NCBI RefSeq assembly: GCF_013214815.1 | Contig: NZ_JABSPU010000002.1 | Location: 1-64,000, forward strand | Origin: Gilvibacter sp. | GTDB taxonomy: Bacteria; Bacteroidota; Bacteroidia; Flavobacteriales; Flavobacteriaceae | Direction: 5' to 3' | Length of the DNA: 64,000 nt | Part shown: in pieces, positions 1-64,000 of the stretch | Layout: every line of letters starts with the position of its first letter | How positions within the stretch are numbered: position 1 is the first letter of the stretch | Made by a program: the position numbers and the translations under genes | The notes under the pieces: generated by a model | The model's database searches: none | Seen by the model: only the letters and a program-made list of their open reading frames with translations | What the model was told of the DNA's origin: nothing

Positions 1-2618
1 ACCGCAACAGGAACTCCAGCTCTTTTTGGAGAAACACTGCCTCGGCCCATAATATTGGGCTGTTCATAAAATGGTTTTACGCTGATCTCAGAAGGAACTA
101 CAGCTTGAACAAAAGCCGTCATACCGCCAACAGGGAAGAAATAGTGCGGAATATCACCGACCCAACCTTCAATGCTGATCATGGGTTTGCGTTGGTATTT
201 CCGATCTTGATCATCATTGCTTCCGGCAAAGACCGCAGACTCATCCATATCTGTCCAAACCACGACTTTCATTCGCCGCACTTCATTAGCCTTTAAAAAG
301 ATGGAACCGTGTTCTAAAGCCACATTCCAGAATCGCGGAACATCTCTAGCCTTCATATCCATAATGACATTTCTATCGTATGGATTACGAACATCAACTT
401 CGAACTCCACGGGTCTAAATGGACTTCCAGAAGCCGCTTCAAACTCTACAAAATTCTCCTGTGCCATGTTGTTATTAAAGGTGATTTCTCCCGTCATGGG
501 TTGAATCTGAACCTTAACACAGGTGTGCTCACCTACACGCGGCACCCATTTTCTGTTGGCCTTTACTATCGTGTCAAAATCAGCAGGGAGTATCCCCAAA
601 TTTACTTCGTCAAAGGGCGCCCAGTTACCATCATCGCCCACTCCAGGGGGTGTATTGACATAGAAGGTCACTTTTACGTCTTCTGGCGTGGGTACCGTTC
701 CGTTATTTCGAATTCGTGCATAAAGATCATTTGGATTGTCAACCCAAGGTGAATCTCCGTTGCCTATCGGTTTAGTCTCATCTCCTGTTTCATGGTTTTT
801 GTATATGATCTTCGCCGGAGAGGTTTCATCATTCTTTGGACTGTTTGCCCAAATATCAACAGACTCCCATGGCGGAGGATTCCAAGGATTAATTCTCAGA
901 TCAAATTGCCCATCAGGATTGGGTGCAGGTAAGGTTCCCCATTCCACACGAATTCTATATTTGAGGGGTCTATCCGATAATTTAGAATCAACACTAATAC
1001 GAATGGTTCGCGCGGGGTCATTGACTACATCACCCACTTGTAAGATCCTTTGCGGGAACAAGAGTTCTACCTGTCTGTCACTATTGTTATTCTGGTTAGT
1101 ATCTTCTGTGGCACGACTCACTAAAACTCCCCCAGCCCAGCTTGGTGAGCCAGTGAGGTTGATGTTTTGGTCAAAGATATAATCGTTCGGAGCGCCAAGA
1201 CTGGCATCTGGGCGCTGCCGGACTTCCACGTGATAGTAAAGTCCCTCCGTCACCTTAAGACTGATCAGATTGACAACATCATCTGTTGTACTGTCCGGAT
1301 TATTCGCGTGAGCAACCACGTCAAAAGTCTCATTAAATGTCGGGCTACTGCCCCAATTCACATTGGCAATATTACTCGGTTCAAAATACCCCAAACGCTT
1401 CTCCATATTGTAACCAATGTAGAGCGGACCAGAGTCATGGCTTCCCATAAAAGCATATCTGCTTGCCGAACCGTTTCCAGGATTGTTTGAATACAAATCT
1501 CCACCTGCAAAGAAGTGAGATAGCTCGTGTCCTAATCGACCCCAATGCGTTCCCTGAGCCACATAGGTAAGACCCTTGCGTGCAGTAAAATCGATATCCA
1601 GATTCAGGCCTAGAATAGTTGATTCCGCATGAAACCCTTCTTCCCTCCAACAGCAAGAACCGCGTAAAAATCTACCCGCACAGATTACCACATAATCGCC
1701 GTAATCGTCAAAATCAGGCATGACGGCTTTGGCTCCAATAAGGGCTTCTGCATAATAGAAATCTGGTTCTTGGACTAAATTTTTAAGACGTTGAGCCGTT
1801 TTAAGCTTGGTCTCTCTATCATCAATAATTGCTTGCTGAGCTTCTACCTGTGCCTCTGTGGCCATTGGATCCAGAAGTAAAGCATCCATATCTGCTTTGG
1901 CTCCATCCAGGGAATTCTGAGCGCGATCAATATCGGCCTGAGTCCACATATAAAAGTCCCGAGGTTGACTCAACGGAATCCAATCCGGGGTCACATCAAA
2001 ATCTACAGAGGTCTTTCCATAGGATGCTTGTGTAAAGAAGGTATTGGCTTCGGCGGCTTTAGCCACGATATAATCTCGAGCGGTAGCTGCAACACTAGTA
2101 TCTAAATAAGCCGTAGAGTCAGGATTTGTAATATCGGCTGGTTGCGCTAAAACAATTAGAATACGCTGATTCGTGCCTTGAGCGGCCATATCATATTCTT
2201 TGTTGGAAATATATTTCAAGCCCTGAACCAGTTCTGCATCACTATCTTCCAAGGGCGTGGCCTGGGTTGTGGTTCCAGCTCTATTGAATACCACAGTGCT
2301 GGTATCTGCTACTGGGCCGTCCAGGTTATTGACAATTACCGGCCCTGTGGCAATATCTCGTAAAAGTACCAAACGTATGGTGCTGTCTGTGGCACTGATC
2401 ACCTTGGTCTGTCCACCGCCTATGGTCACTTCATTGCGGTGATAAATTCTATTAAAATGTTTCCCCTTAATGGTCACAATGGTTCCAGGAATACCTTCGC
2501 CTGGCGTGACCGATCCGATCTCTGGTTTTAAAACCGTAGACTCGCAACTGAAAAGCATAATGCTTAAGATCAGCAGCAGCAATTTAATCGCGCTACGGAT
2601 TGGATTTAGTAACTTCAT
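1..2618 (-). CDS. Secreted M6-like zinc metallopeptidase lipoprotein with IPT/TIG domain (partial, C-terminus outside window)
   Basis: The reading frame stays open on the minus strand from the ATG at 2618 to the window edge (872 codons), so the C-terminus is missing. Residues 1-25 form a lipoprotein signal ending in LFSC (Cys25). An IPT/TIG-type immunoglobulin-like domain follows at about residues 30-110. The central part carries HELSH (His364, Glu365, His368) and then Asp374, a HExxH zinc site with the downstream Asp ligand seen in M6 (immune inhibitor A-like) peptidases. A YGK-containing segment before it also resembles that family. The remainder looks like beta-rich repeats. I infer an outer-membrane-anchored or secreted protease acting on extracellular protein. 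A Bacteroidota-type promoter lies just upstream, so it is probably transcribed alone. The M6 assignment comes from motif and layout only. Confidence 0.75.
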   Translation of the reverse strand, partial: MKLLNPIRSAIKLLLLILSIMLFSCESTVLKPEIGSVTPGEGIPGTIVTIKGKHFNRIYHRNEVTIGGGQTKVISATDSTIRLVLLRDIATGPVIVNNLDGPVADTSTVVFNRAGTTTQATPLEDSDAELVQGLKYISNKEYDMAAQGTNQRILIVLAQPADITNPDSTAYLDTSVAATARDYIVAKAAEANTFFTQASYGKTSVDFDVTPDWIPLSQPRDFYMWTQADIDRAQNSLDGAKADMDALLLDPMATEAQVEAQQAIIDDRETKLKTAQRLKNLVQEPDFYYAEALIGAKAVMPDFDDYGDYVVICAGRFLRGSCCWREEGFHAESTILGLNLDIDFTARKGLTYVAQGTHWGRLGHELSHFFAGGDLYSNNPGNGSASRYAFMGSHDSGPLYIGYNMEKRLGYFEPSNIANVNWGSSPTFNETFDVVAHANNPDSTTDDVVNLISLKVTEGLYYHVEVRQRPDASLGAPNDYIFDQNINLTGSPSWAGGVLVSRATEDTNQNNNSDRQVELLFPQRILQVGDVVNDPARTIRISVDSKLSDRPLKYRIRVEWGTLPAPNPDGQFDLRINPWNPPPWESVDIWANSPKNDETSPAKIIYKNHETGDETKPIGNGDSPWVDNPNDLYARIRNNGTVPTPEDVKVTFYVNTPPGVGDDGNWAPFDEVNLGILPADFDTIVKANRKWVPRVGEHTCVKVQIQPMTGEITFNNNMAQENFVEFEAASGSPFRPVEFEVDVRNPYDRNVIMDMKARDVPRFWNVALEHGSIFLKANEVRRMKVVVWTDMDESAVFAGSNDDQDRKYQRKPMISIEGWVGDIPHYFFPVGGMTAFVQAVVPSEISVKPFYEQPNIMGRGSVSPKRAGVPVA

Positions 2619-2647
2619 GATTGTCTTGATTGGTTAGTTCTCAGGAT

Positions 2648-2678
2648 CAAATGTAGATCGCTGAATTAGCCCAATCAA
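2648..2678 (-). promoter_or_regulatory. Promoter of the M6-like lipoprotein gene
   Basis: On the minus strand a TTG at 2678-2676 is followed after 20 bp by TACATTTG (2655-2648), matching the Bacteroidota consensus TTG-N19-21-TAnnTTTG. Transcription would start roughly 20 nt before the ATG at 2618. Confidence 0.55.
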
Positions 2679-2787
2679 GAGGTAAAAACCTGATTTTCAA
2701 TAGAAAATACCTTTGTGTTATGAAGAAAAACCTCCGAAGACTATTGAGGTTAAAACGTCATCTAGTTCCAAAAAAGACTAATTGGAA

Positions 2788-3501
2788 CTAAATCTCTTTG
2801 AGGATACTATTGCGCTGTTCTGCCTTAAATTCCGCGTCAATGGCGTCCATTTGTTCCAATTGGGACTTGGCGTTTTCTTTCTGATCCAACTTTAAATAAG
2901 TCAAAGCTAAATACCACTTAGATTCTGTCTGAAATTCAAAAGCAGTTTCAGATAATTGTTCTAAAAGTGGAAGCGCTTGTTGCGTATCGCCAGCATTAAG
3001 TAGCGCCATGGCCCGGTAGAATTTCAGGTTGACATCATCCTGCTGAGCTAAAAGCTGCTCAAAAGAGGCGGCAGCTTGCTCAAATTCTCCGTTTTCATAG
3101 AATACAAAAGCATCACTTATTGAAGTAGATGCCGCACCGCGAATCACCGGTTGATATACGTTGGGATAGGTCTCAAAATAATCGTCGTACAAATTGTCAG
3201 AGCCGCCAAAGAAGAAATTCACGCCCAGTGCAATTACTAGCACACTTGCTGCGGCATAACGCAACCAAGGCTGAATGTACCATGGTTTAGTCTGCTCAGA
3301 AATCTTTGATTCTACCGCTTGAAGCTGGGCTTTGAGATTGTCATATTCCGCCTTTTTAAAGGCCATATGCATCTGCTGATACGTTTCAAAGGCCGCTTTG
3401 AATTCGGAGTCCTCTTTTAATAAACGGATCACCTTTTGGGAATCAGCTTCCGAAAGGCTCTGCTTAAAATATCCTTGTATTAACTCTTCGTGCTCCATCA
3501 T
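2788..3501 (-). CDS. Membrane-anchored TPR protein, probable anti-sigma partner
   Basis: This 237-residue protein starts at ATG 3501, overlapping the end of the sigma factor gene by 4 bp, so the two are probably translationally coupled. Residues 1-70 are charged and helical, like the cytoplasmic part of membrane anti-sigma proteins, but have no zinc-binding His/Cys motif. A single transmembrane helix lies at about residues 82-99. The C-terminal part (about 128-220) has TPR-like helical pairs and would face the periplasm. The gene order sigma factor then single-pass membrane protein is the usual arrangement for a sigma/anti-sigma pair. The anti-sigma role is inferred from context and topology, not from a recognised domain. 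Confidence 0.6.
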   Translation of the reverse strand: MMEHEELIQGYFKQSLSEADSQKVIRLLKEDSEFKAAFETYQQMHMAFKKAEYDNLKAQLQAVESKISEQTKPWYIQPWLRYAAASVLVIALGVNFFFGGSDNLYDDYFETYPNVYQPVIRGAASTSISDAFVFYENGEFEQAAASFEQLLAQQDDVNLKFYRAMALLNAGDTQQALPLLEQLSETAFEFQTESKWYLALTYLKLDQKENAKSQLEQMDAIDAEFKAEQRNSILKEI

Positions 3502-4046
3502 TGATCAACTCCCATTAAGGTTTTTAAGTTCTTCATACATCTCGATTTGTGGCTCTTTACAGTATTGACATCCTTGTAATGAGTCTGCTCAACAATTTCA
3601 CTTATGGTTAGATTCCTAAAGTAAAATAGCAACAGAACTTCTCTACAGCGCTCGGAGATCTGATTCAACTTTCTGGCCAAGAGTTTTTGCTGCGGACTCA
3701 GTCCGGGTTCTTCCGGACTTTCCAACTCTTGATCTTCAAAATCAGCTTCCCATCGCAGATGTCGATCACTCAACTTTAAGTAGCGAAAAACCTTGTTCTT
3801 TCCAATTCCGAAGAGGTAGGTCTTTAAGCTGCTTTGTTGAAGTTGCAACTGTTTGGTTACAAAATTCTGATGCATGGCTATAATGGTATCCTGATAGATA
3901 TCCATGGCTTGGGCATCGTCAATCTTATAACGCTTTACGTAATTCAGAAACTCTTCCCGGTATAATTTATAGACCTGTTCTAAAGCAGATTTGTCATCGG
4001 CTCGCAAACGGCTTTCCAAATTTTGGGGATCAGTGTTTCTTTCCAC
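3498..4046 (-). CDS. RNA polymerase sigma-70 family (ECF-like) sigma factor
   Basis: This is a 182-residue protein with the two-domain layout of ECF sigma factors: region 2 at about residues 20-90 and a region 4 helix-turn-helix at about 125-175, where LLLFYFRNLTISEIV sits in the expected place. It directs RNA polymerase to a subset of promoters in the cytoplasm. It is the first gene of a two-gene minus-strand unit with the TPR membrane protein. The divergent promoter region carries a TATATTTG -7 element flanked by a 10-bp inverted repeat. The divergent neighbours (two lipoproteins, a secreted protein and a CHAT protein) are plausible targets, but nothing in the sequence proves this. Confidence 0.85.
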   Translation of the reverse strand: MERNTDPQNLESRLRADDKSALEQVYKLYREEFLNYVKRYKIDDAQAMDIYQDTIIAMHQNFVTKQLQLQQSSLKTYLFGIGKNKVFRYLKLSDRHLRWEADFEDQELESPEEPGLSPQQKLLARKLNQISERCREVLLLFYFRNLTISEIVEQTHYKDVNTVKSHKSRCMKNLKTLMGVDQ

Positions 4047-4066
4047 TTAGTAGAAATGAAGTGTTG

Positions 4067-4117
4067 AAGGTTAACAGTCAATAGCAAATATAATTTTTTT
4101 TAGTCGGTGTTAACCTT
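4067..4117 (-). promoter_or_regulatory. Sigma-factor promoter bracketed by a GTTAAC inverted repeat
   Basis: AAGGTTAACA at 4067-4076 and TGTTAACCTT at 4108-4117 form a perfect 10-bp inverted repeat, 31 bp apart. Read on the minus strand, TATATTTG (4092-4085) matches the Bacteroidota -7 box and lies between the arms. One arm would therefore fall near the -33 region and the other near the start site. It looks like an operator pair or an autoregulatory element. Confidence 0.5.
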
Positions 4118-4217
4118 TTGATCTCAGGGATCACTAAAGCACGTATGCAAGTCCATTGAAATCCCCATCGATGCAGCAGTAAGTAAACCATCAACTTAAA
4201 CCAAACACCTCGAAAAT

Positions 4218-4859
4218 ATGATTATCAAAAATGCCCTATTCGCCCTTGCGAGTCTTGCTATTCTGAGCGCTTGCATGGGAGATCGAAAAACCATTGTTGG
4301 GGAAGACTTATCAGACACTTCTTTTGTCAATAAAGATTTTAAAGCCAATGCCATAAACTACACCGAGGGCATGAGTGCTTGTAGTGAATTATCTGCGGAT
4401 GAGATCGCCCAAATCTATCAAGTCTCGGTCAGTGCGGTTATCATTGATGACCCACTGACCAATCCGCAGCGAAGCGCCACCTCCACGCCTTTATGCTCTT
4501 TCTACATCAAATCCGGAGATAACGACTTTCAATGGTTGCGCGGTTCGATAGCTGTAGAACGCGAGATCGGGAAAGATGAATTTATGGGCGATGTGGCTGA
4601 GGCCACTGGTTCTGGTACAGATTGGGTAGAAGCTTGGAAGCTTAAGCAATCAATGTATGAATCCACTGAGTGGGTGCCCAACCTTGGAATGGCCGCTCTA
4701 TGGCACGGCCAGCAGAACACTTTGGAGATCAAATTTGAAGGCTACACCCTCAAGGTGCATCCGCTAGTCAACAAATCGAACCCACAGGAAATGGCGCTCA
4801 GTCGCGATTATAAAGCAGCTGCTATTGCAATGGCCAAAAGCGCAGGATACCTCAACTAA
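4218..4859 (+). CDS. Lipoprotein of unknown function (paralogue of the next gene)
   Basis: This 213-residue protein has a lipoprotein signal ending in LSAC (Cys19). The mature part has two further Cys (in ACSEL and LCSF) that could form a disulphide, and it ends in a helical AMAK segment. I do not recognise a family. The following gene encodes a protein with the same plan: lipobox, an early Cys, a second Cys before a beta segment, and a helical IAxxMA ending. I read the pair as an old tandem duplication. The genes lie in a plus-strand run with a secreted protein and a CHAT protein, divergent from a sigma/anti-sigma pair. Confidence 0.7.
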   Translation: MIIKNALFALASLAILSACMGDRKTIVGEDLSDTSFVNKDFKANAINYTEGMSACSELSADEIAQIYQVSVSAVIIDDPLTNPQRSATSTPLCSFYIKSGDNDFQWLRGSIAVEREIGKDEFMGDVAEATGSGTDWVEAWKLKQSMYESTEWVPNLGMAALWHGQQNTLEIKFEGYTLKVHPLVNKSNPQEMALSRDYKAAAIAMAKSAGYLN

Positions 4860-4868
4860 ACCATCCAT

Positions 4869-5435
4869 ATGAAATCTATAATTTTTAGAGCCTCTACCCT
4901 GCTTATGACCCTTTCACTCTTGAGTTGTTTAGGTGGAGTAGAGCAATCAAAATCCGAAGAAGACTCAAAAGTGACTGCTACCAATAATGAAGCTTTTGCT
5001 ACAAAAGCCGCCGACATTGCAGAAACTCTATGTAAGGATTTCCCAGAAGCGCTTATCCTCAAATACAACCCTGATGGTTTGCGTTTTGAAAGTGAGCGTG
5101 TAGAATACAAAACAGGTGTTTTGGATCACTGTAAGATCAAACTTTTCTACGGTAAAAAGGACTACGAATTTTATGAAGGACAGGTAGGGGCTTGGGCTCC
5201 AAAAACTGAAAATCCTCTATGGCAATACGACCCCAAGCGCAATGCCAATATGTACCACGCAGTGGACGGATTTGGAGAGCAAGCTGTTTTTCTCACGGCT
5301 GTTAATCAGTTGCTGATCCTAAAGGACGGAATTATCTATAATATCAATCCGCCTAACCGACGCGGAGCCACAACCAATTCTGGAAAAGAGGTTAAAGAAA
5401 TTGCCATAGAAATGGCAGAACATTATGGGATTTAA
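4869..5435 (+). CDS. Lipoprotein of unknown function (paralogue of the previous gene)
   Basis: This is a 188-residue lipoprotein with LLSC lipobox (Cys20). The mature protein contains a Cys pair (TLCKD and DHCKI) and ends in a helical AIEMAEHYG segment, matching the layout of the preceding lipoprotein. It starts 9 bp after that gene and is followed 12 bp later by the next secreted protein, so the three are very likely one operon. The function is unknown. Its location suggests an outer-membrane or periplasmic partner of the CHAT protein encoded downstream. Confidence 0.7.
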   Translation: MKSIIFRASTLLMTLSLLSCLGGVEQSKSEEDSKVTATNNEAFATKAADIAETLCKDFPEALILKYNPDGLRFESERVEYKTGVLDHCKIKLFYGKKDYEFYEGQVGAWAPKTENPLWQYDPKRNANMYHAVDGFGEQAVFLTAVNQLLILKDGIIYNINPPNRRGATTNSGKEVKEIAIEMAEHYGI

Positions 5436-5447
5436 AACCATCACCTT

Positions 5448-6311
5448 ATGAAAACTCAACATATCAAAAACAGCCTCTACCTGCTTCTGGTTTTAATGAC
5501 CAGCGCGGCTATAGGTCAAAATACAGTGCGCGTAAATAGCTCGAGTTTTAAATCAAACCTGGAGGTAGCTCAAGCACAGATTTCTGATCAGACTTTGATG
5601 CTGACCTTAATGGAAATTGACAAATACGATTCAAAATACTTGCAAGACAATTGCGACGAATGCGAAGACGGAAAAGTGCTTCTTTTAGAAGTTGATTTTC
5701 AACGTGGTTTTAAGTTTCCAATCACTGAAAAAGACAGTGTATACGTGAGGGTGAGTTTACTTCAAGATGCCCTAGCAGAAAACGAATTCAACGAGGGTCA
5801 AGTAGAAGATTATAAAAGGAATCGCAATCAGGGAGAAGAAGCCGCTCTGGCGAACAATGCTGAAATGATCAAGAAAAAAGGGATGGAGATCTCCCAACAA
5901 CTCATGGCGGGAACCATCACGCCAGAAGAGGCAGAGAAACAGCTTTTGGCTTTAACTGAAGGTTATACAGAAGCCCTTGACAATTCCACTATTGGCAGCA
6001 TGGAAATCAAAGAATACGAGGAAAATTCCAACTATTCCATCGTTTTTTATAACGACGAAACCATGACAGATTATCAAATGTTCTCAGGGTATTTGTATAT
6101 CAAACAGTTTGACAATGAACGTTTTGTTGCTGAGTTCAACGGCGATGGCATTGAGCAGTGTGTAGAAAAACGATCGGCCCGATCCAGAGAAGATGAAGAG
6201 ATCTGTGGTCAGACCGAGTCGCAGTTCTTGCCAGACGCCAAGGTGCTCAGTGAAGGGGCAAGTTCCCTATTTATTGATGTTGCCATTATTGAATTCCTCA
6301 ACAACCGATAA
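5448..6311 (+). CDS. Exported protein of unknown function
   Basis: This is a 287-residue protein with a cleavable signal peptide (about residues 1-23, ending AIGQ). The first half contains a DNCDECEDG segment with two Cys. The middle has a charged helical stretch (about 110-185) with repeated glutamates. The C-terminal part is beta-rich and includes CVEKR and EICGQ. I recognise no family. It lies 12 bp after the second lipoprotein and 52 bp before the CHAT gene, so it probably belongs to the same transcript. A structural or binding role at the cell envelope fits the composition, but this is only inference. Confidence 0.6.
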   Translation: MKTQHIKNSLYLLLVLMTSAAIGQNTVRVNSSSFKSNLEVAQAQISDQTLMLTLMEIDKYDSKYLQDNCDECEDGKVLLLEVDFQRGFKFPITEKDSVYVRVSLLQDALAENEFNEGQVEDYKRNRNQGEEAALANNAEMIKKKGMEISQQLMAGTITPEEAEKQLLALTEGYTEALDNSTIGSMEIKEYEENSNYSIVFYNDETMTDYQMFSGYLYIKQFDNERFVAEFNGDGIEQCVEKRSARSREDEEICGQTESQFLPDAKVLSEGASSLFIDVAIIEFLNNR

Positions 6312-6363
6312 TTTGGTTTTCACGATTTGAAGACAATTCCTATATTGAAAAAAACCCGCTAAT

Positions 6364-9207
6364 TTGACCGTACCGAGCCTGAATAAATCACTGCTTTTAA
6401 CGCTAATTCTGGGTAGTTGTGGACTCTTTTTATTTTGGAGTTCAGTTAACTTTGAACCCAATCTAAGCGCGCCTGCACAAGCAGAAAACAGAGGTATTGA
6501 TCTGGATAGTGTGGCTAAAAGCGCCATGGAAATCTATGTGAGTGGTGCTTTTGCAAAAGTTATTGAAGCAACAGATTCAATTCTCACAAAACACTCGGCT
6601 CAAAATGAAAAGGACAGTTTAAGCCTGGGGAATATTTATCTGGTTCGCGCGCTGAGTTTAAGGCAACTCAACGCATCAGATAAAAGTCTGTACGCCACAA
6701 CCAAGGGACTACCCTACTGCTCGGAATCCTTGGAAGGAAACAAATTAAAAGCCAAACTCTACAACAGCAAAGCTTGGGCAGAGAGTGATTTGGGCTATTC
6801 CAATAAGAGCCGCAAGAGTATCCTGACCTCTTTGGAACTTCTCAACCAAGAAGAAAATCCCAACAATTTATATCTGGTGGGGGACTATATCCTCGCTTCA
6901 ACCTTGGAGGCATACTATGGCGACAAGGATGAGGCGCAGCGTTATTTAAGACTGGCAGAACGCATCTACTTTGAGGACCAAGAAAATATTGAAAAAGAGC
7001 GGCGTGAGATCTATCGGAATTACGACCGTTTAGAAGTCATGCTCCCTTATCGGAAAGCGTATATGCTTTGGAGACTGGGAACTACTGCCAAAGACAGTTT
7101 GGAATTGGAAGCCACTATTGACCGATTGCAGGAAATTCGTCAAAGTGCCGAATTTGTCAAAGAGTATGAAAGTCAATATTACACTACAGCCCTGAATCAT
7201 GCTGCAGATTGGTTTATTAGTCGCGTAACGGATTCTCTGGTGACAAAAGCAGATATCGCCCGATCGAGAAATTTGTTGGATGAAGCCATCAATTTGGTCG
7301 AACAGGAAGGCTACAACGGTCCAATCATGAGCTTTAAATACAACAAGCCAAAAGTTCTTGCCCTTGCGGGAGAATACCAAGAAGCCGACACTCAGATCAC
7401 TGCGCTTTTGGAAAGTTTATCGCAAACGGATCCACGAAGACCCTTTTTCTATGCGCAGAAAGGACTGATTCAGGCGCTCAAAAAAGAAAAAGACAGCTGT
7501 ATTGCTTATTTCTACAAAGCCATGAGTTTGGCCCACAGCAGTGACACTTTACTGGCCAAAGACTACAGCAATTACAGTCCAAGCACCGTATTTGGACATA
7601 CAGACATGATGGTTAGGATCGCGGCTAAGTTGGACGAATTTTACCCAAAAGACACTGTAGTTTCTCAGCAAGTGGCCAAGTTGTATCAAGGCGCGCTCAA
7701 GCAGTTCAATTCCAGCTATGCAGACAAGAGTTTCAATACCAAATACAACCGCACATTACGTCTAATCCTTGATGGAATATTGGATCTTAAAAACAGAGGA
7801 TTTGGCTTGGAAGGAATTCGTTTGGAAGACATCATTAATGAATCAGAGACCATTAGAAATCAATTAGCCTGGAAACAATTCAATCAAAACAGGTACACGA
7901 ATTATTTACCCAATTTAGATTCTTTAAGCAAGCGCAGTGTAAAACTCAGAACCCAATTGGTGAAAGCCAAACAAAGTGATGCCACTCAAAGGGCAGACTC
8001 CATTGAGCAGTTGATCCGAGGACATCAACGCGTGATCAAAGAACAGTTTCCCAACTTGGATCTTTTGAGTACTTCAAAATTCGCCATTGCACAGCAACAA
8101 AGCACTATGGATTCGGACGCATTGATCTTGAAGTATATTTTCCTGAAAGATAAATTAGCCTTATTCTCCATTTCTAAAAGTGATATCAAAGTAGATTTAA
8201 TGCCTTGGGGAGAAGGTGAGAAAGCTCTACTCGATCACTTTGTAGATAATCTTAAAACACAGCAGTACGATGCCCAAATAGCAAAAGATCTCAGCGAAGC
8301 CCTACTTCCTAATATCAATGGCTACAGCAAGTTGATCATCAATCCAGATGGGGAATTATTCCAATTGCCCTTTGAAGTTCTCAGTTCTGATGACAGATAT
8401 CTTTTTGAGGATTTTGCTATTAGCTATACCTCCAATTTAAAGTTTATTGACACGCAGGCATCACAGACCACTGCCGCTGAGCAGTTGGCTATATATGTTC
8501 CTAATTACGAGGATACTTCCACCATGAGTCTTACGCGAAGTCAGTCATCCGTCCTTGTTGGTGCACAAAAAGAGGCTCGTAAAATTGGATCCCTATTCAG
8601 CGCCAAAGTTTATGATGAAAGTAGCTTGAACAAGGAAGCTTTCATCACCACTTCCGCCAATGCCAGAATGTTACATCTGGCCATGCACGCAGAGGTAAAT
8701 AATGACCAACCTGAACTCAGTAAATTCATCTTTAGCAGGTCTGAGAATGATGACGACCACCTATACCTGGAAGAAATCTACGGAATGAGCCTAGGCGCAG
8801 AAATGGCCGTGCTCAGTGCCTGTAACACAGGACTGGGCAAAGAAAACGCTGGCAGAAGTTTTGAATCTTTTCAACGGGCGTTCACCTTTGCAGGAGTTCC
8901 TGCTACCGTAGCCAGTCTTTGGGAAGTCCCAGATCAAGCAACTGGACAGATCATGGTGGAATTCTACCAAAACCTCAAAGCGGGCAAAACCAAATCAGAA
9001 GCACTAAGATTGGCTAAACAAAGCTTTCTGACTCAACATCGGGGAACCAAACTAGCTCAACCCTATTATTGGGCGGGCTTTGTGATCTATGGAAATGATT
9101 CTGCAATAAATGCTTCACCAAACTACCTTCTTTGGTCTATAATTGGCGGACTACTTATTATAGGACTTCTGATTTTCTGGTTGACAAAAAGACGCGTTAA
9201 CGCATAA
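6364..9207 (+). CDS. TPR-CHAT protein (caspase-like peptidase fold), membrane-anchored
   Basis: This 947-residue protein starts at TTG 6364. A stop codon at 6346-6348 and the absence of any ATG before the hydrophobic leader make TTG the only start that keeps the signal. Residues 8-27 form a signal or membrane anchor. Residues 60-480 are TPR-like helical repeats. The CHAT domain covers about 600-905, with the catalytic-type pair His775 (in AMHAE) and Cys820 (in SACNTG). A transmembrane helix at about 922-940 ends in a basic tail. CHAT domains are caspase-family peptidases, often paired with TPRs that sense or present substrate. The topology puts the protease in the periplasm. It closes the lipoprotein operon and abuts the convergent regulator gene with no gap. 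No substrate is evident. Confidence 0.85.
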   Translation: MTVPSLNKSLLLTLILGSCGLFLFWSSVNFEPNLSAPAQAENRGIDLDSVAKSAMEIYVSGAFAKVIEATDSILTKHSAQNEKDSLSLGNIYLVRALSLRQLNASDKSLYATTKGLPYCSESLEGNKLKAKLYNSKAWAESDLGYSNKSRKSILTSLELLNQEENPNNLYLVGDYILASTLEAYYGDKDEAQRYLRLAERIYFEDQENIEKERREIYRNYDRLEVMLPYRKAYMLWRLGTTAKDSLELEATIDRLQEIRQSAEFVKEYESQYYTTALNHAADWFISRVTDSLVTKADIARSRNLLDEAINLVEQEGYNGPIMSFKYNKPKVLALAGEYQEADTQITALLESLSQTDPRRPFFYAQKGLIQALKKEKDSCIAYFYKAMSLAHSSDTLLAKDYSNYSPSTVFGHTDMMVRIAAKLDEFYPKDTVVSQQVAKLYQGALKQFNSSYADKSFNTKYNRTLRLILDGILDLKNRGFGLEGIRLEDIINESETIRNQLAWKQFNQNRYTNYLPNLDSLSKRSVKLRTQLVKAKQSDATQRADSIEQLIRGHQRVIKEQFPNLDLLSTSKFAIAQQQSTMDSDALILKYIFLKDKLALFSISKSDIKVDLMPWGEGEKALLDHFVDNLKTQQYDAQIAKDLSEALLPNINGYSKLIINPDGELFQLPFEVLSSDDRYLFEDFAISYTSNLKFIDTQASQTTAAEQLAIYVPNYEDTSTMSLTRSQSSVLVGAQKEARKIGSLFSAKVYDESSLNKEAFITTSANARMLHLAMHAEVNNDQPELSKFIFSRSENDDDHLYLEEIYGMSLGAEMAVLSACNTGLGKENAGRSFESFQRAFTFAGVPATVASLWEVPDQATGQIMVEFYQNLKAGKTKSEALRLAKQSFLTQHRGTKLAQPYYWAGFVIYGNDSAINASPNYLLWSIIGGLLIIGLLIFWLTKRRVNA

Positions 9208-9843
9208 TCACAACAGCTCGTTTTCAAGAGCGATCTTGATGATCCCCACACTGTTTTTAGCCCCGAGCTTACTCATCAAATTCATGCGATGGGTCTCTAC
9301 GGTCTTTGGACTGATAAAGAGCTTTTCTGAGATCTCTTTAGTGGTTAATTCCTCAGCAATGGCTTGCAAAACTTCTTGTTCCCTGCGAGTGAGTTTTGGG
9401 ATCAGTTGATTTCTTGAGTTGGATTTGGTATCGTTGAGCAGCAAGCGTTTCTGCAGATCCTTTTGCAGATAGATCTCTCCGGAAAGCACGGCCTTTAAAG
9501 CAGAAATGAGCTCCAGTTTATCGGTATTTTTAAGCAAATATCCATGAACTCCGTTTTTGAGCATCCGCTTGACAAAAGAAAGGTCTTCAAAATTGGTCAG
9601 GGCAATGATCTTGAGTTCCGGTTGCTGCTGCAGGAGTTTTTTGCTCAATGAGATTCCGTCCAGATCTGGCAGATTTATATCCAGTAGCAAAACCTCAGCC
9701 TCTGAAGAAGCTAAGCCCTGCAAGGTCTGCTCCGCAGTAGAAAAACCAGCTACCACATTGACCTCCTCAGTATCGCTCAGCATGCTTTTAATGCCTTGCA
9801 AAACCAATTGATGATCATCTGTAATGGCGATTTTAATACTCAT
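9208..9843 (-). CDS. NarL/LuxR-family response regulator
   Basis: This 211-residue cytoplasmic regulator has a receiver domain at residues 1-120, with acidic pocket Asp9/Asp10 and phospho-acceptor Asp55 (in LLLDINLPD), and a LuxR-type helix-turn-helix at about 145-211 (LTRREQEVL through KTVETHR). It starts at ATG 9843, overlapping the end of the histidine kinase gene by 11 bp, so the two form a coupled two-component pair. The kinase would phosphorylate Asp55 and the regulator would then bind DNA as a dimer. Targets cannot be read from the sequence. The fibre-protein gene at the head of the same unit is a candidate. Confidence 0.92.
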   Translation of the reverse strand: MSIKIAITDDHQLVLQGIKSMLSDTEEVNVVAGFSTAEQTLQGLASSEAEVLLLDINLPDLDGISLSKKLLQQQPELKIIALTNFEDLSFVKRMLKNGVHGYLLKNTDKLELISALKAVLSGEIYLQKDLQKRLLLNDTKSNSRNQLIPKLTRREQEVLQAIAEELTTKEISEKLFISPKTVETHRMNLMSKLGAKNSVGIIKIALENELL

Positions 9844-11779
9844 CGAGTTCGCGGGTGTCTATTTCAAAAGTAAAGGAAGTTCCTTTTTGGTTGGAAACAA
9901 AATCAACATTGGCGTTAAGATAATCAATCCGTGAATTAATATTAGAAAGGCCAATTCCATCACCAGATATCTCATCTCGGTCAAAACCAATACCGTCATC
10001 CTCAACGGTGACTTGAAGGCCGTTCTCTTGATAGCTGATCTGCACATCAATCTCGGTAGCCTGAGCATGTTTCACCCCATTGGCCACCAGCTCTTGGATG
10101 ATCCTCAATACATTCACCTCAGCCTTTTTGGGCAGTTGAAATTCACTTCCTAAAGATTGAAAGTTGATCTGTACTTGATGAGCGGCATTCATGCTTTCGC
10201 AATAGGCTTGCGCAGCTTCTTTTAGGCTAAAGTTCTCCAAAGCAGGCGGCACCAAATTGTGAGAGATCGCACGGACTTGCTTGCAGGAATCGTCAATCAT
10301 CGTGATAGCCTCTTTGATGACCTTGTTGTTCATTTCTATCAAGGTCGATAGCTTGTATTTAATGGCGGACAAATCTCCATTTACCCCATCATGTAGCTCT
10401 TTAGCGATTCTAAAACGCTCCTTCTCCTCTCCTTCAATAAGGGCTTCCAAGGATTTGATCTGATACTCCCGCTTTAAGGTGAGAAGTTCCTGATCCTTTC
10501 GTTTTTGTTTCTGACGGTAGATCAACCAAATCAACAAAGCGGCCACAGCTAAAAATCCAACGGCGCCAATCAAGTAATTTTGAAGCGTCCGCTTTTTTTG
10601 AATCTCCGTTTCCTGCTGATTCAAGGCAAGCTGTTGGGTAGCAATTTCTTTGTCTTTTTTGGTGGATTCATATTTGACTTGAAGCTCATTGATGTTGCGC
10701 ATCCGATCCTCTTCAAAAATACTGTCCTTGTACTGCGTGAAATCTTCAAAATGACTTAAGGCCAAACCAAACTGGCCTTGCTTTTTGTACAATTGGGAGA
10801 GGTTGGAATGAATTTCCATGGTCACCTTTTTGGAATCTGTCTGATAATTCAAAGCCTCTTGCAAGTTCTTTTTACTGGCGGAAAAATCCCCCAACAAATA
10901 ATAAGCCCTTCCTAAATTGGTCAATACTCTAGAAAGATCCGTAGTGAAATTATTCGCTTCAAAAATGCTCTTGGCTTGCTCGTAATAGACAATGGCTTCC
11001 TGATACTTGCCCTGTTCTTGAAGCACAAGACCAATATTCTCGCTGTTTATACCCAAACCCCAATTGTTATCGGTGGCTTTGTCAATTTCCCGAGCCTTGA
11101 GGTAGTATTCCATAGCCAACTCATAGCGCTTTTGATTGGAGTAGGTCAAAGCCAGGTTGCCATAAACGTTGGGCAGGTTTACCGAGTCTTTGTCCGCTTC
11201 GTGAATTTCGATGGCCCGCTCATAATTGGCAATGGCATCTTCATATTTACCCAAATCTGCATAAGTGATTCCTATGCTGTTTAAAGTAAGTCCCATGCCT
11301 TTTCGATGCTCCAAAGCCTCGTATACATCTAGAATCCTCAGATATACCTCCAAGCCTTCGTCATAATCTCCTTTTAGAGAATAGATCACGGCCTTTTGGA
11401 AAAGGTTGTTGGCTATGCTTAGCGAGTCCTGCTGTTGTTCTGCGTAATTTAAGGATTGCTCAATATGAATGAGGCCTTGCTGATAGTCTCCTTGAAGTCG
11501 ATGGAGCACAGCAATTCTATAGTTTGCTCGAGCGATCTGCTCCGCATCCTTTAACTCGGTAAATAGAGCCAAAGAGGTGTCCAGGTGTTTTTGGGCGAGC
11601 AGATTGTCACTCATCAGACTCAACCAGGCAAACTTACCGTGGGCGCTGGCTACAGCCGCCTTGTCTTGTGAAGTTCGAATGACCAAAAGCAAACTGTCTT
11701 TTGGACTCTGGTTTTGCCCCTGAGCGCTAACAAGCATAAGCAGCCAGAGGGCGAGAAAAAATTGCTTTTTCAAATTCAA
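9833..11779 (-). CDS. TPR-domain sensor histidine kinase (HisKA_3 type)
   Basis: This 648-residue membrane kinase has a signal peptide at residues 1-22, about seven TPR repeats at about 60-345, a coiled segment, one transmembrane helix at about 402-421, a HisKA_3 dimerisation helix with His463 (in KELHDG) and a HATPase domain with N-box ELVANGVKH and G-boxes DDGIGF and GIGLSN. The TPR region is predicted to be periplasmic and probably senses a protein or peptide. It is the NarL-type partner of the following response regulator (11-bp overlap). The fibre-protein gene ends 20 bp upstream on the same strand, suggesting co-transcription. The architecture is common in flavobacteria. Confidence 0.92.
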   Translation of the reverse strand: MNLKKQFFLALWLLMLVSAQGQNQSPKDSLLLVIRTSQDKAAVASAHGKFAWLSLMSDNLLAQKHLDTSLALFTELKDAEQIARANYRIAVLHRLQGDYQQGLIHIEQSLNYAEQQQDSLSIANNLFQKAVIYSLKGDYDEGLEVYLRILDVYEALEHRKGMGLTLNSIGITYADLGKYEDAIANYERAIEIHEADKDSVNLPNVYGNLALTYSNQKRYELAMEYYLKAREIDKATDNNWGLGINSENIGLVLQEQGKYQEAIVYYEQAKSIFEANNFTTDLSRVLTNLGRAYYLLGDFSASKKNLQEALNYQTDSKKVTMEIHSNLSQLYKKQGQFGLALSHFEDFTQYKDSIFEEDRMRNINELQVKYESTKKDKEIATQQLALNQQETEIQKKRTLQNYLIGAVGFLAVAALLIWLIYRQKQKRKDQELLTLKREYQIKSLEALIEGEEKERFRIAKELHDGVNGDLSAIKYKLSTLIEMNNKVIKEAITMIDDSCKQVRAISHNLVPPALENFSLKEAAQAYCESMNAAHQVQINFQSLGSEFQLPKKAEVNVLRIIQELVANGVKHAQATEIDVQISYQENGLQVTVEDDGIGFDRDEISGDGIGLSNINSRIDYLNANVDFVSNQKGTSFTFEIDTRELDEY

Positions 11780-11798
11780 TTCAAAGGAGGTTAGTTGA

Positions 11799-14426
11799 TC
11801 AATCGTTTTCTAAAAGTAGTTTAATCTGCTGAATTTCACGCCTTAGGGCTTCAATCTCTGCCGCTTGCTCATCAATGATGGCCTGCTGTTCTTGCACCGC
11901 CTTAACTATAGGCACCACAAATTCCGAATAGCGCAGAGCATAAGGTTGGTCTGGCTGTTGGGGAGTGATCACCCCGTGAAAGTCAAAGCCTGTAGCCTGA
12001 GCAGCGGCCTCTACCTCTTGAGCAATAAACCCGGTTTGCACCTCAGCCGCCTTCAAGCCTTCGGCATTGCGTAGCCGAAGACTGTCTGGCGTTTTCTCAA
12101 AGCGCGCAATGGCATCCATATCGTAATTATAGCTTACCGGACGCAGTCTTTTAATGAACTCCAGACCAACAATATCTTCCCTGATATTGGTCTTTACGCG
12201 TCCATCAGAAAACACGGACCAGTTAGCATTTCCCCCAATGATTGCGATACTGGCATTGCCCAAGCGCACTTGATTTGATGTGTTTGGCTGGGCGTTGTAG
12301 CCTAAGGCCGTGGTATTCGTATAAGACGTTGTAGAACCACTAGCACCATACCCTAAAGCAGTATTGTTGCTTGTTGTTGTATTATTCTGAAGGGCTCCAT
12401 AGCCAAGGGCTGTGTTGTTAGTTCCTGAGGTGTTTTGATGTAACGAATAATGTCCAACGGCCGAGTTTGATGACCCAGAGAGATTATTCTCTAAGGCTCT
12501 TCTGCCAAAAGCTGAATTACTCACACCATCTATATTACTCGATAGGCTTAGACTACCAAAGGCCGAATTATAAGCTCCACTGGTGTTATTTCTCAAGCTC
12601 CAATAGCCCATTCCGGTATTAGAGTTGACCGTACCATCATCGTTTTGACCAGCCGTTTCGCCAATGAATATGGAAGACCCGGAAGAATTAGATCTTCCGT
12701 CAGCAAGATCATTGACCTCTTCTACTTCTGTTGCAGAACTAATGATATTCACCCACGAGGTAGTGCTGTTGTCCCAGTAGTAAAAGGAATTGTCTGTATT
12801 TAGAAAGACCAACATTCCGTTCTGGTTAGCTCCTGGGTTGGTGGAAGGAAAGGCATCGATTCTCGGGAGCAAAAAGCCATCGGTTGTGCTCGGTGAAGCA
12901 GCATTGCTGGCCTCTAGGTCCAATTTGGCATAGGGCGAGGTGGTTCCGATACCTACACGTCCGTCTTTGAGCCAGGTCATGCGAATACCTTCGTTACCTG
13001 AGAATCCACGAGACCATAAATAGAATTTATCTGGCGAACCGTCGTATTCAAACTCGAATCCAAAATCACCACTGGTCCCGCGTTCAAATAGTTTTAAAGA
13101 GGATTCAAAACCAAAAGGAGTTACCACCGCCAGACCGGCATCTGTAGACTTCTCAACTTCCGCATCGCCATTGATTCTTAAAAAGTCATTTTCAAATTCA
13201 CCGTAAATCAAAGGTGTAGTGCTACTGGAGTTCTCTATATACAGTCTGTTGCTGTTCCCTTCATCATATCCAGCCTGATAGCCGATAAAAACGCTCCCGC
13301 TTTTGGTATCGTCTCCATTAGATCCAGTTTCATATCCCACAAATACATTGTTGTCCCCAACTGTTGCACGACCTGCATTATAACCTAAGGCCAAGTTGCC
13401 ACTACCCGTAGTATTTTCTAACAGACTATTGTTTCCTATAGCAGTGTTTGACAAACCCGTGGTATTACTGAAAAGCGTCTGATTGCCCATGGCAGTGTTA
13501 TAATAGCCGGTAGTGTTAGTCTCTAATGCTTGATTTCCTATTGCCGTATTTCTTCGACCGTTAGTATTATTAGCCAAAGCGTAATAGCCAATAGCTGTGT
13601 TTCTAAAACCAGTGGTATTATCGTTCATCGCTCGAAAGCCTAATACAGCATTAGCCTCACCGGTTGTATTACTTGTTAATGAGTACGCCCCAATGGTGGT
13701 ATTAAAGATACCTGTTGAATTTTGCCTTAATGACTCTATCCCGACCGCAGTATTTGCAGTTCCAGTGGTATTAAAGTACATGGATTGTCTACCAATCGCA
13801 GTATTACCGGTCGCCGTTGTATTTGATCGCAAAGCACTTGACCCAATTGCAGTATTATCACTACCTGTAGTTTGACTCCATAGTGCTCTATAGCCAAGAC
13901 CCGTATTCCTACTCCCTGTGGAATTGTTTTGTAAGCTGCTATAGCCAAAAGCACTATTGGCAAACCCGCTGGTGTTGAGTTGTATTGCGTTAAATCCAAT
14001 CCCAACATTCTGATTGTTGGTTCCGTCATCGTTTGAACCAGAATCTACCCCAAGGAATATAGACGAACCATCATTAGTGCCATCATTGTCGGACACCCCA
14101 TCGGTTAGATCATTTATTTGCTGAATGGAACTCCCCGAGACCACATCCCAATTAGAGCTGCCGTTGTTCCAAAAGTAAAATCCCTTGGTTACGCTACCAT
14201 TACCAGTGGCATATACGAGCATACCGTCTTGGGCGGCGGCTGGATTAGTGGTTGGGAATTCATCTACTTTGGGAATTAGTAATCCGTCGGTGTTGGCCGG
14301 GCTGGCCACATTAGAGGCTTGGATCTCAAGCGAAGCATTGGGCGTAGTTGTCCCAATGCCCACTTGAGCCACGTGAGTGTAGGTAGAAAGGAGGGCAAAA
14401 AAAAGTATGAGATTGAGCGGTTTCAT
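11799..14426 (-). CDS. Exported fibre-like protein with 17-residue repeats and C-terminal S74 intramolecular chaperone domain
   Basis: This 875-residue protein has a signal peptide (1-20) and two similar halves. Each half begins with VGIGTT and a beta domain (about 22-97 and 492-563), followed by 17-residue repeats of the pattern NTAIGxxALxxNTTGxx: 13 copies from residue 140 to 360, and about six from 604 to 705. This resembles YadA-type head repeats, which fold as stacked beta rolls. The end matches peptidase S74 (tail-fibre chaperone), with Ser741-Asp742 in FSDGRVKTNI as the self-cleavage dyad, and finishes in a coiled coil that would trimerise. I infer a trimeric surface fibre matured by self-cleavage. 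It heads a unit with a TPR kinase and response regulator. The repeats are encoded by variable codons, so they are not recent DNA duplications. Confidence 0.8.
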   Translation of the reverse strand: MKPLNLILFFALLSTYTHVAQVGIGTTTPNASLEIQASNVASPANTDGLLIPKVDEFPTTNPAAAQDGMLVYATGNGSVTKGFYFWNNGSSNWDVVSGSSIQQINDLTDGVSDNDGTNDGSSIFLGVDSGSNDDGTNNQNVGIGFNAIQLNTSGFANSAFGYSSLQNNSTGSRNTGLGYRALWSQTTGSDNTAIGSSALRSNTTATGNTAIGRQSMYFNTTGTANTAVGIESLRQNSTGIFNTTIGAYSLTSNTTGEANAVLGFRAMNDNTTGFRNTAIGYYALANNTNGRRNTAIGNQALETNTTGYYNTAMGNQTLFSNTTGLSNTAIGNNSLLENTTGSGNLALGYNAGRATVGDNNVFVGYETGSNGDDTKSGSVFIGYQAGYDEGNSNRLYIENSSSTTPLIYGEFENDFLRINGDAEVEKSTDAGLAVVTPFGFESSLKLFERGTSGDFGFEFEYDGSPDKFYLWSRGFSGNEGIRMTWLKDGRVGIGTTSPYAKLDLEASNAASPSTTDGFLLPRIDAFPSTNPGANQNGMLVFLNTDNSFYYWDNSTTSWVNIISSATEVEEVNDLADGRSNSSGSSIFIGETAGQNDDGTVNSNTGMGYWSLRNNTSGAYNSAFGSLSLSSNIDGVSNSAFGRRALENNLSGSSNSAVGHYSLHQNTSGTNNTALGYGALQNNTTTSNNTALGYGASGSTTSYTNTTALGYNAQPNTSNQVRLGNASIAIIGGNANWSVFSDGRVKTNIREDIVGLEFIKRLRPVSYNYDMDAIARFEKTPDSLRLRNAEGLKAAEVQTGFIAQEVEAAAQATGFDFHGVITPQQPDQPYALRYSEFVVPIVKAVQEQQAIIDEQAAEIEALRREIQQIKLLLEND
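12314..12617 (-). repeat. 51-bp coding repeats, second block of the fibre gene
   Basis: About six consecutive 51-bp units encode 17-residue NxAxG repeats (residues 604-705). They are recognisable at protein level and diverged at DNA level. Confidence 0.75.
13349..14009 (-). repeat. 51-bp coding repeats, first block of the fibre gene
   Basis: Thirteen 51-bp units encode 17-residue NTAIG repeats (residues 140-360). Their spacing is perfectly regular, with no length change until the last unit (16 residues). This block is a likely site of copy-number variation between strains. Confidence 0.8.
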
Positions 14427-14487
14427 AACTGTGATTTCATTGGTTATTTTGCTGTTTGCAAGCTATTTAAACCACTTGATCCCGCTT

Positions 14488-14529
14488 TCAGGGCATACCC
14501 TTGAAATTAAAATTCAGGGTATTCCCTGA
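14488..14529. repeat. Long imperfect inverted repeat between the CPBP and fibre genes
   Basis: TCAGGGCATACCCTTGAA (14488-14505) and TTCAGGGTATTCCCTGA (14513-14529) pair over about 17 bp with one mismatch and one bulge around a 7-nt AT-rich loop. There is no adjacent T-run, so it is not a clear intrinsic terminator. It could be an RNA hairpin in the fibre leader or a processing site. Confidence 0.45.
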
Positions 14530-14555
14530 GATGATCAGAACTTGAATTTAGGTCC

Positions 14556-15266
14556 TTACTTTTTCTGCGGATGGACTCCAGGCATCCACCCCATATTGAA
14601 TAAAACTTTAAGACTTAAAAAAGTCAAAACAGTCGGCACTAAACCTCTGAATATCGAATAGAAACTGGCCAAGGGATCCAAAAGTTCCTGCTTTGATACT
14701 TCTGAAAAGAGCAGTTCTCCGTACGGCTGCGCCTCATAGAAACAGGCCATTAAGAGGTTGTAACCCATATGAAAGCCAAGTCCTAAATACATGGAACGGG
14801 TCTTAGAGAACGCATAGGCCCATACATAACCGGTAAAGCCCGTGATAACAATAACGTAGGCAATGAGTATCGACCGATCCTCCAATATCCCATAGGAGAA
14901 CACGTGATAGACCCCAAAACAGAGTGCAGATATCCACAAAGCCCCTTGCGAGCCCAATCGCCTTAAAAGAACATAAAGCAAAGCGCCTCTAAAGACCAGA
15001 TCTTCAGTAAGTGCGGAGCGCCAATGATAATAGAATGCCTCTGCAAAGGTCTTTAGATCAAACTCCGTGCGCTGCCACTGGACGGATTGCACAGCAGTTT
15101 CTATCCCAATAAGAACCAGACAACTCATCACTAAAATTGTCAAACCAAGACCAAACTGGATCAAGCGGTCTTTGTTTGGTATTAACCCAAGCGCGCTTAA
15201 GTTCTCCTTCTCAATAAGGTATAGGAGCCCCCAAGAGATCAATAGTAAGACTAATAATCCAAGCAT
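14556..15266 (-). CDS. CPBP family intramembrane protease-like protein
   Basis: This 236-residue multi-pass membrane protein has about six to seven helices. The CPBP (Abi/CAAX-protease-like) motif appears as TEDLVFRG (Glu88, Asp89, Arg93), with the later FxxxH (FGVYH, His121) and GFHMGYN motifs in place. The second Glu of the usual EE pair is Asp here, so activity may be altered or absent. Members act as intramembrane metallo-type glutamate proteases or as immunity and maturation factors. It lies 23 bp after the XRE/DUF4870 gene on the same strand and is probably in its operon. Confidence 0.8.
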   Translation of the reverse strand: MLGLLVLLLISWGLLYLIEKENLSALGLIPNKDRLIQFGLGLTILVMSCLVLIGIETAVQSVQWQRTEFDLKTFAEAFYYHWRSALTEDLVFRGALLYVLLRRLGSQGALWISALCFGVYHVFSYGILEDRSILIAYVIVITGFTGYVWAYAFSKTRSMYLGLGFHMGYNLLMACFYEAQPYGELLFSEVSKQELLDPLASFYSIFRGLVPTVLTFLSLKVLFNMGWMPGVHPQKK

Positions 15267-15289
15267 AATAATTGACTATCTGATGTGTG

Positions 15290-15859
15290 TTATTGGTTCT
15301 TTTTTTTGAGGAAGGGAATGGACAGCGGATAATAATAGGTTCCAGATTCCATAGCGGAGAGCGTGGAACGAATAGAGAAGACTAAAGCAATAAGTGCAAT
15401 GAACCCAGTAATGAAAAAATTAAGCCCAGGCAGTGCAAAAAATAGTAAAAGTGATATCAAGATCAACAGACTCATGCTCGCGTGAAAATTGATCACTGCA
15501 CGGCCGTGGGTATCGTAAATGGGGTTCTGATCGGCCTTATTGATCCAAATAAATAAAGGAAACAAAATGTTAGCCAGCGGAATGATCAACCCAAAGAATG
15601 GAGAAGCGTGAAGCAAGAGCATCCATTTGCGATTGATGGGTTCTTCTTTGGGATTGTCCAAAACCAATAGATCATCAACCTCAACCTCTAATCCAACCGC
15701 GAGAAGTTTTACGGTCTGTAAATGCGGTTGCACTTCACCCTTTTCAATACGTTGAATGGTACGCACACCCACGGTGGTTCTATCCGCCAACTCATCTTGG
15801 GTGTAGCCTTTGAGTTTTCGGTGGTACAGGAGGTTTTCTTGTAGACTTGCTCGTTTCAT
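15290..15859 (-). CDS. XRE-family regulator fused to DUF4870-like membrane domain
   Basis: This 189-residue protein has an N-terminal XRE helix-turn-helix at about 6-60 (YTQDELADRTTVG then RTIQRIEKG) and a hydrophobic C-terminal part (about 80-175) with about four helices and the inward HGRAVINFH-type motif of DUF4870/Tic20-like proteins. It would be a membrane-tethered DNA-binding protein. The following gene encodes a CPBP intramembrane protease, so the regulator could be released or modified by its neighbour, but that is speculation. A TACATTTG -7 box lies 20 bp upstream of its ATG. Confidence 0.8.
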   Translation of the reverse strand: MKRASLQENLLYHRKLKGYTQDELADRTTVGVRTIQRIEKGEVQPHLQTVKLLAVGLEVEVDDLLVLDNPKEEPINRKWMLLLHASPFFGLIIPLANILFPLFIWINKADQNPIYDTHGRAVINFHASMSLLILISLLLFFALPGLNFFITGFIALIALVFSIRSTLSAMESGTYYYPLSIPFLKKKNQ

Positions 15860-15878
15860 GTTTTGTTTGTTGATACTG

Positions 15879-15886
15879 CAAATGTA
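15879..15886 (-). promoter_or_regulatory. -7 box of the XRE/CPBP unit
   Basis: TACATTTG on the minus strand (15886-15879) matches TAnnTTTG, 19 bp before the ATG at 15859. No convincing -33 element is visible. Confidence 0.4.
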
Positions 15887-15998
15887 AGCGGAACTGCTGG
15901 TAATTTACCCGCCATTTAAATGTCACCTAGCTGTCATCTGCTGTGTTTATAGGGGATTACGACCCTATTTTGAACACTCTTCAAAGAATTGGCCAGGT

Positions 15999-16028
15999 TT
16001 TGATTGGACAGAGATTTTAATATCTTTA
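15999..16028 (+). promoter_or_regulatory. Promoter of the AsmA-like gene, close to its ATG
   Basis: TTTG (15999-16002), an 18-bp spacer and TATCTTTA (16021-16028) approximate the Bacteroidota promoter. The -7 box ends only 4 bp before the ATG at 16033, so the transcript may be leaderless. Confidence 0.45.
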
Positions 16029-16032
16029 GTTC

Positions 16033-17577
16033 ATGAGCATCTTTAAAACCAGAATATTCAAGTTTGGAATCGGGCTGTTATTCTTGGTTTTAGGAGTCTA
16101 CATTTTTGCCAATAAGTATGCGCAGTCCAAAGTGGAAAATCTGCTCAGTGAAAAACTCCCACCACAGTTTGAATTAGAATATAAATCACTTTCAATCGAT
16201 ATTCTGAGTGGTTCTGCAAATCTGAATGAGGTGCTATTTCAGATCAAAAATGTAAATCTGGACAGTATTAAATCGGTTTTTCATATTGAATCTATTCAAC
16301 TCTCCGGACTTGGAATAAACGCTTTGATCCAAGGAGAGGATATTGAACTCCATCGTCTGGAAATTTCTAAACCCATTGGTTATTACACCCCAACAGTTAT
16401 TGCCAAAGACTCCACCACATCCAAAGCAAAACAACCCAATCCGCTAAAGGGAATTCGCATTGAAAATCTTGAAATTAAAGAAGCCTCCATCACGCTGCGC
16501 GAGAAAAAAACCGATAGCAGCAAGCTGATCATTGGCAATGCGGAACTTACAATTAGCGAGCTTAGTCTAGACCTACAAACAGGCCCAAAACCTAGGATCT
16601 ATTTTGAAGATTATGAAGTGGATATGGGTTCACTTTTTGTTCAGGCGAGTGAATTTGACGAATTGGAAATCGATCTGATCTCTGGCAATAAACAGCAAAC
16701 CACCCTAGAAGGAATAGCATTCAGAACGATCCCAAGCCCGCAAGAGCTCAGCAAAATGATTCCCAAAGAACGGGATCATTATGAGCTGTTGATTGATGAG
16801 TTGTCATTGCAAGAGCTCGAACTCTTTGAACCAGAATCTGATTATTCACTAAGCGCTGGATTCATTGATATAGCCGGACTTGATTTAGCGATTTATAGAG
16901 ACAAACTCCTTGCAGATGACTTCTCCTATAAGCCAACGGTGAATGAAATGATTCGGAACATTCCATGGCCTTTTAGAGTCGATAGCATGAGCATCACTCC
17001 CAAAAAGATCAATTATCAAGAACGCGTAGTTGCCGCCAATCAGGGCGGAAAACTCTTCTTTGCTGATGGCCACATTGGAATTCAAAATCTGAGCAATCAA
17101 CTTCCAGAAACTGAGGACACCGAAATAAGCATTCAAAGCCGCTTTATGGGTAAGGCAGATATTGAGGCACTTTGGACCTTCAATTCCAACAATCCGGAAG
17201 ACAGCTTTCGCTTTAGTGGAAATTGTAAGAACGTACAATTGGAGGACCTCAATGCCTTTTGTCAACCCAACTTAAACACCTTGATGGCTGGTGAGCTTAA
17301 AACCTTATTCTTTGACTTTAGCGGTGATAGTAACCAGTCTCTGGCCAAAGTAAAAGTGCGATTCAAAGATGTTGAGATTGCAGTTCTCAAGAAAAAAGAT
17401 GGTCGCCGCAATAAGTTCTTTTCTTCTATGGCCAACTTCATTGTCCGGAATAATTCAGACAATAAAAATGGAGTTTACAAAGAAGAACAGGTGACCGTTA
17501 CCCGAGACAAGACCAAATCACAGTTTAACTTTCTGTATTTGAACCTCAAAGAGTCTATGATGCGGGCGTTTTTGTAG
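16033..17577 (+). CDS. AsmA/DUF748-like envelope protein
   Basis: This 514-residue protein has an N-terminal membrane helix at about 8-26. After it comes a long beta-rich periplasmic region with alternating hydrophobic residues and repeated LEI/ELSL strands, as in AsmA-like (DUF748) proteins thought to move or organise lipids between the two membranes. No catalytic motif is visible. It is monocistronic: divergent from the XRE unit and convergent with the GH3 gene across a terminator. The family assignment rests on overall pattern, not on a diagnostic motif. Confidence 0.5.
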   Translation: MSIFKTRIFKFGIGLLFLVLGVYIFANKYAQSKVENLLSEKLPPQFELEYKSLSIDILSGSANLNEVLFQIKNVNLDSIKSVFHIESIQLSGLGINALIQGEDIELHRLEISKPIGYYTPTVIAKDSTTSKAKQPNPLKGIRIENLEIKEASITLREKKTDSSKLIIGNAELTISELSLDLQTGPKPRIYFEDYEVDMGSLFVQASEFDELEIDLISGNKQQTTLEGIAFRTIPSPQELSKMIPKERDHYELLIDELSLQELELFEPESDYSLSAGFIDIAGLDLAIYRDKLLADDFSYKPTVNEMIRNIPWPFRVDSMSITPKKINYQERVVAANQGGKLFFADGHIGIQNLSNQLPETEDTEISIQSRFMGKADIEALWTFNSNNPEDSFRFSGNCKNVQLEDLNAFCQPNLNTLMAGELKTLFFDFSGDSNQSLAKVKVRFKDVEIAVLKKKDGRRNKFFSSMANFIVRNNSDNKNGVYKEEQVTVTRDKTKSQFNFLYLNLKESMMRAFL

Positions 17578-17619
17578 TCATTGCGGCTTGATCGAATTAG
17601 CGCCCAATTCTTTCAGGAT

Positions 17620-17648
17620 AAAAAACCCGACCAAAACAGGCCGGGTTT
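17620..17648 (-). terminator. Intrinsic terminator of the GH3 gene
   Basis: ACCCGACC / GGCCGGGT stem (one mismatch) with an AAAACA loop. On the minus strand the hairpin is followed by six T residues. It lies between convergent genes and may also slow plus-strand transcription. Confidence 0.7.
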
Positions 17649-17669
17649 AATACGTCGGGAAGTCAAAAA

Positions 17670-20081
17670 TTATATGGATACGGTATCAGAAATGCGAATG
17701 CTGCGTGAGGAACCACCAATATTGATGGTGTAATTGCCTTTTTCTACGACCCAGTCAGAAAGAGCTTCGTCCCAATAGGCGAATTCCTGGATAGAAACTT
17801 TCAGATTAATGGTTGCAGAAGCACCAGGTTCAAGCTGGGCCGTCTTTTCAAAAGCTTTAAGTTCTTGAATTGGACGGTCTACGCCAGGATCTTCTTTAGA
17901 GATATACAATTGAACGACTTCCTTACCAGCAAAATCGCCAACGTTTGTGACTGTAAAGGAAACGGATAGTTCATTGGCGTCCAGCATCATTTCTGGTTCT
18001 GAATATTCAAATGCTGTATAGGAAAGTCCATAGCCAAAGGGATAGGATACATCCAGATTATTCTTATCAAAATGGCGGTACCCTACATAGACCCCTTCAT
18101 CATAAAGGGTGTAGTCTTCATTTTTAATCTGATCGGCTTTGTCTTTGACTCCACTATTGGTAATAAAACTCATGAGATCTATGGGCTTTCCATCTAACGG
18201 AAAATTACTGTGTGAGGCATGGTCCGCTACGGCATTGGGGAAAGTCATCGGTAGTTTTCCACTAGGATTCAATTTACCCACTAAAATATCAGCAGTTGCA
18301 TTACCGCCTTCTTGACCGCCTTGCCAAGCGAGCAGGATGGCATCGGGAAGTGCTTTCCAAGAAGCCGTCTCAATGACTCCACCAATGTTGAGTACTACGA
18401 CCACTTTTTTACCCAGAGCTCCAAAGACCTCTTTGGTATTTGCAATCATTTCTTGTTCTAAAGAACTCAGTTTAAAATCATCTTCTACAACACGATCACC
18501 ACCTTCTCCACTGTTTCTACCAATGGTAATTATCGCTACATCACTGTTGGCAGCTATTTCCTCTAGTTGCGTTTTGGAATATTGAATTTCTGGTGCGTTG
18601 TATGGAGTCAACATCGCGTCGAGGCCTTCCAACTTTTTAAAGGCCTCTATATTTTTGGCCTTATGAGATTCAAAGAGCAGTCTTGCATCGGCATTAATGG
18701 GGAATCCTGCATTTTTCAATCCTTCTTCCAAAGAAACCGTATAGGCTTCATTGACATCTCCGGAGCCCGTTCCGCCAGCGATAAAATCATAAGAAGTGAT
18801 CCCCAAAAGAGCGACCCGGGAACTGGTATTGAGCGGCAGTACTGAATCGTTTTTAAGCAAGACCATGCCTTCTGCAGCGGCATTACGCGTGATCTGTGCA
18901 TGCGCTTTTAGATCGGGATTATCGCTATAGTTATAACTGCTCATCTTTTTAGAGTTCAAGATGAGTTTGAGGATACGGCCAGCAGCTATATCTATGGTAG
19001 CTTCGGATAGGGTTCCCTCTTCATATCCTGCAGTCAATGCCTTCCATTGTTTGTTTGTACCGGGTTCCAAAAGATCGTTTCCAGCACTGACCATGGCCAC
19101 GGCGTCATTCCCGCCAAACCAATCGGACATCACCAATCCTTCAAAGCCCCATTCAGATCGTAGAACATCGCTGAGTAATTCTTCACTTTCGGCTACATAA
19201 GTACCGTTGACTAGATTATAAGAAGACATAATCGTCCATGGTTGAGATTCCTTTACAATGATCTCAAAACCTTTGAGGTAGATCTCACGCAAAGCGCGCT
19301 CGGAGACAATGGCATCATTGAAGTTCCGATTGGTCTCTTGATTATTTACAACAAAGTGCTTTACTGAAGTACCTACTCCGTTCGATTCAATTCCATTGAC
19401 CATCGCTGCCCCGATGTGCCCAGTGAGGAAAGGATCTTCTGAATAGTATTCAAAGTTGCGTCCGCAGAAAGGATGACGGTGTAAATTGGTTCCTGGCCCA
19501 AGGACTACATCTACCCCGTATTCAAGGGCTTCTGTACCCATTGCATCTCCCACAGTGTAGACCAGATCTGTATTCCAAGTAGATGCTAGCAAAGTCGCTA
19601 TGGGAAAGGCTGTACAGTAATACGTTCTGTCTTCTCCTTCTCGCTCCGCAGCGATCCGGAGTCCAGCCGGGCCGTCTGAGAGATAGATTGTTGGCAATCC
19701 CAAACGAGGCGTGGGGACTATGGTTCCAACTGCTCCAGGAATGGCAGAATACACATCGTCTCTTCCTAATGCAGCGGAAATCCCGGAACCTTTCAAAAGG
19801 TGTATTTTCTCTTCGATGGTCATTTGGCTAAGAAGGTCAGCAACGCGAGCCTCTATAGGATTTGCTGGGTCTTCATAGATGTCGAGTTTCCCATTGGCAT
19901 TGCGATCCAAATAGGTCTTTCCATTGACCGTGATTTCATTGAAACTGGTTTGCTCTACATAATCATCCTCAAAATCTAAGAATGTCGCTTTGAAATACAT
20001 CCAACCAACCACCGCGATGATCACGATTAAACCCAAAAGTACTCCGAGAACTTTGAGCGATTTTTTAAGCCATTTCTTCAT
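17670..20081 (-). CDS. Glycoside hydrolase family 3 (beta-glucosidase-like)
   Basis: This 803-residue enzyme starts at ATG 20081. The TTG at 20111 lies inside the -7 box and is not a credible start. An N-terminal membrane anchor (about 12-31) is followed by a short calcium-loop-like segment (DRNANGKLDIYED), then the GH3 TIM-barrel domain with nucleophile Asp320 (in VMSDWFGG), the alpha/beta sandwich domain (about 400-620) and a C-terminal fibronectin III-like domain. It hydrolyses beta-linked glucosides or related oligosaccharides, and the anchor places it in the periplasm. No SusC/SusD pair or other polysaccharide-utilisation gene is nearby, so the substrate cannot be inferred. It is transcribed alone. 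Confidence 0.92.
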   Translation of the reverse strand: MKKWLKKSLKVLGVLLGLIVIIAVVGWMYFKATFLDFEDDYVEQTSFNEITVNGKTYLDRNANGKLDIYEDPANPIEARVADLLSQMTIEEKIHLLKGSGISAALGRDDVYSAIPGAVGTIVPTPRLGLPTIYLSDGPAGLRIAAEREGEDRTYYCTAFPIATLLASTWNTDLVYTVGDAMGTEALEYGVDVVLGPGTNLHRHPFCGRNFEYYSEDPFLTGHIGAAMVNGIESNGVGTSVKHFVVNNQETNRNFNDAIVSERALREIYLKGFEIIVKESQPWTIMSSYNLVNGTYVAESEELLSDVLRSEWGFEGLVMSDWFGGNDAVAMVSAGNDLLEPGTNKQWKALTAGYEEGTLSEATIDIAAGRILKLILNSKKMSSYNYSDNPDLKAHAQITRNAAAEGMVLLKNDSVLPLNTSSRVALLGITSYDFIAGGTGSGDVNEAYTVSLEEGLKNAGFPINADARLLFESHKAKNIEAFKKLEGLDAMLTPYNAPEIQYSKTQLEEIAANSDVAIITIGRNSGEGGDRVVEDDFKLSSLEQEMIANTKEVFGALGKKVVVVLNIGGVIETASWKALPDAILLAWQGGQEGGNATADILVGKLNPSGKLPMTFPNAVADHASHSNFPLDGKPIDLMSFITNSGVKDKADQIKNEDYTLYDEGVYVGYRHFDKNNLDVSYPFGYGLSYTAFEYSEPEMMLDANELSVSFTVTNVGDFAGKEVVQLYISKEDPGVDRPIQELKAFEKTAQLEPGASATINLKVSIQEFAYWDEALSDWVVEKGNYTINIGGSSRSIRISDTVSI

Positions 20082-20108
20082 TGCTACTCTTATTGTGTCA
20101 ATCTGACA

Positions 20109-20116
20109 CAAAAGTA
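20109..20116 (-). promoter_or_regulatory. -7 box of the GH3 gene
   Basis: TACTTTTG (20116-20109) matches TAnnTTTG and decides the start choice: the ATG at 20081 is 27 bp downstream, while an upstream TTG overlaps the box. Confidence 0.5.
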
Positions 20117-20140
20117 ATGAATTTAAATTTGCAGAGTCTG

Positions 20141-20230
20141 CTTGAATTCGAGCCCAAGTTTATTACATAAAAAAACCCGATCATTTCTAATCGGGTCTTG
20201 ACTTCTCGGCTCCTCCACTTGGACTCGAAC
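20141..20230. repeat. 90-bp direct repeat, copy 1 (tRNA 3' fragment plus terminator)
   Basis: Aligns without gaps to 20519-20608 with only a few mismatches. It contains a terminator hairpin and the T-arm/acceptor part of the tRNA-Asn gene (CTCCTCCACTTGGACTCGAA on the plus strand). The outer ends (TTCGAGCCCAAGT and ACTTGGACTCGAA) are themselves a 12/13 inverted repeat around the terminator. Confidence 0.75.
20169..20196 (-). terminator. Hairpin terminator A, distal copy
   Basis: ACCCGAT / ATCGGGT stem followed on the minus strand by seven T residues. Nearly identical to the terminator directly downstream of tRNA-Asn. Confidence 0.7.
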
Positions 20231-20307
20231 TGGGGCCGAGCGTCTTTTCCTAAAAGTTGGAAAGTCCAGTGGACTTTTCAAAGCGAGGAGCCTGATGGTG
20301 CGTTGGC

Positions 20308-20359
20308 GGATCACAAAATGTCCAGTGGACATTTTGCCCGAGGGGCCAGCCTGCCGCGC
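20308..20359. repeat. 52-bp direct repeat, copy 1, with perfect palindrome
   Basis: Identical to 20457-20508 by eye. Contains AAAATGTCCA-G-TGGACATTTT, a perfect 10-bp inverted repeat around one base, followed by a GC-rich tail. Confidence 0.8.
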
Positions 20360-20396
20360 GGGCGTGTGATTGGGAGAGTCCAAAGTATATAAAAAC

Positions 20397-20420
20397 AAAA
20401 AACCAGTCCTAAGACTGGTT
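20397..20420 (-). terminator. Hairpin terminator B, next to a tRNA 3' fragment
   Basis: AACCAGTC / GACTGGTT stem with a short loop, followed on the minus strand by a T-rich tract. Its sequence differs from the two flanking terminators. Confidence 0.65.
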
Positions 20421-20427
20421 GATTCTG

Positions 20428-20446
20428 CTCCTCCACTTGGCTCGAA
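20428..20446 (-). pseudogene. tRNA 3'-end fragment (middle copy)
   Basis: The plus strand reads CTCCTCCACTTGGCTCGAA, i.e. the acceptor and most of the T-arm of the tRNA-Asn gene with one base missing. The anticodon and D arms are absent. It is followed on the minus strand by terminator B, as a real tRNA would be. Confidence 0.65.
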
Positions 20447-20456
20447 CCGGACCGAG

Positions 20457-20508
20457 GGATCACAAAATGTCCAGTGGACATTTTGCCCGAGGGGCCAGCC
20501 TGCCGCGC
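20457..20508. repeat. 52-bp direct repeat, copy 2
   Basis: Second copy of 20308-20359 with the same TCCAGTGGA palindrome. It sits between the middle tRNA fragment and the second 90-bp repeat. Confidence 0.8.
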
Positions 20509-20518
20509 CGGATGTGTC

Positions 20519-20608
20519 CTTGAGTTCGAGTACAAGTTTACTCCATAAAAAAACCCGATCATTTCTGATCGGGTCTTGACTTCTCGGCTCCTCCACTTGG
20601 ACTCGAAC
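20519..20608. repeat. 90-bp direct repeat, copy 2 (overlaps the 3' part of tRNA-Asn)
   Basis: Matches 20141-20230. This copy includes the functional tRNA-Asn 3' end and its terminator and is probably the parent copy. Confidence 0.75.
20547..20574 (-). terminator. Terminator of tRNA-Asn
   Basis: ACCCGATCA / TGATCGGGT stem followed by seven T residues on the minus strand, 13 bp after the tRNA 3' end. Confidence 0.8.
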
Positions 20609-20661
20609 CAAGGACACCCTGATTAACAGTCAGGTGCTCTAACCAACTGAGCTATGGAGGA
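20588..20661 (-). tRNA. tRNA-Asn (GTT)
   Basis: A 74-nt cloverleaf on the minus strand: acceptor TCCTCCA pairs with TGGAGGA, D-arm AGCTCAGTTGGTTAGAGC, anticodon arm CTGACTGTTAATCAG with anticodon GTT, T-arm GGTTCGAGTCC and discriminator G. The 3' CCA is not encoded. A terminator follows 13 bp downstream. Confidence 0.95.
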
Positions 20662-20726
20662 ATTTCGCTAAGCGGAGGCAAATATAAATTTATTTTTATT
20701 CCACTACAAGCAAATTATATTTTTTT

Positions 20727-22052
20727 CTATCCGAAAATCGCTCGGTAAAGGTCATTACCATTGGCAAACAGAACCAAAGCGATCAAAAGGATGAATCCGA
20801 TCATCTGTGCGTACTCCATAAACTTGTCGCTCGGCTTTTTGCCAGAGACGATCTCATAGAGTAAAAACATCACGTGTCCACCATCTAAAGCAGGGATAGG
20901 AAGGATATTCATAAAAGCCAAAATGATCGAGATGAGTGCGGTATTAAACCAGAAGGCTGTCCAGCTCCAAGTTCCGGGGAACAGGTTGCCAATGGCTCCA
21001 AATCCACCGATCTGTGTAGCTCCTTCCTTAGTGAAGACATATTTAAACTGCTTCACGTAGTCTACTAAAATGTTGTATCCAAAAACGGTTCCGCCGCTAA
21101 GACTTTCCCAAAAGCTGTATTTAAGTTGCTTGAATTTACCGTCATACTCTTTTCCAAAGTTGTTGATTCCGGCCTTGCCCTTATCGTTGGGAGTTACATT
21201 GAAGGTTTGTTGTTGCCCGTTGCGATCCACAGTAATAGCTACCTCTTTCCCAGCGTTTCCTGCAACATTCTCCTGCACCATTTTCCAGCTCACTGTTTTC
21301 ACGTCGTTAACTGCAACGACCACATCGCCTTTTTGCAAACCTGCAACGGCTCCCGGAAGCTCTGGAAGTACAGTATCAATAACCGGTTCTCTCCAACGGT
21401 TAAACGGATTGGTATCGCCTGATTTAAACATACGCATACCAATATCTTCTGGCAAGCTGATGGTCTCTTCTGCTCCATTGGCATGGGCCACAGTAATGTT
21501 GTTTACGTCACGCAAAAAGATATAGCGGTTCAGGTCTCCAAGGTCTTTGAAGTCTTCTCCATTCACTTTAAGAATCTGATCCCCGTCTTGGAATCCGAGG
21601 TCTTTAAAACTTTGTGCTACAGAGAATCCTTTTGGAGCCAACTCTTGAGTCACAATGCGCTCTCCATTGACGTAGAAGATCCCAATATAGATCAAGACCC
21701 CAACAATGATGTTTACCGTTACACCACCGACCATGATGATGAGTCGTTGCCAGGCTGGCTTGGAACGGAATTCCCACGGCTGAGGCGGTTGTGCCATCTG
21801 TTCTTTGTCCATGGATTCGTCTATCATTCCAGAGATCTTAACGTATCCACCCAAAGGAAGCCATCCAATACCGTAAACGGTTTCACCGATCTTCTTTTTG
21901 AACAGGGAATATTTTATATCGAAAAACAGGTAGAACTTCTCTACGCGTGTTTTAAAGAGTTTTGCAGGTATGAAGTGACCCAGCTCGTGCAGTACGATCA
22001 GTATGGATAAACTCAAGAGTAACTGCGCGGCTTTGACCCAAAATTCGCTCAT
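20727..22052 (-). CDS. rseP: RseP-type site-2 intramembrane zinc protease
   Basis: This 441-residue inner-membrane M50 protease has HELGH (His22, Glu23, His26) in the first helix and the third zinc ligand in the C-terminal NILPIPALDGGH motif. Two PDZ domains lie at about 120-200 and 205-290, and about four transmembrane helices are visible. It performs the second, intramembrane cut of anti-sigma factors and other single-pass proteins in envelope-stress signalling. The single-helix anti-sigma-like protein at 2788-3501 is the kind of substrate it could cleave. It is transcribed alone, with a TACTTTTG box upstream. The length is normal for the family. Confidence 0.93.
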   Translation of the reverse strand: MSEFWVKAAQLLLSLSILIVLHELGHFIPAKLFKTRVEKFYLFFDIKYSLFKKKIGETVYGIGWLPLGGYVKISGMIDESMDKEQMAQPPQPWEFRSKPAWQRLIIMVGGVTVNIIVGVLIYIGIFYVNGERIVTQELAPKGFSVAQSFKDLGFQDGDQILKVNGEDFKDLGDLNRYIFLRDVNNITVAHANGAEETISLPEDIGMRMFKSGDTNPFNRWREPVIDTVLPELPGAVAGLQKGDVVVAVNDVKTVSWKMVQENVAGNAGKEVAITVDRNGQQQTFNVTPNDKGKAGINNFGKEYDGKFKQLKYSFWESLSGGTVFGYNILVDYVKQFKYVFTKEGATQIGGFGAIGNLFPGTWSWTAFWFNTALISIILAFMNILPIPALDGGHVMFLLYEIVSGKKPSDKFMEYAQMIGFILLIALVLFANGNDLYRAIFG

Positions 22053-22070
22053 TGCTTAAAATTTAGAGGA

Positions 22071-22078
22071 CAAAAGTA
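22071..22078 (-). promoter_or_regulatory. -7 box of rseP
   Basis: TACTTTTG on the minus strand, 18 bp before the ATG. No clear -33 element. Confidence 0.4.
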
Positions 22079-22210
22079 ACCTATTCGGGCCGCTTTAGAA
22101 AATGCAGCCTGCTCGGGAAAGGCCTTGATGCTTAATTTTTAACGCATTTTTATCATAGAACAGCAGCAATTGCTTTTTCAAAGTTAAAATCCGCAAAAAC
22201 AAGCCTTGGA

Positions 22211-22243
22211 ATTGTGGGGTCTAAGGCGGCGGTCGTACCTTTG
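22211..22243 (+). promoter_or_regulatory. Promoter of the Sco gene
   Basis: TTG (22212-22214), a 21-bp spacer and TACCTTTG (22236-22243), 17 bp before the ATG at 22261. Confidence 0.5.
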
Positions 22244-22260
22244 CAAAAAGGATTTTTAGT

Positions 22261-22926
22261 ATGCTTCAATTCTTTGCGAAATACAAGTTTTTTGGTTTGG
22301 TTTTGCTGATCTTATCCGCGCTGATCATCACCATTATGTATCGCGCCTTAAAGCCCAAGGATCGTTTGCCAATCATTGAGCCTGTTACTATTGCTGAAGA
22401 GTTGGTAGATCCCAGCATGCAATTCGTCAAGAAATATCACGGCATTCCAGATTTTAAATTGCTCAATCAAAACGGAGACACTATCACTGAGGCAGATTAC
22501 GAGGATAAGATCTATGTAGCGGATTTCTTTTTTACTACTTGCGCTACCATTTGCCCCATCATGACGGATCACATGGTTCAAATTCAAGAGGCCCTTAATG
22601 GGGATCCAATGGTGAAGCTGCTTTCGCATTCTGTGACACCAGAGATCGATTCAATTCCGCAGTTAAAAAAATATGCCTTAGAAAAAGGCGTCAACGATTC
22701 GGTTTGGAATTTGGTTACAGGAGATCGCGAACAGATCTATGATTTGGCCCGAAAAGCATATTTCGCCGCAAAGAAGGATGCCGTTAGTGAATACGGAATG
22801 ATCCATACAGAGAATTTTGTACTCATCGACAAGGAAAAACGCCTCAGAGGTTATTATGACGGGACAGATCCTGATGATATCGAACAGCTTTTAGAGGATA
22901 TTGAAATCCTAAAATCGGAATACTAG
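22261..22926 (+). CDS. SCO1/SenC family copper chaperone
   Basis: This 221-residue protein has an N-terminal membrane anchor (about 9-27) and a periplasmic thioredoxin fold. The copper ligands of Sco proteins are present: Cys94 and Cys98 in CATIC, and His182 in MIHTE. These proteins deliver copper to the CuA site of cytochrome c oxidase or act as thiol reductants there. No oxidase genes lie in the window. It is followed 75 bp later by feoA, which has its own promoter. Confidence 0.9.
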   Translation: MLQFFAKYKFFGLVLLILSALIITIMYRALKPKDRLPIIEPVTIAEELVDPSMQFVKKYHGIPDFKLLNQNGDTITEADYEDKIYVADFFFTTCATICPIMTDHMVQIQEALNGDPMVKLLSHSVTPEIDSIPQLKKYALEKGVNDSVWNLVTGDREQIYDLARKAYFAAKKDAVSEYGMIHTENFVLIDKEKRLRGYYDGTDPDDIEQLLEDIEILKSEY

Positions 22927-22943
22927 AAAAACCACTATTTACT

Positions 22944-22973
22944 TTTGGATGCGATGTATATGTGGTATTTTTG
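22944..22973 (+). promoter_or_regulatory. Promoter of feoAB
   Basis: TTTG (22944-22947), an 18-bp spacer and TATTTTTG (22966-22973), 28 bp before the feoA ATG. It gives the Feo operon its own transcription start. Confidence 0.55.
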
Positions 22974-23001
22974 TTGTTTAAAATCAATCTAAATAAGCGT
23001 A

Positions 23002-23229
23002 ATGCCCACCATTGCTCATCTCAATCGCGGTCAAAAGGGAATCATCAAGGATTTTCCTATTGATACGGTTCCGCTTAAGCTTTTGGAAATGGGCTGCCTT
23101 CCTGGCATGGAAGTAGAACTTGTTCAGTTAGCGCCATTTAGCGATCCGCTTTACCTCAACATCAACGGTAGCCACTTGGCTATCCGCAGAGAAACAGCGC
23201 TTCAAATAGAAATCGATCTGCTGAGCTAA
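23002..23229 (+). CDS. feoA: FeoA, SH3-like ferrous iron transport accessory protein
   Basis: This 75-residue cytoplasmic protein has the compact FeoA pattern: GQKGIIKDF, then LLEMGCLPGMEVELV, then a SHLAIRRE ending. It binds and tunes the FeoB transporter. Its stop codon overlaps the feoB start (TAATG), so translation is coupled. The length is normal for the family. Confidence 0.93.
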   Translation: MPTIAHLNRGQKGIIKDFPIDTVPLKLLEMGCLPGMEVELVQLAPFSDPLYLNINGSHLAIRRETALQIEIDLLS

Positions 23230-25325
23230 TGGCCAAACAATTCAATGTTGCGCTCATTGGGAATCCCAATACCGGAAAGACGTCTGTCTTCAACCAGCTT
23301 ACTGGTCTCAATCAGAAAGTAGGGAACTATCCGGGAATTACTGTAGAAAAGAAAGAAGGAACCTGCAAACTTTCCAGAGGTGTAAAAGCCCATGTTCTGG
23401 ACTTGCCGGGAACCTACAGCCTCAATGCTTCTTCTTTGGATGAGAATGTGGTCATTGAGCTTTTGCTTAACAAAAATGACAAGGATTTTCCAGATGTAGC
23501 TGTTGTAGTTGCAGATGTGGAAAACCTCAAAAGAAACTTACTGCTCTATACGCAGATCAAGGATCTGGGCATCCCAACCATTCTGGCCATCAATATGGCC
23601 GACCGAATGAAGCGCAAAGCCATTTCTCTGGATATTCCAAAACTGGAAAAAGCGCTAAAGACCAAAATTGCACTGATCAGTTCTAGAAAGAATCAAGGCT
23701 TTGATGAGCTTAAGGAACTCATTTTAAACTACAGGGAACTTTCTACAAAACCCTGCATGGACGCATTGACTTTTGCTCCGGAGTATTTTGATCGCCTCAA
23801 AAAAGCCTTCCCCAACCAAGATCTGTACAAGTTGTGGTTGGTGATTACGCAGGATGTCAATTTTGGAAAGGTTGAACGCGACAACTCAGACTTGATCGCG
23901 ACCTTTAAAACAGAGTCTGAAAGCAACCTCAAAAGAATGCAACAGCGCGAGACCATTAAGCGCTATCAGTTCATCAATGAAGTACTCAAAGAGGTTCTCG
24001 TTGTAGATAAAGCCAATGCCAAGGATCTGCGAAGCAGAATGGACCGAATTTTGACGCATCGCATATGGGGGTACGGAATCTTCTTGGCGATACTTGCCGT
24101 TATATTTCAGACGATATTTGAGTGGGCGAGCTATCCTATGGATTTCATTGATGAGAGTTTCAGTTCCTTAAGTGAATGGATTAAAACCAGTATGCCTGCC
24201 GGAGATTTTACCAATTTGCTGGCCGAAGGAATTGTTTCCGGACTGGGAGGGGTAGTGATCTTTATCCCGCAGATCGCCTTTTTGTTTTTATTCATATCGA
24301 TCTTGGAAGAGAGTGGCTATATGAGCCGCGTAGTCTTCCTTTTAGACCGTAGTATGCGTCGTTTTGGACTTAGCGGAAAAAGTGTGGTTCCTTTAGTATC
24401 AGGAACAGCATGTGCTATTCCTGCCGTTATGGCTACAAGAAATATCGAGAATTGGAAAGAACGTTTGATCACTATTTTGGTAACACCCCTTACCACCTGC
24501 TCTGCCCGATTGCCTGTATATGTGATCATCATTGCGCTGGTGATTCCGGATGAGAAACTCTGGGGTATATTCAACTATCAAGGCCTGACCTTGTTAGGCT
24601 TGTATATCCTAGGATTTGCGGCGGCTATTGGATCTGCCTATGTGTTGGATAAGATCCTTAAAATGCGATCCAAGAGCTTTTTCGTGATTGAAATGCCTAA
24701 TTACAAGGTCCCAATGCCACGTAATGTACTCACCACTGTTTTTGAAAAGACCAAAACCTTTGTAGTTGATGCCGGTAAGATCATTTTAGCCATTTCTATT
24801 GTGCTTTGGGTGTTAGCTTCCTATGGTCCTGGCGACTTTAATAAGGCCGAAGAGATCGTGATGCAGGAGAACATCAATAATGGTCTCACGGAACAAGAAC
24901 TCGAGGCAGAGATTGCCTCATTTAAGCTGGAAAACTCCTATATCGGAATCATGGGTAAAGCCATAGAACCAGCCGTTAAACCCTTGGGTTACGATTGGAA
25001 AATCGGCGTTGCTATCATCAGTAGTTTTGCTGCTAGAGAGGTATTTGTCGGTACGTTAGCCACAATTTACAGTGTGGGAAGTGAGGAAGAAGAGCCAATA
25101 AGAGATCGAATGGCTGCGGAGGTTGACAGCATGGGTAAACCTATTTACAATTTTGCCAGTGGAATCTCATTGTTATTCTTTTATGCCTTTGCTATGCAAT
25201 GTATGAGTACCCTAGCTGTTGTGAAAAAAGAGACGAACTCCTGGAAGTGGCCGATGTGGCAACTCTTTGTAATGTCAGTAATTGCGTATATTACAGCATT
25301 AATAAGCTATCAAATCTTAAAATAA
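23229..25325 (+). CDS. feoB: FeoB, ferrous iron transporter with G-protein domain
   Basis: This 698-residue inner-membrane transporter has an N-terminal GTPase with G1 GNPNTGKTS, G3 DLPGTYS and G4 NMAD, then a helical spacer, then about eight or more transmembrane helices with two Gate domains (conserved SGTACAIPA and TTCSARLPVY segments). It imports Fe2+ under low-oxygen conditions. It lies in an operon with feoA (1-bp overlap) and a 54-residue Cys-rich membrane protein that starts directly after it. The length and motifs look intact. Confidence 0.96.
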   Translation: MAKQFNVALIGNPNTGKTSVFNQLTGLNQKVGNYPGITVEKKEGTCKLSRGVKAHVLDLPGTYSLNASSLDENVVIELLLNKNDKDFPDVAVVVADVENLKRNLLLYTQIKDLGIPTILAINMADRMKRKAISLDIPKLEKALKTKIALISSRKNQGFDELKELILNYRELSTKPCMDALTFAPEYFDRLKKAFPNQDLYKLWLVITQDVNFGKVERDNSDLIATFKTESESNLKRMQQRETIKRYQFINEVLKEVLVVDKANAKDLRSRMDRILTHRIWGYGIFLAILAVIFQTIFEWASYPMDFIDESFSSLSEWIKTSMPAGDFTNLLAEGIVSGLGGVVIFIPQIAFLFLFISILEESGYMSRVVFLLDRSMRRFGLSGKSVVPLVSGTACAIPAVMATRNIENWKERLITILVTPLTTCSARLPVYVIIIALVIPDEKLWGIFNYQGLTLLGLYILGFAAAIGSAYVLDKILKMRSKSFFVIEMPNYKVPMPRNVLTTVFEKTKTFVVDAGKIILAISIVLWVLASYGPGDFNKAEEIVMQENINNGLTEQELEAEIASFKLENSYIGIMGKAIEPAVKPLGYDWKIGVAIISSFAAREVFVGTLATIYSVGSEEEEPIRDRMAAEVDSMGKPIYNFASGISLLFFYAFAMQCMSTLAVVKKETNSWKWPMWQLFVMSVIAYITALISYQILK

Positions 25326-25326
25326 G

Positions 25327-25491
25327 ATGATTCAAAAAACACTTGTGCTTATTGTCTTTGCTTTTGCAGCAGGTTTCTTGCTGAAGAAGTTTGTGTGGAA
25401 TCCCATTTTTGAATCCAGAAAAAAGACCACTGCCGGTACCTTAGACGGTGGCAAAACCAAATGCGGTGATAAAGACTGCGGTTGTCACTGA
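25327..25491 (+). CDS. FeoB-associated Cys-rich membrane protein (54 residues)
   Basis: This small ORF starts 1 bp after the feoB stop. It encodes one membrane helix (about residues 4-20, after MIQK) and a short tail ending in KCGDKDCGCH with three Cys and a terminal His. Such FeoB-associated Cys-rich proteins follow feoB in many bacteria and may bind iron or play a FeoC-like role. Its last 7 bp overlap the convergent minus-strand gene. Confidence 0.82.
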   Translation: MIQKTLVLIVFAFAAGFLLKKFVWNPIFESRKKTTAGTLDGGKTKCGDKDCGCH

Positions 25492-25898
25492 TCTTGGTAG
25501 ATCCACAATTCTAAACAGTATTCCCGATCCTCAAACTTCTGCGTAGATAGCGGATATGGCGTCAGTTTACCGACCATAACACGAAGTCCATTTTCCCGCT
25601 CCAAAACGGTAGGGTGAATTAAATGTTGTTCACTGGCATCCACTCGGATCTTTACAATTTGCTCCTCGCCCTCATTCACTATCAGCCCTACCTCAACATC
25701 TGCCCATCCGGCCATAACGCACTGTGCGTCGCTGGGGCAACGAGAATCCATCAAAACTTGTTTAAAGCTAAACTGCATGTCCATGGCCGAATCAGAATCT
25801 CCAACCTTGAGCTCCACTTTTTCTAAAGAATCCTCTTGAGCCATAGTCAATGTGGTACTAAGTAACATGAATAGGGTTGTAATCAATCTCATACACAA
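25485..25898 (-). CDS. Small exported protein of unknown function
   Basis: This is a 137-residue protein with a signal peptide (about 1-20, ending TMAQ). The mature part is beta-rich and contains a MDSRCPSDAQCVMAGWADVEV segment with two Cys, likely a disulphide loop; many Bacteroidota proteins of this kind occur singly and are unnamed. A second in-frame Met at position 3 is an alternative start. It is convergent with the Feo operon and lies just downstream of the metal-permease gene on the same strand (26 bp), so it might share that transcript. No function can be assigned. Confidence 0.6.
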   Translation of the reverse strand: MCMRLITTLFMLLSTTLTMAQEDSLEKVELKVGDSDSAMDMQFSFKQVLMDSRCPSDAQCVMAGWADVEVGLIVNEGEEQIVKIRVDASEQHLIHPTVLERENGLRVMVGKLTPYPLSTQKFEDREYCLELWIYQDQ

Positions 25899-25924
25899 GT
25901 GTACTAAAAAATCGTGCCAAATCC

Positions 25925-27085
25925 CTATCCTCTAAATAGAAAGAAGTCTTTTTTGAGGTGTTCAATATGCTCGTCCTTATTGGTAATGATATACTCCAGG
26001 GCGAGATCTGTGAATTCCTTGCCTTTGTCAGTAAGGGAAACCAACTGATCCTCCACAGTGATCATATTGTTCTCTAAGGCGAGCTTAACCACCGCTTCTG
26101 AACGCACTTTCTGCCAATTGATGTGCTCATTGAGGTGGTTGATGTGTCTTTCTGATTCTTCTTGGTGATTATTCAGGTGAAGTAAAAAGGTCAGCAGCGA
26201 TACCTCTATGCGCTGTTGCCGTTTTCTATAAAAGACCGCAATGATTCCCTTGTTGGGAGCGAACCAATAGACCAGTAAAAAGATAAATCCTAAAACTGCC
26301 GTAATGGAGCCAGCAATGGAAGCATCTAATAAATGAGCCAACCAATAACCTCCTATTGCAGCGCTAATTCCAAAAATAATGGAGAGCCAAAGCATCTTTT
26401 TGAGATCATGAGTAAGCAAATATGCGGTAGCAGCAGGTGCGATCATTAAAGCGACCACAAGAATTGCCCCTACGGCGTCAAAGGCGCCAACCACGGTAAT
26501 TGAAGACACAGACATAAGCCCATAATGCAACACCATTGGTGAAAAGCCCAGTGCTGCCGATAGGCCAGCATCAAAAGTACTCACTTTTAATTCTTTAAAG
26601 AAAGCCCACAACAAACCCATGGTGATCAGTAAGATGATCCCCATCACCCATAAGGATTTTGGACCTAAATCCACGCCACCAATAAGCAAGCGATCAAAAG
26701 GCGCAAAGGCCAATTCACCAAGTAAAACGGCGTCCACATCCATATGCACATCGCTAGCATTGCGGGATATCATCAGCACTCCAATACTGAAAAGCGCAGG
26801 GAAAACTAATCCTATTGCAGTGTCTTCTTTTACGAGTCCTGTTTTTTGGATGAACTCAACAAGCACTACCGTGATCACTCCCATTAAGGCAGCCAAGAGT
26901 ATCAACCAAGGCGAGTTTAGATCGTGAGTTAAAAAGAAACCAAGCACAATTCCCGGTAAAATGGAATGAGAGATGGCATCACTGATCAAAGCCATTTTGC
27001 GCAGTACCAAAAAGACTCCAGGAATGGCACAGGCTACGGCAACTACAGCAGCAATTAGTTGTATTTCTATCTGCGGTGTGCTCAT
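25925..27085 (-). CDS. Metal ABC transporter permease (TroD/ZnuB-like) with C-terminal extension
   Basis: This 386-residue protein has about eight or nine transmembrane helices in residues 1-278, with the family motif GDAISHS-like segment (ISDAISHSILPG) near the N-terminus. About 108 further residues at the C-terminus are charged and helical and look like a cytoplasmic winged-helix-type module (SLTDKGKEF is typical of the wing). Ordinary family members are about 270-290 residues, so the extension is extra. It starts 4 bp inside the end of the previous permease gene. It pairs with that protein to form the membrane channel for Mn2+, Zn2+ or Fe2+ import. Confidence 0.88.
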   Translation of the reverse strand: MSTPQIEIQLIAAVVAVACAIPGVFLVLRKMALISDAISHSILPGIVLGFFLTHDLNSPWLILLAALMGVITVVLVEFIQKTGLVKEDTAIGLVFPALFSIGVLMISRNASDVHMDVDAVLLGELAFAPFDRLLIGGVDLGPKSLWVMGIILLITMGLLWAFFKELKVSTFDAGLSAALGFSPMVLHYGLMSVSSITVVGAFDAVGAILVVALMIAPAATAYLLTHDLKKMLWLSIIFGISAAIGGYWLAHLLDASIAGSITAVLGFIFLLVYWFAPNKGIIAVFYRKRQQRIEVSLLTFLLHLNNHQEESERHINHLNEHINWQKVRSEAVVKLALENNMITVEDQLVSLTDKGKEFTDLALEYIITNKDEHIEHLKKDFFLFRG

Positions 27086-28194
27086 GTTTGACTGTAAAGA
27101 TTTTCGGCTTCCTCATAACCCAATGCGGTCATTGACCACATGGCTCCATTAAGGGTCACCCATTTTTTATCTACCATTTGCTGCAAGGTCTTTTTGGTAA
27201 AACCTTGAAAGTTATTCAAGATCTTCACGGCATGCGGGTGAGAAATGTCCTCATGCGTTTTAGCAATTGAATACATGAACTGCAAGGTCTTTTTAAGCTC
27301 CAGTTCGCGTCGGTTTTTCTGAAAGCGAATCTCTCTAAAGAGCAAACCTCTCCCTGGAGAGAACACAAAGGAGATCAGCACAAAAAAGGCCGCAACCAAA
27401 ACGATCACCGGTCCTGTTGACAGATTGCTTTGAGTTGCAGAGATGGCCGTACCATAAACACCAGAGAACGCAGCAAAAAAGGCCGCTAAACCAAGCATTA
27501 CAGTGAGGGTGTTGGTCCACTGTCTTGCCGCTGCCGCAGGCGCCAAAAGCATGGCACTCATAAGCACTACACCTACCGTTTGTAACCCGATCACAATGGC
27601 AATAACGATAAAAAAGGTGATCAGTGAATCGATAAAACGTGTATTAAAGCCCAAGGTCTTGGTGTAATCCGCATCAAACAGAAGCAACTTGAATTCCTTC
27701 CAAAACAGCAAGAGTATAAAGAGAGAAACTGCGGTTATGGCCACCATGATCCAAACGTCTTGCGCTACTAAGGTCGCTGCTTGTCCAAAGAGGTATTTGT
27801 CCAAGCCGGCTTGATTTGCGTTGGGAAGTTTTTGAATATAGGTCAGCAAGAGCATTCCCAAGCCGAAGAAAAGTGAAAGCACCAACCCAAGAGCAGTATC
27901 GGACTTTAAATGCGTATTCTTAACCATCCCCCGAATCCAAAAGGCACCCAAAAGTCCACTGATCAAAGCTCCAATGAGCAGTACATTGCTGTCTTTGGCT
28001 CCTGTAAAGAGAAAGGCTAAAGCAATTCCTGGAAGTGCGGCGTGAGAGATCGCATCGCCTAAAAGACTCTGCTTCCTAAGCACAGCAAAACTGCCTAACA
28101 TGCCAGTAACAGCACCCAATACAGCAGTACCCAGCGTAATTACTCCGAGGGTATAATCCGTAAAAAGCAGTTCAAAATACTCTCCTAAACTCAT
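27082..28194 (-). CDS. Metal ABC transporter permease (TroC-like) with C-terminal extension
   Basis: This 370-residue permease has eight or nine transmembrane helices in residues 15-280 and the [11 protein letters not shown] motif near residue 47. Residues 285-370 form a cytoplasmic extension that ends in a helix-turn-helix-like pattern ([12 protein letters not shown], then [10 protein letters not shown]), resembling the C-terminal part of winged-helix metal regulators. It overlaps its neighbours by 4 bp on both sides. The partner permease carries a similar extension, so both halves of the channel have the same added feature. Confidence 0.88.
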
Positions 28195-28925
28195 TGTTGC
28201 AGACTCACTTTATAATTGATACCGTAGGTTTTGGTCAGGTTATCATCATTAAAGATCGTGGAGACGGGTCCTGTCGCAATTTTCTTGACGTTCAAAAAGG
28301 TCACCCAATCAAAGTATTCCGGGACCGTTTGCAGATCATGATGTACAACAATTACCGTCTTACCGGTTTTACGCAGCTCTTTTAAAATATTGACGATGGC
28401 CTTTTCTGTAGTGGCATCCACCCCTTGGAAGGGTTCGTCCATAAAATAGATGGCAGCATTTTGCACCAAGGCTCTGGCCAGGAATATACGCTGTTGTTGC
28501 CCTCCAGAAAGTTGAGAGATTTGTCTGTTCTTAAAAGGAAGCATTCCCACTTTTTCTAGGGCTTCCAAAGCCGCTTTCTTTTGAGCTTTTCCTGGGCGTT
28601 TTATCCAACCTAGGCTACCGTATGTTCCCATCATTACGACATCCAAAGCAGTAGTTGGGAAATCCCAATCCACACTTCCCTTTTGAGGCACATAAGCTAC
28701 CAGCTGTCTTTGGTCTTCATAAGGTTTTCCGTAGATCCCAACACTTCCGGCAATAGGATCAATAATGCCCAAGATAGCTTTGATCAAAGTAGATTTACCG
28801 GCTCCATTGGGGCCAACGATCGCCATGAGTACTCCTTCAGGAATGGCCAAATCAATATCCCACAAAACAGGTTTGTAATTATAGGCTACCGTGAGATCAT
28901 CAACACTTACCGCGATCTTTTCCAT
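28191..28925 (-). CDS. Metal ABC transporter ATP-binding protein (TroB/ZnuC-like)
   Basis: This 244-residue ATPase has Walker [11 protein letters not shown]-loop [11 protein letters not shown], signature LSGGQQQR, Walker B IYFMDEP and H-loop VVHHD. It powers import through the two permeases encoded downstream. It overlaps the substrate-binding protein gene by 1 bp and the permease gene by 4 bp. The SVDWDFP segment is typical of the manganese/zinc/iron cluster rather than of haem or siderophore ATPases. Confidence 0.94.
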
Positions 28926-29833
28926 TACTTCAATCCTTTTACAATAGTATTCACATTGGACAAGAACATGCCAATGTATTGGCCTTCATCCGTACCGGCA
29001 GATCCTAACGCATCAGAGTAAAGTGTGCCACCGATTACCACTTCAAAATCCTTGGCTCGTACCGCTGCTTGCAAAGCTTCAATAGTTCTTTTGGGTACAG
29101 AACTCTCCACAAAGATGGCCTTGATCTGCTTCTCAATAATGAAATCTGCCAAGCGCTGTACATCCTGAACACCCGCTTCCGTGGCGGTGCTCAACCCTTG
29201 CAGTCCTATCACTTCAAATCCATAGGCCTGTCCAAAATAATTGAAGGCATCATGGGCAGTAACCAAATAGCGCTTCTCTTGGGGCAAACTACTAATGATC
29301 TGTTCCACGACATCTTTTAGGTTAGTCAGGTCTTCAATATAGGCTGCGTAATTGGCTTCATAATAGGCTTTGCTCTCAGGATCTAAGGCAACCAGCTCGT
29401 CTTTAAGCGCTGTGGCTATTCGGCGCCAAAAGGTAATATTGAACCAAACGTGCGGATCATAATTAGATGCAAAGTATTCCGATTCTAAAAGCACCAAGGG
29501 GTCTAAGGTCTCTGCCAGGGCAACAGTCTTGATATTCTGCGCTTGCATCTTTTCAAAGACCTCTCCCATCTTTCCTTCTAAATGAAGGCCGTTGTAGAGG
29601 ATTAAATCTGCATTGTACAACTTAGACACGTCCCCTTCACTGGCCTTATAAAGGTGCGGATCAACTCCGCTACCCATAAGCCCTTGAACATCTATGGAGT
29701 CTTTCCCGATCTGACGCGCCAGATCACTGATCATTGTTGTAGTTGCAACAACGTTTGGTTTGGAGTCGACATCTTTAGCCGAATTACAAGAAACCAGTAA
29801 AAGCGCGGTGATTATAAATAAGATCTTATTCAT
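28925..29833 (-). CDS. Metal-binding lipoprotein (TroA/ZnuA family)
   Basis: This 302-residue solute-binding protein has lipobox VSC (Cys16). The metal ligands fit the TroA pattern: His60 (DPHLY), His128 (DPHVW), His194 (TAHDAF) and Asp274 (LYSDALG). There is no His-rich loop of the ZnuA type. The His-His-His-Asp set points to Zn2+ or Mn2+ rather than the His-His-Glu-Asp set of dedicated manganese binders. It lies 6 bp after the DtxR-family regulator gene and is the first transporter gene of the operon. Confidence 0.92.
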
Positions 29834-29839
29834 GGTATT

Positions 29840-30499
29840 TTATTGGGCAGAAACATAAATGTTTTCGGCGATTTTTTTTGAAATGAAGTGTTTTTGATCG
29901 TCCACTTGAATCTGCATGGAATCATCAAACTCTTCCTTGCTCAAGACCGTGATATTACTGCCTATATTGATGTGTTTTTTGTCTAAAAATCTCAAAAACT
30001 CGCTACTAGAGTCTTTAACTCCAACACATAAGTATTTCTCATTCAAGTCACACTTAACAAGTAGTCTCTTTTGCGTTTGTTTGAAATTTCCGTGCTGATC
30101 AGGGATGGGATCTCCATGTGGATCGACACTTGGGTAATCAAGGAAGGCTTCCAATTTTGTCACCAATTCTTCTGATTTGATGTGTTCCAATTGTTCGGCT
30201 ATATCGTGAACCTTATCCCAGGGAAAATCCAATTTATTCACCAAGAACACTTCCCAAAGTCTGTGTTTTCTGATAACCATGATTGCCGTGCTACGGCCAG
30301 ACTCAGTCAGACTAACCCCTTGATACTTCACATAATTGACCAAATCTTTAGCCGCAAGTTTTTTGATCATATCAGTAACCGAGGATGCCTTGGTCTCCAT
30401 AGCCTCAGCAATATCATTGGTAGACACTCCTCTAGATCCAGCTTGCTGCAAATGAAAGATTGCTTTGAGATAATTTTCTTCTGAACGACTGTATTTCAT
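29840..30499 (-). CDS. DtxR/MntR-family metal-dependent regulator
   Basis: This 219-residue cytoplasmic repressor has an N-terminal winged helix (about 5-60, with AEAMETKASSVTDMI as the helix-turn-helix), a dimerisation and metal-binding domain (about 60-140, with HRLWEVFL and HIKSEEL) and a C-terminal FeoA-like SH3 domain (about 150-215). Metal-loaded members repress uptake genes. It heads the ABC operon it presumably controls and is divergent from a TonB receptor whose -7 box is covered by a DtxR-like dyad. A TATCTTTG box ends 4 bp before its ATG, so its mRNA may lack a leader. Confidence 0.93.
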   Translation of the reverse strand: MKYSRSEENYLKAIFHLQQAGSRGVSTNDIAEAMETKASSVTDMIKKLAAKDLVNYVKYQGVSLTESGRSTAIMVIRKHRLWEVFLVNKLDFPWDKVHDIAEQLEHIKSEELVTKLEAFLDYPSVDPHGDPIPDQHGNFKQTQKRLLVKCDLNEKYLCVGVKDSSSEFLRFLDKKHINIGSNITVLSKEEFDDSMQIQVDDQKHFISKKIAENIYVSAQ

Positions 30500-30503
30500 A
30501 AAG

Positions 30504-30511
30504 CAAAGATA
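30504..30511 (-). promoter_or_regulatory. -7 box of the metal-regulator operon, adjacent to the ATG
   Basis: TATCTTTG (30511-30504) fits TAnnTTTG. The ATG begins at 30499, implying a start site at or within a few bases of the start codon. Confidence 0.45.
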
Positions 30512-30518
30512 CGTTTTA

Positions 30519-30555
30519 TTGGAAAACTCTGACTTTTTATTTAGCTTTGCCTAAA
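30519..30555 (+). promoter_or_regulatory. TonB-receptor promoter overlapped by a DtxR-like operator dyad
   Basis: TTG (30519-30521), a 20-bp spacer and TAGCTTTG (30542-30549) form a full Bacteroidota promoter. TTTAGCTTTGCCTAAA (30540-30555) is a dyad (TTTAG-N6-CTAAA) lying exactly over the -7 box, the form and position expected for repression by a DtxR/MntR-family protein such as the one encoded next door. Confidence 0.6.
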
Positions 30556-30590
30556 AATTGTTTTAGAAAAAGCAAAATGCGTCTTGTTTT

Positions 30591-30602
30591 ACCGTTAACG
30601 GT
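30591..30602. repeat. Perfect 12-bp palindrome in the TonB-receptor leader
   Basis: ACCGTTAACGGT is identical on both strands, 19 bp before the ATG and inside the predicted 5' untranslated region. It could be a second operator or chance. Confidence 0.35.
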
Positions 30603-30620
30603 GACTCAGACCGAGAATCT

Positions 30621-32987
30621 ATGAAAATTCGATTTCGATATTTTTTGATGGCAGCATCCTTGGTGCTCACCAGTTTCTGCTCCATTGCGCAGAATACAAC
30701 AATATATGGCCAGGTAAGCTCAGGGAAAGAGCCTGTAGCCTTTGCAACAATCTACATTCCAGACGCAAGTCTTGCTACAACAGCAGATGCAGATGGAAAG
30801 TACGAACTCAAAGTAATGGCAAGGTCCTATTCTGTCATCGCTAAATCACAAGGCTTTCTAAGTCAAACACAGAATATTACGGTCTCTCAAAACGATCGCA
30901 TACAATTAGACTTTAGTTTAGTGGAAGATGCCCTAGGCTTAGAAGAGGTAGTTATTAGTGCCACAAGAAATCGTGTAGAACGCAAAAAGACGCCGGTAGT
31001 CGTATCGTCTATAAAACCTAGACTGCTAACTGCAACGCAGTCCATCACCTTAGCTGATGGACTCAATTATGCTCCTGGAATTCGCGTCGAAACCAATTGT
31101 CAAAATTGCGGATTTACTCAAGTACGTCTCAATGGACTTGATGGGGGATATACACAAATTCTGCTCAACAGCAGACCGGTTTTTACTTCATTAATTGGCG
31201 TTTATGGACTCGAGCAAATACCGACGAACATCATTGATCGTGTAGAAGTAGTGCGCAGCGGAGGGTCTGCCCTTTATGGCTCTAATGCCATTGCGGGTAC
31301 GGTAAACGTGATCACCAAAGATCCTATTTTAAACTCTTGGGAAGTTGGGAGCAATCTCGCAGTTATTGATGGGGATGCGATTGACCGAAACTTTACCGCT
31401 AACGCGTCCATAGTTGCAGATGATCTTAGAAGCGGCGCCACTATATTCGGAACATCCAGAACTAGAGATTCCTATGATGCCAATGACGATGGTTTTACCG
31501 AGATTGTTGAACTCCGCAATACAACTATAGGAACAAAGGCCTATTTAAAGCCTAATGACCGCAGCAGAATTTCTATAAACCTCAATGCGATTAAAGAATA
31601 TCGTAGAGGTGGGGATCGGCTAGAGCTGGCTCCTCAATTTACAGACATCACTGAGGAACTGGACCACGACACGTTTTTAGGAGGCCTAGACTACGAGATC
31701 AATAGTAAAGACAACACCAATAAATTTCAGATATACACCTCAGCTTCCTACACCAATAGAGACAGTTACTACGGAGGACTTGGTGGGGCCAGAACGGCAC
31801 AGGATAGTATTACGGCAAACAATGCCTTTGGTACTACTACTGATTTGGCTTGGGTCAACGGTATTCAATTCACAAATTATCTCAAAAACAAGGATGTGCT
31901 CACTACTGGTGTTGAATACAATATAACCAGCACAGAAGATGTAATTCCGGGTTATAACCGTCTTATTGACCAAAGCGTTAATGCCTTAGGAGCATATGCT
32001 CAATATGAATGGAAGCCGTCCACCAGCTTCACCGCCCTTCTTGGAGCGCGATTGGACAATATAGTTGTGGATGGAAAATACAACGTGGGAGGCATCTCTC
32101 GCGGTGTTGATATAAGCCAAACGGCACTTTCACCGCGCCTAACACTTTCTTATTTAATAACGGAAGATTTGCGGATACGCGGAGGATACGCAAGAGGATT
32201 TAGAGCCCCACAAGCATTTAATGAAGACCTGCACATATCCAGCGTGGGTGGAGAACCTCAATTTGTAATTTTATCCAACGATCTGGAAGCCGAATTCTCC
32301 AATGCTTTTACTAGCTCTTTGAACTACTCAAAGACCATTAATCTCTTACAAATGGATTTCTTAGTGGAAGGTTTCTATACCGTATTAGAAGATCCCTTTA
32401 CTTTGGTAAGTACTGGTGCGGCCTTAGAGAACGGTTCCATACTTGAAGAGGTTCGCAATGGTGAGAATGCCCGAGTATTTGGTGCCAATTTTGAATTTGG
32501 ACTTTCTCCCAACCCAAAGTGGCGCTTTCAATTGGGCGGAACACTACAACGCACCCAATACGATGAGGATCAAATTTTGTATGAAAGCGACGGAAGTGCA
32601 TCAGAAACCGATATTACAATCGACGAGTTTGTACGGGTTCCTAATTTCTACGGTTATTTAAATACAAGCTGGATTCCCAGTAAGAAATTCAATCTTGACC
32701 TGACCGGTACCTACACAGGTCCTATGACTGTTCCCCTGGTAATCAATGACAACGGATTTTTGCAACTCAATAAAGTTGACCCGTTTTTTGACTTGAACCT
32801 AAAATTGGAAAAACACTTAGATATCAGTGAAAACTTCATGATCACCTTCTCTGGAGGGATCCGAAACATATTCAATAGTTACCAAGACGATTTTGATAGC
32901 GGCCCACAGCGTGATTCCGATTATGTTTATGGCCCTAACCTCCCCCGTTCTATTTTCTTCGGAATTAAATTTGGGAAGTTTCACTAG
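30621..32987 (+). CDS. TonB-dependent outer-membrane receptor
   Basis: This 788-residue protein has a signal peptide (1-24), a CarboxypepD_reg-like domain (about 27-100), the plug domain (about 120-235; ALGLEEVVISATR before it is a TonB-box-like segment) and a 22-strand beta-barrel to the C-terminus, ending in aromatic-rich IFFGIKFGKFH. Cys160 and Cys163 form a CQNC motif in the plug, unusual for a surface receptor. The barrel shows the FRAPQAFNEDLH motif seen in receptors of the haem/iron type. It is divergent from a metal ABC operon and its promoter carries a DtxR-like dyad, so a metal or metal-chelate substrate is likely. It lies 3 bp before a thioredoxin-like gene. Confidence 0.93.
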   Translation: MKIRFRYFLMAASLVLTSFCSIAQNTTIYGQVSSGKEPVAFATIYIPDASLATTADADGKYELKVMARSYSVIAKSQGFLSQTQNITVSQNDRIQLDFSLVEDALGLEEVVISATRNRVERKKTPVVVSSIKPRLLTATQSITLADGLNYAPGIRVETNCQNCGFTQVRLNGLDGGYTQILLNSRPVFTSLIGVYGLEQIPTNIIDRVEVVRSGGSALYGSNAIAGTVNVITKDPILNSWEVGSNLAVIDGDAIDRNFTANASIVADDLRSGATIFGTSRTRDSYDANDDGFTEIVELRNTTIGTKAYLKPNDRSRISINLNAIKEYRRGGDRLELAPQFTDITEELDHDTFLGGLDYEINSKDNTNKFQIYTSASYTNRDSYYGGLGGARTAQDSITANNAFGTTTDLAWVNGIQFTNYLKNKDVLTTGVEYNITSTEDVIPGYNRLIDQSVNALGAYAQYEWKPSTSFTALLGARLDNIVVDGKYNVGGISRGVDISQTALSPRLTLSYLITEDLRIRGGYARGFRAPQAFNEDLHISSVGGEPQFVILSNDLEAEFSNAFTSSLNYSKTINLLQMDFLVEGFYTVLEDPFTLVSTGAALENGSILEEVRNGENARVFGANFEFGLSPNPKWRFQLGGTLQRTQYDEDQILYESDGSASETDITIDEFVRVPNFYGYLNTSWIPSKKFNLDLTGTYTGPMTVPLVINDNGFLQLNKVDPFFDLNLKLEKHLDISENFMITFSGGIRNIFNSYQDDFDSGPQRDSDYVYGPNLPRSIFFGIKFGKFH

Positions 32988-32990
32988 CCG

Positions 32991-33473
32991 ATGCAGTCCA
33001 GATTTTTGACATACCTGATCTTTTTATTCCTGTTTGCAAAAGTGGGAATGGCGCAACAACAGGAGAAAGTCCAGTGGCTTAGCTTTGAGCAATTGGAAGA
33101 CTCCTTGGCGGTAAAAGCAAAAAAAGTCTATATAGACTTTTATGCCGATTGGTGTGTCTATTGCAAAAAAATGGATCGAGTTGCATATCGTGATCCTCAA
33201 GTAATAGATTTACTAAACCTAGAATACTACGCGGTTAAAATGAACGCAGATACCAAAGACACGATTATTTTTGGTGGGGATCAATTTATAAACGAACAAA
33301 TTGGTAAGTCCAGAAGGCCCACGCATCAAATTCCATTGTTGCTCGCGTCAAGAGAGGGCCAACCTTTTTCGCTTCCGGCAATTGTAATTCTAAACGCAGA
33401 ATTCAAGTTAGAAGAGCGTTTCTTTGAATATATGGATGCAAAACAACTTTTGAATTTCCTACAAGCGCACTAG
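32991..33473 (+). CDS. Exported thioredoxin-like protein
   Basis: This is a 160-residue protein with a signal peptide (about 1-21, ending MAQ), a thioredoxin fold and active site WCVYC (Cys55, Cys58) after DFYAD. It would act in the periplasm as a thiol-disulphide oxidoreductase. It starts 3 bp after the TonB-receptor gene and is surely co-transcribed with it. The receptor plug carries a CQNC pair, so this protein may keep that pair reduced or shuffle it; this pairing is inference. Confidence 0.88.
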   Translation: MQSRFLTYLIFLFLFAKVGMAQQQEKVQWLSFEQLEDSLAVKAKKVYIDFYADWCVYCKKMDRVAYRDPQVIDLLNLEYYAVKMNADTKDTIIFGGDQFINEQIGKSRRPTHQIPLLLASREGQPFSLPAIVILNAEFKLEERFFEYMDAKQLLNFLQAH

Positions 33474-33748
33474 TTCTTCCTACATATATAGCATCATACA
33501 TTTTTTTGATCATTAAATACTCAAAACCCTCTTTTACTGTACTTTATATGATTTTTAGTATTGATTAAACTGGATTTTAAGCCGATTTCACGTATAAATT
33601 AGATCTCAATTCCTACAAATTCATCTACAAATAAGGGTCTGAAATCTAATCATTTGTGCATTTGAACGAATTTTCCTGCAAAGTGTCTGTTTTTTCTTAC
33701 AGTTTCAAAATCACCTTCTATATTCGCCCCAGATTAATTAACAACAAC

Positions 33749-34363
33749 ATGAAAAAGCTAATCTTTATTGGGGCACTGTTAGCAGGATTTTTAACAAGCT
33801 GTTCAACAGAAACCGTAGACGAAAATCTGACACTAGACAACAACGCATCGTTTTCAGTTTCTTCCAAAACAGTCTTGAATGCTGGAACTGCAACAGGCAC
33901 CACTACACCGGAGATTTGTTCTGTAGCTTACATTATGGCAGGACAAGATACGATTGCTGGAAAATTATTCATTCTTGCCGATTCTGATAATATCTACGTC
34001 ACATATACTACAATCTCTAATTGGGTTATCGATGAAACGCACTTATTTATAGGACACCGCGATGATATCCCTGTAAATGGATCTGGCAACCCCCGTATTG
34101 GCCACTTCCCTTATAGTGCAAGTCACTACAATGACACAAATGAGGTTGTTTACACTATTCCTAAGAGCGCCGTACCTGATTGCTTTACCCTCGCAGCACA
34201 CTCGGTTGTATCTAAAATCGACAGCAATGGAAACACCGTGGTTACAGAAACCGCTTGGACAGAAGGAACCAAAATTGGCGGTTCTAACTGGGCCATGGCC
34301 ACAGACTATTGCATATCCGGTTGTCCAACCTCACCAGACAACGGACCTATTCGTAGAAGATAA
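33749..34363 (+). CDS. Exported lipoprotein of unknown function
   Basis: This is a 204-residue protein starting at ATG 33749, chosen because it opens a lipoprotein signal ending in LTSC (Cys17). An upstream GTG at 33656 adds a segment with no signal. The mature part is beta-rich with Cys in EICSVAY, DCFTL and DYCISGC, and a WVIDETHLFIGH segment that suggests a sugar-binding-type sandwich. It has the look of a small flavobacterial surface lipoprotein with no named family. It ends at a bidirectional terminator. Confidence 0.65.
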   Translation: MKKLIFIGALLAGFLTSCSTETVDENLTLDNNASFSVSSKTVLNAGTATGTTTPEICSVAYIMAGQDTIAGKLFILADSDNIYVTYTTISNWVIDETHLFIGHRDDIPVNGSGNPRIGHFPYSASHYNDTNEVVYTIPKSAVPDCFTLAAHSVVSKIDSNGNTVVTETAWTEGTKIGGSNWAMATDYCISGCPTSPDNGPIRRR

Positions 34364-34376
34364 TAGCGTTTAATTG

Positions 34377-34407
34377 AAAAAGCCCGCTCGTTTTGATCGG
34401 GCTTTTT
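34377..34407. terminator. Bidirectional terminator
   Basis: AGCCCG / CGGGCT stem with A-run before and T-run after (six T) serves both the plus-strand lipoprotein and the minus-strand DnaJ/TerB gene, which converge here. Confidence 0.85.
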
Positions 34408-34412
34408 TGTTT

Positions 34413-35159
34413 TTAGAAACCGCGTTCTTGCTGGAGTTGTTCGTAGGCTTCTTGAACTTTTCTAAATTTATCTTCCGCACCTTTTTTATAGGCATCGTCC
34501 ATGTGCTGCACCTTGTCTGGATGGTATTTCTTGGCCATGGTACGGTAAGCCTTTTTGATCTCAGAGTCTGAAGCAGTTTTTTCAATCTCCAAAATTTTAT
34601 AGGCGCTATCTGCAGATTTAAAGAACATCGCTTTCACACTCTCAAAATCTGCCTGGCTGATTGCCAAATAACGCGCAATACGCCCAATCTCTTCTACTTC
34701 TGATTGATCCACACGTCCATCTGCATTGGCAACGCTGAACAGAAAGTGTAAGATCTGCAGTCTGGATTCGTAGCGCGTTTTTTGACGCATGAGTTTACAA
34801 ATGTTCTCTGCGGAGATGGCTCGGTTCTTAATCACATCATTAAAGACCTTAAAGGCGGCATTGGCGCGTTGCTTGCCATAAGCCTGCACAAAGTACTGAC
34901 GTACATAATTGAGCTCGTCCTCATTGACGCGACCGTCTGCACGGATCACCAACGAAGCCAAAGAAAGTAGGTTCAACTCAAAATCCGCTGGTGAGACCTG
35001 ATCGGATTTGGGTTGATTAAAAACGCGTTTGTAAGGTTGCTTTTGAGATTTGCCTTTGTTGATCTCATCGATAAAACTACCAATGATAAAACCTATAACG
35101 GCTCCAAAGAATCGACCTCCAACAACCCAACCTAATACGGCTCCAGCCCATCGAAACAT
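34413..35159 (-). CDS. TerB-DnaJ (DjlA-like) co-chaperone
   Basis: This 248-residue protein has a glycine-rich hydrophobic N-terminus (about 1-31, likely a membrane anchor), a TerB-type helical domain (about 60-175, with acidic DGRVNEDE and DGRVDQSE loops) and a C-terminal J domain (about 185-248) with the HPD motif at 213-215. J domains stimulate DnaK. The DjlA plan of TerB plus J at the membrane suggests a stress or envelope co-chaperone. It is divergent from the bacilliredoxin gene, and the two promoters share a 14-bp inverted repeat. Confidence 0.88.
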
Positions 35160-35191
35160 AATCGTGTAAAATAAAGATTAAAAATGCGACT

Positions 35192-35262
35192 AAAGATAAC
35201 CAATTCACCTCGTGTGAGCGGCCACTCAGTCGCTAATACTAGTACAAAATTGGTTATCTTTG
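35192..35262. promoter_or_regulatory. Divergent promoters sharing a 14-bp inverted repeat
   Basis: AAAGATAACCAATT (35192-35205) and AATTGGTTATCTTT (35248-35261) are perfect reverse complements. Each contains the -7 box of one of the divergent genes: TATCTTTA at 35198-35191 for the minus gene and TATCTTTG at 35255-35262 for the plus gene. The same TTGGTTATCTTT core recurs upstream of the BNR-protein gene (53596-53607). Confidence 0.55.
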
Positions 35263-35295
35263 CAGTTAAATTGTTACACAAAAACAAGAAAAATT

Positions 35296-35706
35296 ATGTA
35301 TCCACCAGAATTAGTACAGCCCATGCGTGAAGACCTAACGGTTGCTGGGTTTTCTGAATTATATACTGCTGACGAGGTTCAGCAAGCACTTAATCAAGAA
35401 GGAACTACCCTAGTTGTAGTGAATTCTGTATGCGGATGTGCTGCAGCAAATGCACGTCCTGGAGCAAAGCACGCCTTAAATAACGGGAAAACACCAGATC
35501 ATTTGGTGACTGTTTTTGCCGGAGTTGATACTGAGGCTGTAAACGCTGTACGCGAGCGCATGATTCCATTCCCTCCAAGCTCTCCTTCTATGGGCTTGTT
35601 TAAAGACGGAGAATTGGTTCATATGCTAGAGCGCCATCACATTGAAGGTCGTCCAGCAGACATGATTGCAGAGAACCTTATGGACGCTTTTAACGAATAC
35701 TGTTAA
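35296..35706 (+). CDS. BrxA/BrxB-family bacilliredoxin (YphP/YqiW)
   Basis: This 136-residue protein starts at ATG 35296. The upstream TTG at 35260 lies within the -7 box. The signature CGC motif (Cys46, Cys48 in VCGCAAANARPG) and the length match bacilliredoxins. In bacillithiol-producing bacteria these remove bacillithiol from oxidised proteins. Many Bacteroidota carry the family. It has its own promoter and terminator and is monocistronic. Confidence 0.9.
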   Translation: MYPPELVQPMREDLTVAGFSELYTADEVQQALNQEGTTLVVVNSVCGCAAANARPGAKHALNNGKTPDHLVTVFAGVDTEAVNAVRERMIPFPPSSPSMGLFKDGELVHMLERHHIEGRPADMIAENLMDAFNEYC

Positions 35707-35728
35707 GCTCCGCTCAACAAAAAATAAG

Positions 35729-35754
35729 ACCACGTTTTTAAACGTGGTTTTTTT
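35729..35754 (+). terminator. Terminator of the bacilliredoxin gene
   Basis: ACCACGTTT / AAACGTGGT perfect stem with a two-base loop followed by seven T residues. Confidence 0.85.
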
Positions 35755-35770
35755 ATGACTAATTTTGGGC

Positions 35771-36511
35771 ATGGCCAAACTGCTATCTTATCCCATATCG
35801 GCAATTTATTATCTGGTTTTTGGACTGACCTTAGTGATCTTCCATCCGATCCAGTGGATCGCTTTGCGTGTTTTTGGCTATAAAGCACACAAAGTCACTG
35901 TAGATTGGTTGCAATTCTGGCTAATGGCGGGAACCGGCATTTTGGGAACACGATACAGCTTCAAGAATCCGCATAAATCCAAAATAGGTACCGACAGACC
36001 TTTGATCTTGGTGTGTAATCACCAAAGCCTGTATGATATTCCGCCGCTTATCTGGCATTTCAGAAAAAACCATGTGAAATTCATCAGCAAGAAATCCTTA
36101 GGGAAAGGAATACCATCAGTATCTTTTAATCTAAGACATGGTGGTAGCGTACTAATTGATCGTAAGAATGCTGCGCAAGCAGTGGCCGCTATTGCCAATT
36201 TTGGAGAGTATATTGAAAGCAACAAACGTGCAGCGGTGATCTTTCCAGAGGGAACCCGTAGCCGTACTGGACAACCCAAGCCCTTTCAGTCTAAAGGGCT
36301 ATTGACACTTTTTGAAAAGATCCCATCAGCCCTTATTGTTCCTGTGAGCATCAACAATTCTTGGAAGCTTTGGCGTTACGGTTCTTTCCCATTAGGTCTG
36401 GGAACTCATGTTCGCTTTACCGTACACGATCCGATTTTATTAGAATCCGTTGAAGACCGCTCAGCTCTGATAGGCCAACTTGAGAAAACTGTTCACGATG
36501 CCATTAAGTAG
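35771..36511 (+). CDS. 1-acyl-sn-glycerol-3-phosphate acyltransferase (PlsC family)
   Basis: This 246-residue membrane-associated enzyme starts at ATG 35771; a TTG two codons earlier is less likely. It carries the HX4D motif (His84, Asp89 in NHQSLYD) and the FPEGTRSR motif near residue 160, with a hydrophobic N-terminal segment. It transfers an acyl chain to lysophosphatidate in phospholipid synthesis. The HD-domain gene starts within its last 14 bp, so the two are coupled. Confidence 0.92.
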   Translation: MAKLLSYPISAIYYLVFGLTLVIFHPIQWIALRVFGYKAHKVTVDWLQFWLMAGTGILGTRYSFKNPHKSKIGTDRPLILVCNHQSLYDIPPLIWHFRKNHVKFISKKSLGKGIPSVSFNLRHGGSVLIDRKNAAQAVAAIANFGEYIESNKRAAVIFPEGTRSRTGQPKPFQSKGLLTLFEKIPSALIVPVSINNSWKLWRYGSFPLGLGTHVRFTVHDPILLESVEDRSALIGQLEKTVHDAIK

Positions 36512-37154
36512 CGCCCTCATTGACAATACCATTGCCTTTGTCAAAGAAGAACTGGCTCAGGCAGAAGGTGGTCATGATTGGTTTCATATTGAGCGCGTTT
36601 ACAAAACAGCTATGCGCCTAGCGAAAGAGGAGCAAGCAGAAGTACAAACAGTCGCTTTGGCAGCTTTGCTTCACGATATCGCTGACGCTAAGTTTCACGG
36701 CGGAGACGAATCCCTAGGGCCTAAAAAAGCTGCTGAATTCTTAGGAACCCAAAAGGTTGACCCGGCTCAGATAGACTCCGTAGTAAAGATCATTGAACAT
36801 ATGTCGTTCAAAAACTCCTTTGAAAAAAATAGCTATGACAGTCTAGAATTACGCGTGGTCAGAGATGCTGACCGTCTTGATGCCATTGGAGCTATTGGAA
36901 TTGCACGCGCCTTCAATTACGGTGGATTTAAAAACCGAGCACTATACGATCCGCAAATAGAACCTCAGCTTAATATGACCAAAGAGCAGTACAAAAAGAG
37001 TACAGCTCCTACCATCAACCACTTTTACGAGAAGCTATTGCTGCTCCAAGATATGATGCATACCAAAACCGGCCGCCAAATGGCAGCCGGCAGGCATAAA
37101 TTTATGGAAGCTTACCTTTCCCAGTTCTACGGGGAATGGGAAGGTGAGCGCTAA
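36498..37154 (+). CDS. HD-domain phosphohydrolase (YedJ-like)
   Basis: This 218-residue protein starts at ATG 36498, which overlaps the plsC-like gene by 14 bp. It has HDWFHIERV (His30) and LLHDIAD (His59, Asp60), the metal ligands of HD hydrolases, plus a later DADRLDAIGAIG segment typical of the YedJ group. These enzymes hydrolyse nucleotides or other phosphate esters. The substrate is not known. It ends directly against the convergent TonB-plug paralogue gene, with no terminator visible. Confidence 0.88.
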   Translation: MPLSSALIDNTIAFVKEELAQAEGGHDWFHIERVYKTAMRLAKEEQAEVQTVALAALLHDIADAKFHGGDESLGPKKAAEFLGTQKVDPAQIDSVVKIIEHMSFKNSFEKNSYDSLELRVVRDADRLDAIGAIGIARAFNYGGFKNRALYDPQIEPQLNMTKEQYKKSTAPTINHFYEKLLLLQDMMHTKTGRQMAAGRHKFMEAYLSQFYGEWEGER

Positions 37155-39161
37155 TTAGTACTTCAGATCTTTAAGTGTGATCTTCTTGTCCAAGTCAGAC
37201 AGGTTGATCGTTCCCACTTCTTTGGTCTCCTGTGGAGTCGCATAGTTTCTGTAGATTGTATACTTCAAATAAGTTGGGTTGATGGAAGCCATTGGATTGA
37301 GTGACTCCAAGTTGATCAACCACTGTCCAGGCTCAGCATCATCGATCTCAAACTGCTGAATTGCATAACCTCCTTTATAAGCCATTTTCATAGCCTCTAA
37401 GTTATCAAAGCGCGTTTGCTTGTGGGTAAAGAACTTCCCAGCTGGACTTACAAATTGCAGGTCAAACTCCGCAGCTGGATCATTCCACTCAAAGACAATA
37501 CGAATGTCTTTTTTGTAACCTACGTTGAGCAAACGGTTTGGCAAAGTTTCATAAGCCACCTTGTCCTTGTAGTTGGACAATAGCTGACGCATTTCGGCTT
37601 CAGCTACTCCTTGAATTCCAGTGAAATCTAAAGACGGATTGTTGTTGTCTAAGATGAACTTATAGAGTGAAAAAGCCTTAGCATATTCTCCAGTCTCTTT
37701 ATACATATACGCAAGATCTCTGTAACTCTGCGCATCGTTTGGATTGAGCACTGCAATGCGTTGGAAAACCGACTTAGCACCGTTGAGATCGCCTAGCTCT
37801 TGCAAGCGGTATCCAAGGCTTTTTAATGCCTTTGGATTGTTTGGAGCCTCTTCAAGGATACGAGATGCCACCTTCATGGCAAACTCCTTGTTCCACTTTT
37901 CAAAATACTTGGAAGCATTCAAATAGTACTCTACTCCGTAAGCATTGGCCAAAGAGCTTTGTTGTTTGTAAATGTCCTGAGCCTCATCAAAACTACTGGC
38001 CTGCTGCAGCTGATTGATATATTCACTTTTGACCATATCATCCATAGCCAAAATACCTTCTGAATAATCGTTGTTTGTCGCTTTAAGCGCTTCTAACTTT
38101 TCTTCTGGAGTTGGATACTTTCCTTGCGCAGTTGCAAAGGTTTTGGTCTCAATGATGATCACACCACTGCGGCCTAGGGATCCGTAGCGAACACTACCAA
38201 CCACTCCAGGAATGGTAGTCACGCTGTGAATGTTCTGTACGTCAATTAATGGCACCTGATTGATCCCTTGCTCGTAGATCATATCGTCAATTACAATGAT
38301 AGGTAAGGTACTTTGAGTCACAGAAGTTCCCAGAGAACGATTAAATGCATAGATCGGGTTTGGACCGAAGATATCAGACACAATAATTCCAGGCATTTTG
38401 TTCAGAATTTGGCCTAAAACCACATAGCTCGGTAAGATCTGCTCTTCTGTAATTTGAGAAGCAGAGAAACCTAAGGCATCAAAGTCTTTAGTTCCGTAAG
38501 CTGTATTGATGGTACGCGAACCTACTTTGTTCTCGCGCTCTTTACGCGCTCTTAGTTCTACTTCTTCAAGCAATTCCCCATCCGTCTCTAAGTTGATCTC
38601 TAGAGCTTCTGCCTTAGCTACAAGCTCTGCAGGATAGGTGGTCAAATAATCCACACGTAAAACATCTCCAGGCAAAGCTTCAATGGTAAAGCGACCCATA
38701 TAATCGGTCTTAACTTCATTGTAGCTTCCTTTTACACGCACTACTGCGCCTTGTACTGGCGCTCCTTCTGAAAGGACCACCCCGCTAATTCCATTAACCT
38801 CAGCTTTGTCCTTTACAGTTTCAGCGCTGATCGCCTCGTTATACGGATTCAAAAACAGAATATTATTGGCTTCCATCAAGTTGTAAAAGCGCTCCATGCT
38901 CATCACCTTTGGTGCGTATCCTATGGCTGAGATCTCAATTTGATCTGCGGATGAGATCTGTTCTTCAACGATTTCCAGCTTAAAGCTTCCATCTGCTTGA
39001 GTCACTGTTCCGTAATTGCGATCAACGATATTGATATTCACAAACTCAACAGGTTGTTGGGTTTTGCCATCTAAAACGTAAGCGTCAACATAGATGACAT
39101 TCATTTGTGCAAAGAGCGGAAAGCTCATAAAAACGAGTAGTAGTGTAATGATCTTTTTCAT
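37155..39161 (-). CDS. Exported CarboxypepD_reg / TonB-plug / TPR protein without beta-barrel (paralogue 1)
   Basis: This 668-residue protein has a signal peptide (1-19), a CarboxypepD_reg-like domain (about 22-105), a second such domain (about 125-205), a TonB-receptor plug-like domain (about 225-350, with LPIIVIDD and GSLGRSGVIIIETK), TPR repeats (about 430-540) and a C-terminal beta domain with FEWNDPAAEFDLQFV (about 575-668) resembling DUF2135/YfaP-type jelly rolls. The 22-strand barrel that normally follows the plug is absent. It is the third of three consecutive related genes on the minus strand. I infer a periplasmic or surface assembly factor; no function is known to me. Confidence 0.75.
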   Translation of the reverse strand: MKKIITLLLVFMSFPLFAQMNVIYVDAYVLDGKTQQPVEFVNINIVDRNYGTVTQADGSFKLEIVEEQISSADQIEISAIGYAPKVMSMERFYNLMEANNILFLNPYNEAISAETVKDKAEVNGISGVVLSEGAPVQGAVVRVKGSYNEVKTDYMGRFTIEALPGDVLRVDYLTTYPAELVAKAEALEINLETDGELLEEVELRARKERENKVGSRTINTAYGTKDFDALGFSASQITEEQILPSYVVLGQILNKMPGIIVSDIFGPNPIYAFNRSLGTSVTQSTLPIIVIDDMIYEQGINQVPLIDVQNIHSVTTIPGVVGSVRYGSLGRSGVIIIETKTFATAQGKYPTPEEKLEALKATNNDYSEGILAMDDMVKSEYINQLQQASSFDEAQDIYKQQSSLANAYGVEYYLNASKYFEKWNKEFAMKVASRILEEAPNNPKALKSLGYRLQELGDLNGAKSVFQRIAVLNPNDAQSYRDLAYMYKETGEYAKAFSLYKFILDNNNPSLDFTGIQGVAEAEMRQLLSNYKDKVAYETLPNRLLNVGYKKDIRIVFEWNDPAAEFDLQFVSPAGKFFTHKQTRFDNLEAMKMAYKGGYAIQQFEIDDAEPGQWLINLESLNPMASINPTYLKYTIYRNYATPQETKEVGTINLSDLDKKITLKDLKY

Positions 39162-39162
39162 A

Positions 39163-39228
39163 GGTATACATGTTTTAAGGTTATTGGGTTACAAGCCAGA
39201 AGCGTAGGTGTCTTCTGGCGTGTATACC
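39163..39228. repeat. Nested inverted repeats between paralogues 1 and 2
   Basis: GGTATACA (39163-39170) pairs with TGTATACC (39221-39228), and GCCAGAAG (39195-39202) pairs with CTTCTGGC (39212-39219). There is no T-run. It lies in the leader of paralogue 1 and may act as an RNA structure. Confidence 0.4.
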
Positions 39229-39271
39229 CAGACCCCTCAGGGTCAATGCAATAAATCGCAGCGTGGTCGGC

Positions 39272-41251
39272 TTAGTAGCGCAACTGCTTAATGGTCACTT
39301 TCTGATTCAAATCAGACAGATTCACCATCCCTGTTTCTTGGGTCTGGTTACTCTTGCCGTAGTTTGTGTAAATGGTATACTTCAAATATACCGGGTTGAT
39401 AGAGGCCTCACCAGCTAGTGATTCCACATTGATCAACCAGTTTCCGCGAACGCTGTCGTCAATCTCAAACTGCTCAATGGAATATCCTTTGGTGTATTCG
39501 TCTTCCATTTGTTCCAAATTGTCAAAACGCGTGTGCTTATAGGTGAAGTATTTTTTGCTCGGATCTACAAATTGAATGTCAAACTCTGCTGCAGGATCGT
39601 TCCATTCAAATACAATTCGCATGTCACGCTTGTAATCTGTTTGCAACAAGTTATTTGGCAGATCCTTGTAATAAACCTTGTCTTTGTGGTTGGCCAAAAG
39701 TTCGCGCAATTCTGCTTCTGCGACTCCTTGGATTCCACTAAAATCAACGCCAGGAGTTTGATTGGCTAAGATTCGCTTGTAGAGCGCGAAGGACTTGGTG
39801 TACTCTCCAGTTTCCTTGTAAATATAGGCTAGATCTCTAAAGCTCTGTGCATCGTTAGGATTGAGCAGCGCTAATCTTTGGTAGGCAGCTTTAGCTCCTT
39901 CCAAGTCTCCCATATCTTCTAAACGATAGGCCAGGGTTTTTAAAGCTTTGTCATTCTTGGGTGCGATGTTTAGGATTTCCTGAGCTACCTGAGCAGCGTA
40001 CTCCATATTCCACTTTTCAAAGTATTCTGAAGCCTCTACAAAGAAGTCAATTCCGTAAGCACTTCCGCTAGCTAATGACCTTTGTTGATTGTAAATAGAC
40101 TTAGCAGCTTCAAAAGAATTGGCTTGTCTCAAGCGAGCAACATAGTCACTCACAGGAAGGTCTTCTAGCATTACTAAACTTTGGTTGTAGTTGTTTCCAG
40201 TAACCAAAGCAGTTTCTTCTTTCTCTCCTGGCTTATAATCACCTTGCGCAGACGCATAGGTTTTTGTTCTGATGATGATCACACCATTGCGTCCTAGAGT
40301 TCCATAACGCACAGAACCAACAATTCCAGGAATTACCGTAATGCTGTAAACATTATTGATATCCACCAATCCGTTTACTCCCAAGGGACCAATTTGATCC
40401 GGACCGTAAACCATATCGTCAATAACAATGGCACGACCATTACTCAAGTTAATGGAGGTTGGGTTTACAACACCAACAGTTGGTAGTCTCAACAAAGCTT
40501 GCTCAAAGGTCAAAGCGCCTTCAGAGATCTCATCGGCAGTGATCTGAGCCGCTCGGTAACCCAATCGGTCAAATTTCTTTTTGCCGTAAGCCGTTTCAAT
40601 GTTTCTATCACTTAAGAACTCTCTTTTCTCAGACTTTAAAGTGACTTGTTCTAGGAGTTGACCGTCTACGGTCAAATCAATATTCATGCTCGATTGAGCA
40701 CTCACCTCTTTAGGAAGCGTGGTCAAATAATCCACCTGAAGAACATCTCCAGAAAGTGCGTCGATCTGGAACTTCCCGTCTGCATCGGTTTTCACTTGCT
40801 TGTAGGATCCCTTAACGCGAATGGTCGCTCCTTGAACAGGAACTCCTTCTGCAAGGACAACTCCAGCAACCCCTTTAGCACGACTGCCCTGATTGGTGGC
40901 CTTAATTGTTTCCTGACTGATCACCTCATTATAAGGATTCAAGTAGAGGACATTATTCTTTTCCATAAGGTTATACAGACGCTCCATACTCATGGTTTTA
41001 GGAGCATAGCCCAAGGCTACCAATTTGATCTGATCTTGTGGTCCGACTTGATCTTCAATGATCTCAAGTCTAAATTTTCCATCTGCTGTTGTTACCGTAC
41101 CGAGGTCTCGGTCCAAGACATTGATGTTTACAAATTCTATGGGTCGTTGTGTCGATCCATCCAAGACATAGGCGTCTATGGTCACCACATTCATCTGAGC
41201 TACCGCCGGTAGCGTCAGAATCGCTAATAAAAATGATAAAACTGTTTTCAT
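39272..41251 (-). CDS. Exported CarboxypepD_reg / TonB-plug / TPR protein without beta-barrel (paralogue 2)
   Basis: This is a 659-residue protein starting at ATG 41251, the Met that opens the signal peptide (1-19, ending AVAQ); longer starts to 41308 add a non-signal segment. The layout repeats paralogue 1 throughout: MNVVTIDAYVLDG, two CarboxypepD_reg-like domains, plug with IVIDDMVYG and GTLGRNGVIIIRTK, TPRs, and the FEWNDPAAEFDIQFV C-terminal domain. The two genes are clearly a tandem duplication and similar over their whole length. The beta-barrel is again absent. Confidence 0.75.
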   Translation of the reverse strand: MKTVLSFLLAILTLPAVAQMNVVTIDAYVLDGSTQRPIEFVNINVLDRDLGTVTTADGKFRLEIIEDQVGPQDQIKLVALGYAPKTMSMERLYNLMEKNNVLYLNPYNEVISQETIKATNQGSRAKGVAGVVLAEGVPVQGATIRVKGSYKQVKTDADGKFQIDALSGDVLQVDYLTTLPKEVSAQSSMNIDLTVDGQLLEQVTLKSEKREFLSDRNIETAYGKKKFDRLGYRAAQITADEISEGALTFEQALLRLPTVGVVNPTSINLSNGRAIVIDDMVYGPDQIGPLGVNGLVDINNVYSITVIPGIVGSVRYGTLGRNGVIIIRTKTYASAQGDYKPGEKEETALVTGNNYNQSLVMLEDLPVSDYVARLRQANSFEAAKSIYNQQRSLASGSAYGIDFFVEASEYFEKWNMEYAAQVAQEILNIAPKNDKALKTLAYRLEDMGDLEGAKAAYQRLALLNPNDAQSFRDLAYIYKETGEYTKSFALYKRILANQTPGVDFSGIQGVAEAELRELLANHKDKVYYKDLPNNLLQTDYKRDMRIVFEWNDPAAEFDIQFVDPSKKYFTYKHTRFDNLEQMEDEYTKGYSIEQFEIDDSVRGNWLINVESLAGEASINPVYLKYTIYTNYGKSNQTQETGMVNLSDLNQKVTIKQLRY

Positions 41252-41342
41252 AATAGCAACTTTAAAAGTTATCACTGCATGCACAACTAACTGATATCTA
41301 AGATACAACGCAAACCACTAAAAAAGTAATCCCCGATAGAAA

Positions 41343-44300
41343 TTAACGTTTGTTTGTGAAGCGGTCAAGTACCACTTTTGCAGGCAGTTCCGCCAAATTA
41401 ACCACCTTGGTTCTCTGAGATTCAAAAGGCGTCCCATAATTGAGATATAAGGTGTATTTAAGGTAGGCCGGATTGGCAGCATTAGGCGCTCCAATGTTTC
41501 TTAGATTGAACTGCCAGATCCCAGGAGCATCTTCTGCGATCTCAAAAGATTTGGTATAAACTCCAGACTTCCTAAATCGAACCATTTCTTCAGGATTTGA
41601 AAAACTGTCAAAACTCCAGTTGTAAAACTTCCCTTGTGGGTTGACAAATTGCATCTCGAATTCTGCTAAAGGGTCATTCCAACTCACTTCAACGCGTATT
41701 TTCTGAGAAAATTCATCGTCTTCCAACCAGGTAGGAAGATCATCAGTATTGAGCTGATCCCGATGCGAATTCAAAAGACGCTTCATCTCAAAAGTGGCAT
41801 CCTGAGCGAGCTCTTGATAGTCCACGCCGTCCGTTTGATTGGCAAGGATCTGCTTGAAATTCTCAAAGGCTTCCTCATAAGCCCCAGCGCGTACTTGCGC
41901 TTTGGCCAGATCATAAAGACTTTGGGCTTCATAAGGTCTTAATTGATGAATGGTCTGATAAACTTCCATAGCGCGCTTAGATTGCATTTGCTGTTCCAAA
42001 ACAAAGGCATAGGTCTTTAAGATCTTGGCATTGTTGGGAGCCAAAACCGCTAGATTGGAAAACAATCGTTTCGCAAATCGACCATCGACTTGTCTAAAGT
42101 AGTTACCGCTATTGACCAAAAAAGGTACATTGAGCATACTCTTTTGCCCCTTAAAATCTCTATAAAGCGCTTTCGAATCTTCTGTATTTTCCGCGTTCTT
42201 GTAACGGACCACATAATTCGGATCTTGAATAACAGCCTCCAATCGCGGCAGGTCTTCTGCAAAATCATTGCCCTTAACCAGAGCCGTATTGGTCTCTTTA
42301 GGCGTGTCAAAACGCATAGAACTGTTCTCTGTTTTGATCACAATAGCCCCATAAGCGCCTAATGAACCGTATCTGTTGGAGGCAACAACGGATTTCAGCG
42401 CCACAATGCTTTCAATGGTTTGCGGATCTATAGGCGGTAAAAGCTGATCCAAGGGCGCCTGACCTTGCTGATAGGTGATTCCATCTACAACAATTATTGG
42501 GCTGGTATCAAGGGTGACTGAACCTGTGGTTAAACGCGCAAAGGTATAACGCTTCTCATCGCCAATCCCTGTTACCAATACACCGGGTAATTTAACGACC
42601 AATTGATCTAAGTTTAAATGCTGCGGACCTATGTCTTTCCGAGTAACTTGTTGCAGGTCATATCCAACTGCATCTACATTGCGCTCACCAAAGGGTGTAT
42701 CCACTGTAGTCGCCTCTGAGGCAGCAGCGGCTTGCACCACAACCTCATCCAACAATTGTCCATCGGTCTCCATAATCAGGTCTAATTCTCCCAATTGATC
42801 AAGGACCAAACGCAAGGGCTTCATCCCTAAATGATCAACCGTGATTATATCGCCTATATCCGCATCGATATAAAAAGATCCATCACCACGGCTAACCGTT
42901 GATTCAAAACTGCCCAATACTTTGATAAACGCACCGGGTAATGGACCTGCTTCATTACTAATGCGCCCAAATATGTCACCGGACTGCCCAGCAACACCTC
43001 GAGGCGCATAACGCAAATTATCATTGAGGTCATAGGTGAGGTAGCGCATAGCTTGATCCATATTCATTCGGGCTAAATTGATATAGTGCCCGCCACTCAA
43101 TCTACACACATCTTTCAAAGCGGCATCTGCTGCTGTTTCATTGCTATTCACAGCAAAGAGCGGAACCTCGTATCGTTCGGTAAGTTGGCTGGTGGCACTC
43201 AATCCGTTGGTAAATAAGAGTGCTGCATCGGCCTTAGACCCAATATCTTCTTGCAAGACTTTAAAGTCGGAGTCCCCATCGTAATTAGTGTCGAGCAGAA
43301 AATCTTCTAACTCATCCCAAGACTTTCTCGCCCTTTCAAAGCGTTGCTTCTCTCGGTATCCCATGGCAAACTTCACCACGGTGATATCGGCGTCTTTTTG
43401 CTTTTTAATGAAGTTCTTGAGTAGTTCCAGTTCTTCAGTAAAGTTGCGCTCAGAAGAGGCCGCAGAAGCGTCCCAATAAAGCAGCATCGTGTTGACTTCT
43501 TCTCGTTTGAGTTCCTTGGAGATTCCAGAGCTTTTAGGTCTGGAGGTATCCAACCAAAAGCCCATACCTATATAATCTGCTCGATCAAAATCGCCTTGGC
43601 TAACCAAACGCAAATAAGAGGTTCCCCGATCAAATGATCCAAAAAGTGCCAACCCAATCTTTTTTCCATAAATCTCCACCAATTCCAGACTTACTACGAT
43701 GTCCTCATCCACAATAATATTATAAGGTTTGAGATCAATGGTCTCTACTCCGTAATCCTTAGAAATGATGTGATAGATGGGTTTAGCTAAGATGTTTTTG
43801 CCGGGATATTTATTTCGGTAATCATAAACATTGACCCGTATACGCAAACTGTCGGAGAGGTTTTCGGAGATCTTGAAGCTCAAATTTAAAAGCTTAGTGC
43901 GCTCTCTTTTTATTCTGATTCGCGTTGCGATCTCTCCACCAAGGCCTTTTTTATCTTTCCAATACCCAATGGTTTTGTTGTCCAAATTTTCAAAGCCGAT
44001 GGTCTCATACTTGCGCTCTTCGTTAGTAATGTTGACCACATCCAACTCATTTATGGCCGGCTTGAGATAGATCTTAGCGCGCTCTTCCCCGTATAACCCA
44101 TGATACTTGCCCAAAGACAAATTCAAAGTCTCATATCCCAGAATGGAGAATTGCAAGCGGTCTGTAGGCTCCGCATCATTTGAAAAGTATGTAAAGCCGT
44201 AAAAGCCCGTTTCTTTGCTGATGGTACCAATTCCTTTAGATACGATCCCGACGTTTGCAAATTCTATAGGTTCTTTCGTCTCTGCATCATAAAGATATCC

Positions 44301-44378
44301 TTGCACAATCCATTCTTGCTGTCCGAGCAAGGAAAAACTGCACAAGAGCATTACCCATAAAACAAAGCGCATTTTCAT
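41343..44378 (-). CDS. Exported CarboxypepD_reg / vWA-like / TonB-plug / TPR protein without beta-barrel (paralogue 3)
   Basis: This is a 1011-residue protein with a signal peptide (1-20), an N-terminal CarboxypepD_reg-like domain (about 25-108), a beta-rich region (about 150-260), a von Willebrand A-like domain (about 295-460) whose metal site reads DASAA (Asp303), short of the usual DxSxS, then a second CarboxypepD_reg-like domain (about 475-555), a plug-like domain (about 575-700, with IIVVDGITYQQG), TPRs (about 770-880) and the same C-terminal beta domain. It is the first and longest of the three genes. Compared with the other two it carries the vWA insertion. The function is unknown. Confidence 0.75.
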   Translation of the reverse strand: MKMRFVLWVMLLCSFSLLGQQEWIVQGYLYDAETKEPIEFANVGIVSKGIGTISKETGFYGFTYFSNDAEPTDRLQFSILGYETLNLSLGKYHGLYGEERAKIYLKPAINELDVVNITNEERKYETIGFENLDNKTIGYWKDKKGLGGEIATRIRIKRERTKLLNLSFKISENLSDSLRIRVNVYDYRNKYPGKNILAKPIYHIISKDYGVETIDLKPYNIIVDEDIVVSLELVEIYGKKIGLALFGSFDRGTSYLRLVSQGDFDRADYIGMGFWLDTSRPKSSGISKELKREEVNTMLLYWDASAASSERNFTEELELLKNFIKKQKDADITVVKFAMGYREKQRFERARKSWDELEDFLLDTNYDGDSDFKVLQEDIGSKADAALLFTNGLSATSQLTERYEVPLFAVNSNETAADAALKDVCRLSGGHYINLARMNMDQAMRYLTYDLNDNLRYAPRGVAGQSGDIFGRISNEAGPLPGAFIKVLGSFESTVSRGDGSFYIDADIGDIITVDHLGMKPLRLVLDQLGELDLIMETDGQLLDEVVVQAAAASEATTVDTPFGERNVDAVGYDLQQVTRKDIGPQHLNLDQLVVKLPGVLVTGIGDEKRYTFARLTTGSVTLDTSPIIVVDGITYQQGQAPLDQLLPPIDPQTIESIVALKSVVASNRYGSLGAYGAIVIKTENSSMRFDTPKETNTALVKGNDFAEDLPRLEAVIQDPNYVVRYKNAENTEDSKALYRDFKGQKSMLNVPFLVNSGNYFRQVDGRFAKRLFSNLAVLAPNNAKILKTYAFVLEQQMQSKRAMEVYQTIHQLRPYEAQSLYDLAKAQVRAGAYEEAFENFKQILANQTDGVDYQELAQDATFEMKRLLNSHRDQLNTDDLPTWLEDDEFSQKIRVEVSWNDPLAEFEMQFVNPQGKFYNWSFDSFSNPEEMVRFRKSGVYTKSFEIAEDAPGIWQFNLRNIGAPNAANPAYLKYTLYLNYGTPFESQRTKVVNLAELPAKVVLDRFTNKR

Positions 44379-44480
44379 AACAAGTCACATAAAACTCCCG
44401 CTTGGGATTTATATAAATTTACGACTCAATTAACGCTTTAAAGGTAAATTCCAATAAAAAGTTACTATAATTTACATAAA

Positions 44481-45551
44481 TCAATCAAACAATTTGAGTT
44501 GATTTTCATACGGATTTGTAAATAGATCCGTGCGGAGTTTAGGTTTTTCTGCAGCGGGGAAATACTGCTTTTTTGCCAGCGCAATCAGATCATTAATTTG
44601 TGCTGCAATGGCTCCCTGGCCACGCATACGGGTTCCAAATTCAGAACTGTTGACTTGCCCACCGTGACAATCTGCAATTTGGTTCAAAATACGGTCGGCT
44701 CTATCGGGAAGGGCGGCTTTTAACCAAGCAGAAAAGATCTGCTCCAATTGTCCATTCAGTCTAACGATGGTATGACCAATTCTAAGTGCTCCAGCATCTG
44801 CAACTGTTTTGGCTAAGGGCAGAATTTCATGAGAATTCAGGGATGGAATTATTGGCGCCATCATAACCATTACAGGGATATTGTTAGCCGCTAAGGTCTC
44901 TACAGTTTGCAAACGCTTCTTGATGGTTGCCGTTCTGGGTTCCAACAGCCTGCGCGTTTTTTCAGATAGGGAGGTGATGGAGATCACCACTTGAACCAAG
45001 TTATGCGCGGCCAACTCTTTAAGTAGATCCAGGTCTCTAAGCACCAAAGAATTTTTGGTTATGATCCCAACTGGATGTTTCCAGTCTAGCAAAACCTGCA
45101 AGCATTTGCGCGTTAATTCAAATTTCTTTTCTGCGGGTTGATAGCAATCTGTATTACCAGAAAGTACAATTGGGTTCGGCTCCCATTTTTTACTCTTGAG
45201 TTTTTTGATGAGCAATTCTGGAGCATTCTTCTTGACCATGATCACGCGCTCAAAATCCAATCCCGCACCGTAACCCCAATACTCATGAGAGTTTCTTGCA
45301 TAACAGTAGACACAGCCATGCTCACAACCTTGATAGGGATTCGCAGAGAATTGCATCCCCACGTCAGGGCTGGTCACAGGATTTACAAAACTTTTGGGAT
45401 AAACGGTTAAATAGCGCGTTTTGTTGGATTCAAAGTCTTCCTGTTCCTTGCTGCAATACTCCAAAAAGTCATCCAGCCACTCGTGTTTTTCGGAGGCGAA
45501 TTTATTGTGGACACGCTCTTGCGCGCCCCGACCTTTTAGATGTGTTTGCAT
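44481..45551 (-). CDS. PA0069-family radical SAM protein
   Basis: This 356-residue enzyme has the [4Fe-4S] motif CxxxCxxC (Cys76, Cys80, Cys83 in CEHGCVYC), then YARNSHEYWGYGAG, a hallmark of the PA0069 family, which is related to spore photoproduct lyase. The TIM-barrel core (about 65-260) and an R-rich C-terminal region follow. The substrate is not established; a DNA-related role is often suggested. The start at 45551 abuts a strong palindrome, so it may be repressor-controlled. It is preceded on the same strand by a broken lipoprotein gene. Confidence 0.9.
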   Translation of the reverse strand: MQTHLKGRGAQERVHNKFASEKHEWLDDFLEYCSKEQEDFESNKTRYLTVYPKSFVNPVTSPDVGMQFSANPYQGCEHGCVYCYARNSHEYWGYGAGLDFERVIMVKKNAPELLIKKLKSKKWEPNPIVLSGNTDCYQPAEKKFELTRKCLQVLLDWKHPVGIITKNSLVLRDLDLLKELAAHNLVQVVISITSLSEKTRRLLEPRTATIKKRLQTVETLAANNIPVMVMMAPIIPSLNSHEILPLAKTVADAGALRIGHTIVRLNGQLEQIFSAWLKAALPDRADRILNQIADCHGGQVNSSEFGTRMRGQGAIAAQINDLIALAKKQYFPAAEKPKLRTDLFTNPYENQLKLFD

Positions 45552-45609
45552 GTACTTTAGTGGGAATTACTCCCACCAAAGTACAAACTAATTTGGAATA
45601 TTTCCAAAT
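45552..45609. promoter_or_regulatory. Two palindromes upstream of the radical SAM gene
   Basis: Arms at 45552-45565 and 45571-45584 (GTACTTTAGTGGGA and TCCCACCAAAGTAC) match at 13 of 14 positions around ATTAC. A second, perfect palindrome ATTTGGAA-TAT-TTCCAAAT lies at 45591-45609. No T-run follows, so these look like operators or a structured leader, not terminators. Confidence 0.5.
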
Positions 45610-45631
45610 ATTAGGATTATTTCCTAAAAGT

Positions 45632-46390
45632 CTATCGGTATGTATAAGTCAACACGTAAGCTGAAGCTCCGTCATCTGTAGAATCGATGGTCACTGTAGA
45701 CGAGGTTGGGTAATCGTCATCGTTGTAAACGTGATTGATGCTCATAGTCACCACAACAGCACCACTCTCATCGCGAATTACCATCCCATTTGGATTGTTA
45801 AGCGGATAAAGCATACGCGCCAAAACGATCTCCGCAGGATCCGGAATCATGGAAAAGCTGAGTTCCGTTTGGTCCAAAACCTCAATAATTCCAGCGGCTT
45901 GCAAGGTGTAAAATGTTGGGTTAGGCTCGCTGTCATAGGTGATGGTAGCTTCATAGAAGGTCAAAGTGCCGTCAAACTCTTCTTCCACTAATGAAAGTAC
46001 AGAAGGGTTGTTGTTAGAATCGTAGCTCAAAACCTCACCAATCTCAAAAGCATCCAAAGGCGCCTCTTAGAGTTCCATAATATTTAAAGCATCTCCAGAA
46101 CCTGTCACTTGACTCAAGGCTCCACCTTCATAAGAGAAAATCGCAGTATCTGTTCCGTCATTGACTGAGGTTACAGAATTATCCGAAGCATAGTTGACCG
46201 TAATGTTGCGGTCTGCCTCGGAAGGATCGTTACTTTCCACAGTAACTTGAGCAATCAAATTTTGGGCAACATCTCCGCCGTTAGCATCTTCAAACATATC
46301 AGAAACAGAGTCATCGCTATCACAAGAGGAAAAACCAATTAAGACAGCAGTAAGCATAAATAGGGCAACATTAATCTTTTTCAAGAGCAA
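45632..46390 (-). pseudogene. Lipoprotein gene interrupted by a single in-frame TAA
   Basis: One continuous minus-strand frame of 252 codons is broken only by TAA at 46069-46067. The first part (107 residues, 46390-46067) opens with a lipoprotein signal ending in SSC (Cys23) and reads into beta strands. The second part (45632 to 46066) continues in the same frame with EAPLDAFEIGEVL and keeps the same beta-rich, acidic composition, but has no start of its own beyond a TTG. Deletion or nonsense of one codon would give this. It may be a real pseudogene, a readthrough site or a sequencing or assembly error. Confidence 0.75.
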
Positions 46391-46447
46391 TTAAAATTTA
46401 GTAGTTAATAAAAAATGAAGTATGTAAACGGGCGCAATCTTTTCCGC

Positions 46448-47230
46448 CTATTTTCCTGGGAAGAGTGCCTTGCGTTTCTCTAAAAAAGCCTGAGTGCCTT
46501 CTTTGAAGTCTGCAGTACCAAAACACTTACCAAACTCGGTGATCTCGGTGTCGTAGCCGTTCTCTCCAGCTTCGTAATTGGAGTTAATGGCAGTTATTGC
46601 ATCGGCAATCGCAACAGAAGAGTTCGTCATGATCTTTCCGGCGATCTCGTGACATTTTGGAATGAGATCTTCTTGACTGGTCACGTGATTTACCAAACCG
46701 TATTCTAAGGCTTTGTCTGCCTTGATCATTCCAGCGGTCATGATCATTTCCATAGCACGACCTTTACCGACCAATTGCGGCAAGCGTTGCGTACCTCCAT
46801 AACCTGGAATCACCCCTAAAGAAACCTCTGGCAAGCCCATGCGTGCGTTGTCACTGGCCAATCTAAAATGTGCAGCCATAGCCAATTCCAACCCACCACC
46901 TAAGGCAAATCCATTAACAGCGGCAATTACTGGAGTTGATAAATTAGCAACAAAGTCAAAAAGACGTGCCTGCCCACTGCTAGCCAATTTCTCTCCTTCT
47001 GAGACAGAAAAATCAGCAAACTCGGCAATATCCGCTCCAGCAACAAAGGCTTTCTCTCCAGAACCTGTCACAATGATCACCTTAACCTGCTCATCCTGAT
47101 CTGCTGCCTTGAAGGCTTCATGCAGCTCAGAGATGGTCTCTGTATTCAGAGCGTTAAGTTTTGAAGGACGATTCACGGTAATGGTACAAACGCCATTAGC
47201 CGATTCAGATAGCACATTGTTGTAAGTCAT
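46448..47230 (-). CDS. Enoyl-CoA hydratase/isomerase (crotonase family)
   Basis: This 260-residue enzyme has the crotonase fold: oxyanion-hole segments VAGADIAEF (about 64-72) and GFALGGGLELAM, with catalytic Glu in LELAM and in GLPEVSLGVIPGYGGTQRL. The full length and both acidic residues suggest activity on an enoyl-CoA in fatty-acid or related breakdown. It lies 14 bp after the histidine kinase gene on the same strand. The neighbours are not beta-oxidation genes, so the exact substrate is open. Confidence 0.93.
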   Translation of the reverse strand: MTYNNVLSESANGVCTITVNRPSKLNALNTETISELHEAFKAADQDEQVKVIIVTGSGEKAFVAGADIAEFADFSVSEGEKLASSGQARLFDFVANLSTPVIAAVNGFALGGGLELAMAAHFRLASDNARMGLPEVSLGVIPGYGGTQRLPQLVGKGRAMEMIMTAGMIKADKALEYGLVNHVTSQEDLIPKCHEIAGKIMTNSSVAIADAITAINSNYEAGENGYDTEITEFGKCFGTADFKEGTQAFLEKRKALFPGK

Positions 47231-47244
47231 GATTGTTTGGTTTT

Positions 47245-48690
47245 TTAGGTCAGTTTTGGAAAACGAACTTCGAAGGTGGTTCCAACACCTTCTTCACTGG
47301 TAAAATTAATACTTCCGCCGTAGGTTTCCACAATATTTTTTACCATTGCGAGTCCAAGTCCCATCCCACTGCTTTTGGTAGTAAATTTTGGCTCAAAAAC
47401 GAGTTCTTTGTTCGCCTCAGAGATCCCAACACCATTGTCCTTCACACGAATCACTGCTGAATCTGCATCAGTTAAAACATGTACAAATATCTTAGGGTCC
47501 TCTTTATTGACCAAGGCCTGGGTAGAGTTCTTGACCAAATTGGTGATTACGCGGATCAGTTGCGTACGGTCAAACTTGGCGATCACCTCATTTTCATCAG
47601 CTTCAAAATAAATATAAGACTCGTTAAAGATGTCCAAAGCAAGCTTCGTGATCTTGACCACATTAAGCGTTTCATCTTTTTGCGCAGGCATTTTGGCATA
47701 AGTAGAAAAAGCAGAAGCAATAGAACTCATGGTATCGATCTGCTGAATGAGCGTGTTACTGTACTCTTTAACCTTCTCTTTGATGTCTGGGTCGTTGGGG
47801 TCAAACTTGCGCTCAAAACTTTGTACAGACAGTCTCATCGGCGTTAGCGGATTCTTGATCTCGTGAGCAACCTGCTTGGCCATTTCACGCCATGCAGCCT
47901 CGCGTTCTCCAGCAGCCAATTTTGCCGCACTGATCTCCAGTTCATCAATCATGGCGTTATAAGATTCCACCAAATTGACGATCTCCGGACTGGTGTCATC
48001 AGTGACGATCTTTTCATTGCGAATTCCCAAGGAGGTCTCTGTCATTTTATCACTGATAGACTGCAGCGACTTGGTGATGTATTTGGAAAGGAAGAATGCC
48101 AGAAAGATCGCAATCCCCAACATCAATAAATACACTTGCGCCAAGCGGGTCAGAAACTCAACCAACTCCCGGCTGATAAAGTCATCTTCCTCTATGTAGG
48201 GAAGATTCAAGATAGCAATGGGCTTGAATTTGTTGTCAGTGATATAGGAATAAGACGAGCGAAAGCTCTTGCCTTCCTCGGTAAATTTTTGGACGTATTT
48301 TTTGGTGGAGGAGTTCTGCAAACCACTGAGCATATCCTGTGGAATTTGCACTCGAGTGGTATCGCGCATCAAAGATGCTTTGGAACTTTTGAGCAACTTC
48401 CCATCCAGATCATAGATATACAATTCCAGATTGTGGATGTCTTTGATCTCATAGATCTTAGTGCGAAAAATCAGCGAAAGATTCTCGGTCTCCACTGGAT
48501 AAGTCGTTGTTTTAAGCACATAGTTGATGCTGGACTTTATGGCCGATTCCTTACGTTCTAGACGTTCAGTGTGGTAGTCTTTGGCCTCCTCACTATACTG
48601 ATAAATAGAAACCGCGGCAATGAGCACGGAGGCTGCAATCACCAAGAGCAACATGGAAAGAAATATCCGTGTTCTTAAGCTAAGTTTCAC
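47245..48690 (-). CDS. NtrY-like sensor histidine kinase (no partner regulator nearby)
   Basis: This 481-residue inner-membrane kinase has transmembrane helices at about 9-29 and 185-204 flanking a periplasmic sensor of about 150 residues, a HAMP linker (about 205-255), HisKA with His276 (in VAHEIKNPL) and a HATPase domain with NLVKNSTQAL and the G-boxes DNGVG and GMGLGLAM. The VAHEIKNPLTPMRLS form is typical of NtrY-type kinases. No response regulator lies beside it; the crotonase gene follows at 14 bp. It is an orphan kinase here. Confidence 0.92.
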   Translation of the reverse strand: MKLSLRTRIFLSMLLLVIAASVLIAAVSIYQYSEEAKDYHTERLERKESAIKSSINYVLKTTTYPVETENLSLIFRTKIYEIKDIHNLELYIYDLDGKLLKSSKASLMRDTTRVQIPQDMLSGLQNSSTKKYVQKFTEEGKSFRSSYSYITDNKFKPIAILNLPYIEEDDFISRELVEFLTRLAQVYLLMLGIAIFLAFFLSKYITKSLQSISDKMTETSLGIRNEKIVTDDTSPEIVNLVESYNAMIDELEISAAKLAAGEREAAWREMAKQVAHEIKNPLTPMRLSVQSFERKFDPNDPDIKEKVKEYSNTLIQQIDTMSSIASAFSTYAKMPAQKDETLNVVKITKLALDIFNESYIYFEADENEVIAKFDRTQLIRVITNLVKNSTQALVNKEDPKIFVHVLTDADSAVIRVKDNGVGISEANKELVFEPKFTTKSSGMGLGLAMVKNIVETYGGSINFTSEEGVGTTFEVRFPKLT

Positions 48691-48741
48691 CGGGTTTGAA
48701 AGTTTTTAATGTCCGTTCAAACTACAAATATTAGACCAGAA

Positions 48742-49281
48742 TTATTCTTTTTCTGCTCGATATCTTTTGTAGGCCTTGAATCCGAGCATCAAAATTAGCG
48801 CAAAGACTATAATTCCTAAAGTGCCGTAGATCCAGTTGATCGCATTTTTAAGGATCACCAAAAAGACCACCGCAAAGAGGATCAAGGTGGCACCCTCATT
48901 GAACAAACGCATAAAGTTAGAGCTGTACTTTACTTTATCAGCTTGTAAATCCTTATAGATCAAATGACATTTAATGTGATAAGCGATGAGCGCTACCACA
49001 AAAGCTAATTTAACCTGCATCCATGCATCGGTAATGTAAAACGGGCGCAACGCTAAGAGCCAAATGGCAAAGCCCGTAGCTAAAAACATGGACGGCCAAG
49101 TGATGATAAACCAAAGTCTTTTGGCCATGATCTTTAGCTGATCTCCAAGAATGGTCTTGTCTGGCTCTGGCTTTTGAGAAGCCTCTATCTGATACACAAA
49201 CAAGCGCACTATATAAAAGAGCCCAGCAAACCAGGTGATCACAAAGATCAAGTGAAGGGATTTGATGTAATTATACTCCAT
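48742..49281 (-). CDS. hemJ: HemJ-like protoporphyrinogen oxidase (CopD-related membrane protein)
   Basis: This 179-residue protein has four transmembrane helices, an early conserved His (His10 in KSLHLIFV) and the WFAGLFYI/MAKRLWFI segments typical of the HemJ (formerly YhdQ/CopD-like) family. HemJ catalyses the conversion of protoporphyrinogen IX to protoporphyrin IX in the haem pathway, and no hemG or hemY is visible in this window. The hemA-C-D-E cluster and hemH are 9-12 kb away. It lies 2 bp before the S41 protease gene end on the same strand, in a dense run of minus-strand genes. Confidence 0.72.
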   Translation of the reverse strand: MEYNYIKSLHLIFVITWFAGLFYIVRLFVYQIEASQKPEPDKTILGDQLKIMAKRLWFIITWPSMFLATGFAIWLLALRPFYITDAWMQVKLAFVVALIAYHIKCHLIYKDLQADKVKYSSNFMRLFNEGATLILFAVVFLVILKNAINWIYGTLGIIVFALILMLGFKAYKRYRAEKE

Positions 49282-49282
49282 A

Positions 49283-50479
49283 TTAGTTGCCTATACGTTC
49301 GAGGGCTTTTTCCATCCACGGATCGCCATCAGCATTCAAATCGTTCCAATTCAAAGAGACTTCCGGTAAAAAGTCTTCCCGAGGGGTTCCGTTCACATGA
49401 AATAATTGCTCAAAGGTAATGTTTAATCCGTAGCCTGAATTGGGCAAATTCACAGAATAATTTGCACCTAGCAATCGCGCCATTTGGGTGCCAACAACAG
49501 TAGCATTGCCAAAGGCATCCAATCCAATGGTCACGCCTTCTCCCATGCTTCCCGTCCAAAAGTTCACCAAAACATAAACGGGTTTATCGTAAGTGATTCC
49601 GCGCGGTTCAACAATTTCTGTCCAGCGCTTGTCTTCTGCTACCCGGTAATGGGTCTGGTACGGCTTAGGTGCTGCAGTGAATCGACCTAAAATGGGCATC
49701 CCCACATTAGAATCACCCCCAGATGGGGTGTTCCTTAGATCTATTATCAAGGCTTTGGTGTCCATCAACGTATTCAAGGCATCATCAAATACAGTGATCA
49801 AGTCTGTATTCCCCAAGGAGTTCTCTATGCGGATATATCCAATGTTCCCATCCAACATTTTGCTGGTGAGTAAAGCATTCTCATTTTGTGGATACGGACA
49901 AATCCCGAGGTCTAATTCCAACTGTTTTTCTTCACGGATGACCGTAACGGTTCGAGGCAATCTATAATCACCGGCAAGCGCAATATTAAATCCGTTTTCT
50001 AAGGAAATCTGCGATCCTCCATTGAATTTTCCGCTGTAACGAGCTACAGCATCCTCAATAGGAACTCCATTGATCGATACTACGACATCCCCAGGTTTTA
50101 TTATTGACTTTGCAGGAGCCGCTTCACGAACTTCCAAAATAGTATAGCGGCCATCAATGAGACCTCCTTTCATATCTGTTCCGCTAGGCAACAGACGTTG
50201 AGATCGATCGGTATTGGTCAACAAATGGGTGTGTGAGTCCGCCAATTCGCGCAACACGGCTTCCAAATAAAGCGTAAAGTAGTACGGATGCGTAACCGTA
50301 TCGGTTAACGGACGGTAGTGCTCTTTTACAGCCTTCCAATTGGTGCCTTGTCTTTCAAAATAGGCGTAATTCTTTTCGACCTCATCCCAAAGGAAGTCAA
50401 AATCGGCCTTAAAATCTTGCTGCGCTTGGAGACCAAGCGCAGCAGTTAAAAAGAGGTATAAAGTCAGAAGCTTATTCAT
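49283..50479 (-). CDS. S41 family peptidase (C-terminal-processing-protease-like)
   Basis: This is a 398-residue exported protein with a signal peptide (about 1-19). A PDZ-like domain is visible at about 90-170 (IKPGDVVVSINGVP), then the S41 peptidase core (about 190-380) with the catalytic-type segment RNTPSGGDSNVG and NFWTGSMGEGV. These enzymes degrade or trim periplasmic proteins. It starts 8 bp inside the end of the preceding BNR-protein gene, so the two are coupled. Confidence 0.85.
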   Translation of the reverse strand: MNKLLTLYLFLTAALGLQAQQDFKADFDFLWDEVEKNYAYFERQGTNWKAVKEHYRPLTDTVTHPYYFTLYLEAVLRELADSHTHLLTNTDRSQRLLPSGTDMKGGLIDGRYTILEVREAAPAKSIIKPGDVVVSINGVPIEDAVARYSGKFNGGSQISLENGFNIALAGDYRLPRTVTVIREEKQLELDLGICPYPQNENALLTSKMLDGNIGYIRIENSLGNTDLITVFDDALNTLMDTKALIIDLRNTPSGGDSNVGMPILGRFTAAPKPYQTHYRVAEDKRWTEIVEPRGITYDKPVYVLVNFWTGSMGEGVTIGLDAFGNATVVGTQMARLLGANYSVNLPNSGYGLNITFEQLFHVNGTPREDFLPEVSLNWNDLNADGDPWMEKALERIGN

Positions 50480-53400
50480 CAGCTACAAACAGATAATTCA
50501 AGTTTAAACTATTAAATGCCGCATTGAAATTGGCAATTTCTTGGGTGATGAGCACATCAAACTTATCCAACTGCTCATTGATCAATGCAGTAAGTTCGTT
50601 TTTCACCATCACATCTTGCTCGGTTGGCGGGAAGTCATCCATCCCTACCAAAGAGTTCAAGTGCGCCAATTTATTGGTCAATTTAATCGGGAAGTTGAGA
50701 GGATCTTGCCCAGAACGGTTCTTGGTTTGATACAAGGCCTTTTCGATCTCCCCAAACTGCTCGCTGAGATTCTTGGCTTGCTCAATGAGTTCTGCCACAC
50801 GCTCATCTCCCTTGTATTGCTTTTGGAAAGCCTCCAATTGCTTATTGACATTTCTGATCTTTTTGATCGCTTTATGCGCTTTATCTACCGTTTCATTGAC
50901 ATCGTTAATGAAGTTGAACTGCTCACGCATTCCAGCAATATCAGTCTCCGCATTTTCATCAGCTAAGATATTGAAGGTCTTTTCTTGACTTTCTCCATCC
51001 ACGCTTAAGGCTACTTTATAGGTGCCCGGAACCGCCTTAGGCGCATTGGTACTTGCCCACCAAAGGATCATTCCTTTTAGGCGCTCCGCACCTTCTCCAC
51101 GCATATTCCAAGTAAAGAGGTTACTGCCTTCAGAAACTTTTAATTTGTTTTTAGGATCCTTGGTTCCGTAGCTCATAATGGTATCTCCAGCCTGAGTCAT
51201 ATAACTCAAACGAATGTCTTTATCCTTAGGGTCGTTCACATAGAAATACGTCATAACGCCTCCCGGATGATTGGCTCCAGAGGTCAGCGAACCCGAACGT
51301 CCACCACCGCCCATGCGATACGTATCTTTTGGCTGGAACAACATCGCATCTGTTTTGGCACTGCTGGCTGCTTGACGCAATAAGGTCAAGTCATCAATGA
51401 TCCAGAGGCTACGTCCCTGTGTGGCAACGATTAAGTTGTCATCCTTTAAAGCTAAGTCAGTGATCGGTACGATAGGTAAATTCAACTGGAACTCTTGCCA
51501 GTTGGCTCCGTCATTGAAGGAAACATACATTCCCGTCTCTGTACCCGCATAAAGCAAGCCTTTTTGTTTTGGATCCTCACGCAAAACGCGCGTAAAGTGT
51601 TCTGCAGCGATTCCTGTTGTGATCTTTTTCCAAGTCTTTCCGTAGTCGCTGGTCTTGTATAGATAAGGTGCAAAGTCACCTGTTTTGTATTTGGTCCCCG
51701 CCACATAACATACTGCAGGGTCAAAACGAGAAGGTTCTATGCTGTTGATCATCATCCATTCTGGCATGCCTTTAGGAGTCACGTTCTCCCAAGAAGCTCC
51801 GCCATTACGGGTTAAATGAACCAATCCATCATCAGATCCAACCCACATAAGGCCTTCTGTCACTGGCGATTCTGCCGCAGCGAAAATGGTACAATAGTAC
51901 TCAACAGAAGTGTTGTCTTGCGTAATTGGTCCACCGGAAGATTTTAGTTTCTCCGGATCATTTCTGGTCAGATCGGGAGAAATGATATCCCAGCTCTGTC
52001 CTTCATTGGTAGTCACGTGTACGTGATTGGAGAATGTGTACATCTTCTTCGGATTGTGAGGTGAGAAGATGATCGGGAAATTCCACTGGAAACGATATTT
52101 CATGTCTTCTGCACCATGTCCCATAGGATTGTCCGGCCATACGCTGATACTGCGTACTGTTCCTGTTCTGTGATTGTAACGCGTCAGGAATCCGTCATAA
52201 CTACCACCATAAACGATATCATTGTCTAATGGGTCAATGGCAATATGAGCACTTTCTCCACCGGCAGTAGATTCCCAGTCGTTCTCTCCAATGCTGAATC
52301 CTTCATTTCTGTGATTGATTCTTATGGTAGAATTATCCTGCTGTGCTGCATAAATACGATACGGGAATGCGTTATCTGTAGTCACTCTGTAGAACTGAGA
52401 CGTAGGCTGGTTGTGGTAGGTACTCCAAGTGGCTCCACCGTCATAGGTTACCTGCGCTCCTCCGTCATCTCCAATGATCATACGTTTTGGATCCTCTGGG
52501 GCAATCCACAGATCGTGGTGATCCCCATGAGGTGCGTTATAAGTGCTGAAGGATTTCCCTCCGTCTGTACTTTTATGGTAGCGTACGTTGAGTACATAAA
52601 CCAGATCTTCATCCTGAGAATCTGCATAGATGCGCGTGTAATACCAGGCGCGTTGTCTTAGTTTACGCTCGCTGTTGATGTGGCTCCAAGTGGCTCCACC
52701 GTCTTCTGAACGGTAAACTCCACCTTTGTCTTTGTTTTCTACTATGGCCCAAACACGATCAGCGTTGACAGGAGAAACTGTGACACCAATAATTCCTAAA
52801 GTGTCCGTTGGGAAACCAGGGTTCTTTGAGATCTCTGTCCAAGTCTCTCCGCGATCGGTACTCTTCCACAAAGCGGAACCGTCTCCTCCACTACTTAAAC
52901 TGTAAGGCGTTCTGCGTACATTCCAAGTAGAAGCGTAAAGCACTCTTGGGTTGCTCGGGTCTATAGTCAAATCTACCGCTCCTGCATCGCGGTTGGCAAA
53001 AAGTACCTTGCGCCAGGTTTTCCCTCCGTCTATACTTTTATAGACTCCGCGCTCATCGGTTGGTTTATAAATATTCCCCATCACCGCGGCATACACTACG
53101 TTATGATCGTTCGGGTCAATGGCAATTCGCGGAATGTGTCGGCTTTTTTCCAAGCCCATTTGCGTCCAGGTCTTTCCGGCATCAACGCTTTTCCAAACTC
53201 CGTAACCAGAAGATACATTACCGCGCACGGTCTTTTCTCCACCACCCACATAGATCACATTGGGATCGCTTTCTGCCACTTCAATGGCTCCGATAGAACC
53301 ACCGAAATAACCGTCTGAGATATTCTTCCAGGTACGTCCTCCGTCATTGGTTTGCCAAATTCCGCCTCCAGTGGCTCCGAAGTAAAATAAATTGGGCTTC

Positions 53401-53573
53401 CCCGGGACACCGGTAACAGCCGCGCTACGTCCGCCTCTAAATGGACCAACCAAACGATACTCCATGGCATCGTACAGGGCTTCATCTACCGCCTGGGCTT
53501 GAGTTTCAAAAGGAATGGCTACAAAAAGGAGTGTGAGTGCAAGGACAGTTGCACGAATCTTTGCGTAAAACAT
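50472..53573 (-). CDS. Exported BNR/sortilin (VPS10)-like propeller protein
   Basis: This is a 1033-residue protein with a signal peptide (1-27). The first 700 residues form a ten-bladed-type propeller with many Asp-box/BNR motifs such as DGGRTWKN, DAGKTWTQ and DGGATWST, as in VPS10/sortilin-like glycosyl hydrolase families of Bacteroidota. A small beta domain and a C-terminal coiled helical region (about 905-1000) follow. The catalytic residues of a sialidase are not evident, so enzymatic activity is uncertain; a binding or peptidase-associated role with the coupled S41 protease is plausible. A TATCTTTA box at 53596-53603 may be its promoter. Confidence 0.82.
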   Translation of the reverse strand: MFYAKIRATVLALTLLFVAIPFETQAQAVDEALYDAMEYRLVGPFRGGRSAAVTGVPGKPNLFYFGATGGGIWQTNDGGRTWKNISDGYFGGSIGAIEVAESDPNVIYVGGGEKTVRGNVSSGYGVWKSVDAGKTWTQMGLEKSRHIPRIAIDPNDHNVVYAAVMGNIYKPTDERGVYKSIDGGKTWRKVLFANRDAGAVDLTIDPSNPRVLYASTWNVRRTPYSLSSGGDGSALWKSTDRGETWTEISKNPGFPTDTLGIIGVTVSPVNADRVWAIVENKDKGGVYRSEDGGATWSHINSERKLRQRAWYYTRIYADSQDEDLVYVLNVRYHKSTDGGKSFSTYNAPHGDHHDLWIAPEDPKRMIIGDDGGAQVTYDGGATWSTYHNQPTSQFYRVTTDNAFPYRIYAAQQDNSTIRINHRNEGFSIGENDWESTAGGESAHIAIDPLDNDIVYGGSYDGFLTRYNHRTGTVRSISVWPDNPMGHGAEDMKYRFQWNFPIIFSPHNPKKMYTFSNHVHVTTNEGQSWDIISPDLTRNDPEKLKSSGGPITQDNTSVEYYCTIFAAAESPVTEGLMWVGSDDGLVHLTRNGGASWENVTPKGMPEWMMINSIEPSRFDPAVCYVAGTKYKTGDFAPYLYKTSDYGKTWKKITTGIAAEHFTRVLREDPKQKGLLYAGTETGMYVSFNDGANWQEFQLNLPIVPITDLALKDDNLIVATQGRSLWIIDDLTLLRQAASSAKTDAMLFQPKDTYRMGGGGRSGSLTSGANHPGGVMTYFYVNDPKDKDIRLSYMTQAGDTIMSYGTKDPKNKLKVSEGSNLFTWNMRGEGAERLKGMILWWASTNAPKAVPGTYKVALSVDGESQEKTFNILADENAETDIAGMREQFNFINDVNETVDKAHKAIKKIRNVNKQLEAFQKQYKGDERVAELIEQAKNLSEQFGEIEKALYQTKNRSGQDPLNFPIKLTNKLAHLNSLVGMDDFPPTEQDVMVKNELTALINEQLDKFDVLITQEIANFNAAFNSLNLNYLFVADE

Positions 53574-53891
53574 CAGGATGGTTTTTTGGTTTACGTAAAG
53601 ATAACCAAGAATTCGCTAAGAAGCTGTTAAAAAAGGGGATACAGCGGTGATTTTGAGTCGTTCGCACATTTATGAATATCACCCTAAATACATAAAAGTA
53701 GATTTCTTATGCTTGGAAATGAGTTTATTAGCATCCTACTTTTATCCTCCTGGCAAAAAAGCCACCATCACTAACTTTTAAAACCTCACAAGAATGACAT
53801 GACATTTGAAAAATGAATCAACCAGATACTAGGTGTCTTGATTCCAGCTATCCGGCCATAGGCCAATCATTAACTAAACAATCTCAATATT
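53574..53891. other. 318-bp divergent intergenic region
   Basis: Holds the -7 box of the minus gene (TATCTTTA, 53603-53596, with the TTGGTTATCTTT core), an IR of ATAAAAGTAG (53692-53701) with CTACTTTTAT (53736-53745), and a possible plus promoter TTG (53713-53715)-N21-TACTTTTA (53737-53744) for the Cys-rich gene. No ORF, tRNA or terminator is seen. Confidence 0.5.
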
Positions 53892-54422
53892 ATGAAAATC
53901 AATGTACGCTTGTTCATAATGTTACTCCTCTGCACCTTTATTTTCAACAACAACACCATGGCCCAATCTACCGCTTATATGAGTGAAAATCTGGCCATCA
54001 CGAGTATAGATCTTGTGGATCAGAAAGACGGAAGCTTTGTGTTTCAAATCAAGCTCACAGATTTTAGTGGTCGGAAACAACTTCCCGAAGGCTTCGGGTT
54101 TAGTGGCGTTACCTTTACTGATGATGGCAAAGGAAACGATCCAAAAGCCGGAGATGGTATCTATCATTCCAAAGAGTTGGGTGATTATAAAAAACTACGA
54201 AATCGCGATTTTCTCGATGTGGTTATCGTTGGCAATCAGTTCAAACACCATCAAAAACTCAGCAAGGTAAGCTCTAAGGGAATTGGCTGTAAGTTCGTTC
54301 CTTGCGGTTGTCCTTGTGATAATGGGACCACCTGTAATGCATGTAATTGGTTTGGCTGGAGCTGTTGGAAAATAGAATCCTGCGAGATCAGTATAAGCCT
54401 GAGTGATCTGATTATGCTCTAA
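53892..54422 (+). CDS. Exported protein with Cys-rich C-terminal segment
   Basis: This 176-residue protein has a signal peptide (about 1-24, ending TMAQ). The middle is beta-rich with a DDGKGNDPKAGDGIYHS loop resembling calcium-loop motifs. The last 44 residues hold eight Cys (133, 138, 140, 142, 148, 151, 158, 164) with several CxC and CxxC spacings and aromatic residues between, looking like a small disulphide or metal-binding knot. It starts a plus-strand run with a CPBP protease and two unknown exported proteins. I recognise no family. A cleaved C-terminal peptide is an inference from the adjoining protease. Confidence 0.7.
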   Translation: MKINVRLFIMLLLCTFIFNNNTMAQSTAYMSENLAITSIDLVDQKDGSFVFQIKLTDFSGRKQLPEGFGFSGVTFTDDGKGNDPKAGDGIYHSKELGDYKKLRNRDFLDVVIVGNQFKHHQKLSKVSSKGIGCKFVPCGCPCDNGTTCNACNWFGWSCWKIESCEISISLSDLIML

Positions 54423-54425
54423 AAA

Positions 54426-55250
54426 ATGAAAGGCCTCTTTAAAATAGATAAACGCATCCCGTTGCTTTTACTGATCGTTCTAGTGGTGGGTGTGATCATA
54501 AGACAGTTTCAAGATGTCGAAATGCCTGAATTGCTCAAAGTGCTAATTACCAACGGGATTCTAATCACCACTGTAGTTATTCTTTTTTGGTCAAACACAG
54601 TTGTATTTAGTTTAAAACTACGCACTGGGATACAAGTAGGAATCTGGTTTTGGATTAGTTTGATTGCTTGCCTTGTATTTTGCTGGGCTACCTCATCAGG
54701 AGTGAATTTGGACAATTATGATTCGATTTTCTTGACCCAGCTTTTGGGTATTGTATTTGTTCAGACCTTTGCGGAAGAACTTATTTTTAGAGGCCTTTTA
54801 ATTAACGGGTACCTTATTCGAGGGGTTAAGATTCGGCAGGCTGTCTTTTATTCTGCCGCGCTATTTGGCAGTATGCATTTGATTAACCTAAGCTCCAATA
54901 CCGATACCGTCTCAGTTCTTAATCAAACCGTAATGGCAACTTTTATGGGCGTCTTTTTAGGAGCCATTTACATCCATGTCCGAAATATCTATTGGATGGG
55001 TTTACTGCATATGTTGATCAATTTACCGTCATACCTAAAGAAGTATCCCAATACTTTTTGGATGGAATCTGAAGCTCTGGCCACGAATGAAATGAATCTC
55101 ATCTCTACACTAATCTCCTCTTTTTTAATCCTAATTATGTTCAGTCCTTTTTTGATATCAGGTTTACTCATGCTCAGAGAAAAAACATTGTCAAAACTGG
55201 ATTTAGACACCACCAAAAAGGCTAAAGAAAAAGCTTTTAGCCGCATTTAA
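54426..55250 (+). CDS. CPBP family intramembrane glutamate protease
   Basis: This 274-residue protein has about eight transmembrane helices and the intact CPBP motifs: EE-x3-R (Glu117, Glu118, Arg122 in FAEELIFRG), FxxxH (FGSMH, His151) and HxxxN (His195, Asn199 in HMLIN). Members cut prenylated or signal-like peptides, or confer immunity to bacteriocin-type peptides. It starts 3 bp after the Cys-rich protein gene, close enough to be translationally coupled, so it could mature or detoxify that product. Confidence 0.88.
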   Translation: MKGLFKIDKRIPLLLLIVLVVGVIIRQFQDVEMPELLKVLITNGILITTVVILFWSNTVVFSLKLRTGIQVGIWFWISLIACLVFCWATSSGVNLDNYDSIFLTQLLGIVFVQTFAEELIFRGLLINGYLIRGVKIRQAVFYSAALFGSMHLINLSSNTDTVSVLNQTVMATFMGVFLGAIYIHVRNIYWMGLLHMLINLPSYLKKYPNTFWMESEALATNEMNLISTLISSFLILIMFSPFLISGLLMLREKTLSKLDLDTTKKAKEKAFSRI

Positions 55251-55271
55251 CTTCCCCTGCCAATATACATT

Positions 55272-55688
55272 ATGAAACGCTATTTTTTTATGGCAATGGC
55301 CTCTTTGGCCTTGTCCCAACCCATCCATGCCCAAACAGCTCAAGTACAGTTTGGACGCTATGGAGAGTGCCACAGCGGTCGCGGCATCTGCGCGATCAGC
55401 AGTGAAGCCGCAAGACAAGAACACAACGCAACCTTGATCAAAGAAGACGGTGTTATCGTTTTAAGGATACACACCGAATTTTTGGATTCAAAAGCCAAAA
55501 GTCAGCTCACTGAGACAATCATCACCTCGCCCGCAGGCTTTATAAGAATTGACACCGCTTTTAGCTTCAATGAAGGAGTTAAAAATTTATTAGATGGTTT
55601 AGGTTCTCAACTTAGTGGACTTAGTGCGCGGAACTATCCAATAACCTTGGAACAGGGTCAAGTCAATATATACCTCACCAAAATTTAA
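55272..55688 (+). CDS. Small exported protein of unknown function
   Basis: This is a 138-residue protein with a signal peptide (about 1-20, ending IHAQ). The mature start carries ECHSGRGICAI with two Cys that may form a disulphide loop. The rest alternates short strands and helices, with no recognised family. It lies 21 bp after the CPBP gene and 4 bp before the next gene, so all four genes are probably one operon. A role with the Cys-rich protein is only inferred from position. Confidence 0.65.
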   Translation: MKRYFFMAMASLALSQPIHAQTAQVQFGRYGECHSGRGICAISSEAARQEHNATLIKEDGVIVLRIHTEFLDSKAKSQLTETIITSPAGFIRIDTAFSFNEGVKNLLDGLGSQLSGLSARNYPITLEQGQVNIYLTKI

Positions 55689-55692
55689 GGGT

Positions 55693-56850
55693 ATGAAAGC
55701 ACTACTTGTATTTACACTTATCCATTCTGCATGCATTCAACCTTTGAGAGCATTCCATGATGAATTTCCACCTGAGAGTACCTTTGATCAGATTCTGCTG
55801 GAATTAGAAAGCGAGATCACCGAAATCCGAATTTCCTATCAACAGGAATACAGAACCTTGGGTCTTGCCATTGAAGAAGTACGTCAGAATATGTTAATGG
55901 CGCAAACGACAGCAGATCTGGTCAGGCTTATTTACAGGAAAGACCATCTGCTCGAGCTATTAGACATTACCAAGCAAACAGAATATGCCGATATCAGTAA
56001 AGTAAGATACCTCAAAGGACTTCAATTGATACGGTTGCTCTTTGAGAAAATGTTGTCCTTGGATCATCATTTTGAAGCAGTGACCACGTTTTCAGAAATG
56101 AGCGCTATGGCTAATCCAAATAGCTTTGAAGCTTTCAATGAAGTCAAAGGAATTCTACAACAGCAGCAAAAAAAATCGAATTTTGACCTTCCGGATCTAC
56201 TGGGTGAAAACATATATACTTCTGTTGTACATTCAATGGTTTCCCTATTCAACAGCGGACAGTCCCGCAAGGAAAAGGAAGCGGCTATTAAGGATATTGA
56301 ATGCATCTTGGATTTTTCTTTAAACATGCATCAGGACCTCAACACGATCTACTTTGAAACCGCTTTTTTAAAGTCTAGCAGCGATGACCTTTTAGATGGA
56401 TTGGAGGAACTCTTTAGAGCATATACTTTGCCCATAGGATATCAAAATAGCTTAGAAAAATGCCGAGCTATGGACGATTGGGATGCGCTTAAAGAAGCCT
56501 TGAATCAATACTTAAATAAGATGCAATCGGCAATTTTGGATCCTTCTAAAAGCGATCAGGCTTTTAAGCTCCAAGTCAATTTGGAATTCAGTATAGACCG
56601 TTTGCTTCAGTTCATTGCACAGTACAACAACTTCATTGATCAAGGGGCAAAATTCTACCAGAAATTCGCAATTATGTTATCCAGTTACGAGAACGAAGCA
56701 CTTTGCAGAGGGCAGATACCAGGAGAATTTGAAGTACTTAGGCAAAAGATCACCAATTCCATAGATAAATTTAACAATGCCTATAAACCTGCGGAGATCA
56801 ATGGAAGTAAATTGAAGGAAGTCCTCTACGGAATCAATGAGTTCGACTAA
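55693..56850 (+). CDS. Exported or membrane-associated helical protein of unknown function
   Basis: This is a 385-residue protein with a hydrophobic leader (about 1-19, MKALLVFTLIHSACIQ), possibly a lipoprotein (Cys14) or signal peptide. The rest is mostly long charged helices with LE and EE repeats and no catalytic motif, suggesting a scaffold or binding protein. It is the last gene of the four-gene run and overlaps the convergent MATE gene by 4 bp. I recognise no family. Confidence 0.6.
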   Translation: MKALLVFTLIHSACIQPLRAFHDEFPPESTFDQILLELESEITEIRISYQQEYRTLGLAIEEVRQNMLMAQTTADLVRLIYRKDHLLELLDITKQTEYADISKVRYLKGLQLIRLLFEKMLSLDHHFEAVTTFSEMSAMANPNSFEAFNEVKGILQQQQKKSNFDLPDLLGENIYTSVVHSMVSLFNSGQSRKEKEAAIKDIECILDFSLNMHQDLNTIYFETAFLKSSSDDLLDGLEELFRAYTLPIGYQNSLEKCRAMDDWDALKEALNQYLNKMQSAILDPSKSDQAFKLQVNLEFSIDRLLQFIAQYNNFIDQGAKFYQKFAIMLSSYENEALCRGQIPGEFEVLRQKITNSIDKFNNAYKPAEINGSKLKEVLYGINEFD

Positions 56851-58226
56851 GTCGTGGCCCGCATCCGTTTAACCGCAGCATTTAAGAAATAACCGGTCAC
56901 TACAGTAGCCAGCACATCTGCTATGGGGAAGGATATCCAGACGCCAAATACGCCCAAATAAGTCGGTAATATCAAGATCAAAGGGATTAGGAAAAAACCT
57001 TGTTTGGTAAGACTCAATAACAATGCGGGAACCGCTTTGCCAATGGCTTGAAAGTAACTCGCCCCAATGAGTTGCACCACTATGATGGGAGTCGCGGCAA
57101 ATACCCAGCGTAAGGCGTTTGGAGTCCTTTTTAGAATCTCCGTATTGTTGGCCAGTGTCTGCGCGTCAATATTGTCACTGCTGCCAATAAAAACCGTAAC
57201 TATTTCTGTTGGAAATGCCATGATCAGGGCAAAGATCAGTACAGCCAATCCTCCGGAATATTTAATAGAGGTGTTGATGGATTCTCGCACGCGTTCAAAC
57301 TGTTTGGCGCCGTAATTGTACCCTGCAATAGGCAGGAAGCCTTGGTTTACACCAATCACTGGGAAAAGTGCAAACATGAGCATACGCGAAATGATTCCGT
57401 AAACAGCCACGTCCAAATCATCCCCATAATGAATAAGTACATTGTTCAATAGAATGGTGAGCACTGCAATTACTCCTTGGCGGGATAAGGTCACAAAACT
57501 CAAGGCATTGATCTCGCGAACAATGTTCCGCTGCAAAGAGAAGGAGCTCCATTTCAAACGGAGTTCACTCTTAACAGCAAAGAACCAAAAGATGAACGCA
57601 AAACAGATGGCATAACTGATGAAGGTCGCCCAAGCTGCACCTTCCATGCCCATATCAAAAACACGGATCAAGATCCAGTCCATGAAAATGTTCCCAATAG
57701 CTGGCAACATCATAGCGTACATGGCAAATTTAGGTTTGCCTTCTGCACGGATCACGTTGTTGCCCATCATGCACATGGCCAACATCACAATTCCGTAAAG
57801 CACTATATTGTAATAGGTCAGAGCGAGATCTTTAAATGACTCACCTGCCCCAAAGAATTCGATCAAATAATCTTGAAAGACCAGGCCCAAAATGGCCAGA
57901 ATCCCAGAAGTAAAAAAGGTCAGTGTTATTTGATTTCCAAAAACCTTTAAAGCTTTGTCATTGTCTCCTGCACCGAGGGCTCTTGATAATACGGAACCTC
58001 CTCCAATACCAACGGCCAAACCAATTGCGGCAATAAAGAAAGTAACAGGAATTACAACGGTGATGGCAGATATGGCCAAAGGGCCAATCCATCGGCCTAC
58101 AAAAATGGTATCAACGATCATGTTCAAGGACATGACCAAAATTCCAATAGACGCCGGAACAGCCTGCTGGATCAGCAATTTGCTAATAGGGGCGGTGCCC
58201 AGTGCTTTGGAATTCCTTTTTGCCAT
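56847..58226 (-). CDS. MATE family efflux transporter
   Basis: This 459-residue inner-membrane protein has about twelve transmembrane helices in two homologous halves, with the GGGSVLSRALGAGD segment of MATE exporters in the first half and MNILPxxG-like loop patterns in the second. It exports drugs or metabolites by Na+ or H+ antiport. It directly abuts hemH on the same strand (no gap) and overlaps the helical-protein gene at its other end. The substrate is unknown. The length is normal. Confidence 0.9.
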   Translation of the reverse strand: MAKRNSKALGTAPISKLLIQQAVPASIGILVMSLNMIVDTIFVGRWIGPLAISAITVVIPVTFFIAAIGLAVGIGGGSVLSRALGAGDNDKALKVFGNQITLTFFTSGILAILGLVFQDYLIEFFGAGESFKDLALTYYNIVLYGIVMLAMCMMGNNVIRAEGKPKFAMYAMMLPAIGNIFMDWILIRVFDMGMEGAAWATFISYAICFAFIFWFFAVKSELRLKWSSFSLQRNIVREINALSFVTLSRQGVIAVLTILLNNVLIHYGDDLDVAVYGIISRMLMFALFPVIGVNQGFLPIAGYNYGAKQFERVRESINTSIKYSGGLAVLIFALIMAFPTEIVTVFIGSSDNIDAQTLANNTEILKRTPNALRWVFAATPIIVVQLIGASYFQAIGKAVPALLLSLTKQGFFLIPLILILPTYLGVFGVWISFPIADVLATVVTGYFLNAAVKRMRATT

Positions 58227-59270
58227 TTAGGCTATTGCTGTTTTTAAATCGGCAATGCGCCAGTGTTCGATCCAATCAGCAAGCAATGAGGCCCAATCGT
58301 CATCCTCATTCAAACAAGGGATCACAGTAAAGTCTTCTCCGCCTACTTCGTGAAAAATTTCTTCCCCTTCCATGGCAATTTCTTCTAGCGTCTCCAAACA
58401 GTCACTCACAAATGCTGGAGTAACAATGGCCAATCGCTTAGTCCCGGCTAAGCCCATTTTTTCAATAGTACGGTCTGTATAAGGTTGCAACCAGGGATCA
58501 AAACCTAATCTAGATTGGAAGGTAGTAGTGTAGGTTCCTTCCTCAAATTGTAAATATTTAGCGACCAATCGGGTTGTTTCTTTACACTGATGTCGATAGC
58601 AATAAGCATGCGCCTCACTAGGAGTTTGACAACAACTGCCATCTATTTTGCAGTGCGATTTGGTCGGATCACTCTTGCGAATGTGACGTTCCGGAACCCC
58701 GTGATAACTGAACAGCAAATGCTCGTAATTACTTCCTTCTAAACCGCGTTTAATAGACTCCGATAATACCTTGATATAACGCGGGTCATTATAAAAGGGA
58801 TCCAAAGTGCTGATGTGCAACTGCGGGAAGAACTCTTGGCGTAATTCTTCCACCTTTACCGTGATGGTTTCTGTTGTTGCCATGGCAAACTGCGGATACA
58901 AGGGCATAACCAGAATCTCTTCAACGCCTTTATCCACTAATTCTTGCATCCCATTTTTAATGGTCATGCTACCATATCGCATGGCTAAAGCCACTGGAAT
59001 CTCTAGTTTTTCTTGCACTTTGGCCTGTAAACGTTCTGAGAGCACTATGAGCGGAGAGCCTTCCTCCCACCAGATCTTGGAATAGGCCTCGGCTGACTTT
59101 TTGGGACGGGTATTCAAAATGATTCCTCTGACCAATAGAATTCGCGCCCAACGCGGCACGTCAATCACTCTTGGATCCATCAAAAACTCATCCAAATAAC
59201 GCTTTACGTCTTTAGGGTCTGTACTGTCTGGCGACCCCAAATTGACCATTAAAACACCTTTCTTATGCAT
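58227..59270 (-). CDS. hemH: Ferrochelatase with an internal Cys cluster
   Basis: This 347-residue enzyme inserts Fe2+ into protoporphyrin IX, the last step of haem synthesis. The catalytic His190 lies in FSYHGVPERHI, and GVLMVNLGSP opens the family signature. It also carries Cys207, 213, 214, 224 and 229 between the catalytic His and the C-terminal half, in the region where some bacterial ferrochelatases bind a [2Fe-2S] cluster with four Cys. Whether this one does is not shown. The gene is followed directly by the MATE gene and lies 1.2 kb from the hemA operon, divergent across an AraC gene. Confidence 0.95.
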   Translation of the reverse strand: MHKKGVLMVNLGSPDSTDPKDVKRYLDEFLMDPRVIDVPRWARILLVRGIILNTRPKKSAEAYSKIWWEEGSPLIVLSERLQAKVQEKLEIPVALAMRYGSMTIKNGMQELVDKGVEEILVMPLYPQFAMATTETITVKVEELRQEFFPQLHISTLDPFYNDPRYIKVLSESIKRGLEGSNYEHLLFSYHGVPERHIRKSDPTKSHCKIDGSCCQTPSEAHAYCYRHQCKETTRLVAKYLQFEEGTYTTTFQSRLGFDPWLQPYTDRTIEKMGLAGTKRLAIVTPAFVSDCLETLEEIAMEGEEIFHEVGGEDFTVIPCLNEDDDWASLLADWIEHWRIADLKTAIA

Positions 59271-59355
59271 GATACTTTTTTTGCGAAGTTAAGCCGCTTA
59301 AAGGCTATAATTCTTGCGCTGTTTTATTATTTGACAATTGATTAATCAATATCGT

Positions 59356-60240
59356 TTATACTGTTTGACCCATGGTAAACTTCTTGGGTGTGGTTCCGTA
59401 GCGCTTTTTAAAGGCGGCAATAAAATGACTTGCCGTGCTATAGCCCAGTTTTAGGCCAACTTCGTTCACATTGAGTGTTCCTGAAGCTAAAAGTTGACGC
59501 GCCACTTCCATTTTATACTCCAACAAAAAGCTAAACACAGAATCCCCATAAATCTGTTTAAAACCTTCTTTAAGTCTGTTGATTGGCATTTGCACTTCAT
59601 CTGCTAATTCCTGCAAACTCGGTGGCTCAGCCATCCGCTTGATGATAATCTCTTTAGCTTGTTTGATCTTTTTCACATTGGCCTCACTGGCTAAAAAGGG
59701 ACACTGTGCAATGTCCAACTCTTCGGGTTTGTTGAAATACAAACTCAATAATTCATAAGCTTTGGCTTTGAAATAAAGCGGCTTTACGTTTGGGTGTAAG
59801 TTGAATTGTAAGAGTTGATTCAATGCCACTGCCATGGAAGGCGTGATCATGGTTTCCTGATAGTACTTTTGCTTACTATTCTCTTCCGATAGGAAAGTGA
59901 TATAATTCGCTTCGGTTGAAAAAAAACTGTGAAGTTTAGAAATGGGCACTATTATGGATAACAACCACGAATCAGGCGCTAAGGTGAGTGCTATGGGCAA
60001 TTCTTTCTTCGGATTGTAGAGCAGAATGGCCTTACCCTCTCCCGCCGGAAAGGTGTAAGTATTGTTGTTGAATTGAAAAAATCCACTGCCTTTTACACAA
60101 AAATGAAACTGCAGGCAATCTTGACGTACTTCCCTGCTGTAGAAGGTGTTAGTATCTTCTTCATTCAAAAACTCCAACACAAAAAAGCCAGGATCGATAC
60201 TGGTTTGTTCGTAAATGCCGTTAGCGACACTTTTTTCCAT
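59356..60240 (-). CDS. AraC family transcriptional regulator
   Basis: This 294-residue protein has a cupin-like N-terminal sensing domain (about 20-150) and a C-terminal AraC double helix-turn-helix (about 200-290) with LQELADEVQMPINRL and VGLKLGYSTASHFIAAFKKRYG. It is divergent from hemA across a 197-bp gap, so it may regulate the haem operon, hemH or itself. No effector can be deduced. A GTTTG-like -7 element is not convincing in its upstream region. Confidence 0.9.
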   Translation of the reverse strand: MEKSVANGIYEQTSIDPGFFVLEFLNEEDTNTFYSREVRQDCLQFHFCVKGSGFFQFNNNTYTFPAGEGKAILLYNPKKELPIALTLAPDSWLLSIIVPISKLHSFFSTEANYITFLSEENSKQKYYQETMITPSMAVALNQLLQFNLHPNVKPLYFKAKAYELLSLYFNKPEELDIAQCPFLASEANVKKIKQAKEIIIKRMAEPPSLQELADEVQMPINRLKEGFKQIYGDSVFSFLLEYKMEVARQLLASGTLNVNEVGLKLGYSTASHFIAAFKKRYGTTPKKFTMGQTV

Positions 60241-60409
60241 TTTAGCTTTGAATTTTAGATTAATTATTTAGACTCATTCTAAATAAAGAATTGACATTTA
60301 TCATATCTCAGCCCCCAAAAATAGTGCATTTTGCGCCCCAAAGTTTCAATTTAAGTCAATATTAACAGGCTTCGATATTATAAATACCGCTAGCGTTATT
60401 TTTTAAAAA

Positions 60410-60427
60410 TCGTAGCGATTAATTTTG
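60410..60427 (+). promoter_or_regulatory. hemA -7 box next to a small dyad
   Basis: TAATTTTG (60420-60427) fits TAnnTTTG, 10 bp before the ATG. It directly follows AATCG-TAG-CGATT (60409-60421), a 5-bp inverted repeat. No clear -33 element is seen. Confidence 0.4.
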
Positions 60428-60437
60428 CGGCGTTTCT

Positions 60438-61706
60438 ATGAGCAAGAACACCCAAAGAACAACCACGGCTATGGCCGACTCTCGTTTTATCGTTATCGGG
60501 CTGAATTATCAGAAAGCCGATGCCGAGACGCGTGGACATTTTAGCTTGAGTCCAGATGCGCAACTTGCTCTTTTAGAAAGTGCAAAGCAGCAAGGCATTG
60601 ATGCCATCAGTGTAATATCCACTTGCAACCGCAGTGAGATCTATGGCTTTGCGCGATCTGCGGATCAATTCATTGATTTGCTATGCGATCATACCAACGG
60701 AAACAAACCTGAATTTCTCACCGCATCCTACATCTACACCGGTAATGAGGCAATACGCCATTTATTCCGCGTGGGTACAGGACTGGATTCTCAGATTTTG
60801 GGTGATTTTGAGATCATCAGTCAATTGAGGCGATCTTTCAAGCAGGCCAAAAACCTCGGAATGCTCAATCCATTTATGGAACGACTCATCAATGAGGTGA
60901 TTCGCGCCAGCAAACGCATTAAGAATGAAACGGCTTTATCCAGTGGAGCTACCTCAGTCAGTTTTGCTGCCGTACAATATATCTTGGCACGTGTTCCTTA
61001 CGTGACCAACAAAAATATTTTGCTCTTTGGAACTGGGAAGATCGGGCGTAATACTTGTGAGAACCTTATAAAACATACTCGAAACGAACACATCACTTTG
61101 ATCAACCGAACGCGATCCAAGGCCGAGAAAATTGCAGGGAAGTTCAATTTGATCGTTTCTGATTACGCCAATTTACAATCCGAGATTGCTCAGGCCGATA
61201 TCTTAATAGTAGCGACAGGGGCACAGATGCCTACCGTTTCAAATGCCTTGCTACACCTAAAAAAACCACTGCTGATCCTGGATCTTTCGATACCAAAAAA
61301 TGTGGCGCAAGATGTGGAGAACAACCCTTTGGTACACTTGGTACATTTGGATCAACTCAGTAAAATTGCAGACGACACCCTATCGGAGCGCGCACAACAA
61401 GTACCAAAGGCCTACAAGATCATTGAACTGATCGAAACCGAATTTTACGAGTGGGTAGAAAAACGCAAATTCGCTCCGACCCTGCGTGCCCTCAAACAAC
61501 AACTCAATCTGTATGCTGCGGCAGAGATTGACAATCAGCGTAAAAAATTAGACGATTTCAACGAAGAACAAGCGCAGATCCTGACCGATAGAATCGTTCA
61601 AAAAATCACAACACAAGTGGCCAATCACCTCAACAAAATGGATACTACAGAGGTGGACCAACACGAATTGATCCGCAAAGTGTTCAACCTGCAAACCGAA
61701 CAATAA
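60438..61706 (+). CDS. hemA: Glutamyl-tRNA reductase
   Basis: This 422-residue enzyme makes glutamate-1-semialdehyde from Glu-tRNA, the first committed step of C5-pathway tetrapyrrole synthesis. Catalytic Cys63 lies in STCNRSEIYGF. The NADPH domain carries LLFGTGKIGRN (about 195-206). A C-terminal dimerisation helix follows. It opens the hemA-hemC-hemD-hemE operon: stop and hemC start overlap (TAATG). Confidence 0.96.
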   Translation: MSKNTQRTTTAMADSRFIVIGLNYQKADAETRGHFSLSPDAQLALLESAKQQGIDAISVISTCNRSEIYGFARSADQFIDLLCDHTNGNKPEFLTASYIYTGNEAIRHLFRVGTGLDSQILGDFEIISQLRRSFKQAKNLGMLNPFMERLINEVIRASKRIKNETALSSGATSVSFAAVQYILARVPYVTNKNILLFGTGKIGRNTCENLIKHTRNEHITLINRTRSKAEKIAGKFNLIVSDYANLQSEIAQADILIVATGAQMPTVSNALLHLKKPLLILDLSIPKNVAQDVENNPLVHLVHLDQLSKIADDTLSERAQQVPKAYKIIELIETEFYEWVEKRKFAPTLRALKQQLNLYAAAEIDNQRKKLDDFNEEQAQILTDRIVQKITTQVANHLNKMDTTEVDQHELIRKVFNLQTEQ

Positions 61707-62614
61707 TGGAGGCCGCAATTAGAATTGGAACCCGTCAAAGTCCTTTGGCCCTTTGGCAAGCCAACACCGTAAAGTCACTTTTGGAGGCTCAAGGGCACAA
61801 TTGTGTTTTAGTGCCTATTAATTCCCAAGGGGATCTCAATTTAGAACAACCACTTTATGAATTGGGGGTGGTTGGCGTCTTTACTAAAACTTTAGATGCT
61901 GCACTGCTGGCCGATAAAATTGACGTGGCCGTGCACTCCATGAAGGACATGCCTACGGCCTTGCCAAAAGGTATTGCACTTGCTGCAGTTTTAAAGCGAG
62001 CAGACCCGCACGATATTTTGGTTCATAAAGGAACCGACTTCTTAAATGCAGCAGGAACTATTGCCACCGGAAGCCTTCGCAGAAAGGCGCAATGGTTGCA
62101 CAAATACCCGAACCATGAAGTTGTTGGACTGCGAGGCAATGTGCAAACTCGTCTTCAAAAGCTAAAAGACAATCAGTGGAACGGCGCCATATTTGCCAAG
62201 GCAGGATTGGCCCGAGTTGATCTCTTGCCAGATCAATACCATCAGTTGGATTGGATGATCCCTGCACCAGCTCAAGGCGCAGTAGCTGTTGTTGCCAAAC
62301 AGAAAGATTCACAACTGCTTGAAGATTGTAAAGCGATCAACGATCAAAATACTGCACTTTGCACCCATATTGAGCGTCAATTTTTACGTACGCTTGAAGG
62401 AGGTTGTACCGCGCCCATTGGAGCCATCGGGACTATAGAAAATGAGCAGATCCATTTCAAAGGAAGCCTGCACAGTTTGGATGGAAGCCAAGCAAAAATT
62501 ATTGATCAGACCGCACCAATTGCTCAAGCAAATAACCTGGGAGCTACTTTAGCCAAAGAGCTTTTAGGCGATGGCGGAACGTCAATTATGGAAGCAATTA
62601 GAACCGAATTATGA
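61706..62614 (+). CDS. hemC: Porphobilinogen deaminase (hydroxymethylbilane synthase)
   Basis: This 302-residue enzyme joins four porphobilinogens into hydroxymethylbilane. It starts IRIGTRQSPLALWQA, and Cys234 in EGGCTAPIGA holds the dipyrromethane cofactor. Conserved arginines lie in GSLRRKAQ and GLRGNVQTR. It is second in the operon: its ATG overlaps the hemA stop, and its stop overlaps the hemD ATG (ATGA). Confidence 0.97.
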   Translation: MEAAIRIGTRQSPLALWQANTVKSLLEAQGHNCVLVPINSQGDLNLEQPLYELGVVGVFTKTLDAALLADKIDVAVHSMKDMPTALPKGIALAAVLKRADPHDILVHKGTDFLNAAGTIATGSLRRKAQWLHKYPNHEVVGLRGNVQTRLQKLKDNQWNGAIFAKAGLARVDLLPDQYHQLDWMIPAPAQGAVAVVAKQKDSQLLEDCKAINDQNTALCTHIERQFLRTLEGGCTAPIGAIGTIENEQIHFKGSLHSLDGSQAKIIDQTAPIAQANNLGATLAKELLGDGGTSIMEAIRTEL

Positions 62615-63264
62615 GATTGCTGTCTACCAAAATATTGAACGACGAACAACAGGCTCGCTTACAGGCTGCAGGATATGAAGTGTCTCATTACGACAGCCTT
62701 TCCATTGAGCTGCTCACTTTTGAGATTCCTGAGCAAGCTGATCACTGCATTTTTAGTTCTCAAAATGCAGCAAAGGCCTTTATCAATAACGATTCGGCTA
62801 TTAAACAGCGTTCTGTTTATTGTGTTGGAGAAAAAGCAGCGCTGCTTTTAGAAGAAAATGGGCAAAAAGTGGTTGAAATTGGGCAAAATGCTGCCGATTT
62901 GGCCCAAAAAATCATAAAAAACCACAAAAACGTCCCTTTTTATTACTTCAGCGGAAATCTCCGACGACCAGAAATGCCGCAGTTACTTGCTCAAAATCAA
63001 GTGGTGTTTCACGAAGTACCAGCCTATGAAACCCGATTGAACTATCCGGAATTTGGCCAGCAGTTCGAGACTGTTCTGTTTTTTAGTCCAACCGGCGTTC
63101 AGAGCTATCACAAGAAAAATAACAACACTAATTATACAGCAATCTGCATTGGTGAAACTACCCGAGCAGAAGCTTTAGCATTTACATCTCATACTGCAAC
63201 AGCCCTCCACACCACCGTAGATGGTGTTTTGGACGCTGCTTTGCAACACTTAGAAAAAGCATGA
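62611..63264 (+). CDS. hemD: Uroporphyrinogen-III synthase
   Basis: This 217-residue enzyme closes hydroxymethylbilane with inversion of ring D. The family is poorly conserved in sequence. The assignment rests on length, the bilobed alpha/beta pattern ([41 protein letters not shown]) and its position between hemC and hemE. ATGA overlaps on both sides give full coupling. Confidence 0.93.
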
Positions 63265-64000
63265 TAAAGAACGATCTATTTTTACGCGCGCTAAAAGGCG
63301 AAACCGTTGAGCGTCCACCGGTGTGGATGATGCGTCAAGCAGGAAGATATTTGCCAGAATTCATGGAGATCAAGCACAAGTATGATTTCTTTACCCGTTG
63401 CAGAACTCCGGAATTGGCCAGTGAGATCACCGTGCAGCCAATTCGCCGTTACGGCATGGATGCAGCTATTTTGTTTAGCGACATTTTAGTGATTCCACAA
63501 GCCATGAATATTGAGGTAGAAATGAAGCCAAACTTTGGGCCCTACCTGCCTAACCCGGTGCGCACTCCAGAAGACGTGGAGCGTGTCATTGTACCAGATG
63601 CCAAGGAATCGCTTAACTATGTGATGCAAGCCATTAAGGCCACCAAAGAGAAGCTCAATGATGAGGTGCCGCTGATCGGATTTGCAGGATCTCCTTGGAC
63701 CATTTTATGCTACACCGTTCAAGGACAGGGATCTAAGAATTTTGACAAGGCTAAAGAGTTTTGTTTTACCCAACCAGAAGCCGCGCATCAATTGCTACAA
63801 AAGATCACCGATACTACCATTGATTATTTAAAGGCAAAGGTAGAAGCTGGAGTAAACGCCGTACAGGTTTTTGATTCTTGGGGAGGCATGTTAGCCCCAG
63901 AGGATTATCAAGAATTCTCACTGCAATACATCAATCAAATTGTGACCGCTTTGAAACCTTTAGCTCCGGTAATCGTCTTTGGTAAAGGATGCTGGTTTGC
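63261..64000 (+). CDS. hemE: Uroporphyrinogen decarboxylase (partial, 3' end outside window)
   Basis: The frame begins at ATG 63261, overlapping the hemD stop by 4 bp, and stays open to the window edge (about 246 codons; full length is usually about 340). The signature [15 protein letters not shown] lies near the N-terminus, with AILFSDIL and [12 protein letters not shown] further on. It decarboxylates the four acetates of uroporphyrinogen III to give coproporphyrinogen III. Confidence 0.96.

What the first reader, a model, noticed from the sequence alone, without database searches (positions are those of the whole stretch)
53892..56850. Four-gene unit: Cys-rich exported protein, intact CPBP protease and two unknown exported proteins
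The first protein ends in 44 residues with eight Cys, the second is a CPBP protease with all motifs intact and starts 3 bp later, and two exported proteins of no recognised family follow closely. This resembles a peptide-maturation or immunity locus: precursor with a Cys knot, membrane protease and accessory proteins. No biosynthetic or export genes are present, so it is not a known bacteriocin type.
Basis: partly seen in the sequence, partly recalled or inferred. Interest (0 to 1): 0.6.

Follow-up and report, generated by a model that had tools for sequence, protein, structure and literature searches.

The report
Cys-tailed surface protein with dedicated protease
Marine bacteria of the Bacteroidota carry a rare, fast-changing gene pair in which an exported protein ending in a disulfide-type mini-domain is followed at once by its own membrane protease; it looks like a new, untested precursor-and-protease (or toxin-and-immunity) module.

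Summary
In detail: A (53892-54422) ends in 44 residues with eight Cys, B (54426-55250) is a CPBP protease with intact motifs, C and D are exported and match no family. In relatives the unit splits. A+B is a pair: a B-type protease directly follows A in 10 of 12 A-bearing genomes (7 of 9 genera); one A stands alone (G1269), one is cut by a contig end. C+D is a separate module (alone in G015; D without C elsewhere). A's body matches the choice-of-anchor X domain (12 of 12 aligned proteins). Its tail comes in five classes with 4-10 Cys, always an even number, without a transmembrane helix; in one class tails are far better conserved (65-75%) than bodies (27-41%). Within Gilvibacter, A and B have been replaced between flanks that are 89-96% identical, with the start of the signal peptide kept; A and B trees conflict, so one B type seems to serve different tails. 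Most likely B processes A; B as immunity to a tail toxin is the main rival. The closest analogue is the MrtJ/JDVT-CTERM pair, but its membrane tag and score cut-off are not met. Function is untested.

The parts
53892..54422 (+). A: exported protein, 176 aa; signal peptide, choice-of-anchor X-like body, Cys-rich C-terminal tail
   Evidence: ORF; NF041940 25.4 bits against cut-off 25, matched by 12 of 12 aligned family proteins at E up to 0.1; AlphaFold2 model pLDDT 73.9
53892..53939 (+). start of A's signal peptide, conserved in DNA between Gilvibacter species although the rest of A is replaced
   Evidence: blastn alignment of window and G001 ends at 53939; 15 of the first 16 residues identical
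54288..54419 (+). Cys-rich tail of A, residues 133-176, eight Cys with spacing 4,1,1,5,2,6,5
   Evidence: the same spacing in G002 and G1269
54426..55250 (+). B: CPBP/Rce1-like intramembrane glutamic protease, 274 aa, motifs intact
   Evidence: PF02517 E 8.2e-16; invariant E117 E118 R122 F147 H151 H195 N199 in 8 of 8
55272..55688 (+). C: exported protein, 138 aa; part of a separate C+D module
   Evidence: found in 4 of 89 relatives, beside D in all four; in G015 with D but without A
55693..56850 (+). D: exported, predicted all-helical protein, 385 aa, conserved C-terminal end
   Evidence: 5 of 99 relatives plus G339; model pLDDT 64.8; no Foldseek match with E up to 0.001

Best explanation
A+B is a two-gene precursor-protease module. 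A is exported by Sec (by its lipobox a lipoprotein in about half of the family) and carries, on a fast-changing body, a C-terminal mini-domain closed by 2-5 disulfides in the oxidising envelope. B, a CPBP protease of the inner membrane with intact motifs, acts on A during export: it trims or releases A so that the tail-bearing product reaches the surface or the medium. The tail is the working part (a ligand, toxin or adhesive tip). Shown: the pairing, intact motifs, even Cys counts, tail conservation in one class, cassette replacement in Gilvibacter. Inferred: that B cuts A, where it cuts, disulfide bonding, the location, and what the tail does. C+D is a separate exported module that shares the operon in Gilvibacter, or an accessory to it.
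For: B directly follows A in 10 of 12 A genomes, 7 of 9 genera. B is a recognisable subfamily: from a model built without it, each of 10 B proteins gets 88.8-199.5 bits, while 8 other CPBP-like proteins get at most 63.4 (which corrects the control set). Motifs intact in 8 of 8. The curated model matched by most B proteins is MrtJ, a substrate-processing CPBP (6 of 8, weak; MrtS 4 of 8, Mrt_core 1 of 8). Tail Cys count even in 12 of 12 tails, 7 of 7 spacings. In tail class II (G001, G011, G339, G299) tails are 65-75% identical, bodies 27-41%. One B sits behind two tandem A genes with 10- and 8-Cys tails (G592), and one B lineage goes with different tail classes, as expected of an enzyme that reads a shared feature.
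Against: G1269 has an intact A with no B-type protease in its genome (best match to the B model 27.9 bits). The tail has no transmembrane segment, so how an intramembrane protease would reach a cut site is unclear. The lipoprotein members are already anchored at the N terminus. The curated match with the best E-value is not a processing enzyme but ABC_perm_CPBP (5 of 8, best E 4.9e-10, against 7.9e-7 for MrtJ). The lowest B score (88.8) is not far above the best control (63.4). No cleavage has been observed.
Confidence: 0.45

Rival explanations
1. Toxin and immunity: the Cys tail of A is a bacteriocin-like toxin shown on or shed from the surface, and B protects the producer, as CPBP (Abi) proteins do for some class II bacteriocins.
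For: Gene order toxin then immunity with a 3-bp gap. Sporadic distribution and replacement of A+B at a fixed place: between G000 and G001 A is 29% and B 26% identical while neighbours are 89-96%; A and B each reject a clade of the three Gilvibacter copies (p-AU 0.0004 and 0.0007). Discrete tail classes. CPBP immunity proteins SkkI, PlnI and PlnL are described (PMC8538875, passages).
Against: A and B reassort: one B lineage goes with two tail classes, unlike a specific immunity protein. An orphan A exists without B (G1269). One B serves two different A genes in G592. No positive selection in the one close pair examined: dN/dS of A 0.06 and B 0.16 between G000 and G002. A has a Sec-type or lipoprotein signal, not a double-glycine leader (by inspection).
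Confidence: 0.27
2. C-terminal sorting: a relative of the MrtJ/JDVT-CTERM two-gene system in which B cuts behind an (acylated) invariant Cys of the tail.
For: Two-gene enzyme-target neighbourhood, as described for MrtJ (PMC11980579, passages); choice-of-anchor X body in 12 of 12; three Cys invariant in all tails aligned; weak MrtJ matches in 6 of 8.
Against: No C-terminal hydrophobic helix (largest 19-residue mean in the last 55 residues 0.06-0.95 in 11 of 12, 1.53 in one Cys-rich tail) and at most one K/R in the last ten residues. Even Cys counts leave none free. MrtJ score 28.2 against a cut-off of 75. Six of 12 have a lipobox-like N terminus already.
Confidence: 0.12
3. A is a plain secreted or surface protein with a structural disulfide domain; B is a neighbour with an independent role (envelope quality control or signalling).
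For: Orphan A in G1269; purifying selection; choice-of-anchor X body.
Against: Adjacency in 10 of 12 genomes over 7 genera, with B a subfamily of its own, is hard to put down to chance (no probability was computed).
Confidence: 0.16

Closest known systems
MrtJ / JDVT-CTERM two-gene system and myxosortase MrtX (PMC11980579, passages seen)
   Same: CPBP protease beside a single exported target, sporadic distribution, invariant Cys near the target's C terminus
   Different: No transmembrane helix or basic end in the tail; 4-10 Cys in even number instead of one short motif; B far below MrtJ's cut-off; half of the targets look like N-terminal lipoproteins
CPBP (Abi) immunity proteins of class II bacteriocins (SkkI, PlnI, PlnL; PMC8538875, passages seen)
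   Same: Exported Cys-bearing gene product followed by a CPBP gene; variable locus
   Different: A is a Sec-exported or lipoprotein-type protein of 176-231 aa, not a short double-glycine peptide; no ABC exporter seen beside it; A and B reassort
CPBP proteases that mature peptides (SilX, PMC9298176; MroQ/AgrD and SagE as cited in its introduction)
   Same: Intact CPBP protease acting on a peptide precursor
   Different: Those precursors are short (recalled); none is described there with an exported body and a disulfide-type tail

Membership tests
CPBP / Rce1-like intramembrane protease (PF02517) | Profile match and motifs EExxxR, FxxxH, HxxxN | tested here: met
   E 8.2e-16, 58.5 bits against cut-off 22.4; motifs invariant in 8 of 8
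MrtJ / JDVT-CTERM system | Protease reaches the MrtJ equivalog cut-off (75 bits) | tested here: not met
   28.2 bits for the window's B; scores of the other members against the cut-off not shown
MrtJ / JDVT-CTERM system | Target ends in Cys motif, transmembrane helix and basic cluster | tested here: not met
   At most one K/R in the last ten residues in 12 of 12; 19-residue hydropathy mean of the last 55 residues at most 0.95 in 11 of 12 and 1.53 in one Cys-rich tail
MrtJ / JDVT-CTERM system | Two-gene neighbourhood of protease and a single target | tested here: met
   10 of 12 genomes, with two tandem targets in G592
choice-of-anchor X domain (NF041940) | Score above the curated cut-off | tested here: met
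   25.4 against 25 for window A, partial match; 12 of 12 aligned proteins match at E up to 0.1, their scores against the cut-off not shown
Class II bacteriocin with CPBP immunity | Short precursor with double-glycine leader and dedicated ABC exporter | tested here: not met
   By inspection: A proteins are 176-231 aa with a Sec or lipoprotein signal; no ABC exporter among the ORFs of 50000-60000, a MATE-type transporter lies downstream on the other strand
Class II bacteriocin with CPBP immunity | Antibacterial activity and protection by the CPBP protein | not testable with these tools
   needs a bench test
Bacteroidota surface lipoprotein (export signal K-(D/E)2) | Lipobox Cys followed by the export signal | tested here: inconclusive
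   Lipobox-like Cys in 6 of 12 A proteins (G299, G056, G090, G592 twice, G761); K-(D/E)2 close behind it in 3 of those 6 (G299, G592 twice), by inspection; signal as in the abstract of PMC5080379; window A has no lipobox

The most novel reading that the evidence does not exclude
A new family of Bacteroidota disulfide-rich C-terminal peptides, displayed on an interchangeable surface carrier, exchanged between species as toxin- or ligand-like cassettes at a fixed chromosomal place, and matured or neutralised by a dedicated CPBP protease that needs no membrane-spanning tag in its substrate.
Probability: 0.35. Interest if true: 0.72.

Novelty: new variant of a known kind. Interest (0 to 1): 0.48.

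Why it matters
Prokaryotic CPBP proteases are largely unexplored; the myxosortase authors call theirs the first report of one in protein sorting in prokaryotes (PMC11980579, abstract). A recurrent two-gene pair names the likely substrate outright and makes the question testable in E. coli. If the tails are bioactive, this is a rare, variable source of disulfide-rich peptides in marine Flavobacteriia.

Tried and rejected
Chance or artefact: rejected, since the next-densest Cys stretch in the window has 5 against 8 and the pairing recurs over 7 genera. One conserved four-gene unit: rejected. Plasmid or virus gene: no match of A in 72,556 plasmid records at E up to 0.01; in viral contigs 4 stretches matched a pattern, none a relative. 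Known defence system: no PADLOC match for A-D up to E 0.1. Positive selection on A: not seen in one pair of genomes. Solved structures by sequence: none for A up to E 1, none for B up to E 0.01, one for D at E 0.58, taken as chance. Folds: no Foldseek match with E up to 0.001 for A or D (best 0.017); VIA-align gave at most Z 2.2 for A; the tail was not modelled alone and D's model is weak (pLDDT 64.8). Single-member NCBIfam matches of A proteins, such as BSAP5b pore-forming toxin (1 of 12, E 0.0055) and TIGR03503 (8 of 12, best E 0.0009), were not followed up. In 99 class genomes two CPBPs besides the window's matched the B model at E up to 1e-12 (G461 59.9 bits, G093 51.5 bits); neither has an A-like neighbour in the 12 kb fetched. 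A tail-only profile in 149 family genomes matched 4 genomes, all A proteins, no tail on another body. Promoter pattern: 130 sites against 128 expected, uninformative. Rows left out of the A family, because they cover only part of the profile and not the tail: G274, G728 twice, 14 genomes of family f11 (one with two matches) and G000:C130, G1067, G1076, G1107, G1152, G1170. Of these I opened G728 and G000:C130 only; the two G956 matches and G1107 cover signal peptide and body and could be distant relatives. Control set was faulty (one entry, L071, was the wrong ORF, L072 and L094 are the same protein, and L073, L074 and L090 were not picked up); one search repeats it with 8 controls, and the margin is smaller than first computed. 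Trees used 4 of those controls. Paper searches; only (Flavobacteri, CPBP family, cysteine-rich: 0 papers) aimed at this pairing. The in silico myxosortase paper, recalled by its DOI, is not held, so absence from print is not shown.

Full report
What is there. The window lies in a Gilvibacter-like flavobacterium: the one named record found is Gilvibacter sediminis NBRC 101626, whose A is 94% identical. Four genes run on the + strand: A 53892-54422, B 54426-55250, C 55272-55688, D 55693-56850, with gaps of 3, 21 and 4 bp. A ends in 44 residues with eight Cys. B is a CPBP protease (PF02517, E 8.2e-16) with EExxxR, FxxxH and HxxxN intact. C has no family match; D has only a sub-threshold Pfam match.

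A is not wholly unknown. Its body reaches the NCBIfam cut-off for the choice-of-anchor X domain (25.4 against 25, partial), and all 12 aligned family proteins match that model at E up to 0.1. No Pfam or NCBIfam model convincingly covers the tail. The AlphaFold2 model (pLDDT 73.9) gives a beta-rich body and two long strands (130-138 and 158-166) framing the Cys loop; residues 168-176 are of low confidence. No convincing fold match.

Family and pairing. Searches of 149 relatives, 397 genomes of the family, 395 of the class, 296 of the order and 296 of the phylum (overlapping sets) gave A in 12 genomes of nine genera: G000-G003, G011, G056, G090, G299, G339, G592, G761, G1269. A is therefore rare. 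A B-type CPBP follows A directly on the same strand in 10 of the 12 (all but G299 and G1269). In G299 the contig ends behind A, and a B-like C-terminal piece lies at the end of another contig. In G1269, on a 3.15-Mb contig, A stands alone among response-regulator-like genes, and the genome has no B-type CPBP (best 27.9 bits). G592 has two A genes in tandem before one B. In G003 A is broken and the contig ends inside B. The 12 proteins aligned below come from 11 genomes: G003 is left out and G592 gives two.

B is a subfamily. In leave-one-out scoring each of 10 B proteins got 88.8-199.5 bits from a model of the others; 8 other CPBP-like proteins from the same and other genomes got at most 63.4 (correcting). 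In the tree the nine B proteins are one side of a branch against four controls with support 85/93, not strong. In 99 class genomes two CPBPs besides the window's matched the B model at E up to 1e-12 (59.9 and 51.5 bits); neither has an A-like neighbour.

The tail. Counted from the first invariant Cys, the 12 tails are 35-44 residues long with 8, 8, 8, 6, 6, 6, 6, 6, 8, 10, 8 and 4 Cys: always even, in seven distinct spacings. If parity were random per spacing the chance would be about 1 in 128 (my arithmetic; the spacings are not fully independent). This fits disulfides and leaves no tail Cys over for acylation. Two members (G011, G339) have one more Cys in the body. I sort the tails by eye into five classes. 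In the class of G001, G011, G339 and G299 (four genera) tails are 65-75% identical and bodies 27-41%; between classes tails are 16-33% identical (10 of the 12 proteins compared pairwise). In the duplicate of G592 the reverse holds: body 91%, tail 68%. A tail-only profile found no tail on other proteins in 149 genomes. There is no C-terminal transmembrane helix.

Cassette replacement. Between the window and G001 (same genus) the upstream 1033-aa protein is 96% identical, MATE 93%, ferrochelatase 89%, AraC 95%, but D 77%, C 49%, B 26% and A 29%. DNA similarity stops 48 bases into A, so the start of the signal peptide is kept, and resumes at 55656 near the end of C. A and B each reject a clade of the three Gilvibacter copies tested (p-AU 0.0004 and 0.0007). 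The A tree puts the window with G1269, G090, G592 and G056 (99/98), away from G011 and G339 (holding window, G002, G011 and G339 together: p-AU 0.0003). The B tree puts the window with G011 and G339 (87/91), and G001 with G761 (98/97); holding G001, G011, G339 and G761 together in B gives p-AU 0.024. The groups were named after the trees were seen, rows are few and some branches long, so I take the conflict as likely, not proven. Between G000 and G002 A is under purifying selection (dN/dS 0.06; B 0.16, C 0.12, D 0.02 with saturated dS, neighbours 0.01-0.03).

C and D. D was found in 5 of 99 relatives (G000, G001, G002, G011, G015) and in 1 of 6 further A genomes (G339). G003 and G090 and G056, G299, G592, G761 and G1269 have none. 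C was found in 4 of 89 (G000, G001, G002, G015). In G015, which has no A, C and D lie together with no CPBP in the 13 kb fetched. In G011 and G339 D follows B directly without C. So C+D, or D alone, is a second module that often sits behind A+B: five of six D genomes have A+B, and five of 12 A genomes have D.

Mechanism. Intact motifs, a subfamily of its own and adjacency suggest that B's work concerns A. The literature gives two precedents for a CPBP beside an exported Cys protein: processing (myxosortase and the MrtJ pair, PMC11980579, passages; SilX, MroQ and SagE in PMC9298176, abstract and introduction) and immunity (SkkI, PlnI, PlnL in PMC8538875, passages). Processing is favoured because one B lineage goes with different tail classes, one B sits behind two A genes, and an A without B exists; immunity is favoured by cassette replacement and gene order. 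I give 0.45 to processing and 0.27 to immunity. Filing it as a MrtJ/JDVT-CTERM system fails on two tested features (score cut-off, membrane tag), though it may work in a like manner.

Verdict. A real, rare and fast-changing two-gene module whose substrate-enzyme relation can be tested directly; function unproven. Interest 0.48.

Noticed in passing
window, about 14556-15293, - strand: A second CPBP-like protein (236 aa ORF, no EExxxR by pattern; a TAG stop lies within the longer match); the corresponding G002 protein also shows no EExxxR, so it looks like a degenerate CPBP.
   Followed up: partly
L029 (G592) 1649-4425, - strand: Beyond the A-A-B genes lie two similar lipoproteins with a Cys-rich stretch, a thioredoxin-like protein and a further Cys-rich exported protein; possibly a disulfide-handling neighbourhood.
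   Followed up: no
L086 (G015) 10855-11331, - strand: Another exported protein with a Cys-rich C-terminal part about 4 kb from the C+D pair, unlike the A tails.
   Followed up: no
L089 (G000:C130) 2699-4339, + strand: Two tandem related lipoproteins of 243 and 246 aa with a glycine-rich hydrophobic C-terminal part; the second matched only the signal-peptide end of the A profile.
   Followed up: partly
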